In this document: positions 1-27,344 of the stretch, one piece after another
How the letters are laid out: each line of letters opens with the position of its first letter
Position numbering within the stretch: the first letter of the stretch is position 1
Virus record (IMG/VR): IMGVR_UViG_3300031576_000247
Coordinates: 1-27,344 of that record
Length of the DNA stretch: 27,344 nucleotides
Direction: 5' to 3' (one strand)
Source: a virus
Notes under the pieces: generated by a model
The model's database searches: none
What the model was told of the DNA's origin: nothing
Seen by the model: the letters and a program-made list of their open reading frames with translations, nothing else
Made by a program: the position numbers and the translations under genes

Positions 1-928
1 TCTGGTTGCCGTTCAGGGCGAAGCGGTTCGCCGCGGCGCTCGATGCGGATTCGCTGACCAGCGTGACCGTGTCAGCGACGGTCGGGTCCACATTCAGGAT
101 GAGGATGAGGCGGCCATCGGCGCCGCCGGCGAGGCCGGTGATGTTCTTGTTGCCGCCGCTCGTGTCGAGCCGGATCACCGTGGCCGTAGCGAGGCCCGCC
201 GGGTTGTAGTCGTTCTGGTCCGCGGCGAGCGTGGCCGAGATGTCGCCTGTGAGGGCCGCGTCCTCGTTCACGTCAACGCCGGGCACATCGAGCTGGTTCG
301 TGGCCTGGTCGTAGACGAAGGCCGCCTCGCCCGTGAACACGGACGCCACGTTGTATTGGACCGCGCCTTCGGGGCCTCCTGGAAGTGGAATCGCAGGAAG
401 CAGTGGTGGCGCCATCAGCGCACACCTCCACCGGGACGAGGTCGAATCGTAGACCAGGGCGATGCCGTCACCGGCGGCCAGTGTCAAGGACTCGGCGAAG
501 GAGAAGCGGTTGGCCGCCGTGCTCAGCACATCCTCGCTCGATAGGATGATGTTGAAACCGCCGACGTTCAACAGGACGAGGAAACGTCCGTCGGCGCCGC
601 CCACGAGGCCCGTGATCGTGCGTATGGCGTCGCTCGCGAGGCGCAGGACCACGGCGTCCGCGAGCCCCGTCGGGTTGTAGTTGTTCTGGTTCGACGTGAT
701 CGTGGGCGGCGTGAGGTCGCCGCGCCAGGCCACGGGTCCGCCCGTCACCTCGAGCTGTTCGGGGAGTAGCGCGGTGCCGTCCGCGGCGGCCGAGTGGTTG
801 TGCGACTGCGTATGGAGTTGCCCGCCCGTGTGGTGCGGATCTCCGTGCTTGCTCGGGGCACTTTGGTCCTGCTGCCGCTTCCGGCGCGCGTCGGCATAGC
901 GCGTGTTCGCGGGCGAGACGGTTGGCAT
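1..928 (-). CDS. Tail fibre / receptor-binding-type structural protein (3' end beyond left edge)
   Basis: The frame opens at an ATG four bases after the stop of the PKD/FN3 gene and stays open to the window edge (309 codons seen). The first 60 residues are polar and His-rich (HHTGGQLHTQSHNH). Then comes a beta-rich module at about residues 64-168 (NQNNYNPTGLAD, ITGLVGGADGRFLVLLNVG, TAANRF, DSTSSRW), which starts again from about residue 225 (DQNDYNPAGLAT, ITGLAGGADGRLILILNV, AAANRFALNGNQ). These tandem modules are familiar from tailed-virus fibre proteins, where they form a trimeric shaft. As the last virion gene seen, it fits a distal fibre. The C-terminal receptor-binding part is not in the window. 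Translation is probably coupled to the upstream gene; GTGATC before the ATG may serve as a weak ribosome site. Confidence 0.75.
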   Translation of the reverse strand, partial: MPTVSPANTRYADARRKRQQDQSAPSKHGDPHHTGGQLHTQSHNHSAAADGTALLPEQLEVTGGPVAWRGDLTPPTITSNQNNYNPTGLADAVVLRLASDAIRTITGLVGGADGRFLVLLNVGGFNIILSSEDVLSTAANRFSFAESLTLAAGDGIALVYDSTSSRWRCALMAPPLLPAIPLPGGPEGAVQYNVASVFTGEAAFVYDQATNQLDVPGVDVNEDAALTGDISATLAADQNDYNPAGLATATVIRLDTSGGNKNITGLAGGADGRLILILNVDPTVADTVTLVSESASSAAANRFALNGNQ

Positions 929-932
929 GGGA

Positions 933-2816
933 TCACGTGTTGAAGACCAAGTCCGCGGTCCACTCCCAGACCGAGACCGACTGAGGTTTGAGCGCGGCCG
1001 AGATGTTGCGCAGGAGGCCTTTCTCGGCCGTGCCCGTGATCTTGGCCGTCTGCACCTGCTTGTTGTTGTCGCGCACGTCCTGCAGCGTCGTGATGTCGGC
1101 CGGCATATCGTTCACGAGCGTGCGCCACGCGATCCCCTTGAGCTTGACCGAGACTGGTTTCTGGCCCGCCACGATGAGCGCATTCGCCTGAGGCCCCTCC
1201 TCCACAATCACGTTGTTCCCAAAGTCCCACCCGATCGCGGCCCAGCCGTCAGTCAAGGCCGAATCGAGGTTGACCGTGACCTCGGTCGATACCGTCACGA
1301 TGATCGTGACTTCGGCCGACACGAGCGCGTCCACGTCCTTGACGCGCGCGCGCACCGTATAGGAGCCGGCGCTCGTGAACGAGACCACCTTGGTCGGCGT
1401 GGCCTGCACGGAGTCCGCCGGATACGGTGGCGCTGCCGGGTCTGTGTAGACCCCGTTGTTGTTGAAGTCAAATTGGTAGCCTTCGCTCGCGTGCATCGCC
1501 TTGTTCCCGGCCCTCGTGTAGGATTCGACCAACGTGAACGTGATGTTCTCGTTCGCCAAGACCTCCATGGGGCTCGCGAGGAGCTTCGCGATCGGTCCCG
1601 GATTCGCCACCGTGAGCGTGGGCCCGCCTGCGGTCAGCCCTGTCAGATCGGACCAGAAGCCGAGGCTGTTGCGTATGCGGCATTTGGGCGTCTGGGTCGT
1701 GGCGTAGGGCCAGATGTGATCGCGTGTAGGACTTGCGTCGTCCGACTTCCACCTCGAGCCCGATTTGTCCGTTTCGCTCGATGTGCCCCATGCGACGTAG
1801 AACTCTTTGTTCGTCACGGGCGATGGCGTCGCGACGTACGCGACGGGCGCCACGGTGGCCGTGATCTTCTGGCCCGCGTCAGGCGTCGTGTCTGACACGG
1901 TGAACGTGGATACGTCAGCACGAATCATCCACACGATGTTCGACGAGATTACCGTGGTCCCGGTCGCGCCCGCCTTCGTCGTATCGAGGCGGACGTCGTA
2001 TTGAATGACTGTGTTTTCCGTGAGGCCGCTCTGGTCCACGTATTCCGCCGCGCCCTGCTGGGTGATGTCAGACCCGATCTGCGCCCAGGCGCCAGCGCCG
2101 ACCTTCCGGAACACCCGGTATGCGATGAAACCGTCCCCCTCGTACGGTGTCCACGTGAGCCTGTTGTATGCGGAGTCCGTGAGGGAGGGATCGTCTGATG
2201 CGGCCGCGATCTTCAAATCTTCGATCGCGTCCCCCGGTTTTTGCTCATAGGTGATGACGAGGACTGGGCGCAACGATACCGTCGCGTGCTCTTTCGAGCT
2301 CCATTCGTCCTCGAATGTGCCGTCGACTTGAGGGGCGAATCGCCCCACGATGGACACGCGGTCGCCCCATCGAAACCCGAGCGTCGTGATGAGCGTCGTG
2401 ATCACGATGCTTTTCATCTCGGTTACGTTCGTAATGACCACGTCAGCGAGCCTCGCGCCCGCGCCTGGCGCGTTGCTGTACGACACCTCCTTTTCCTCGA
2501 AATCGCGGAGCGTCTCATCAAACGCGTAGTCTGCGGACCCGGTCCTGTTCGTGGCCGAGAGATTGAGCTTGAGCGTCAGCGTGAGGATGCCCTCGTTCGA
2601 CCTTGCCACATCGCAGTCCGCCGGAGCTTCCGGGAATTGGAACAAAAGCAGGATCTGTTTCTTGAACGCGCTCGACCCCCCCGTCCTTACTGTCTTCGCC
2701 AATATCGGGCTGACGAGCCCATCCGTTGCGTCCGGAACGTCGATGTCAAAGAAGGAGTCTCCGCCGTCACCGACATCGGGATGCGTGATCGTCGCGCGAC
2801 TCTGTACCTGGCCCAT
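933..2816 (-). CDS. Baseplate/tail-tip protein with FN3- and PKD-like domains
   Basis: 627 residues. The ATG overlaps the previous stop as TAATG and is preceded by GGGGAG, which sets the start; the frame is open further upstream, but there it reads an Arg/Gly/His-rich shadow of the tape-measure gene. The N-terminal part (about 1-195) is beta-rich and resembles a virion attachment domain. Residues around 200-300 look FN3-like (YNRLTWTPYEGDGFIAYRVFRK). A PKD-like domain follows near 410-510 (YQFDFNNNGVYTDP, TKVVSFTSAGSYTVRARVKD), then a C-terminal beta domain. FN3 and PKD domains are common surface-binding decorations of tail proteins. Between the tape-measure genes and the fibre it is best read as a distal tail or baseplate protein. 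No enzymatic motif was seen. Confidence 0.7.
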   Translation of the reverse strand: MGQVQSRATITHPDVGDGGDSFFDIDVPDATDGLVSPILAKTVRTGGSSAFKKQILLLFQFPEAPADCDVARSNEGILTLTLKLNLSATNRTGSADYAFDETLRDFEEKEVSYSNAPGAGARLADVVITNVTEMKSIVITTLITTLGFRWGDRVSIVGRFAPQVDGTFEDEWSSKEHATVSLRPVLVITYEQKPGDAIEDLKIAAASDDPSLTDSAYNRLTWTPYEGDGFIAYRVFRKVGAGAWAQIGSDITQQGAAEYVDQSGLTENTVIQYDVRLDTTKAGATGTTVISSNIVWMIRADVSTFTVSDTTPDAGQKITATVAPVAYVATPSPVTNKEFYVAWGTSSETDKSGSRWKSDDASPTRDHIWPYATTQTPKCRIRNSLGFWSDLTGLTAGGPTLTVANPGPIAKLLASPMEVLANENITFTLVESYTRAGNKAMHASEGYQFDFNNNGVYTDPAAPPYPADSVQATPTKVVSFTSAGSYTVRARVKDVDALVSAEVTIIVTVSTEVTVNLDSALTDGWAAIGWDFGNNVIVEEGPQANALIVAGQKPVSVKLKGIAWRTLVNDMPADITTLQDVRDNNKQVQTAKITGTAEKGLLRNISAALKPQSVSVWEWTADLVFNT

Positions 2817-3490
2817 TAAGCTCTCCCCGCTTCCTGCAACACTTGCTTGTGCTCGGTGAACGCTTCGCCCACCGCGTCCGGGTGGCGCGACAGGATCGTG
2901 ACGTACGTGACGCTCGAGGGAGCACCGCCCATGCGTGCGCCGCCCAGCGGGATCGCCGTGAACAGCTCGGGGCCCCTGTCGCCCACGATGACCGGCGTGG
3001 GCTGGGTCGCAACGAATGAGCCGCCCTCGCCCATGACCTTGAAGCCGGCCGCGGCCCCGCCCGCGACTATCGCGAGACCCGCGATGATGCCGCCCGCGAC
3101 GGCGGGTGCGATGATGCCGCCCGCGGCCGTTTCGGCCGCCGCCTGTCCCCATTTTGTCGCGGTCACGATTTTGGAGATCGTGTCATAGAGCTGGAGGCCT
3201 GCGCTCAAGCTCTGGATCGCGGCCTGCACGCCACGCACGCCGCGCGTCCAATCCTGGTTTCCCTTGCCCACGATCTCGAGCGCGCGGAACACGCCCATCA
3301 GGCCGGATCGGAGCTGCATCAGGGATGACCGAGTGAACACGTCCGTCTTGCGCGTCGTGGCCTCGATCTCCGCGCCGGCCATGTGCACGTTCTGCCTCAG
3401 GTTCGAGACGTGGTCCGCGACCTCGTCGAACGCTTCGACGCCTTCGGCACGGCCCCGTATGAGCGCCTCGAGCTCCTCCGTGTACACCAT
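2816..3490 (-). CDS. Tape-measure-like tail protein, second copy (C-terminal type)
   Basis: 224 residues, start ATG overlapping the previous stop (TGATG). A helical N-terminal half (EELEALIRGRAEGVEAFDEVADHVSNLRQ) leads into a Gly/Ala-rich hydrophobic stretch at about 125-155 (GGIIAPAVAGGIIAGLAIV). A tail of the type GGSFVATQPTPVIVGDRGPE follows; this ending, with VGDRGPE, is typical of the C-termini of siphovirus tape-measure proteins. At 224 residues it is far shorter than most tape measures (usually above 600). It pairs with the gene just upstream, which has a related helical-plus-hydrophobic plan. The two may act together as one tape measure, or one may be a tail-tip component. Confidence 0.6.
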   Translation of the reverse strand: MVYTEELEALIRGRAEGVEAFDEVADHVSNLRQNVHMAGAEIEATTRKTDVFTRSSLMQLRSGLMGVFRALEIVGKGNQDWTRGVRGVQAAIQSLSAGLQLYDTISKIVTATKWGQAAAETAAGGIIAPAVAGGIIAGLAIVAGGAAAGFKVMGEGGSFVATQPTPVIVGDRGPELFTAIPLGGARMGGAPSSVTYVTILSRHPDAVGEAFTEHKQVLQEAGRA

Positions 3491-4017
3491 CAGCCCACCT
3501 CGGCCATGCGGTTCTGGCCCGTGTTATTCACATCGTACACGCGATTGCTCGAGCTATCTCCGGTCGGGTTGCCGCCCGGAAACGAGGTCGGTGACGAGGA
3601 CCCGTGTTGCGCGGCGAGGCCCGCGACCGTGATGAGGGCCGCGACCACGGCCGCGAGCGGAATCCAGAAGAATGGTCCCCAGGACGCGACCAGAGCGGCC
3701 GCGCGTGCCCACAACGTGCCCTGCTTTGCCATGCTGGCCCAGCGCACACCTTCTTGAATCGCGATCAGCGTGGACATGGTCGACATGGCCGTGTTGATCC
3801 CGGAGCCGAGTGCGGTCTCGACGCCGTAGATGCCCATGTTGGCCCTGTGGTAGCGTTCGAAATCGCGCTCGAGCGAGCGCAATGTATGCGTGTTGAACGT
3901 GCCGACTCGGTCTTGCAGCATCCCGCTGTTCATCCCAAATCCTTCAATGCCGCGTGCGAATTTGCCCACGCCTTCGGCCGCGTTCCCGATGTCTGAAACG
4001 GTGCGTGCGGCACGCAC
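3490..4017 (-). CDS. Tape-measure-like tail protein, first copy
   Basis: 175 residues from a GTG start nine bases after the stop of the frameshifted tail chaperone. It has a helical region (TLRSLERDFERYHRANMG), then Ala/Met-rich helices, and one clear membrane-type segment at about residues 112-135 (SWGPFFWIPLAAVVAALITVAGLAA). It ends in a Ser/Gly/Asn-rich tail. Hydrophobic segments inside a helical protein directly after the chaperone genes are the normal place and shape of a tape-measure protein, although this one is extremely short. Translation is coupled to the next gene by TGATG. An alternative is that it is a separate tail protein and only the following gene is the tape measure. Confidence 0.5.
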   Translation of the reverse strand: MRAARTVSDIGNAAEGVGKFARGIEGFGMNSGMLQDRVGTFNTHTLRSLERDFERYHRANMGIYGVETALGSGINTAMSTMSTLIAIQEGVRWASMAKQGTLWARAAALVASWGPFFWIPLAAVVAALITVAGLAAQHGSSSPTSFPGGNPTGDSSSNRVYDVNNTGQNRMAEVG

Positions 4018-4025
4018 GGCCGCCG

Positions 4026-4723
4026 TTATCCGAGCCGTGCGTTCACCCTCCGCATCCAGGCGTGTTCGGTCTCCGCAAGCCCCTCAAGGACAGCCATCAG
4101 GTCCTCGACGAATGTTTCGTCCTGCGCATCGAGCGGGCCCGCCTTGGGCGGCAGGTGCGTGCGCAAGAAGACGTGGACCGCGGGCAGGTTTGGCAGGCTC
4201 GAGATCGGCGCGTTCGCGGTGCCGCGCGTCACGTCCCGGACGAGTTTTTTAGTGCGTCCGGCCTGAACGCGGCCTGGAACTCGTCCTCGATCCGCTTGAA
4301 CGTGTCCGGGGGCAGGATCTGCGCCAGGCGTCCCATGAATAGCATGAGGCGGTCGTCGAACCGCTGGAGCTGCGCGTCCACGTGGTACACGACGCGCTCC
4401 CACACGTCCTGTGGCAGCGCGCGGAGCTCGGCCGCCGTGAGCTTGGGTGACTCGAGGCACGCGGCCACGCGCAGGATCTCGTGCTCCGTGCGCGCAGCGG
4501 CCGCAGCGTCGTTCGCTTCGGCCACGCGCTCGAGCACGCGCACGTACACGTCGGGCTGGAGCTGGATGCGGACCTCGTCCAGGTGCTGCGTGTACCAGGC
4601 GAGCGCGGCCTGGCTCCGCCTGAGCCCGCTGTCCTCGTCCGCCCTCAGCTTCTCGCTGTGCAACCACGTTCTCACCTTCAGCGTGCGCGCCTGCCCCTGC
4701 CACTCGATCGTCGCCTCCGACAT
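4026..4723 (-). CDS. Tail assembly chaperone, -1 frameshift fusion (G-T type)
   Basis: This is the extended product predicted if ribosomes slip back one base at the A AAA AAC heptamer (positions 4250-4244). About 160 residues of the upstream frame are then joined to about 72 residues of the -1 frame, beginning LVRDVTRGTANAPISS and ending MRRVNARLG before TAA. The -1 frame downstream of the slip site is open, has normal codon use and has no start codon of its own in a sensible place. In lambda-like viruses the G and G-T proteins coat the tape measure during tail assembly and are made by exactly this device between the tail tube and tape-measure genes. The placement here matches. Confidence 0.75.
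4229..4723 (-). CDS. Tail assembly chaperone, unshifted product (G type)
   Basis: 164 residues, mostly helical (DSGLRRSQAALAWYTQHLDE, RVLERVAEANDAAAAARTE), ending ALKNSSGT just after the slippery site. The ATG lies 27.5 bases from the centre of a CTTAAG box (4748-4753), so it is probably translated from a leaderless transcript. That box is fused to the stop codon of the tail tube gene. Position directly after the tail tube and before the tape measure, helical composition and the frameshift signal together support a tail assembly chaperone. Sequence similarity to a known chaperone family was not recognised by eye. Confidence 0.7.
   Translation of the reverse strand: MSEATIEWQGQARTLKVRTWLHSEKLRADEDSGLRRSQAALAWYTQHLDEVRIQLQPDVYVRVLERVAEANDAAAAARTEHEILRVAACLESPKLTAAELRALPQDVWERVVYHVDAQLQRFDDRLMLFMGRLAQILPPDTFKRIEDEFQAAFRPDALKNSSGT
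4244..4250 (-). promoter_or_regulatory. Programmed -1 ribosomal frameshift site A AAA AAC
   Basis: On the minus strand the zero-frame codons CTA AAA AAC contain the classic slippery heptamer in the correct phase. The zero frame ends five codons later with TGA, whereas the -1 frame runs on for about 72 codons. A short GC-rich hairpin can form downstream (CGCG-GCAC-CGCG), which might stimulate slipping, but no strong pseudoknot was identified. Confidence 0.75.
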
Positions 4724-4747
4724 GGGCTCAGGAACGGGCGGGCTTCG

Positions 4748-4753
4748 CTTAAG
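4748..4753 (-). promoter_or_regulatory. TATA-like box of the tail chaperone gene
   Basis: The minus strand reads TAGGCTTAAGCG, where TAG is the stop codon of the tail tube gene. The CTTAAG centre lies 27.5 bases before the A of the chaperone ATG, which fits a leaderless archaeal transcript. The same 11-base string AGGCTTAAGCG recurs before the portal gene and before the zinc-ribbon/terminase operon. Confidence 0.65.
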
Positions 4754-4754
4754 C

Positions 4755-5732
4755 CTATGGTGTGAGCACGTCGAGCTGCCAGGTCTTGGCCTGGAACCGC
4801 AGGTGCTCGATCGCCACCCCCTTCTCCATGCGCCACTCCAGATCGTACGCGCCCAGGAGCTGGCAGTCCGTGAGCGTGATCTTGATGAACTGAGCCGCCG
4901 CGGCCCTGGACAGGGTCAGGGTGAAATCGACCTCGGCCGCGGCCGTGTCGCGTGCGGCCGTGTACTGGTCCAAGAAGTCGTCGACCGAGCGATATGTGTC
5001 GAGCTCAACGAAGACGGAGGTCCCGATGGGGGCCGCGAGCCCGATGTAGCGGTCGGACGCGGCCCCGGACTTGATCACGCCGTCGGTCAGGATACCGTTC
5101 TCGACCACGACCTTGAGGTTGTTCGCGATGATGCCCGCGATCGTGGGGTTCGCCAACGTGTACGTGCCGTGTGCCTGGGGATCGAACGGGGCCAATGCGC
5201 TCGGTGAGATCGCGCTGATGTCGACGTGGGGGGTGCTTTGCTTGTCAAAGTAGCGCGGCACGACGTCCATCTTGGCCTTGACCAAGTGCTGCTTGAAGTT
5301 CCAGTCAATCTCGGCACGCCGGATCTTACACCCGCGCACGCGCCACCATTCGTCCGTCTGGGACCAGTCGATGCCGGCCTGCATCGTGAACGAGCGCAGG
5401 TCCCGGTTCGTGAGCGAATGGCGGTTCGTCACGACGCCCGTGCCCCCGTTCGGGACTCCGCCGAATGCGAATGCCAGGAGGCTATTCGCCGGGTTATCGT
5501 CCTTCAAGTCGCACTCGAACGTGAGGTGGACGTCGCGCGCGCGCTCCATGTAGCCCTGGGGCTGCGCGTTCTGCCCTTCGTAATAGGCCTCCACGTTGTG
5601 GTCCGTCGTCACCTTCCAGTTCCGCATCACGCCCAGGAACGGGAGGCGGGACGCGAGCGGGTCCGTGCCCCACGTCACCTCCTCCGAATAGGTCACGAGC
5701 GCGTACTCCTCGAACGCCATCACATCGCCCAT
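4755..5732 (-). CDS. Tail tube (major tail) protein
   Basis: 325 residues. The start was placed at the ATG eight bases after GGTGA, just past the stop of the upstream gene; an ATG 12 bases further in (MAFEEYALVTYSEEVTWGTD) is possible. The N-terminus, with a 'YSEEVTWGTDPLASRLPFLG' element and a beta-rich body, is typical of siphovirus tail tube proteins. So is its place between a tail completion protein and the tail assembly chaperone. Later segments (WSQTDEWWRVRGCKIRRAEIDWNF, AAEVDFTLTLSRAAAAQF) alternate in the manner of beta strands. Its stop TAG merges with the next promoter. An alternative would be a head-tail joining protein, which is less likely given its length and neighbours. Confidence 0.65.
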   Translation of the reverse strand: MGDVMAFEEYALVTYSEEVTWGTDPLASRLPFLGVMRNWKVTTDHNVEAYYEGQNAQPQGYMERARDVHLTFECDLKDDNPANSLLAFAFGGVPNGGTGVVTNRHSLTNRDLRSFTMQAGIDWSQTDEWWRVRGCKIRRAEIDWNFKQHLVKAKMDVVPRYFDKQSTPHVDISAISPSALAPFDPQAHGTYTLANPTIAGIIANNLKVVVENGILTDGVIKSGAASDRYIGLAAPIGTSVFVELDTYRSVDDFLDQYTAARDTAAAEVDFTLTLSRAAAAQFIKITLTDCQLLGAYDLEWRMEKGVAIEHLRFQAKTWQLDVLTP

Positions 5733-5740
5733 TTTTTCAC

Positions 5741-6181
5741 CTACGGGATCGTCTTGCTCAACCTCACGTGCCACGTGATCTCGGCCGCGCTGAAGATGCC
5801 TTGCTCGAGCATGGCTCGATCCGTGCGTGCGCGGATGAAGTTAGCGTACTGGACCTGCGCGAGCCCGTTCAGCCTCTCCTTGCCGTGCAAGAGGGATCGG
5901 AAGGCCTCGATGAGCTGGAACAGGCGCTCAAGCTGGGTCCGTTCGGGATCGAGGAACACGATCTCCGTCTTGAGCATCACGAGCGAGAGCTCGTTGCCCC
6001 CGCCCACGGCCTCGATCGAATAGTCGTCAAGGTTCGTCAGGACGTGCGTCTGGTTGAGCTCGGCGCGTGTCGCGTCCATATGGTACACGTCGGCAGGCAG
6101 ATCTCGGAAGCGTCCGTCGTCCTGCATCAGCTTGTAGCACGTGTCGACCAACGTCTTGACCGTGGTCCCGTAGTCCGGCAT
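5741..6181 (-). CDS. Probable tail completion/terminator protein
   Basis: 146 residues, ATG overlapping the preceding stop as TGATG. The sequence is mixed alpha/beta (TTVKTLVDTCYKLMQDD, SLVMLKTEIVFLDPERTQLERLFQL, ITWHVRLSKTIP) with no enzymatic motif. Its size and its location between the connector-type gene and the tail tube match tail terminator or neck proteins of siphoviruses. The assignment rests on gene order; the family was not recognised from sequence. Confidence 0.5.
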   Translation of the reverse strand: MPDYGTTVKTLVDTCYKLMQDDGRFRDLPADVYHMDATRAELNQTHVLTNLDDYSIEAVGGGNELSLVMLKTEIVFLDPERTQLERLFQLIEAFRSLLHGKERLNGLAQVQYANFIRARTDRAMLEQGIFSAAEITWHVRLSKTIP

Positions 6182-7737
6182 CAGAACCTCCGCACGACGG
6201 CCAAACGGAGCGCGGTCCGCCTCGCCTTCCACCGCGCAACCCACGCGTCGACTTCGGCCTGCAGCCGCATCGTCTGCGCGTCCGTCTTCACGTTGGGAAA
6301 GAACGCGGACCCGATCGCCTCGAGCGCGGCCACGCGCAACGTCATGTCGACGAGCTCGGGCACTTTGTGCGGTTGCACGTAGCCGTGCGTGTACGTGAAT
6401 CGGAACGCGGCCCGCCTGTACGAGGCCCAGGACTGGTTTATCCAAACTTGGCCCGCGAGCTCGTCATCGTCCCCCATGTACCAGCCCGTGTCCTCGCCCT
6501 GGCTCACGGTGCCCCACGTCGCGTTCCCTGTCCTGCGCTGGACCGTCGTCATCGTGGTCACGATGGGGTAGCGCAAGATGTAGGCGCCGCTCGTGCTCAA
6601 CGGCTGCTCCTCGTTCGTCTCGGTGCCGCGCGCGAACAGGCGTTTCGTGCGTGGCATTCCCGGCTCGATTGCCGCGTCCAACTTCATCTCGGCCCGCTTC
6701 AGGATGTCGTCGAGCTCGAGATCGGTGAACCGGGATGTCTTCAGGAGGTCCTGATTGTAGCTCGAACCGAGGCCGCCCAAGAAGACGCGTAGGATGTCTG
6801 GGTCGTGCACGTAGCGCGCGAGCTGGACCACGTTCGTCTTCAGGTTGTTCGCCGCGTTCGCTTCCAGGATGGACTCGATCCGGTCCCCGACCCCGTTCAA
6901 CTTCGTGTAGTTTGAACCCAGGAATCCGCTATCTTCTGGGCCATCGTCCGACCCCCACCAGACGTTGCGTAGCTCCCACAGGCCGAGCGTGGCTTCGGAC
7001 CTGGCTACGGCTGCGCCCACCGTGTTGTCGTAGATCAGGACCTGGCCCACATCAATGAGCTCGAGGGCGTCGGCCGGGTCATCCCGTTTGCCCGTCGCCC
7101 TGTGGAATACGACCTTCGGGCTCTGAGCCGAGTTGTTCGTCAGGATCCCGAAGCGGTTCCGTCTCAACACGAGCTTGCCCGTCGATTCGAACTGGAGCGC
7201 GATGGCGGTGCGCGCCGCGTTTGATGGCGAGCTGTAGAGCCCGATACCGCACTCCTCGATCGTGACCGGACCCATGACGCGCACGGGGTCCGTGCTCAGA
7301 AACGTGGCCGTTATGGACGTCGGCCGTTCCATCTGGATCCCGTTCTCGCAGTTCCGGATCACGACGTCGTCGAGCACGATTTCGCCGTACCCGCTGACCG
7401 TGTCCGGCAGATAGAGCCCGTACTTGCAGTCCGAGATACGCACGTGATGTAGGTCCCAGCGGAGGCCCGCGGTGAGCGCGCGGCAGATGATGCCCTGGCC
7501 CGCGATCATGTCACGGCCGCGCCCGCGCACCACGATCGGGTCGTTCCGCGTGCCCATCAGGCGCAAGATCCCGCTCACGATGTTGTCCAAGTAGTAGTTC
7601 CCGGTGAACACGATCTCGACGCCGGGCTCAGCCTGGACCGTGGCGCCGTCCGCGATCGTCGCGTGCGCGGTCACGTTGTAGGGACTCCCGGTCTTCGTCA
7701 GGACCTGTGTGGCGAGTGAGCCCGAGAGGTCGGTCAC
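6181..7737 (-). CDS. Beta-helix domain fused to a head-tail connector-like domain
   Basis: 518 residues. The N-terminal 270 or so residues have the repeating short strands and Asn/Gly turns of a right-handed parallel beta-helix (VRISDCKYGLYL, VVIRNCENGIQM, VTIEECGIGLYS, LVLRRNRFGILTNN), as in pectate-lyase-like folds. From about 320 on (FTDLELDDILKRAEMKLD to AVVRRF) the protein looks like a gp6-type connector: a helical start, RRTGNATWGTVSQGEDTGWYMGDDDELAGQVWI, then FTYTHGYVQPHKVPELVDMTLRVAALEAIG. Its place between the head genes and the tail completion gene fits a connector. The fused beta-helix is unusual and might decorate the neck. The GTG start is 30.5 bases from a TTAAAA box, implying a leader of a few bases. 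Confidence 0.6.
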   Translation of the reverse strand: MTDLSGSLATQVLTKTGSPYNVTAHATIADGATVQAEPGVEIVFTGNYYLDNIVSGILRLMGTRNDPIVVRGRGRDMIAGQGIICRALTAGLRWDLHHVRISDCKYGLYLPDTVSGYGEIVLDDVVIRNCENGIQMERPTSITATFLSTDPVRVMGPVTIEECGIGLYSSPSNAARTAIALQFESTGKLVLRRNRFGILTNNSAQSPKVVFHRATGKRDDPADALELIDVGQVLIYDNTVGAAVARSEATLGLWELRNVWWGSDDGPEDSGFLGSNYTKLNGVGDRIESILEANAANNLKTNVVQLARYVHDPDILRVFLGGLGSSYNQDLLKTSRFTDLELDDILKRAEMKLDAAIEPGMPRTKRLFARGTETNEEQPLSTSGAYILRYPIVTTMTTVQRRTGNATWGTVSQGEDTGWYMGDDDELAGQVWINQSWASYRRAAFRFTYTHGYVQPHKVPELVDMTLRVAALEAIGSAFFPNVKTDAQTMRLQAEVDAWVARWKARRTALRLAVVRRF

Positions 7738-7764
7738 GTTGGGTCCGGTATGCGCGTGCTCGCC

Positions 7765-7770
7765 TTTTAA
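7765..7770 (-). promoter_or_regulatory. TATA-like box of the connector gene
   Basis: The minus strand reads CGCCTTAAAAGGCG, a near-palindrome that also contains the TAA stop of the four-helix membrane protein. Its centre is 30.5 bases before the GTG of the connector gene. Confidence 0.5.
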
Positions 7771-8195
7771 GGCGTCGCTACGTCGTCCCCGTCAATCAGG
7801 TTCCGTTCCAGGAGGGGCGTCGTGAGTGCCCACCAGAGAGCGGAGCCCGCGAAGCCGATGCGGAACACGGCGGCCACGTTGCCCAGGTTCCCGTCCACGT
7901 TCCACGACGCGAACAGGAGCACGGTGAGGGCGCCGAGCGCGGTCACGACCATGGCGAGCAGGGGCAGGGGTATGCGCACCCCGTGCCGGATCTTCGCCAC
8001 GAGGATCAACAGAGTCAGGGTCAAGGCCACGAAGGACACGAGGTACGAGATGACGACGAGAGGCGGTGTGCCAATGAAGCGGGTGCCCACGGTGGCCGCG
8101 AAGATCCCGAGCAGGAGGTAGTTCGCACGCACGCTGTTCTCGTACGTGAGGACAGCGAGCTCGCGCGCGCTGTACCGCTTAATCTTTCCGAGCAT
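7767..8195 (-). CDS. Four-segment membrane protein (holin candidate)
   Basis: 142 residues with four hydrophobic segments at about 25-43 (NYLLLGIFAATVGTRFIG), 47-67 (VVISYLVSFVALTLTLLILVA), 76-96 (LPLLAMVVTALGALTVLLFA) and 110-128 (VFRIGFAGSALWWALT). The start ATG follows GGTGGGG. It overlaps the preceding membrane gene by 17 bases, so the two are probably made together. A holin is a reasonable guess because no other lysis gene is visible, but archaeal virus lysis proteins are poorly defined and the position inside the head-tail block is unusual. Confidence 0.6.
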   Translation of the reverse strand: MLGKIKRYSARELAVLTYENSVRANYLLLGIFAATVGTRFIGTPPLVVISYLVSFVALTLTLLILVAKIRHGVRIPLPLLAMVVTALGALTVLLFASWNVDGNLGNVAAVFRIGFAGSALWWALTTPLLERNLIDGDDVATP

Positions 8196-8505
8196 GACCC
8201 CACCTGCGCTTGAGCCAGAGCCAGGCGTGGTCCACGAGGGCCGTGAGACCCATGCCGATCGTGCCCGTCACGGGCAGGATCTCGGCCGACGCGAACGAGA
8301 CCCCCTTGTACCATGCGACGAGACCGATCGCGACCCCCATGAGGACGCTGATCAGGAGTGTGCGCCCCATCTTGCGCAGCATGAACGGCTCTGGGATGCC
8401 GGACGCGCTCACCTCGCGCCACGCCTGGTGCTTCCAGGCCGTGAACGAGTACATGACCGCGCCGCCGACGCTTGTCAGGATTGCCACAGCCACGTGTTCC
8501 AGCAT
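8179..8505 (-). CDS. Small membrane protein with two to three hydrophobic segments
   Basis: 108 residues, start ATG in a TGATG overlap with the upstream gene. Hydrophobic stretches are at about 4-22 (HVAVAILTSVGGAVMYSFT), 49-66 (LLISVLMGVAIGLVAWY) and 73-95 (AEILPVTGTIGMGLTALVD). It ends in a basic tail (WLKRRWGHARKD). Topology and pairing with the next membrane gene suggest a two-component membrane function such as lysis, or a virion-associated membrane pair. No family was recognised. Confidence 0.6.
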   Translation of the reverse strand: MLEHVAVAILTSVGGAVMYSFTAWKHQAWREVSASGIPEPFMLRKMGRTLLISVLMGVAIGLVAWYKGVSFASAEILPVTGTIGMGLTALVDHAWLWLKRRWGHARKD

Positions 8506-8924
8506 CAGACCGCCGCCAGATAGAGAAAGAGCGTTCCCGTGGCATTGTTCACGGCGTTTGCCGTCCATCGGAACCGCAGTTTGTTCGTCGTGATCGGGAT
8601 CTTCGTGGCGAACGCGACGTAGTTGTAGGTCGAATCGACCAGATCGACACCGTCGCCGGCATCCGTAATCATGGCGTCGTTCATCGCGTCCGCGTCGGCC
8701 TCGGCATCGAAGACAGCCAATGTGGCCGCGTCGGTCGGGGGCGTGGCCCCGGCCTTGAACGCGCCGGCCACGATGTAGCACGAGAGCCTGTGTGCCAACG
8801 TGAGCGTCTTCTCCATGGTCGCGACGCCCACGCCCGTCGTAAGCGTGACTTTCAGCACGCCGACGGGTTGTCCCGGATGCGGTGGGGTCAGCTCGACGAG
8901 CGTGACCGAGCCCGAGTCGACCAT
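8505..8924 (-). CDS. Beta-rich virion protein, possible capsid accessory
   Basis: 139 residues starting at an ATG four bases after the upstream stop. The sequence is rich in Thr/Val strands (VGVLKVTLTTGVGVATMEKTL, VAFATKIPITTNKLRFRWTA) with an acidic Ala-rich loop in the middle (DAEADADAMNDAMITDAGDG). It lies directly after the decoration-type gene in the head block, so it is most likely a structural protein of the capsid surface or neck. The family was not recognised. Confidence 0.5.
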   Translation of the reverse strand: MVDSGSVTLVELTPPHPGQPVGVLKVTLTTGVGVATMEKTLTLAHRLSCYIVAGAFKAGATPPTDAATLAVFDAEADADAMNDAMITDAGDGVDLVDSTYNYVAFATKIPITTNKLRFRWTANAVNNATGTLFLYLAAV

Positions 8925-8928
8925 GGCC

Positions 8929-9255
8929 TCACTTGTAGCCCGTGTACTCCACGAGGATCTTGCGCGTGGTGTTGTTGGATGCGCCCGCGACCTCGGCTCC
9001 GGTGCTCATCACACGCAGCAGGGCCTTCGTGGGCGCGTCCCTGGAGTCAAGCTCCGCCTTGAAGTCGCCCGGCACGTCCGAGATGATCGCGGCGTGCTCG
9101 AGGATGCGGAGACCGCCCGCGCGATCGTCCGCGGGGATCGTGTCGCCCGCCGCTGCGTACGATGAGCTGAACGCCATCTCGACCACGACGCGTGCCTTGT
9201 GGCCCATGCGCGCTGGGCGCGCGTTGTCGAAATAGGTCACGGCCATGTTTCCCAT
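8929..9255 (-). CDS. Capsid decoration/stabilisation-type protein
   Basis: 108 residues. The start overlaps the previous stop as TGATG and follows a perfect GGAGGTG, one of the clearest ribosome sites in the window. The plan is that of small phage proteins found just after the capsid gene: an N-terminal strand with a basic patch (ARPARMGHKARVVVEMAFSSSY), then GDTIPADDRAGGLRIL and a C-terminal strand ending KILVEYTGY. Such proteins bind the capsid lattice as trimers or spikes. Function is inferred from this pattern and from gene order. Confidence 0.55.
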   Translation of the reverse strand: MGNMAVTYFDNARPARMGHKARVVVEMAFSSSYAAAGDTIPADDRAGGLRILEHAAIISDVPGDFKAELDSRDAPTKALLRVMSTGAEVAGASNNTTRKILVEYTGYK

Positions 9256-9722
9256 CAGGCCACCTCCTCCGGCTCAGGTTCCTCGGCCTTCTTGACCGGC
9301 GTCTTCTCCTTCGTCGCTGGCTCCTTCTCCTTCGTCGCTGGCTCCTTCTCCTTCGGGGGCGGTGCGGGCCTGGGCTTCGGGCGCTTGACGTCGGACACGA
9401 TCTCCCACAGCTCGTGGTTCGCGGCCGCCTTGTTGCGCCAGAACTCGGCGTTCACCGGGCACGTGACGTCGACCGGCCGGCCCGCGACGAAGCGGTACTC
9501 GGCGGGCTGCGGGTACTGGGGCCCGGTCTCCGCGGTCTCCTGCGCCGCGTAGTGCTCGGCCCCATGGCAGTTTGCGCGCCCCGTCTCCTGTCCCGAGACG
9601 CGATCGGTCGAGATCACGATACCGCGGCAGCGTGCACGGTGCACGACGGGGGCAGCCGTCGGTCCCGTGAAGCGCACCACCACGAGGACTCGGGAGCCCT
9701 CCGGTGTCTTCCTCCGTGGCAT
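9255..9722 (-). CDS. Capsid-adjacent protein with KEKEPAT repeats
   Basis: 155 residues; ATG preceded by GGAGATC. The body has three Cys residues and mixed strands (SRVLVVVRFTGPT, VHRARCRGIVISTDR, GRPVDVTCPVNAEFW). From about residue 113 it becomes a low-complexity Pro/Lys/Glu tail containing KEKEPAT repeated, which matches a 21-bp tandem repeat in the DNA. The unfolded, charged tail directly after the capsid gene suggests a virion or assembly role. The family is not recognised. Repeat number may vary between relatives. Confidence 0.55.
   Translation of the reverse strand: MPRRKTPEGSRVLVVVRFTGPTAAPVVHRARCRGIVISTDRVSGQETGRANCHGAEHYAAQETAETGPQYPQPAEYRFVAGRPVDVTCPVNAEFWRNKAAANHELWEIVSDVKRPKPRPAPPPKEKEPATKEKEPATKEKTPVKKAEEPEPEEVA
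9303..9355 (-). repeat. 21-bp tandem repeat, about 2.5 copies
   Basis: Two identical 21-bp units (9303-9323 and 9324-9344) are followed by 11 bases of a third. In frame they encode the KEKEPAT repeats of the protein after the capsid gene. Being a multiple of three, the unit can expand or contract without breaking the gene. Confidence 0.85.
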
Positions 9723-9756
9723 ACTTGATCTCCTTCCCCTGGCTGAACGGGCGAAC

Positions 9757-11154
9757 CTACTTGAGGTCCGCGAGCTCCGACAGCGCGGGGAACTTGACAG
9801 CGTAGGTCTCGACGATGCCGTACAGCACGTTCTTCATCGTGTGGCCCACGGAGACCATGTCCTCCGGGTCTTCCCCGGCGACGATCGTGACCAAGGGCAG
9901 GCCGATCGCGGTCCACACATACTTGTTGTGCACGCCGTACACGCGCGAGATCGTGTCCTTCTCCACGTTGCCGTCGCGCACCATGGCGCGATTGCGCCAT
10001 CCCAGGAGCCGGTAGCCGCCCTTCGTGCCGGAGTAGCGCAGGCCGTCGCCCAGCGTGAGCGTGGCGTCCTGCATGGTCACGATCTCCTTCGTGGCCTCGT
10101 ACGAGGACCATCGCTCGAACGTGTCGCGGCCGAGCCCGAACCAGACCTCGGGACTGTCCGCGCCGTCCTCCCAATAGGGCTCGGCTTCCGACATCATCTC
10201 ATCCACGAGGAACGTGGTGAAATTGCGGTCCGTGCCCGCGTTGTCGTTCAGGTTGGCCGCGCTCCACGTGTCGGTGTCGCGCACCAGGTTGTACACGTCG
10301 GCGTCGCCGTCGACGTAGCCCGCCACGTCCTCGCGCGATGCGTCCGCGAACAGCTTGTCCAAGGACGTCACGTTGTTGCCCGTGGCGGTCGCGGCGTCCT
10401 TCAGGAGGTCCGTGTCCCAGGCCTCGAGGAACTCGGACATGGCCTCGTCCTGCACGAGCTCCCACGGGATCCCGTCCGAGAGCTGCTGCAGCACGCGGAA
10501 CCGCACGCTCATGTCGTACACGGCCTCGATCTCCTTGGGGCTCGGGTTCACCTCGGCCCACACGGATTCGACGCCCGTGCCGAGCGCCGCGTTCTCACCG
10601 ATGCCGATCGCGCTTGTCTTGCCCGCCGTGGTCTTGCCGCGCCAGCCCTGGATCGTCCATCCCTGCTGCGGGAGCGCGGTCAGGATCTGCCGGTCCGACG
10701 TCACGTGGGACGAGGACAGGAACGAGTAGAGCGGGTTGATCGCACCCGTGTCCGCCGTGGTAATCGCGGCCTTCGAGTAGTTCCGCACGTGCTTCAGCGT
10801 GAGCTGGGGCGATGCGCCCGTGAGGCTGGGATCGACGAGGCCGAGCCTGCGGCCCACGCCCACGAGCTGCTCGTTCCAGTAGGACCACCAGTCGTCGTTC
10901 GTCTGGATCGGGCGGTTGAGACCGCGTGCGCCACGGAACAGGCCGCGCGCGGGCGGGGCCACGCGCCGGTCGATCTGGGCGAAGCGGTGATAGCCGAACG
11001 TCTTCATGCGCGGCATGAGCCGCGCTTCGCGACGTTCGGCCACGCGCTGACGCACCGCGCCCACGTGGAGCGGCGCGAGCTCGGCCCGAACCATCAGGGT
11101 CAGGGCCAGGACAGCGGCCATGGCGACCAGGAGGCCGCCACCGAGCGCGATCAT
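9757..11154 (-). CDS. Major capsid protein (HK97 fold)
   Basis: 465 residues from an ATG that overlaps the scaffold stop (ATGA). The body (RPIQTNDDWWSYWNEQ, AVYDMSVRFRVLQQLSDGIPWELVQDEAMSEF, the FERWSSYEATKEIVTMQDATLTLG region, GYRLLGWRNRAMVRD, the C-terminal GHTMKNVLYGIVETYAVKFPALSE) has the length and the alternation of an HK97-type capsid protein. It follows the protease and scaffold genes, as expected. Oddly, residues 2-21 form a membrane-like segment (IALGGGLLVAMAAVLALTLM). The frame is also open upstream, but there it reads the scaffold gene in a shadow frame. A second candidate start is Met47 (MPRMKTFGYHRF). A maturation cleavage could remove the first 45 or so residues. Confidence 0.75.
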   Translation of the reverse strand: MIALGGGLLVAMAAVLALTLMVRAELAPLHVGAVRQRVAERREARLMPRMKTFGYHRFAQIDRRVAPPARGLFRGARGLNRPIQTNDDWWSYWNEQLVGVGRRLGLVDPSLTGASPQLTLKHVRNYSKAAITTADTGAINPLYSFLSSSHVTSDRQILTALPQQGWTIQGWRGKTTAGKTSAIGIGENAALGTGVESVWAEVNPSPKEIEAVYDMSVRFRVLQQLSDGIPWELVQDEAMSEFLEAWDTDLLKDAATATGNNVTSLDKLFADASREDVAGYVDGDADVYNLVRDTDTWSAANLNDNAGTDRNFTTFLVDEMMSEAEPYWEDGADSPEVWFGLGRDTFERWSSYEATKEIVTMQDATLTLGDGLRYSGTKGGYRLLGWRNRAMVRDGNVEKDTISRVYGVHNKYVWTAIGLPLVTIVAGEDPEDMVSVGHTMKNVLYGIVETYAVKFPALSELADLK

Positions 11155-11444
11155 GGGCGCCCCCTGAAGCCGGCCCGTCCAAGTGCGGCGATCGAGGCCT
11201 CCGGGACCGCGGCCCCGGTTGCCGTGTTCCCCTTCTGACCCAGGGCCGGCACCTTCTGGACCGGCACCTTGGGCTTCGCCTTGGCTGCTTCGATCGCGGC
11301 CACGCGCGCCTCGAGCTCGGCCACCGCGTCCGGCTCCGGGATCTCGGCCAGGTCCTCGGTCACTTCGCTTCCCTTGGAGTAGGCGGCCTCGAGCGCGGCG
11401 ACCCGCTCCTCCAACGTCTTTTCCTGGGTCTCGTCCTCGTTCAT
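11151..11444 (-). CDS. Possible internal-start scaffold (C-terminal 97 residues)
   Basis: Inside the scaffold gene and in the same frame, an ATG (MNEDETQEKTLEERVAALEA) follows AAGGAGAAGA with nine bases of spacing, a strong ribosome site for this genome. The product would be a 97-residue coiled coil ending at the same stop. Lambda makes its Nu3 scaffold from an internal start within the protease gene in a comparable way. This is inference from the ribosome site only. Confidence 0.4.
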   Translation of the reverse strand: MNEDETQEKTLEERVAALEAAYSKGSEVTEDLAEIPEPDAVAELEARVAAIEAAKAKPKVPVQKVPALGQKGNTATGAAVPEASIAALGRAGFRGRP

Positions 11445-12101
11445 GGTCGTCTTCTCCTTGAGTTTGGACGCGAGGAAGGACGCGACGGGACCCGTCGCGA
11501 TCTCGTGCCCGATGAGTCGGATGGCCTGCTTCGCGGTCTTGGCGCGACCCGTGCGCAGGATCTGCGCGACGACCCCGCCCTTCATGGCGGCGCAGATGCG
11601 CTTTGCCGTCTCCTTGGAGAAGCCGTCGGCGCATCGCTCGCCCTCGCACGCGTCCACCTGGAGCGCGGCTTCCGTCTTCTCCCACGCGGCGAGCTCGGCC
11701 TTCGGGTCGACCGCGTCTTCCTCCTTGCGCTCCACGTTCACGCGTTCCGTCACCGCGTCAAGCTTGGCCTGCAGATCGACCATGGCCTCAGCCCACTTCT
11801 TGCCCGCCTTGAACGCGTTCGAGAGCGAGAGCCAGCAGCCGGGGCACCTCTGCCAGAACTCCTCCGCCTTCAGCTTCACGACCTTGCCCGGCATCGCACG
11901 CACCGCCTTCTCGAGTGCGGCGTCCACGGCGGTCCCGTCCTTGCCCGCGCCCACGGCGCGCATCTGCCGGTTCACGCGCAGCGCTTCGCGCAGCGTCCCG
12001 GCGAGCTTCGTGTTCGTCTCCTTCTCGGTCTTGAGCTGGTCTTCGATCGAGGGAGTCTCGGGCTTCCTGAGCTGGGCTTGCGCGTTAGCCTGCATCGTCA
12101 T
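11151..12101 (-). CDS. Scaffold-like head assembly protein
   Basis: 316 residues, highly charged and helical (EDQLKTEKETNTKLAGTLREALRVNRQ, DLQAKLDAVTERVNVERKEED, EERVAALEAAYSK, VAELEARVAAIEAAKAKPK), with coiled-coil heptads at both ends. A middle segment holds Cys and a basic helix (RCPGCW, CEGERC, KTAKQAIRLIGHEI). Directly before the capsid gene, coupled by ATGA, this is the classic place and composition of a scaffolding protein. The ATG lies 29.5 bases from a TTTTAA box. An internal in-frame start at 11444 with a good ribosome site could make a shorter C-terminal scaffold. Confidence 0.6.
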   Translation of the reverse strand: MTMQANAQAQLRKPETPSIEDQLKTEKETNTKLAGTLREALRVNRQMRAVGAGKDGTAVDAALEKAVRAMPGKVVKLKAEEFWQRCPGCWLSLSNAFKAGKKWAEAMVDLQAKLDAVTERVNVERKEEDAVDPKAELAAWEKTEAALQVDACEGERCADGFSKETAKRICAAMKGGVVAQILRTGRAKTAKQAIRLIGHEIATGPVASFLASKLKEKTTMNEDETQEKTLEERVAALEAAYSKGSEVTEDLAEIPEPDAVAELEARVAAIEAAKAKPKVPVQKVPALGQKGNTATGAAVPEASIAALGRAGFRGRP

Positions 12102-12127
12102 CCCATTCAGGATACCGGGCGCGCACC

Positions 12128-12133
12128 TTAAAA
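12128..12133 (-). promoter_or_regulatory. TATA-like box of the scaffold/capsid operon
   Basis: The minus strand reads AAGCCTTTTAAGGTG, with the TTTTAA centre 29.5 bases before the scaffold ATG. It lies in a 104-base gap (12102-12205), the longest between virion genes, as might be expected for a strong promoter of the capsid genes. The rest of that gap shows no further gene. Confidence 0.6.
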
Positions 12134-12205
12134 GGCTTGCGCCCGCGTCGTCGCAGCACCACGGCAGATGCTATTCCACAACCTTCTATGGAGGAAACGT
12201 ACGCG

Positions 12206-13963
12206 TTAGGCCGGGAACGAGACCGGATTCATGCCACGTACGAACGCGATCGCCTCGTTCTCGGACAGGCCTTCGTCCACGAGACACTTGATGAGCGCGT
12301 CCTCGTCGTCTCGGCTCTCGTCGAGCACGTCCTGGCACTCGTCGATCGCGGTCAGGACCGTGTCGCTCCAATCCTTGCCCTCGATCTCGCGCCGGATCTC
12401 GGCGCAGTACGCGTCGGGATCGTCTGCCTGCGGATTCTGGGCCACGCAGTCGTCATGGTCCGAGTAGCCCGCGAACGGCTTGCTCCCCATGGCCTTGCCC
12501 GGATAGGCCTCGAGCAAACGTCGTGCTTCGTCCACGTCGACGCCGTAGTTGTGGGCGCATCCCTCGATCGCGAAATCGTCCGTGTCGGAGCCGAGGCAGG
12601 CACGCAGGAGGTCCGCAAGGCCAGCGTCGTCCGTCACATCGGCGCCTTTGTCGTAGCCATGTTCTGAGACGCAGTCCTCGAGAGCGTCCACGTCGTCCAG
12701 GCTGAACGTGCCCTCACGGGTCAGGCTGAGACCGGCGAGGCAGTCGTCGATCACCGTATCCGGGACGTATCGGTAGCGAGCGAGGACCTCGCCTGACCCG
12801 AAGTCCTCCTCGCGCTCCCCGTTCTTCGATTTGCCGAAATCGTTCTCGAACGAGACCGGATCTTCGCGCCACCACCGCAGGCATTGCTCCGTCCACGCTT
12901 CCTCGAGCTCCTCACGTCCCATGCCGTCTTCGTTCGGGTCCGCATTCATCGAGTCCTGCGTGCATCGGTTCCACGTGTCCGTGTCCGGATACTCGAACTG
13001 TTTGTACCGCTCGTTGAAGCCGTCGGGATCGTCGAGCCATTCCTGTGAGCACGCGATGCGTGCGCCAGCTTCGCTGAAGCCCGTCGCCATGTAGCCGTCG
13101 ACGCACGCTTGGACGAGCTCGGGCGGCAGCGTGTCCCATTCGGTCTCGTGCGTCTTGTCCGTGCCGCTCAGGCCCTGGTCCGTCAGGAACGTGTCCACGA
13201 TCTCGGCGTGGTCCCCGCTCACGTTTCCATCTTCCAGCGCCTGCCTTAGGCAACGCTCGAGCGCAGCTTGATCGTCGGCCGCGTCCGCGAGGCACGCAGG
13301 GTATGCATCGTTGAGCAGGTCGCTCTCCGGGTCCTTCGCGCTCTTGGCCCCCGTGACGCGTGCGACGTCCGCATCGGGATTCGCGCCACCCGGCATCGCA
13401 CCGACCCAGCCCACGGCGAACAGGCCCATGTCGCGCACGACCTTGTGGCACGTCTCGTTCTCGCACTCGATCACGGCGTCCCAGGTGCCGCGGATCGAGG
13501 ATTCGGCTTGCGTGCCCACCTCCTGCATCTCGGTCCACACGCGATCGAACAGCTCGCCCAGCGCCTTCGTCGTGCCTGGCGGAGGCCAGTCCGCGGAGTA
13601 CACGCCGACCTTGACCTGGGGCTGGATCTTCTTCGTCTTCGGGTTCAGGGCCATGCGGAAGCCCAGATAGCGCCCGATCGGGATGCCCTCGTGCAGGTAC
13701 TCGTAGAAACCGTGCACGAGGAGCCAGGGGGCCGAATCGAGGATCTCCTCGGTCGGAACTTTCTCCTGTTGCTTGTCGATGCGACGCGACGAGATGAATG
13801 TGTCCGTGACGCGCCCGTTTTCCCATGCGGCCTCCGGGATCAGGACGTGCCACTCGGTCGCCTCGAGTGCGCCCGTCTCCACGGCGCGCTTCTTGACCTT
13901 GTCCACGTATTCGATGAGCTTCGAGTGGTCCAATTGGAGCGGTTCGAGCGCGGCCTCGGCCAT
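12206..13963 (-). CDS. Candidate prohead maturation protease with array of Cys-paired modules
   Basis: 585 residues. The first 200 or so (TEWHVLIPEAAWENGRV, the following LLVHGFYEYLHEGIPIGRY, then MALNPKTKKIQPQVKVGVYS, EVGTQAESSIRGTWDA) resemble XkdF/S78-like prohead proteases, with a His near 110 and a Ser near 178 as possible catalytic residues. From about 230 on it carries at least five short acidic modules, each with paired Cys (ERCLRQALED, QACVDGYMATGFSEAGARIAC, WNRCTQDSMN..EQCLRWW, DDCLAGLSL..EDCVSEHG, DDCVAQNPQADDPDAYCAEI). The last type is common at the ends of phage head proteins. The ATG is exactly 26.5 bases from a CTCAAG box. It is placed two genes before the capsid gene. The protease call needs structural confirmation. 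Confidence 0.5.
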   Translation of the reverse strand: MAEAALEPLQLDHSKLIEYVDKVKKRAVETGALEATEWHVLIPEAAWENGRVTDTFISSRRIDKQQEKVPTEEILDSAPWLLVHGFYEYLHEGIPIGRYLGFRMALNPKTKKIQPQVKVGVYSADWPPPGTTKALGELFDRVWTEMQEVGTQAESSIRGTWDAVIECENETCHKVVRDMGLFAVGWVGAMPGGANPDADVARVTGAKSAKDPESDLLNDAYPACLADAADDQAALERCLRQALEDGNVSGDHAEIVDTFLTDQGLSGTDKTHETEWDTLPPELVQACVDGYMATGFSEAGARIACSQEWLDDPDGFNERYKQFEYPDTDTWNRCTQDSMNADPNEDGMGREELEEAWTEQCLRWWREDPVSFENDFGKSKNGEREEDFGSGEVLARYRYVPDTVIDDCLAGLSLTREGTFSLDDVDALEDCVSEHGYDKGADVTDDAGLADLLRACLGSDTDDFAIEGCAHNYGVDVDEARRLLEAYPGKAMGSKPFAGYSDHDDCVAQNPQADDPDAYCAEIRREIEGKDWSDTVLTAIDECQDVLDESRDDEDALIKCLVDEGLSENEAIAFVRGMNPVSFPA

Positions 13964-13986
13964 GAAGCGTAAGCCGTGTGCGGGGT

Positions 13987-13992
13987 CTTGAG
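13987..13992 (-). promoter_or_regulatory. TATA-like box of the protease-like gene
   Basis: The minus strand reads CAAGGCTCAAGACC in the short gap after the SH3/Cys-module gene. The CTCAAG centre is 26.5 bases before the ATG at 13963, consistent with a leaderless transcript. Confidence 0.6.
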
Positions 13993-14007
13993 CCTTGCGC
14001 TCGCTCG

Positions 14008-14880
14008 CTAAACGTTCAGCAGGTCGTCCTGGGAGTACGTTTCCTCGGTCTCGCCTACGAGCAAGTGCACGGTGCCGTCAGGGTCTATTGATTGCACAAT
14101 GCCGATTGCTCCGCTTGGCGTGAACACTTCCTCACCGACCTCGAACGCCGGTTTGGCCGCGTCTTGTGTGGGCACCGCCTGTTCCTCGATCTTCCCGTAG
14201 AGCGATTCGAACGTCTGAGGATCTTCCTCACGCTGGTTCAGGCAAGCGTCGCGTGCGAATCCCTCGTCCGTGTAGGCTTCGCCGCCATCGTGGATCTCGG
14301 GGTCCATCAAGGACGAGACGCAGCGCTCGATCGCTTCGTCTTCCTTCGGCACGGCCTCCTCCGGCGCGACCGCGGACTCTGATTCGAGTGCGGCCTCGAG
14401 CGCGGCCTGTTCTGGCGCGGGGGCCGCGGGCTCGGGCGCCGTCAGGATCGTCATGGACCATTCGTCGGCCGGCACGGTGCGGCCGTCCGCGAGCTGCACG
14501 ATGTACCGCGGATACAGCACGTTGGGCGCGGGCGGGTCGTACGCGATCTCCGTCACGGTCGCGTGCTGCCCGTGCAGCGATTCGGCGTCGGGCGAGCTCG
14601 GCATATTCAGCATGACCTCGGTCCCGACGTCGAAGCGGGGCGGGATGCGCACCTCCTCCTGCTTCTCGTACACCGGGGCCTCCTTCTGGCTCGAGGCCAC
14701 GATCGCCGCGAGGATCGCGCTCAGGTCGATGCCCTCCGTGACCTCGAGCACGCCGGCCACCTGGGCGCCGTTCGCGTCCGTCAGCATGACCTGCACTTGG
14801 CTCGGTTTCGCCGTCTCCTCCTTCTGGCTCAGGAGCGCATGGTTGAGGCGTCGCTGCTCGAGTTCGCTCAAGGCTTGCAT
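14008..14880 (-). CDS. Head-region protein with two SH3-like barrels and a Cys module; source of an inverted duplication
   Basis: 290 residues. It has a helical start, then a barrel-like segment at about 80-145 (RFDVGTEVMLN, HATVTEIAYDPPAPN, YIVQLADGRTVPADEW) and an Ala/Pro/Glu linker. A Cys-paired module at about 184-230 (AIERCVSSLMDPEIHD, FARDACLNQREEDPQTFESLYG) leads to a second barrel at the C-terminus (FEVGEEVFTPSGAIGIVQSIDPDG). The Cys module is of the same kind as those in the next gene, so the two probably work in the same part of the head. Positions 14281-14379, covering the linker and module start, recur inverted inside the uracil-DNA glycosylase gene. The ATG is exactly 26.5 bases from CTCAAG. 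Exact function is not known. Confidence 0.6.
   Translation of the reverse strand: MQALSELEQRRLNHALLSQKEETAKPSQVQVMLTDANGAQVAGVLEVTEGIDLSAILAAIVASSQKEAPVYEKQEEVRIPPRFDVGTEVMLNMPSSPDAESLHGQHATVTEIAYDPPAPNVLYPRYIVQLADGRTVPADEWSMTILTAPEPAAPAPEQAALEAALESESAVAPEEAVPKEDEAIERCVSSLMDPEIHDGGEAYTDEGFARDACLNQREEDPQTFESLYGKIEEQAVPTQDAAKPAFEVGEEVFTPSGAIGIVQSIDPDGTVHLLVGETEETYSQDDLLNV
14281..14379 (-). repeat. Inverted repeat, head-gene copy (99 bp)
   Basis: These 99 bases match the reverse complement of 26273-26371 at 98 positions. The single difference is at 14358, where this copy encodes Glu (GAG) and the other would read TAG in the same sense. Similarity continues weakly to the left through GTCC(A/G)TGTAGGC, interrupted by a 3-base gap. 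This copy lies in a protein with related modules next door, so it is probably the original. Confidence 0.95.
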
Positions 14881-14903
14881 GACCTCGTATCGGACGAGGC
14901 CTA

Positions 14904-14909
14904 CTTGAG
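14904..14909 (-). promoter_or_regulatory. TATA-like box of the SH3/Cys-module gene
   Basis: The minus strand reads GGTAGGCTCAAGTAGG, where TAG is the stop of the 43-residue gene. The CTCAAG centre is 26.5 bases before the ATG at 14880. Confidence 0.6.
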
Positions 14910-14910
14910 C

Positions 14911-15042
14911 CTACCGCCGCCGCACGCCGCTCATGAACGGCACGTTCCGGTGCGCGCCGCACACGCACCTCTGGTGCACGGGCCCCTTGGCGCCGATGCC
15001 GAGGTAGCCCCAGACGTGTGCGTGTACGCGCTTAGATCTCAT
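14911..15042 (-). CDS. 43-residue basic protein with CxCxxH motif
   Basis: The frame begins at an ATG overlapping the end of the gp10-like gene by 11 bases and ends with TAG directly joined to the next promoter. The product starts MRSKRVHAHVWGYLGIG and carries RCVCGAHRN, which could bind a metal, followed by a basic tail. The stretch would otherwise be an unexplained 118-base gap in a genome where genes overlap almost everywhere, and codon use is normal. Function unknown. Confidence 0.5.
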   Translation of the reverse strand: MRSKRVHAHVWGYLGIGAKGPVHQRCVCGAHRNVPFMSGVRRR

Positions 15043-15421
15043 GTCGGAACATCCGGCCTCTGTTCATCGTCGCGAGCTCCTGGATCGCGTCCGTCACGAA
15101 CCCGCTCATGCGGCGTGCCGTGATTTGGACCGCCCGCATCAGGAACGGGTTGGGCTCCATGTACCGTGTGCCCTCGTGCACGTAGAGCGCGTACGGCGCC
15201 TTCGCATACACTTTCCACTCGAGCTCGCCCGTGCGCTCGCCCCCGATCGACCGCTGCAGACGTCCGGTCCGGACCGGGACCTCGTCGTACGCGTTCTGAA
15301 TCAGGTCCTGCGAGACCCGTTCGACCAGGTGTTCCCAGACCGGAAAGAGGCCGCGCCGCATCTCGCGCATCGCGTATTCCAGATCGTACGTCTCGGCCCG
15401 GATCGTGATCTCGGGCATCAT
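15032..15421 (-). CDS. HK97 gp10-like head-tail joining protein
   Basis: 129 residues, start ATG-ATG overlapping the upstream stop. It has the hallmark order of the HK97 gp10 family: a helical N-terminus, DEVPVRTGRLQRSIG, a strand region, APYALYVHEGTRYMEPNPFLMRAV, and a C-terminal helix. The 'P.RTG.L..S' and 'YA..VE/HEGT..M.P.PF' motifs are diagnostic. The family builds the neck-tail interface. Its position directly after the MuF block rather than beside the tail genes is a little unusual. Confidence 0.8.
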   Translation of the reverse strand: MMPEITIRAETYDLEYAMREMRRGLFPVWEHLVERVSQDLIQNAYDEVPVRTGRLQRSIGGERTGELEWKVYAKAPYALYVHEGTRYMEPNPFLMRAVQITARRMSGFVTDAIQELATMNRGRMFRHEI

Positions 15422-15624
15422 GGTTTTTTCATCTCGATCATCGTTTCGTATAGGTGGTCGCGCCATGCCTCCGCCAACTGCAAGAGGAGCCGATCGGCAG
15501 CTTCCGTTTCTCTGAGCATCTGGACACGTTCTTGGGCCTGTTCGACCTGAGCGCGCGTGTTCTGGAACGTCTCGCAGGTCAGGCAGTCATTTGGGTCGTG
15601 CTTCTTCAGCCGGAGTGTCCTCAT
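15418..15624 (-). CDS. 68-residue coiled-coil protein with CxxC
   Basis: The ATG overlaps the MuF stop (ATGA) and the stop overlaps the gp10-like start. The N-terminus MRTLRLKKHDPNDCLTCETF has a CxxC. The rest is a charged helix likely to form a coiled coil (VEQAQERVQMLRETEAADRLLL). The tight coupling on both sides says it is a real gene. Such small proteins near the portal often assist head assembly, but no family was recognised. Confidence 0.6.
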   Translation of the reverse strand: MRTLRLKKHDPNDCLTCETFQNTRAQVEQAQERVQMLRETEAADRLLLQLAEAWRDHLYETMIEMKKP

Positions 15625-16328
15625 GTTTCCACCAGGACCAGGGTACAACGGTCGAACGGGTGCGCGAGGAAGCCCTGCGTGCGCGCCTCGAGCTGGTGCA
15701 ATGTGTATGGTCCGTCCGCACGCAGTCCGTCGCAGATCTCGCACACGCGATCGTCCTCGGCCGTGACCCAGGCGTAGAGCTCGTCTGACAGGCCCAGGAT
15801 CTCGTACTGGCGCGCGCGCGCCACGTTCGAAGCGCGCGTGCTCTCGGTGCGCGCGACGAGGTCGAACTTGGACGCGCCGCTCTCCAACGCTTCCTCGAGC
15901 CCCTCGTCCCACACGTCGCGGTCGAATGCCCGGTCCTCGAACGAGGCCAGGGCGAGCGCGGTCAACGTGTCCGACTGCTCTTTGGCGAACGCGTCCAAGG
16001 CCTGCGCGATCCCGTTCGGATCGGACACGATCTCATCCAACAGGGCCTGGTCCGCGTCGCCCATGTCGAAATCGATCACGACGGCCTTGGCCCCGGCTTC
16101 GTACGCGTCCGTCATGTACGTCAGGGCCACGGGCAGGAGCTCGGCCTGAAGTGAGGCGACCGCATCCTCGATCGCGCCCATGAGCGCACCTTGGCTCCGT
16201 ACGCCCTCCGCGATCTCCGTGAGGCGCGCCGCGTACGTGTCCCAGGTATCGGCCGCGAACTCCGTCTCCACCGTGCGGATCCCGCGCACCGCGTCCGAGC
16301 CGGGTATGTTGCGCGCGCTCAGGCTCAC
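15621..16328 (-). CDS. MuF-like (SPP1 gp7-type) minor head protein
   Basis: 235 residues from a GTG (VSLSARNIPGSDAV). The N-terminal 130 or so residues are helical (TEIAEGVRSQGALMGAIEDAVASLQAELL). The C-terminal domain has the MuF pattern: ARTESTRASNVARARQYE, then DDRVCEICDGLRADGPY and the final HPFDRCTLVLVE. The CxxC, HP and RC elements are the conserved MuF residues. MuF proteins bind the portal inside the procapsid and are injected or help packaging. An upstream GGCTTCATA box sits 27.5 bases before the GTG, joined to the stop of the previous gene. The frame is open upstream, but no better start is visible. Confidence 0.75.
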   Translation of the reverse strand: MSLSARNIPGSDAVRGIRTVETEFAADTWDTYAARLTEIAEGVRSQGALMGAIEDAVASLQAELLPVALTYMTDAYEAGAKAVVIDFDMGDADQALLDEIVSDPNGIAQALDAFAKEQSDTLTALALASFEDRAFDRDVWDEGLEEALESGASKFDLVARTESTRASNVARARQYEILGLSDELYAWVTAEDDRVCEICDGLRADGPYTLHQLEARTQGFLAHPFDRCTLVLVET

Positions 16329-16352
16329 GCGACGCCATCGGGGCCCCGCCGT

Positions 16353-16358
16353 ATGAAG
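16353..16358 (-). promoter_or_regulatory. Possible TATA-like box of the MuF-like gene
   Basis: The minus strand reads CGTAGGCTTCATAC; TAG is the stop of the 112-residue gene and GGCTTCAT departs from the consensus at two positions. Its centre is 27.5 bases before the GTG at 16328. Confidence 0.4.
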
Positions 16359-16359
16359 C

Positions 16360-16698
16360 CTACGACGAGAGTGGGCGCGTCTGACCCAAGGCTTGGCGGC
16401 TCTCAATCAGGGCCCGCACGTGCTCGAGGGATGCGTCGAGTAAGGTGTCGCCCGCAAAGCACACGGGGCACCCGCCCGCCTCCTCCTCGATCAGGGCCTG
16501 GACCGCGATCGGATCGTCCCCGACCTTGACCGGGTCCACGAACCGGAACAGGAACGTCGTGGTCGCCATCGCCGTCATCATCCAGGGGTCGACGCCGAAC
16601 CGTTGCTGCAGGATGAACAAGCGCTGTTTCACGTCGGGATAGTCGGTCGCGCCGAACGCGTCGCGCACGCGTGTCCAATGTGCGTCGCACAGCTTCAA
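16360..16698 (-). CDS. 112-residue portal-adjacent protein with CxxC
   Basis: Starts at a TTG that overlaps the portal stop (TTGA), the same coupling used elsewhere as ATGA and GTGA. The product begins KLCDAHWTRVRDAFGATDYPD, continues with a Met/Thr/Phe-rich stretch (WMMTAMATTTFLFRFVD), and has an EEEAGGCPVCFAGDTLLD element and a helical end. Two Cys plus the early Cys and His could bind a metal. It lies between portal and MuF, so a head role is likely. Not recognised as a known family. Confidence 0.55.
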   Translation of the reverse strand: MKLCDAHWTRVRDAFGATDYPDVKQRLFILQQRFGVDPWMMTAMATTTFLFRFVDPVKVGDDPIAVQALIEEEAGGCPVCFAGDTLLDASLEHVRALIESRQALGQTRPLSS

Positions 16699-18368
16699 CG
16701 TTCACCGCCAAGGGAGGGCTTGGTAACAGACCTGTTACCGGATAGGCGCGGTGGCGGTGGTGAACCGGGCTGCGCGGCCGTCTCCCGCTTGCCTGATGTC
16801 TCGTACTCCATGGTCCTCGGGTCCACGATGCGCACATCCCAGCCGTGCTCGTCGAGCTGGAGGATCTGCCCGAGGCGCGCGGTCCGGATGCGCTCGAACG
16901 CTTCTTCGTCCTTCAGGTCGGGACGCACGACCACGAGGTGCCAGCTCACGACTTCGGGCCACAGCGCGAGGTAGGGCCCGTTCAGGAACTCCTCGAGCTG
17001 GGACGAATAGACTTCCATCGTGTCCAACGTGATCGTCAGGAGCTCCTCTGGGTGCCCGAGCTGGCCCGGCTGCGACTTGCCCAGGGCCAGGTCGGACACG
17101 CCCATGGCCGCGGCCACTTCCTGCACGAGCTTGTCGTACTCGCGCACCGCCTCCATGTCGCGCAGCGTCGGCATCAGATCGAGCTTGCCCGGCATCTCCT
17201 CGACGCCGAGCCAGAGATCGACGTTGCCCATCGGGTCGCCGATCTCCTCGATGCGCGCGATCGCCTTCTCGTACATCCCGGCCACGATGTCGTTGTCCAT
17301 CTTGGGGAAGCCGACGATCTGGCCCGGCGCTTCCCCGTGCTGGAACGTCTTGAGCATCCAGAGGCGGCGCCACACCAGGAGCTGGATCGTGTTCAGCAAG
17401 CTGAGGCTCGGTGGGTTGCCCTCGAGGTCGTCGTCCTTGGCCCACGTGTTGTACGACAGGATCTCGCCCGGCGCGTATCGCATGACCGGGGTCTCGTCTT
17501 CTGATTCGGGCGCGACCATGACCCAGGCCGTGGGGTACGTCTCGCCCTCGCACTCGGGGCACGTTTCCTCGTCCACGCCGAGTGCCTTTTCCGCGACAGC
17601 CGGATCGCGCCTCACGCACACAGGGCAGAAGCGCTCCTTGGGATCGCCCGGCATCCCCGTGCGCTTGTCGATGCGCACCCTCATGCGCTGGCTCGGCAGG
17701 ACCCAGATCTGGGTCACGTTGGGCTCGGCCGCCTCGTCGTCCTCATCCTTCTGACGCACGACTTCCCAATGCGTGCGGTCCAAGATCGGCTGGTACACCA
17801 TGCCCTTGCGGATCACATCAAGGAACGTGTTGAGCGGGTTCGGCCGCCGCATGAAAGCCTCGACGCGCGCGAGCTCGGCGCGCGGCGCCTCCAGCATCCG
17901 GATCGGCTTCGTATATTGCTTGCACGTCCGGTTCGTGCACGCGGGCACGGACGTCTCGTACTCGGTCCCGCATTCCGTGCACTTGCACGCGTAGTTCGGC
18001 TCCCACTTGATGCCACGCTTCGTCACCTGCGTCACGATCGCGCGGTCCGCCGAGGCCGTCAACGGCTCCATCAGGCACATCCCGAGCAGGAGCTTGGCGT
18101 CGAACTTGGGCTCGGGCGGCGCCCGATCGTACCTGCGGAGCACAGCCATGCCGCGGCCCGCCTTCTCTCCCAGCTTCCGGTCCACGACGTCCTGTACGAT
18201 CGCCACGGCGTTCGGCGCGTTCGCGGGCACGAGGCGTCGGCCCGGTTTCGCACGGCCTGGTTTCGCCCTGACACGCACCACAAGGCCGGACGGCCGAGCC
18301 GACTTCGACCGCGTGAGCGCATCCACCTCGGCCCGCGTGAGCACGCGGGCACCGCCTGGCCCGAGCAC
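16695..18368 (-). CDS. Portal protein with two inserted zinc ribbons
   Basis: 557 residues from the second GTG (VLGPGGARVLTRAEVDAL), chosen because it lies exactly 26.5 bases from the CTTAAG box; a GTG two codons upstream (18374) is possible. Portal features include LLLGMCLMEPLT, RPNPLNTFLDVIRKGMVYQPILD, the helical stem region NTIQLLVWRRLWMLKTFQHGEAPGQIVGFP, and DKLVQEVAAAMGVSDLALGKSQPGQLGHPEE near the crown. Two metal-binding knuckles are inserted: Cys 128/130/133/144/149 and Cys 248/251/270/273. The portal forms the dodecameric DNA channel of the head. A C-terminal Ser/Pro-rich tail follows. The order large terminase, small genes, portal, MuF supports the call. Confidence 0.8.
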   Translation of the reverse strand: MLGPGGARVLTRAEVDALTRSKSARPSGLVVRVRAKPGRAKPGRRLVPANAPNAVAIVQDVVDRKLGEKAGRGMAVLRRYDRAPPEPKFDAKLLLGMCLMEPLTASADRAIVTQVTKRGIKWEPNYACKCTECGTEYETSVPACTNRTCKQYTKPIRMLEAPRAELARVEAFMRRPNPLNTFLDVIRKGMVYQPILDRTHWEVVRQKDEDDEAAEPNVTQIWVLPSQRMRVRIDKRTGMPGDPKERFCPVCVRRDPAVAEKALGVDEETCPECEGETYPTAWVMVAPESEDETPVMRYAPGEILSYNTWAKDDDLEGNPPSLSLLNTIQLLVWRRLWMLKTFQHGEAPGQIVGFPKMDNDIVAGMYEKAIARIEEIGDPMGNVDLWLGVEEMPGKLDLMPTLRDMEAVREYDKLVQEVAAAMGVSDLALGKSQPGQLGHPEELLTITLDTMEVYSSQLEEFLNGPYLALWPEVVSWHLVVVRPDLKDEEAFERIRTARLGQILQLDEHGWDVRIVDPRTMEYETSGKRETAAQPGSPPPPRLSGNRSVTKPSLGGER

Positions 18369-18391
18369 GCCCACGCATGGGGCGCGCGTCG

Positions 18392-18397
18392 CTTAAG
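18392..18397 (-). promoter_or_regulatory. TATA-like box of the portal/head operon
   Basis: The minus strand reads GTTAGGCTTAAGCG, with TAG being the stop of the 38-residue membrane gene. The CTTAAG centre is 26.5 bases before the GTG at 18368. Confidence 0.7.
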
Positions 18398-18398
18398 C

Positions 18399-18515
18399 CT
18401 AACGCCCGGCCCACAGCACGAACAGGACGCCGGACACGATGGCCGAGACGAGCCCGATGAGGGCCGCGGTATCGAGCGCTCTGGGACTGGCTCGGTCGAA
18501 TGGCAGGAAGGCCAT
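18399..18515 (-). CDS. 38-residue single-pass membrane peptide
   Basis: MAFLPFDRASPRALD is followed by one hydrophobic segment (AALIGLVSAIVSGVLFVLW) and a short basic end. The ATG has GGTGAG just before it and is also 26.5 bases from a TTTATA box inside the previous gene, so it could be read either in the operon or from a leaderless transcript. Its stop is fused to the portal promoter. A small membrane peptide of this type might be a lysis regulator; function is not known. Confidence 0.55.
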   Translation of the reverse strand: MAFLPFDRASPRALDTAALIGLVSAIVSGVLFVLWAGR

Positions 18516-18517
18516 GC

Positions 18518-18700
18518 TCACCTGAACAGGGTCCAGCCTATAAATGCGAGCCCGACCAGGGTCCACATGATGGCGAGGATGAGCGCGACCCAGGCGACAA
18601 GCGCCCGATCTTCCTGCGCGCGCAGCAACCGCTTGACCTGGGCCTGGGACACGTTCTCGACCTCCGTGCCGCACGTGGGGCACTTCGTGACCGGGATCAC
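18518..18700 (-). CDS. 60-residue zinc-knuckle membrane protein
   Basis: GTG start overlapping the upstream stop (GTGA). The product begins VIPVTKCPTCGTEVENV, a zinc knuckle with only one CxxC, so a dimer would be needed to complete a metal site. After a basic helix there are one or two hydrophobic segments (ALVAWVALILAIMWTLVGLAFIGWTLF). Combined ribbon and membrane anchor at this size is common in archaea and their viruses. Function unknown. Confidence 0.6.
   Translation of the reverse strand: MIPVTKCPTCGTEVENVSQAQVKRLLRAQEDRALVAWVALILAIMWTLVGLAFIGWTLFR
18539..18544 (-). promoter_or_regulatory. TATA-like box before the 38-residue membrane gene
   Basis: The minus strand reads CATTTATAGGC inside the end of the 60-residue gene, with its centre 26.5 bases before the ATG at 18515. 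It is the closest match in the window to a standard archaeal TTTATA box. Confidence 0.5.
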
Positions 18701-18942
18701 GGTGTGGCTCCTTCGCGCACCGCGTCCGTCGTCTTCATCGCCGCGTCCGGCCCTCCTTCTGGCACAGACCGCAGAGCCACAGCCTTCAGCATGGCGCCGC
18801 ACTTGGGACATGGGTCGTTCAACGGGATCGGGCCGGACTTGAGGCCGACCGGATCACACCATGGGCAACACCAGGAATCAGGGGCGGGATTTTCGTGCCA
18901 CCTGTGCGGGAAGATGTACTGCTCGTAACGCTTCTCGATCAC
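18697..18942 (-). CDS. 81-residue zinc-ribbon protein
   Basis: GTG start in a GTGA overlap with the previous gene (VVIEKRYEQYIFPHRW). Two metal knuckles, CCPWC and CPKCGAML, separated by about 20 residues form a classic zinc ribbon; the C-terminus is polar. It could bind DNA, RNA or a partner protein. Coupling on both sides shows it belongs to the small-gene operon between terminase and portal. Confidence 0.65.
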   Translation of the reverse strand: MIEKRYEQYIFPHRWHENPAPDSWCCPWCDPVGLKSGPIPLNDPCPKCGAMLKAVALRSVPEGGPDAAMKTTDAVREGATP

Positions 18943-19151
18943 GACGCGTTCAGCCTCCTGAGGCACGCGCGGTAGCGTTCGAGCGCTCGTTCGTCCAAGC
19001 TCGGGATCTCCACGATGAGCATGGACGCGCCGCATTTGACACACCGCCTGGTGTCGGCCGAGATCTGGCCGCCGCAGAACTCACACATCATGTCCGGGTT
19101 GTCCGGATCGAACGGGGTTATGCTGAACTGCTCAGAGCCAGTTTCGCTCAT
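18939..19151 (-). CDS. 70-residue zinc-ribbon protein
   Basis: Begins MSETGSEQFSITPFDPDNPD and has two knuckles, MMCEFCGGQI and RRCVKCGASM, followed by a helical end (SLDERALERYRACLRRLNAS). The CxxC spacing is that of a rubredoxin-like zinc ribbon. The acidic, phosphorylatable-looking N-terminus resembles small archaeal ribbon proteins. Its stop overlaps the next GTG. Function unknown. Confidence 0.65.
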   Translation of the reverse strand: MSETGSEQFSITPFDPDNPDMMCEFCGGQISADTRRCVKCGASMLIVEIPSLDERALERYRACLRRLNAS

Positions 19152-19194
19152 CGCAGATTTTTCCCCGCATCGCCTCGGACTCCTCGGCGGTCAT
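19132..19194 (-). CDS. Possible 20-residue leader peptide
   Basis: An ATG in an ATGA overlap with the stop of the preceding zinc-ribbon gene opens a 20-codon frame (MTAEESEAMRGKICDERNWL). It ends just inside the next gene, whose ATG it overlaps by 20 bases. It may only serve to carry ribosomes from one gene to the next. Too short to be sure that it is a real product. Confidence 0.2.
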   Translation of the reverse strand: MTAEESEAMRGKICDERNWL

Positions 19195-19391
19195 CGCAGC
19201 ATCTCCCCCCATCTCGCATGGGTCGTCGCCTTCCTCTCCGGGGTCATCGCGCAGGCGAAGCAGATTGGCCGCCCGTCCTCGCTGTAAGGCCGGCACTCCT
19301 TCTCGGCACCACAGTAGGCGCAGGTCACGGGCGGAGTCGCCTCAACGACCACAACCACCTGTCCGCTGGGCAGCGTTATCCGCGCGGTCAC
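19191..19391 (-). CDS. 66-residue zinc-ribbon protein
   Basis: GTG start in a GTGA overlap, with AAGGAGAAGCC upstream. A strand-rich N-terminus (ARITLPSGQVVVVVEATPP) leads to VTCAYCGAEKECR and a second knuckle PICFACAM, so it is a four-Cys ribbon with one additional Cys. The end is basic. Part of the tightly overlapped small-gene run. Confidence 0.6.
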   Translation of the reverse strand: MTARITLPSGQVVVVVEATPPVTCAYCGAEKECRPYSEDGRPICFACAMTPERKATTHARWGEMLR

Positions 19392-19537
19392 CGCGGCTTC
19401 TCCTTCGGGCGTGTATGCTCGGGGCAGGTGGACTCATGCCTCGGCCCGCGAACGCGCCGCAGCAAGTCGGCTTGGACGCCCAACGCTCCTCGGTGCTGAG
19501 GAGAGCATCTGCAGTTCCATTCTCGCCACCGGGTCAT
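19388..19537 (-). CDS. 49-residue Cys/His-rich peptide
   Basis: Starts at an ATG in an ATGA overlap, following GGGAGGCCGCG. The product begins MTRWREWNCRCSPQHRG and continues with a basic helix, then RHESTCPEHTRPKEKPR. The order CxC, H, C, H could form a small zinc finger. Both ends overlap neighbouring genes by four bases, which strongly suggests that it is expressed. It is too short for standard gene finders with a 60-residue limit. Confidence 0.55.
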   Translation of the reverse strand: MTRWREWNCRCSPQHRGALGVQADLLRRVRGPRHESTCPEHTRPKEKPR

Positions 19538-19656
19538 CGCGGCCTCCCTTTCGTGTCGTGCGACAAGAGCCAGTCCAGGGCGGCCACTCCTCTCTTGATA
19601 GCCGCCTCAGACAGCGGAGAATCAACCATGCTACAATCGCCCGCGTGAATCTGCAT
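19534..19656 (-). CDS. 40-residue peptide of unknown function
   Basis: An ATG eight bases after the stop of the preceding gene opens MQIHAGDCSMVDSPLSEAAIKR and closes with HDTKGRPR, the TGA overlapping the next ATG. The sequence looks like a compact helix with an acidic start and basic end. A longer frame through the same bases (19434-19667) gives a Cys/Arg-rich sequence with poor codon use and was judged a shadow. No function can be assigned. Confidence 0.45.
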   Translation of the reverse strand: MQIHAGDCSMVDSPLSEAAIKRGVAALDWLLSHDTKGRPR

Positions 19657-19663
19657 CCGGTCA

Positions 19664-19888
19664 TCACTCCAATTCACGCCCACACTCTGGACACGATATC
19701 CACTTTCTCATCGCGGCCTCCCCCTCGGGCGGCGGGCGGCGGGCGGCGAGTCGGAAAACTGTGCCATACAATTCGGTTGCCATGGCCCGGCTCGCTGAAG
19801 TGCTGTTGTACCCGGCTGGACGCCAAGCGTCCCCGGGCGGGCGCGCCCACCACCGCTTCTTGGGGCGGGCTTCTTGTGGGGCGTTCAT
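19664..19888 (-). CDS. 74-residue Arg-rich protein ending in CPECGRELE
   Basis: ATG after GGGAGGCCGCCGCG. The body is Arg/Pro/Ala-rich and ends MRKWISCPECGRELE, a well-formed zinc-knuckle end that supports this frame. A second in-frame ATG with its own GGGGGAGGCCGCG lies just before those last 15 residues, so a very short product is possible. A competing frame (19674-19904) has an ATG 26.5 bases from a TCTAAG box but no metal motif. Frame choice is therefore moderately uncertain. Confidence 0.45.
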   Translation of the reverse strand: MNAPQEARPKKRWWARPPGDAWRPAGYNSTSASRAMATELYGTVFRLAARRPPPEGEAAMRKWISCPECGRELE

Positions 19889-19928
19889 CGCGGCGGCCTC
19901 CCATCACCGCGTGAACGGAAAAGCCTGC

Positions 19929-20492
19929 TTAGAGTCCGCCCCGTTTGAACAAGTCGGGCCTGAACGTGACGACCTTGCGCGCGGGCGCGTTCTGCACCAG
20001 GATCCCGAGGCCGCCTTCGCGCATCAGGCCGTGCTTGCGTTGGAACGCGATCCGCTCCTCGGTCCGGGCGCGCGCGTGCTCGATCGTGAGCCTGGCCCGC
20101 GTCAAGTCCTCCTGCGACATATGCCCGTAGTGGCAGATCTCCTTGCAGAAGCGTTGCGCCTTGTGCCCGCCCCCGCTCCACGTGTTGTAGTCGTCCCAAT
20201 CCTTCCAGACGCCGCACCGGATCGGGCGCCGCGCGGGCCCGTGCTCGTTCCGGTTGTATGGGCACTCGATGCCGAACAGGTTCGGGTTCATGGCCTGTCC
20301 GAGCTGCGCGACCGTGAGGTGCTCGTCCCGCTTCTTCAGGTCGTCAGCGCTCATCATGGCGAGCGGCATCGGCTCCAGCTTTTTGTTCAGGACCCAGGGC
20401 GTCTCGGCGCGTTCGCGCGCGAGGCGCTTCGCGTCGAATGTGTCGTCCCGGATCTGACCCGAGAGGCCCCGGATCGCCTCAATCGACGGCAA
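19929..20492 (-). CDS. 187-residue protein with CPxxC-like metal motif
   Basis: Start placed at a TTG (PSIEAIRGLSGQIRDD) overlapping the upstream gene by 14 bases; no ATG or GTG lies near. The middle holds a Cys/His cluster (GIECPYNRNEHGP, PIRCGVW, FCKEICHYGHM), which could hold one or two metals, followed by a charged helix (TRARLTIEHARARTEERIAF). The end is strand-like (LGILVQNAPARKVVTFRPDLF). The family is not recognised; a nucleic-acid role is possible given the basic helix and metal site. Confidence 0.6.
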   Translation of the reverse strand: MPSIEAIRGLSGQIRDDTFDAKRLARERAETPWVLNKKLEPMPLAMMSADDLKKRDEHLTVAQLGQAMNPNLFGIECPYNRNEHGPARRPIRCGVWKDWDDYNTWSGGGHKAQRFCKEICHYGHMSQEDLTRARLTIEHARARTEERIAFQRKHGLMREGGLGILVQNAPARKVVTFRPDLFKRGGL

Positions 20493-20853
20493 CGCGCTTC
20501 CCCGCGTGCAGCCCTTCTGCGGCCTGGAACGTGCCCGCGTTCTCGCCCTCGGCCGTCACCGAAGCCACGATCGAGGCCCACGTGTCCGCGTCGAACTCGA
20601 TCATCGCTTCCACGGACGCGTCCTCGCGCGGAAACGCCCGCTTCACGACGCGCACGCGTCCGTCCTCGAGGCGTTTGAAGTACCAGCCGTTGACCGCGTG
20701 GAACGCGCGCGCGGTCAAGACGCACGTGCAACGGCACGTGAACGCGGTTGGCAGGGTCTCGCCGCGAGCCACGATCTCCGCGCCCTTCAGGTGGCTGTGC
20801 TCCGTGTGTTCGTGATGCCGACCCTCCGCGCACGCTTCGCACCGCAACGTCAC
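20479..20853 (-). CDS. 124-residue Cys/His-rich protein
   Basis: GTG start in a GTGA overlap with the large terminase. The N-terminus TLRCEACAEGRHHEHTEHSH is a dense metal-binding cluster, continued by FTCRCTCVLTA. The rest is alpha/beta (HAVNGWYFKRLEDGRVRVV, FDADTWASIVASV) with a basic strand. It resembles small phage proteins that carry a Cys cluster and a beta-hairpin domain. Coupled to terminase expression. Function unknown. Confidence 0.6.
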   Translation of the reverse strand: MTLRCEACAEGRHHEHTEHSHLKGAEIVARGETLPTAFTCRCTCVLTARAFHAVNGWYFKRLEDGRVRVVKRAFPREDASVEAMIEFDADTWASIVASVTAEGENAGTFQAAEGLHAGKRVAVD

Positions 20854-22280
20854 AGCCGCAACCGCCTGCGGCGCCTAACGGTGATGCCGTATTTGGGCTT
20901 TACCTCCATCAGGCGCGTGGTCCCGTGCCAACCTGCGTCAAGCAGATCGTCGTGCTTGCCCGTGGGGAAGTTGCGGATCTCCGTCACGAGCTCCTCCTTG
21001 CCCCTCATGTCACGCAGCAGGAGGATGCGACCCGCCTCGAGATGCGTGCCGAGCCACTCGAGCCGTTGCACCTTGTTCCCCCTGGCCGGGCTCGCCACGA
21101 CCGGCACGTGCGATTCTTTCATCACCTGCTGGGGGAGCGCGCGCTGGTACGCCGCGTCCTCGATCGGGACCTCGTCCACGGGCGTCTTCGAGCTCCACTC
21201 GGCGTAGTGCGACTGGACCGCCTTGACCTGGCCCGGAAAGTCGGATCGGAAGCGCCACGCGTCGAGCCACACGATGCGCCCGTTGTCGAACTTGTCCATC
21301 GTGATACACGCGGTGTAGTCCGGGTCCTCCTCGACCTTCTCGCTGATCGCGAGGTCCCAAGCCTGCGAGCGCCTCACCTGCTTCCAGCCCTTGTCCCGGA
21401 TCTCGTCGAGCGAGATCTGGTGCAGGTCGAAGCGCCACCGTATGCCGCCGAGGTCGACGGGCTCGTTCAGGAAACGAGCGCGGAACGCGAGCTCGCCCAT
21501 CTCGGCTTGCTTCATCCTGAGCGCGTCCCAGGACCACCGTTCGGGCCACAGGAGCGTGCCGTCCCAATGGTCGAACGCGCGGTCCACGCGCACGTTCCAG
21601 CCCGGTATCTTCTCCAGGTACGCCCACACGTCTTCCTTGTGCCACCTACTCCCGTACGCATGGACCGTGCCCTGGGGCTCGAGCCGGGCCAGGAGCACGT
21701 TCTTGACCCATGTGATTGCGTGCGTGCGTTCCGCCTCCGACATCAAACTGTCGATGTCGATGATGTCGTCGATGAAGATGTCGTCGCAACGCACACCTTC
21801 GATGTTGCCCAGGAGGCCCGTGGCGGTCACGGTCGATTCCTTCAGGTTCCGCGTTCGCTTGACCTGCCATTGCGTCTCGCTCCACTTGAGCGGGTCTTTC
21901 TCGAGCTGGAAGTCGTGCCGCAGGTGGTCGTTCGTCTCGACCTCGCGCATCAGGCGTCGGGACAGGTCCTGCGCGCGCGGCAACGTCTTCGAGGCCAGGA
22001 TCAGGCGGCGGTTCCGATCGCCCGCGATGCGCCACATGGGCAGCACGAGACCGCCCAGCGTGGACTTGGCGTGCCCGACGGGTCCGAGCCACAGCGTACG
22101 TGGGTGCTGCGCGGTCGCCGTGTACACATCCTGGAGAAACTCGGGTGTCTCGCATTCGAACTCGAAATACTCACGTGCGAATACGCGTGGATCTGCGAGC
22201 GCGGCGCGCACGCGTCGCCTCTCCTGGAGCTCAAGGCCGGCCTGGTCGAACATGGCATCGACGTCGGCTCGGGACATCAT
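20850..22280 (-). CDS. terL: Large terminase subunit
   Basis: 476 residues from ATG-ATG overlapping the HNH stop; the longer open frame upstream only re-reads the HNH gene. Walker A is LGPVGHAKST (about residues 66-74). Walker B with its catalytic acidics is DDIFIDD (166-172), and TVTATGLLGNIEGV before it fits the ATPase core. The C-terminal nuclease has an RRSQAWDLAIS acidic centre and GKHDDLLDAG. Together they are the packaging ATPase and headful or cos nuclease of tailed viruses, which work at the portal vertex with the small subunit. The basic C-terminus (RRRRRLRL) is notable. Head of the packaging and small-gene operon; translation coupled at both ends. Confidence 0.92.
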   Translation of the reverse strand: MMSRADVDAMFDQAGLELQERRRVRAALADPRVFAREYFEFECETPEFLQDVYTATAQHPRTLWLGPVGHAKSTLGGLVLPMWRIAGDRNRRLILASKTLPRAQDLSRRLMREVETNDHLRHDFQLEKDPLKWSETQWQVKRTRNLKESTVTATGLLGNIEGVRCDDIFIDDIIDIDSLMSEAERTHAITWVKNVLLARLEPQGTVHAYGSRWHKEDVWAYLEKIPGWNVRVDRAFDHWDGTLLWPERWSWDALRMKQAEMGELAFRARFLNEPVDLGGIRWRFDLHQISLDEIRDKGWKQVRRSQAWDLAISEKVEEDPDYTACITMDKFDNGRIVWLDAWRFRSDFPGQVKAVQSHYAEWSSKTPVDEVPIEDAAYQRALPQQVMKESHVPVVASPARGNKVQRLEWLGTHLEAGRILLLRDMRGKEELVTEIRNFPTGKHDDLLDAGWHGTTRLMEVKPKYGITVRRRRRLRL

Positions 22281-22810
22281 GGGAGCCGCCTCTGCTTGTA
22301 CGGCGTGGTCGGGACGCCCGCGTAGCCCCGCTTGAACGTGCGCACGTGACACCGGCGGCACAGCACGGCGAGGTTCGACGGGTGGTTCGTGCCCCCGTCC
22401 TGCCTCGGCTTGATGTGCTGGATCTCGACCCAATCCTCGTCGCGTAGCGCGCCTTTCCCGTTCCACACGCCCCACGCGACCGAGCCTTGTCCTTGGAGCA
22501 CGCCGTCGACCGTGTCCTCCCAGACATGGCCGCAGCCCTGGCATTTCGGGTGCCGTTTCCACGGATTCGCGGGATCGTCCGGGTTCACGATCGAGTCACG
22601 GATCAGGACGACGCGCTTCGCCTGCCACCAGGTCGAATCCCAAGCCTGGTCTGAACCGTCCGGCTTCCATGCGGACGTCGCGCAATGGTTCGCGATGTGG
22701 TCCGGGGGTGCTTCATCCGCGCGGTGGCGTGCGCTCTCCCCGCAGCCCTGGCAATAAGCGTACGTCAGGATCGCCCCAGCGCGGCATCGAGATGAGGCGT
22801 GCCCGTGCAT
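22277..22810 (-). CDS. HNH endonuclease with N-terminal zinc knuckle
   Basis: The C-terminal part is a typical HNH domain: CQGCGHVWED, then VEIQHIKPRQDGGTNHPSNLAVLCRRCH with its His, Asn and His and the structural Cys pairs. The N-terminus has YCQGCGESARH, a further knuckle. HNH nucleases next to terminase genes commonly assist packaging cleavage. The ATG given overlaps the upstream gene by 46 bases. A CTG at 22768, in a CTGA overlap like the couplings elsewhere, would give a more compact protein beginning at TYAYCQGCG. The start is therefore unsettled, but the gene is clear. Confidence 0.8.
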   Translation of the reverse strand: MHGHASSRCRAGAILTYAYCQGCGESARHRADEAPPDHIANHCATSAWKPDGSDQAWDSTWWQAKRVVLIRDSIVNPDDPANPWKRHPKCQGCGHVWEDTVDGVLQGQGSVAWGVWNGKGALRDEDWVEIQHIKPRQDGGTNHPSNLAVLCRRCHVRTFKRGYAGVPTTPYKQRRLP

Positions 22811-22944
22811 TCCTTGTGCACCACGACCTGGGACACGGAATCAACCATGGCGCGTCTCTCCTCGGGTTCGACGTGGACCGAGATATCCTGGATCGGCATC
22901 CGGCACACGTGACACAGGAACACGACGTGCACGTGCTGTCTCAT
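22765..22944 (-). CDS. 59-residue Cys-rich protein
   Basis: The ATG overlaps the stop of the small terminase gene (ATGA). MRQHVHVVFLCHVCRMPIQD gives one CxxC; a second Cys lies in VVVHKECTGTPH, so a metal site with His is likely. It bridges an otherwise empty stretch between the small terminase and HNH genes. Function unknown. Confidence 0.6.
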   Translation of the reverse strand: MRQHVHVVFLCHVCRMPIQDISVHVEPEERRAMVDSVSQVVVHKECTGTPHLDAALGRS

Positions 22945-23579
22945 GGGTCTCCCGCAGGCAATGCCTCGAGCGCGCGCTTCCGCATCTGGTCCAACGTGCC
23001 TTTGGTCCCCTCGGGATCGTCACGCAGGACCGCGTCCACGATGAACTGGACCGCGACCGTGTCCACGTGGCCCTCGACCTGCAGTTTGTCCGGGGCCTTC
23101 GGCAGGACCCCGAAGCGCTGCAGGAGCCCGATGTGCCTGTCCGTGCGCTCCACGATGTCGTCGAACAGGCCCTGCCTCCGCTCGACGCTGCGCAAGCGCA
23201 GATCGTAGGTCCGGATGTCCACGTCGGCCTTCTGTCGCGGCGTGAGCCCGTCGACCTCGTTCACGAGCTTGGCCTGGTCGCGCACGTCCTCGGCCTCGCC
23301 CACGAGACCGTGGAGCTCGCGTATGGCCGATTCGAACGTCGCGTTCGCGAGCATGACCCAGAACGTGGGGTCGCGTTGGGTCAGCTTGATCTGCATCTCC
23401 TTGCGGATCGCGGCCAGGTCCGCGTAGATCGTGGTGAAATGGACGTCGAACTGGATCGCGACCTTCTTCACTTCGATCTCGGTCGGCTGCCCCGCGGTCC
23501 TCGCGAGGAACTGCATCAGGAGGCGACGCCGCGTGTTCGTCTCGAGCTTCTGTTCCTTGACCGGCTCTACGGCGGCCAT
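22941..23579 (-). CDS. Small terminase subunit (probable)
   Basis: 212 residues from an ATG with CGGAG eight bases upstream; an in-frame ATG 18 bases earlier (MDAGVG) lacks a ribosome site. The N-terminus looks like a helix-turn-helix (TRRRLLMQFLARTAG, EIEVKKVAIQFDVHFTTIYADLAAIRKEM). It is followed by long charged helices (RTYDLRLRSVERRQGLFDDIVERTDRHIGLL) of the type that form the oligomer, and a C-terminal segment that could contact the large subunit. Gene order (just upstream of HNH and terL) and architecture agree with a small terminase that recognises viral DNA. Confidence 0.65.
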   Translation of the reverse strand: MAAVEPVKEQKLETNTRRRLLMQFLARTAGQPTEIEVKKVAIQFDVHFTTIYADLAAIRKEMQIKLTQRDPTFWVMLANATFESAIRELHGLVGEAEDVRDQAKLVNEVDGLTPRQKADVDIRTYDLRLRSVERRQGLFDDIVERTDRHIGLLQRFGVLPKAPDKLQVEGHVDTVAVQFIVDAVLRDDPEGTKGTLDQMRKRALEALPAGDP

Positions 23580-23767
23580 TCCAACTCCGGCGTCCATTCG
23601 GGCCCGAGCGTGAGGTAGCCCGACGCGTTCTGCACCTGGTGCTTACACGCGGGGCACCTCGTGAGCGGTGTGCTCGTGTTCATGTTCAGGGAGAGGCACT
23701 CGGTGCACGCGCATGGTGAGGGCACGGCGGCCGTGCTGGGCACGTTCTGCACGCAGCTCAGGCACAC
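23567..23767 (-). CDS. 66-residue zinc-ribbon protein, first gene of the packaging operon
   Basis: GTG start (CLSCVQNVPS) exactly 26.5 bases from the CTTAAG box, so translated from a leaderless transcript. The sequence holds CLSC, CACTEC and RCPACKHQ, enough Cys for one or two zinc sites. It ends ELEWPP and overlaps the small terminase frame slightly. As the first gene after a strong promoter, it may be a regulator or a packaging accessory; the family is not recognised. Confidence 0.65.
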   Translation of the reverse strand: MCLSCVQNVPSTAAVPSPCACTECLSLNMNTSTPLTRCPACKHQVQNASGYLTLGPEWTPELEWPP

Positions 23768-23790
23768 GCGTCCATTAGCCCGGCACGACG

Positions 23791-23796
23791 CTTAAG
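23791..23796 (-). promoter_or_regulatory. TATA-like box of the packaging operon
   Basis: The minus strand reads GTGAAGGCTTAAGCG, 26.5 bases (centre) before the GTG at 23767. It is one of three exact copies of AGGCTTAAGCG in the window and the only one that is not joined to a stop codon. Confidence 0.7.
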
Positions 23797-23837
23797 CCTT
23801 CACGTGCTCCTTTTCGACCGTGTCTTGTATGGAACGA

Positions 23838-23910
23838 TAGCCCCGGCCTGCTTCGAACAGACGTCACCCGACCCAGGATCGAGGATGCTTGGCCTCTACA
23901 CCACGGGGCT
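23838..23910 (-). tRNA. tRNA-Gln (CUG anticodon)
   Basis: 73 bases fold into a complete cloverleaf. The acceptor is AGCCCCG/CGGGGCT with discriminator A, and the D-stem is GTGT/GCAT with A14, GG and A21 in the loop. The anticodon stem is CTCGA/TCGGG around TCCTGGG, the variable region is TGAC, and the T-stem is GTCTG/CAGGC around TTCGAAG. U8, A14, G15 and C48 are all in place. The anticodon reads CUG, and the weak A1-U72 pair is typical of Gln. Base 33 is C instead of the near-universal U, a real oddity. CCA is not encoded. No intron. A TATA-like TTTTTA is centred 26.5 bases before the first tRNA base. Confidence 0.9.
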
Positions 23911-23933
23911 GCCACGGGGAACGCGGCACGGAC

Positions 23934-23939
23934 TAAAAA
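23934..23939 (-). promoter_or_regulatory. Possible TATA box of the tRNA gene, overlapping a terminator T-run
   Basis: TTTTTA on the minus strand has its centre 26.5 bases before the 5' base of the tRNA, the same spacing as the protein promoters. The same bases are the T-run after the strong hairpin, so one element may end one transcript and start the next. Confidence 0.45.
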
Positions 23940-23980
23940 GGTGCGGTCCCGCCTCGAGGGGGAGATGGGGGCGGGACCGC
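23935..23980 (-). terminator. Hairpin plus T-run, terminator of the right-hand operon
   Basis: An 11-base perfect stem (23943-23953 with 23970-23980; GCGGTCCCGCC / GGCGGGACCGC) with a 16-base loop is followed on the minus strand by ACCTTTTT. It lies 44 bases after the stop of the last gene of the right-hand operon. It is the strongest stem-loop noticed in the window. Confidence 0.6.
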
Positions 23981-24022
23981 GACTCCTACTGCAAGGGGCA
24001 CACGTACAGGATGCGTCCTCGT

Positions 24023-24028
24023 CTTAAG
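24023..24028 (-). promoter_or_regulatory. TATA-like box overlapping the stop of the 66-residue gene
   Basis: The minus strand reads CAAGGCTTAAGACG; the TAA inside it is the stop codon of the gene at 24024-24224. The expected start of transcription near 23999 would give a short RNA of about 60 bases holding the hairpin. Only a 22-codon GTG frame follows, so either a small RNA is made or the match is chance. Confidence 0.35.
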
Positions 24029-24224
24029 CCTTGCCTGAGACGAGGTCCCGGTGGGCCTTTGCGGCCTTCACCAGAGCTTGACCCAGATCGTCCGCGCCCT
24101 GCGACGTGAGCTCCGCGGGATTCTGCTCGAACGTGACCGTGATGTACGGCTCGGATCCCGCGTCAAGCAGGAGGTCCACGAACACGTCCTTGTTCCGCTT
24201 GTCCTTCAGCGCCTTGAACCTCAT
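24024..24224 (-). CDS. 66-residue protein of unknown function
   Basis: MRFKALKDKRNKDVFVDLLLDA begins a small alpha/beta protein, with a strand (PYITVTFEQNP) and a final helix (ADDLGQALVKAAKAHRDLV). The ATG is exactly 26.5 bases from a GTTAAG box, so it has its own leaderless transcript in addition to operon read-through. The last gene before the terminator. No family recognised. Confidence 0.6.
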   Translation of the reverse strand: MRFKALKDKRNKDVFVDLLLDAGSEPYITVTFEQNPAELTSQGADDLGQALVKAAKAHRDLVSGKA

Positions 24225-24247
24225 GCACGCGGATTGCGCGGTCCCGG

Positions 24248-24253
24248 CTTAAC
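24248..24253 (-). promoter_or_regulatory. TATA-like box of the 66-residue gene
   Basis: The minus strand reads AGGGGTTAAGCC; the TAA in it is also the stop codon of the YkgJ-like gene. The centre is 26.5 bases before the ATG at 24224. Confidence 0.55.
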
Positions 24254-24704
24254 CCCTTCGACGCCGCCACGCTCGTATGGCCCGGTCTCGCTTTCGCCAA
24301 ATCGCGAAGGCCGCGCGCTTCGTGATGCGAACGAACCTGTACGAGCACACGTTGCGCACGACCTGATAATGGCCGTCCGACGGCGTCGACGGGAACTGGT
24401 AGCACACGGCCGGCTTCACTTTCTGGATCCCGCACAGCAACCCCTTGAGCTGCGCGCACGGCTTCTCGAACCACCACGTCTTCGCTCGCTTGAGGTAGTG
24501 CACGGTGCGCACGCCGAGCACGGCCGCCATGTACCGCGTGTGCTCCCGGCCCCCGCCCGACACGATGCGGCAGCACGCGGCCCCGCACAGGTCGGGCTTG
24601 CACGATCCGACCCGCTTGAAGTATCCGTGTGCCGCGTACACGACGTAGGGCTCCCAGATCGTGAAGCTGTATGGCGTGCCCGGCGGCGGCTTCACGAGAT
24701 TCAT
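24249..24704 (-). CDS. YkgJ-like CxxxxCxxxCC protein (metal or Fe-S binding)
   Basis: 151 residues, ATG overlapping the methyltransferase stop (ATGA). The key motif is SCKPDLCGAACCRIV followed by GREHTRYMAAVLG, then PCAQLKGLLCGIQKVKPAVCYQFP, the layout of the YkgJ family of zinc- or iron-cluster-binding proteins (PF03692). In cells such proteins bind metal through eight Cys; their role in viruses is not settled, and repair or modification of macromolecules has been proposed. A basic tail (IWRKRDRAIRAWRRRRG) suggests nucleic-acid contact. Confidence 0.7.
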   Translation of the reverse strand: MNLVKPPPGTPYSFTIWEPYVVYAAHGYFKRVGSCKPDLCGAACCRIVSGGGREHTRYMAAVLGVRTVHYLKRAKTWWFEKPCAQLKGLLCGIQKVKPAVCYQFPSTPSDGHYQVVRNVCSYRFVRITKRAAFAIWRKRDRAIRAWRRRRG

Positions 24705-25216
24705 GCGCGGCCTCGGGGACCGCGCCTGTCCGTGAGCCAAGGCTCCCAACGGCGCCACAGGTTGAGACATCGTACGACCGAATCACGCCCGCACAGGAGC
24801 AGGATCGTGGCCTCGCGCCGCCACGGATCGGACCTCACGAACGGCACGTGAACGTCGCGCACGTGGAGCACGGCGAGGCGCTCCGAGCTCACGCGCGCGA
24901 CCTCGCGCACCGCCTTCTTGTACGGCACGTCGTATGGCGGATCGAAGAAGGTGCACCGGAACGCGCGGTCCCTGAACGGCAGACGATTCATGTCGGCCAC
25001 GATGTCGGGGCGCCATTTGCGTTCGATGTCGACGCGGACCCCGTGCACGCGCTGCGTCCTATCGCACACGTAGACGTCGGGCTCGTACCCGAACTCGCGC
25101 AGGATTCCGGGCACGTGCTGCGGCGTGTTCCAGCCGCGCCCGAATCCTGCGAACCTGGCCTGCAGGACCCAGCCTACCGTATGCGCGTCACCGAGTTCGG
25201 GTCGTCTCCGTACCAC
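24701..25216 (-). CDS. Short DPPY-type methyltransferase-like protein
   Basis: About 171 residues. The active-site motif is FRCTFFDPPYDVPYKKAVREVARV. Before it lie GRGWNTPQHVPGILREF and DIVADMNRLPFRDRAF, which match the region before motif IV in class I methyltransferases. The usual glycine motif I for SAM binding is weak or missing. No ATG is suitable: the start given is a GTG inside the preceding gene (43-base overlap), and the true start may be nearer GWVLQARFAGFGRG. It could modify viral DNA (adenine or cytosine N4). Followed directly by the YkgJ-like gene with an ATGA overlap. Confidence 0.6.
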   Translation of the reverse strand: MVRRRPELGDAHTVGWVLQARFAGFGRGWNTPQHVPGILREFGYEPDVYVCDRTQRVHGVRVDIERKWRPDIVADMNRLPFRDRAFRCTFFDPPYDVPYKKAVREVARVSSERLAVLHVRDVHVPFVRSDPWRREATILLLCGRDSVVRCLNLWRRWEPWLTDRRGPRGRA

Positions 25217-25380
25217 GAGATTCGATGACGCCACACGTGACACATCCCGTGTCCCTCGAGCTCCGTGCAATGGACGCGCGCCGTGCCCTGCCCTGTCAAG
25301 GGGCACGGGGCCCCGCACGCGTGCTTCCGCGTCGACGCGACGATCGGGCTCGTGGTCCCCTCGAGCGTCGTCTGACTCAC
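25174..25380 (-). CDS. 68-residue Cys/His protein
   Basis: GTG start in a GTGA overlap (SQTTLEGTTSPIVAS). Metal-type residues are spread as HACGAPCPL, RVHCTELEGHGMCHVW; His and Cys spacing suggests a single zinc site. Small, with no recognised family. Overlaps the methyltransferase start region. Confidence 0.5.
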   Translation of the reverse strand: MSQTTLEGTTSPIVASTRKHACGAPCPLTGQGTARVHCTELEGHGMCHVWRHRISWYGDDPNSVTRIR

Positions 25381-25535
25381 TCATCCTCCACCGGGGCCCC
25401 GCACCGGGCACACGTCGTGCCTTGATGCACGCTCACGTCGTCCACCACGCTCTCCTTGCCGTCCAGCCTCTGCACCACTTGCACCGTGCGCGCGTACTTC
25501 CGGTCGAACAGGTTGGACCCGCACGCACACCTCAC
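25377..25535 (-). CDS. 52-residue zinc-ribbon peptide
   Basis: GTG start one base after the preceding stop (RCACGSNLFDRKYART). The first knuckle is CAC and the second TTCARCGAPVEDE, giving a small ribbon with an acidic end. The frame is open further upstream only as a shadow of the coiled-coil gene. Coupled to the next gene by GTGA. Confidence 0.55.
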   Translation of the reverse strand: MRCACGSNLFDRKYARTVQVVQRLDGKESVVDDVSVHQGTTCARCGAPVEDE

Positions 25536-25536
25536 G

Positions 25537-25740
25537 TCACAGCCTCTCTTTCTCCCATGAACGCAGGACTTGCGCGATTCTGCGGTAGGCCAGAGCCTCA
25601 CCGCGGAGCCGTTCCACGAGCGGTTCGTACATCCGGAGTTTCGCAGCTTGCTCCGCAAGGCCCTCGCTCGTCGCTGCCTCCTGATCAAGGTAGGCGGCGA
25701 AGCGCGCGCGTTCCTGTTCGGTCAGTACAATCACGTTCAC
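25537..25740 (-). CDS. 67-residue coiled-coil peptide
   Basis: GTG start overlapping the ASCH gene stop (GTGA). The product is nearly all helix (TEQERARFAAYLDQEAAT, EQAAKLRMYEPLVERLRGEA, RRIAQVLRSWEKERL) with heptad-like leucines. No motif for a specific function. The tight coupling to neighbours is the main support that it is expressed. Confidence 0.6.
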   Translation of the reverse strand: MNVIVLTEQERARFAAYLDQEAATSEGLAEQAAKLRMYEPLVERLRGEALAYRRIAQVLRSWEKERL

Positions 25741-26084
25741 AGCGTTCGCCCCAGATCGAAGCCGTACACGGGGCCCTCGCCCAGGTCTTGGCGCCCCTGC
25801 TCGCTCGGCTCCCGTCCGAGTCCCTCCTCCGCGCTCGTGAACCAGGCCAAGGACACGATCTCGCGTTCGTGCTTCTCGTGCCCGCACACGAGGACCAGGC
25901 TCGGCCTCGGTTCGTGGAACACGACGCGCTCACCCACCGTGAGGCTCCCGTCGTGCTCGTGTTCCCGCATCAGGGAATGGACCCGCGTGCTCCAGAACGC
26001 CTTGTCGGCCCGGAACTCCGTCGTCTTCTCGCCCCTCACGATCGCGTCGTAGTAGACGCGGCGCACGCGCGCGCTCAGCTTCAC
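25737..26084 (-). CDS. ASCH-domain protein
   Basis: 115 residues, GTG start in a GTGA overlap with the uracil-DNA glycosylase. The N-terminus KLSARVRRVYYDAIVRGEKTTEFRAD is the signature of the ASCH (PUA-like) fold, where the Lys/Thr/Glu/Arg pocket binds RNA or modified bases. The later SLTVGERVVFHEPR and EREIVSLAWF strands complete the barrel. ASCH proteins are frequent in phages and archaea and may act on RNA or act as a ribonuclease; the exact role here is unknown. It directly follows a base-excision gene, so a nucleic-acid modification module is plausible. Confidence 0.75.
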   Translation of the reverse strand: MKLSARVRRVYYDAIVRGEKTTEFRADKAFWSTRVHSLMREHEHDGSLTVGERVVFHEPRPSLVLVCGHEKHEREIVSLAWFTSAEEGLGREPSEQGRQDLGEGPVYGFDLGRTL

Positions 26085-26758
26085 GTGTGCCCCCTCGACG
26101 TCCGTTCTTGACCCCCTTTTGATACCCGTTTGACATCTTTTTGATATCCGTTTGACACATCGTGGGCAAGTGCACGCCAGGGCGCAATCTGAAAGTGGGG
26201 ACGAGCGGCCGGACTCGTGGACGGCATAACCCACACGTCGGCGTGGTTGAAGGTGCCGATCGAGCCGTAGCTGAGTCCGCGGTCGCGCCGGAGTAGGCCG
26301 TGCCGAAGGAAGACGAAGCGATCGAGCGCTGCGTCTCGTCCTTGATGGACCCCGAGATCCACGATGGCGGCGCCTACATGGACGTCGAACGGCTCGAGAC
26401 CTTCGCGTGCCGCGCGCAGGCTCGTGAACGCGAGGCGCGCCGGACGGTACACACCGATCTTGCGCCACAGCATGGCCGGGTCGAACGCGTGGCGCGGGAT
26501 CTTCGCGTCCATCCCCTTCGCCGTCTTGCACACGTCGGTCAGGCCGAGGCCGTATCTCAGGATGAACACGTAGTCCTCGGGCGCGACAAGCCGCGGCGTC
26601 AAGCCCACCTCGTGCAGCGTGGGCCAGAACCTGTTCTGCGGGTTCCCGTAGTAGGCGCGGACACGCGCGCTCGTCAGGCTCGGGGCCGTGCCGCAGAACA
26701 CGACGTCGAGGCCGGGCTGGAGCACGTCGGGCAAGACGTAGGGCTCAGGTCGTGCCAT
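26081..26758 (-). CDS. MUG/TDG-type uracil-DNA glycosylase with an inserted antisense segment
   Basis: 225 residues; ATG eight bases after AAGGAGGG. The MUG-type core is clear: GLDVVFCGTAPSLTSARVRAYYG, NPQNRFWPTLHEVGLTPRL, ILRYGLGLTDVCKTAKG and, near the end, the DNA-binding loop VWVMPSTSPAARPHF. Between FDVHVGA and LSYGSIG lie about 33 extra residues (AAIVDLGVHQGRDAALDR, FVFLRHGLLRRDRG). These come from a 99-bp inverted copy of the head gene at 14281-14379, read in the antisense frame without a stop. A basic C-terminal tail is encoded by two 22-bp repeats. The enzyme would remove uracil or related bases from mismatches; whether the insertion leaves it active cannot be judged from sequence. 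Confidence 0.75.
   Translation of the reverse strand: MARPEPYVLPDVLQPGLDVVFCGTAPSLTSARVRAYYGNPQNRFWPTLHEVGLTPRLVAPEDYVFILRYGLGLTDVCKTAKGMDAKIPRHAFDPAMLWRKIGVYRPARLAFTSLRAAREGLEPFDVHVGAAIVDLGVHQGRDAALDRFVFLRHGLLRRDRGLSYGSIGTFNHADVWVMPSTSPAARPHFQIAPWRALAHDVSNGYQKDVKRVSKGGQERTSRGHT
26103..26157 (-). repeat. 22-bp repeats, about 2.5 copies
   Basis: On the minus strand TGTCAAACGG(A/G)TATCAAAA repeats with a 22-base period (26136-26157 and 26114-26135), and a decayed third copy (GGTCAAGAACGG) follows. It is the most AT-rich stretch nearby, in contrast to its surroundings. It encodes the basic tail of the uracil-DNA glycosylase (SNGYQKDVKRVSKGG). Confidence 0.75.
26273..26371 (+). repeat. Inverted repeat, glycosylase-gene copy (99 bp)
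   Basis: Matches the reverse complement of 14281-14379 at 98 of 99 positions. Here the plus strand carries the sense of the head gene, but GAG has become TAG, so the head-protein frame is broken, while the minus-strand frame of the glycosylase is open throughout. 99 is divisible by three, so the host gene keeps its frame. Confidence 0.95.
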
Positions 26759-27071
26759 CTCCCTCCTTCTCGTTCTGGATTTGCGCCAGGCGTTCGAGCG
26801 CCAGATCGCATACCTTGGACAGGACCATGCCGAGCGCGCGCACATCCTGGCCTGATGCGGCGTAGCCCAGGACGGACGAGAACAGGCTGATGTCGGACGT
26901 GACGAGCTGCGTCGGCTTCACGCCGGCCGCGAGCACGGCTTGGGCCGCGGCGAACCGGCCCACGAACGGGACCACGAAGCGCTTGCGCCGTGTCTTTTGC
27001 ACAATCGCCGTGAGCGCCTTCTTCGTCGCGCCGGGCGGGATCCCGGAGAAGATGTCACCGAGCTGTGCCAT
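26745..27071 (-). CDS. Short methyltransferase-like protein (N-terminal part of a family)
   Basis: 108 residues, ATG inside the end of the preceding gene. RFVVPFVGRFAAAQAVLAAG then QLVTSDISLFSSVLGYAASGQDV recalls the SAM-binding beginning of phage DNA methyltransferase-like proteins (strand, glycine-rich turn, helix, then the acidic end of strand 2 with SDIS). The catalytic half expected after it is missing; the protein ends in a helix (MVLSKVCDLALERLAQIQ). It may be a truncated relict or a separate regulator. The stop overlaps the glycosylase by 14 bases. Confidence 0.45.
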   Translation of the reverse strand: MAQLGDIFSGIPPGATKKALTAIVQKTRRKRFVVPFVGRFAAAQAVLAAGVKPTQLVTSDISLFSSVLGYAASGQDVRALGMVLSKVCDLALERLAQIQNEKEGDGTT

Positions 27072-27276
27072 GCTTCCTCTTGGGCTTCCTCTTGGGCTCC
27101 ACCGCGATCGACTCGACCATGCCTTCCGCCTGCATTTTCCGAAGCGCGTCTTCCGTCTCCTCGAGCGGGGCCCCGATGAGCACGGCGAGCTCCTCCGCCG
27201 TCGCGATGCCTCCGCGATCGAGCGCGGCCTTCTCGGCCCTCTTGCGCGCGTTCGTCGTCCATGGCGGTTCGCTCAC
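27055..27276 (-). CDS. Winged-helix-like small protein with basic tail
   Basis: 73 residues, GTG start in a GTGA overlap. The middle part (GGIATAEELAVLIGAPLEETEDALRKMQAEGMVESI) is typical of a winged-helix domain, with a recognition helix and a short wing. The end is a Lys/Arg tail (VEPKRKPKRKHGTAR). It probably binds DNA and may regulate the early operon. It overlaps the next gene by 17 bases. Confidence 0.55.
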   Translation of the reverse strand: MSEPPWTTNARKRAEKAALDRGGIATAEELAVLIGAPLEETEDALRKMQAEGMVESIAVEPKRKPKRKHGTAR

Positions 27277-27344
27277 GCTTCCTCCAGGAACAGGATCGGG
27301 AGCGCGAGGACCGCACCGTCCTTGTAGTCGACGAGGCCGAGGCT
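27273..27344 (-). CDS. 3' end of an unidentified gene (cut by the right edge)
   Basis: The last 23 codons (SLGLVDYKDGAVLALPILFLEE) read in frame up to a TGA that overlaps the next GTG (GTGA). Their codon use and the coupling show an upstream gene of the same operon. Too little is visible for a name. Confidence 0.5.
   Translation of the reverse strand, partial: SLGLVDYKDGAVLALPILFLEEA

Follow-up and report, generated by a model that had tools for sequence, protein, structure and literature searches.

In a GC-rich viral genome, short boxes centred 26.5 or 27.5 bases ahead of start codons very probably serve as basal promoters, with a TATA box in a GC-tolerant spelling. The virus is tailed, and its host would be a GC-rich archaeon with leaderless transcription, most likely one of the Thermoplasmatota. 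This reading draws on features seen in the sequence: the boxes, their spacing, a contrast in Shine-Dalgarno (SD) pairing, a tRNA gene that anchors the start point, and a geometry that recurs both in a related virus and in a host-like genome.

Gene layout of the virus

The window, by which we mean the whole stretch of DNA analysed, is a virus record of 27,344 bases with 65.8% GC. All genes with listed boxes are encoded on the minus strand, as are the structural genes. Those for packaging and structure are:

22280-20850, minus strand: TerL
18368-16695, minus strand: portal protein, with a predicted leaderless GTG start
16328-15621, minus strand: Mu F-like minor head protein, GTG start
15466-15032, minus strand: HK97-gp10-like/neck protein
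11154-9757, minus strand: major capsid protein (MCP)

TerL has weak matches to many phages, of bacteria as well as archaea. A uracil-DNA glycosylase (UDG)-like gene (26758-26081, minus strand) lies upstream of the packaging and structural genes. It contains one arm of a 107-nt inverted repeat (14280-14386 versus 26266-26372, 96% complementary), in which part of the AGGCTCAAG-driven gene 14880-14008 recurs, reversed, within the UDG-like ORF; the repeat reflects either recombination or an assembly fault.

A box word at a fixed distance from start codons

Eight hexamers had been placed 26.5 or 27.5 bases before named start codons in the preliminary description, and re-measurement returned all eight distances as claimed. 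The centre-to-start distance is 26.5 for 13963 (CTCAAG), 14880 (CTCAAG), 18368 (CTTAAG), 18515 (TTTATA), 23767 (CTTAAG) and 24224 (GTTAAG), and 27.5 for 4723 (CTTAAG) and 16328 (CTTCAT). Their treatment as one family holds for the five sites that carry exact AGGCTYAAG (13963, 14880, 18368, 23767 and 4723); the rest are of mixed spellings. The box sites in the window are:

4748-4756, minus strand: AGGCTTAAG box, 27.5 before ATG 4723
7763-7772, minus strand: AT-rich box CCTTAAAAGG ahead of GTG 7737, which would give a leader of about 4 nt; absent from the preliminary list
12126-12135, minus strand: AT-rich box CCTTTTAAGG ahead of ATG 12101, which would give a leader of about 3 nt; absent from the preliminary list
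13987-13995, minus strand: AGGCTCAAG box, 26.5 before ATG 13963
14904-14912, minus strand: AGGCTCAAG box, 26.5 before ATG 14880
16353-16361, minus strand: weak variant AGGCTTCAT, centred 27.5 before the start of the Mu F-like minor head gene (GTG 16328)
18392-18400, minus strand: AGGCTTAAG box, 26.5 before portal GTG 18368
18539-18544, minus strand: TTTATA, doubtful member, 26.5 before ATG 18515
23791-23799, minus strand: AGGCTTAAG box, 26.5 before GTG 23767 (66-aa Cys-rich protein)
23934-23939, minus strand: TTTTTA box, centre 26.5 before the tRNA-Gln 5' end
24023-24031, minus strand: AGGCTTAAG box with no ORF behind it, overlapping the stop codon of the gene that ends at 24024
24248-24257, minus strand: AGGGGTTAAG variant, GTTAAG centre 26.5 before ATG 24224

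AGGCTYAAG occurs six times on the minus (coding) strand of the window and never on the plus strand, whereas 400 dinucleotide shuffles averaged 0.085 sites and yielded 2 at most. Five of the six sites precede genes; the sixth (24031-24023), missed in the preliminary description, has no ORF behind it. When the 36 gene starts were examined, four had the word at 26.5 and one at 27.5, with none at other distances from 10 to 60. A search in which word and distance were both left free returned AGGCTTAAG at the 26.5/27.5 position as the top word. With randomly placed starts, the score of 4 obtained by AGGCTTAAG (9-mers, 1 mismatch) was equalled in 3 of 300 trials, and the observed score of 5 for 10-mers with 2 mismatches was reached in none of 100. 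The constant spacing is thus unlikely to be a product of chance, as had been proposed, given the free-word trials, the 6:0 strand bias and the shuffles (0.085 versus 6). After correction the evidence from the window alone stands at about 1%, which is moderate, and becomes strong once the independent tests below are added.

Start codons and predicted leaderless transcripts

Pairing with the anti-SD sequence was computed over positions -20 to -3 of each start. The 10 box genes gave a median of -3.05 kcal/mol versus -7.3 for the 26 others (p = 0.0007). One box gene is an exception: start 18515 has an SD of -7.9 kcal/mol and lies two bases after the stop of the previous ORF, a coupled start, with its TTTATA inside that upstream coding sequence. 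It was dropped from the box family for these reasons and is probably not leaderless. Apart from 18515, the proposal of leaderless transcripts is supported by the spacing, the lack of SD, the tRNA 5' end, the vir519 geometry and the Thermoplasmatota CTTAAG peak (the last three described below); leaderless status is a prediction from spacing, supported by the absent SD behind the boxes.

The spacing also bears on the choice of start codons. The portal start had been corrected to GTG 18368, and this correction is retained because the alternative, GTG 18374, would precede the predicted RNA start. The boxes of 12101 and 7737 sit 3-4 bases further out, so leaders of 3-4 nt are predicted for these genes; in the Haloferax study, leaders of 0-5 nt count as leaderless (PMC4983044).

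The possibility that the boxes are chance words chosen post hoc, or the trace of a conserved coding peptide, takes its force from the heterogeneity of the listed set and from 18515, which is probably a chance member. We consider it extremely improbable in the face of the free word and distance trials, the strand bias, the SD contrast and the recurrence of the same spacing in independent genomes (vir519 and G073, see below).

A tRNA-Gln gene and a predicted hairpin RNA

A tRNA gene and a predicted small RNA lie next to each other here:

23910-23838, minus strand: archaeal-type tRNA-Gln (CTG)
23935-23999, minus strand: predicted small hairpin RNA of about 65 nt, behind the AGGCTTAAG box at 24031-24023

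The T-rich TTTTTA box is centred exactly 26.5 bases upstream of the mature tRNA-Gln 5' end, which requires no choice of start codon and so provides an independent anchor for the start point. Among GTDB genomes, exact copies of the first 26 bases of the tRNA turned up at 17 loci, all of them archaeal and none bacterial. Eleven of these loci are named as Thermoplasmata/Thermoplasmatota, and the rest as Hadesarchaea, DPANN/Woesearchaeota and one uncultured archaeon; the pattern was not found in viral contigs. For the sixth exact box, the point 26.5 bases from its centre is 23999, the predicted RNA start; downstream of it come an 11-bp hairpin without mismatches (23980-23943), ACC and TTTTT (z = -3.42). 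The hairpin RNA has no match in Rfam. The T-run of TTTTTA may serve both as part of the tRNA TATA box and as the terminator of the hairpin RNA.

Geometry in the related virus vir519

MCP and portal have a sole match in the phage collection, the archaeal virus vir519 (BK063666), which is assigned to Methanofastidiosa. Both proteins are only distantly related to those of vir519, yet the architecture is alike: TTTATA lies at -25.5 to -27.5 before eight annotated vir519 genes, one of them the portal gene, which is also GTG-started and has TTTATA at -26.5. The differences are in the letters, since vir519 has 41% GC, canonical TTTATA and an additional palindrome, GTACTGATCAGTAC, and AGGCTYAAG is absent from it. 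The same geometry with other letters indicates that the architecture is shared and that the spelling varies with base composition.

The palindrome occurs at 2777, 3810, 27050 and 28569 of vir519, one copy altered, immediately behind TTTATAAG boxes, and looks like an operator on the leaderless promoters of that virus. Searches of IMG/VR with TerL, MCP and portal, and with an MCP pair alignment, gave no nearer relatives. A 44% GC Thermoplasmatota bin (G022) with MCP relatives was set aside as too distant, its genes being SD-led and without such a promoter; a related capsid gene is present in it twice, as diverged copies on two contigs, among strong SD genes.

Another reading takes the boxes for promoters of a bacterial or phage polymerase, with short leaders that lack an SD, and TerL does match terminases of bacterial phages. 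But TTGACA/TATAAT sigma-70 sites number 3 versus 1.4 expected in 8000-27344, and the coding strand has none of them; the tRNA, the MCP and the portal are all of archaeal kind; and a box at -26.5 from the tRNA 5' end matches the distance typical of an archaeal TATA box. This origin of the boxes is very unlikely.

CTTAAG in candidate host genomes

The preliminary description had linked the box to the TBP/TFB preference of the host and pointed to candidate host genomes as the place to look for motif and spacing. The spacing was recovered in three genomes (G073, G162 and G053) and not in G002 or most Thermoplasmatota; the link to host preference gains from the CTTAAG peak in G073 but does not extend to the preceding AGG, which was not found there.

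In G073 (Thermoplasmatota, 69% GC, 757 kb read), CTTAAG lies at -26.5 before ORF starts 8 times versus 0.39 per position, counted over candidate starts that include several per ORF. Independently of ORF calls, the CTTAAG-to-ATG spacing is 23 nt six times and 24 nt four times versus 0.48 per spacing. For spacings 22-24 p is about 3e-6, and the 23-24 peak holds 10 versus about 1 expected; G073 was picked as an outlier in a survey of 389 genomes, so the excess is not a single pre-planned test, although that choice took in no more than the 22-24 range and not the exact peak position at 23-24. G162, a family mate of G073, gave 13 versus 3 in the reversed control, and G053 has CTYAAG at -27.5 four times versus 0.15. 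No CTTAAG peak was found in 200 kb of G002, a Thermoplasmata genome with 69% GC whose tRNA-Gln carries the same 26-nt stretch, nor any CTTAAG excess in most Thermoplasmatota genomes surveyed. Since a GC-rich genome such as G002 is without the peak, CTTAAG spacing appears to be a lineage habit.

In 12 boxes of G073, eight have C and four have G at position -30, -31 is mixed, and AGG is not enriched. Uniform in the virus and not seen in G073, the AGG may be viral. Within the host-like taxonomic order, exact AGGCTYAAG gave only a handful of matches, close to control. A free EM motif search in G073 was caught by codon signals and its result discarded. Scans of 389 and 80 Thermoplasmatota genomes revealed neither a provirus nor a clear protospacer; the matches that did appear were tRNA-like ones of at most about 80% and weak short ones of a kind expected by chance in many genomes, and they were rejected. 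On balance we infer that a host among the Thermoplasmatota is somewhat more likely than not.

A model for transcription from the boxes

The departure of the box letters from the TTTATA norm was correctly described: CTTAAG or CTCAAG occupies most sites, and TTTATA or TTTTTA only 18515 and the tRNA. This counts against a TATA reading, because CTTAAG breaks the published archaeal TTTAWA-like consensus. That consensus varies between archaeal groups and so is not strictly defining, and G073 shares the departure. The distances, 26.5 to the tRNA 5' end and 26.5/27.5 to start codons, fit an archaeal TATA/BRE basal promoter. Ahead of CTYAAG, all six exact sites carry WAGG, apparently in the place of a BRE and unlike the A-rich BRE of other archaea.

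In the model that we favour, host TBP would bind CTYAAG, which would replace the TATA box, with TTTTTA and CCTTWWAAGG as AT-richer spellings in the same virus; TFB would contact the DNA at WAGG. We infer that RNA polymerase starts about 26 bases past the box centre, on or beside the start codon, so the first gene of an operon would be read from a leader-free mRNA and downstream genes by SD. Boxes of this kind would also drive tRNA-Gln and the predicted hairpin RNA. Genes for TBP and TFB are absent from the window.

The uniformity of WAGG may reflect a strong BRE, shared descent of the viral promoters, or the site of a viral regulator such as the product of ORF 27276-27055 (minus strand). This 73-aa winged-helix-like ORF has sub-threshold Pfam matches to HTH_Crp_2 and TrmB and is a candidate regulator. 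Its presence lends something to the alternative that AGGCTYAAG is an operator or upstream element through which a viral regulator co-activates one gene class, any basal TATA role being secondary. The viral word is longer and more uniform than that of G073 (W-AGG in 6/6 versus absent as a rule), the virus has boxes without AGG as well (12101, 7737 and the tRNA), and the vir519 palindrome adjoins TATA boxes in four places. However, the word is placed exactly where TBP and TFB must bind, a regulator site there would leave the genes without a free TATA box, and six sites within one genome may share descent; we judge this alternative rather unlikely. Rather doubtful, too, is a version in which WAGGCTYAAG goes beyond a degenerate TATA box and forms an extended element, recognised either by one specific TFB paralogue or by a virus-coded winged-helix protein and defining one regulon of portal, neighbouring head genes, a tail-region gene and the hairpin RNA, with the ordinary AT-rich boxes as a second class.

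Comparison with known systems

Where a TTTATA search fails, as in GC-rich archaea and their viruses, the basal promoter reading supplies a rule for locating promoters and correct start codons, and it hints at the host of viruses that lack spacer matches. It makes the tolerance of TBP for CTTAAG open to experiment and draws attention to a predicted small RNA overlooked by ORF-based annotation.

Archaeal promoters of leaderless transcripts have been described before, as have viruses that repeat a promoter (PMC4983044, PMC8707807, PMC11065993). dRNA-seq of Haloferax volcanii revealed TATA/BRE basal promoters and mostly leaderless mRNAs with GTG as well as ATG starts (PMC4983044), features that our reading predicts here as well, whereas the haloarchaeal consensus is TTWT with a BRE of CGAAA in place of the CTYAAG and WAGG of this virus. 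Halovirus HF2 likewise has repeated promoters in one archaeal tailed virus, with TATA from -26 of mapped starts, but there the repeat unit measures 58 or 29 bp and has an AT-rich core (PMC8707807), compared with a 9-bp word in 66% GC DNA. New are the AGG extension and the use of CTTAAG where the TATA box would stand, both in GC-rich archaea and in a virus; a full-text search of open-licence papers for CTTAAG in archaeal promoters gave nothing relevant. A further parallel is with SIRV2-type early promoters, in which a near-identical BRE and TATA core precedes many genes of one archaeal virus; there the core is TTTAWATA with a purine-rich BRE and the genes are early accessory ones (PMC11065993), whereas the boxes described here serve structural and packaging genes, a tRNA and a predicted hairpin RNA.

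Follow-up and report, generated by a model that had tools for sequence, protein, structure and literature searches.

The locus analysed here raises the question of how a phage gene for a DNA glycosylase came to carry, in its own reading frame, a segment of a head gene in reverse orientation, and whether this took place in the phage or in the laboratory. The window, i.e., the whole IMG/VR record, comprises 27,344 bases at 66% GC. Within it, the segment in the glycosylase gene is an ungapped reverse complement of a head-gene segment at 99 of 100 positions (Table 1), composed of two exact blocks of 78 bp and 21 bp, and a near-identical donor, one of the marks of a templated insertion, is thus present elsewhere in the same genome. 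The first-pass annotation had placed this copy at 26273-26371, opposite 14281-14379, with 98 of 99 bases identical and the glycosylase frame kept, and coordinates, identity and frame were all confirmed. The two copies lie 11.9 kb (~12 kb) apart, and when a 3-base gap is allowed, the similarity between copy and donor extends through GTCC(A/G)TGTAGGC. Simulated contigs yielded longest exact inverted matches of 14-24 bp (20 of 40 period-3 Markov simulations listed), so that a chance origin of a copy with an exact block of 78 bp is excluded. Weak further matches of the copied region occur at 3426-3454 and 23439-23466 (28-30 bases, 87-89% identity), for which the sole exact block listed is 14 bp long and ordinary under the simulated null. 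Inside the contig, exact matches of 13 bp or more were about twice as frequent as in the simulations (inverted, 54 vs 29; direct, 76 vs 31), an excess that perhaps reflects codon usage and the recurrence of head-gene motifs.

Table 1. Positions of the inverted copy, its donor, the junctions and the two genes involved, numbered from the first base of the window.
Feature	Position	Strand	Remarks
Inverted copy of head-gene segment in glycosylase gene	26273..26372	-	99/100; probable net insertion 93 nt, ~26276-26368
Donor segment, antisense strand of head gene	14280..14379	+	Reverse-complement match 99/100
Sole mismatch between copies, CTC to CTA	26294..26294	-	Silent in glycosylase (Leu to Leu); GAG to TAG in head frame
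Left-junction microhomology GTCCATGTAGGC, native to glycosylase (codons V-H-V-G)	26372..26383	-	
Matching donor sequence GTCCGTGTAGGC, then TTC, then GCCGCC	14266..14277	+	
Right-junction microhomology CTC (Leu of native LSYG; donor CTC at 14377-14379)	26273..26275	-	
Mug-type uracil/mismatch-specific DNA glycosylase with insertion, 225 aa	26081..26758	-	Pfam UDG and 2c2p matches
Donor gene, 290 aa, in head-gene block between genes for minor and major head proteins	14008..14880	-	

The recipient gene encodes a glycosylase of the Mug/TDG type (family 2 uracil-DNA glycosylases), as judged from sequence matches, the predicted MUG fold, the active-site motifs and the catalytic Asp. Its product matches Pfam UDG (E 2e-11), D. 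radiodurans MUG (2c2p; E 7e-45) and E. coli Mug (E 6e-15), and its N-terminal part is 58% identical to D. radiodurans MUG, in alignment with which the GTAPS and PSTSP motifs are intact. Residue D84, invariant in 45 aligned sequences, is the equivalent of D. radiodurans MUG Asp93, which we take to be the catalytic residue of that enzyme; 2c2q, described in its PDB title as an inactive mutant, differs from 2c2p at the Asp93 position. In an AlphaFold2 model of the phage protein (overall pLDDT 71.7), values are mostly 70-90 outside the insert, whereas residues 127-170 fall below 50 and lack secondary structure, and the top PDB fold match of the model is again 2c2p (Foldseek E 5.6e-18, TM 0.65/0.79). 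The simplest reading of this model is that the insert may form a disordered additional loop on an otherwise sound Mug-like fold, a loop that the glycosylase would appear to tolerate. Hence, the phage enzyme resembles D. radiodurans MUG (2c2p, 2c2q) in N-terminal sequence, Asp93 equivalent and fold, but differs from it in having an insert at this loop. Two further observations were made at the ends of the gene. At 26108-26160, within the final glycosylase codons, there are ~22-bp tandem repeats (2.3 copies, TTTGATAYCCGTTTGACA-like) that are AT-richer than the rest of this 66% GC genome and are possibly an operator/promoter region or a repeat-derived C-terminal tail. At 26745-27071, a 108-aa ORF overlaps the glycosylase start and matches only the first quarter of a DAM-like-phage1 methylase domain (profile positions 1-73 of 274).

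The site as it was before the insertion can be read from the homologues. The insert splits the glycosylase match to 2c2p in two, and joining the flanks gives one unbroken match, raising the score from 156.5 to 165.6 bits. While the window reads VHVG-A-(31 aa)-LSYG, the joined flanks read VHVG-A-LSYG and align with VPTG-K-LPYG of D. radiodurans MUG; therefore, the relatives have an empty target site and no target sequence was lost. None of 88 glycosylase homologues contains the inserted sequence, and their loops at this position are 10-25 residues long, with the exception of one Clostridia protein (L059, 3001-3621) that carries its own, unrelated 64-residue stretch in the same loop. This exception indicates natural length variation and a loop that can accommodate extra residues. 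An insertion native to the glycosylase family was rejected, as the homologues are without it. The scanned viral contigs gave no close relative or second carrier with the glycosylase, the glycosylase profile, the terminase, the major head protein, the donor protein, the portal protein, the 45-base copied stretch or a degenerate empty site as queries; the one distant glycosylase fragment (L093) obtained from these scans was of no help.

The empty site in D. radiodurans MUG identifies the head gene as the donor. The same direction of transfer follows from the donor side, since the donor stretch, read in the head-gene frame, belongs to a Cys-containing motif found again in the neighbouring head gene at 12206-13963 (E 7e-4). 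Head gene as donor and glycosylase gene as recipient, as had been assumed at the outset, are hence in agreement with both lines of evidence. For the donor protein, neither a family assignment nor a match among phage records was obtained. All clear genes between the two copies are on the minus strand. Elsewhere in the window, a tRNA-Gln (anticodon CTG) is located on the minus strand at 23838-23910, in the gap that separates the genes 22941-23597 and 24249-24770, and a perfect 21-bp tandem repeat (2.5 copies, 9303-9355) encodes a Lys/Glu-rich EPATKEK repeat in an ORF of 155 aa lying downstream of the gene for the major head protein.

Both junctions bear microhomology. At the left junction, the glycosylase and donor sequences agree at 11 of 12 positions, and the donor has three more bases (TTC) before the common GCCGCC. 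The glycosylase version is native to the gene, because in the alignments its V-H-V-G corresponds to V-P-T-G in D. radiodurans MUG and to DVEWG in Rhizobium. When breakpoint pairs were drawn at random, 30 of 300,000 trials (~1 in 10,000) showed a match of 11/12 or better no more than 5 nt away. The shared GTCC(A/G)TGTAGGC first noticed at this junction is real, and it points to template switching, as had been suggested. The other junction has a microhomology of only 3 nt (CTC), which refines the initial description, in which the left junction alone was considered. By the alignment with D. radiodurans MUG, the GCC and CTC at the ends of the insert were probably in the gene before the event, in which case the net gain would be ~31 codons (93 nt) without target loss, as against the loop of 33 residues initially proposed.

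Taken together, these data probably reflect a templated insertion that took place recently in the genome of the phage, by which the glycosylase gene acquired a segment copied from the head gene. During copying of the glycosylase gene, the growing strand would have left its template and paired, via GTCC(A/G)TGTAGGC...GCC, with the head-gene sequence in opposite orientation ~12 kb away; ~93-100 bases of head-gene sequence would then have been copied, and at CTC the strand would have switched back to its point of departure. An inverted head-gene duplicate would result, with the frame kept by chance and ~31 residues added to a glycosylase loop. We infer this double switch of the polymerase from the junctions. 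An improbable variant is that the segment was captured by recombination or repair, i.e., through end joining or through single-strand annealing with a free fragment of phage DNA, rather than by polymerase switching. A short piece of DNA whose two ends bear microhomology could also be joined at a break and, judging from the junctions, would leave an identical final sequence; however, annealing of a 3' end followed by its extension accounts for the long homology on the left (11/12 plus GCC, interrupted by a 3-nt bulge) better than blunt or near-blunt joining does.

The single mismatch between the copies bears on whether the event is real. It would create a stop in the head-gene frame, as would 11 of the 297 possible substitutions, so that a functional head gene is very unlikely to have carried it as a standing variant, and it would have arisen in or with the copy. 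This favours an insertion with its own history, carrying a real mutation, over a laboratory chimera, although it falls short of proof. At very low coverage, C-to-A changes commonly arise from damage or sequencing error, and if coverage was that low, the difference at 26294 could be such an error.

The main rival to a templated insertion in the phage is a laboratory chimera, formed by strand switching during whole-genome or multiple displacement amplification (MDA) or library PCR and then taken up in a low-coverage assembly. A purely computational error is unlikely, given that an assembler can join only what the reads contain and that a single contig resolves both copies; copying by the assembly software alone was rejected since the two resolved copies differ at one base. 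Minor chimeras are, moreover, usually outvoted during assembly, and in the present case an additional error would be required for the mismatch that forms a stop in the donor frame. MDA chimeras nevertheless resemble each junction here, as 85% of the joins are inverted and priming takes place at short stretches of 2-21 complementary bases (PMC1855051). They typically consist of one junction with deletion of the intervening sequence, whereas two junctions at the same codon position were found here with the target intact and nothing lost. In addition, 337 of 406 inverted joins in that study were less than 10 kb apart, and complementarity was much less frequent beyond 10 kb (34.8% vs 93.5%; PMC1855051), whereas the present copies are 11.9 kb apart and share strong microhomology. 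An unusual double MDA chimera is a possible source of the insertion, and laboratory origins as a whole are regarded as unlikely, yet as the most serious of the competing explanations. On balance, a real event in vivo is considered probable, at a level well short of certainty.

It may also be asked whether the insert serves the phage. Selection for it, be it through the loop, through complementarity between glycosylase and head mRNAs or through inversion between the copies, is very improbable. In its favour, the insert leaves the reading frame intact, its single substitution does not change the glycosylase protein, and the two genes share a coding strand, which would make their transcripts complementary at 98 of 99 positions. 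However, one phase in three retains the frame by chance and the donor plus strand is open in all three frames over this stretch, so that the in-frame state is not evidence of selection; the lack of a stop in the antisense direction, correctly recorded in the first-pass annotation, is uninformative for this same reason. Likewise, 28% of substitutions would be silent anyway, and the copies are too recent and too alike for selection to be visible. The more specific functions suggested for the locus fared no better. A new working loop of the enzyme is unsupported, the loop being predicted as disordered (AlphaFold2). The stretch of ~99 bases antisense to the head mRNA exists as complementarity (98/99), but an antisense role is unsupported, the RNA fold of the insert being unremarkable (z-score only -1.55). 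Inversion of the ~12-kb segment is not seen in the contig, which shows the uninverted arrangement, given that the clear genes between the copies share the minus strand. That the glycosylase mRNA damps head-gene expression by forming a duplex, or that recombination between the copies flips the 12-kb packaging/head segment in part of the population, is accordingly hardly to be expected.

Events of this type have been described in other systems. The templated mutations of bacteriophage T4 studied by Schultz, Carver and Drake reportedly differ in size from the ~93-nt insertion found here. They nonetheless represent the closest known process (Schultz, Carver and Drake 2006, via review PMC3016281); as described in that review, they rest on imperfect repeats, whereas the present case is a net insertion of ~93 nt, inverted and from 12 kb away. 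The four-point template switches of great apes (PMC7954356) and the template-switch substitutions in yeast coding DNA (PMC8604942) are alike in involving two switches, a reverse-oriented tract and coding effects, and the insertion fits the four-point model. Those events take place locally, inside a single replication fork or between the arms of inverted repeats, whereas the one in this phage is long-range. It is thus a striking example by its length, distance and in-frame peptide gain, and not a new kind of event.

If the insertion was an amplification chimera, it would serve as a warning that inverted copies of this type inside virus contigs have to be backed by reads. If it is real, a single event gave the phage new coding sequence, taken from the antisense strand of a gene unrelated to the recipient, in a case where the donor, the empty site, the microhomology and the first mutation can all still be read. 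Long-range, inverted, in-frame templated insertions may then be a source of new loops and domains, and would be worth counting across phage genomes.
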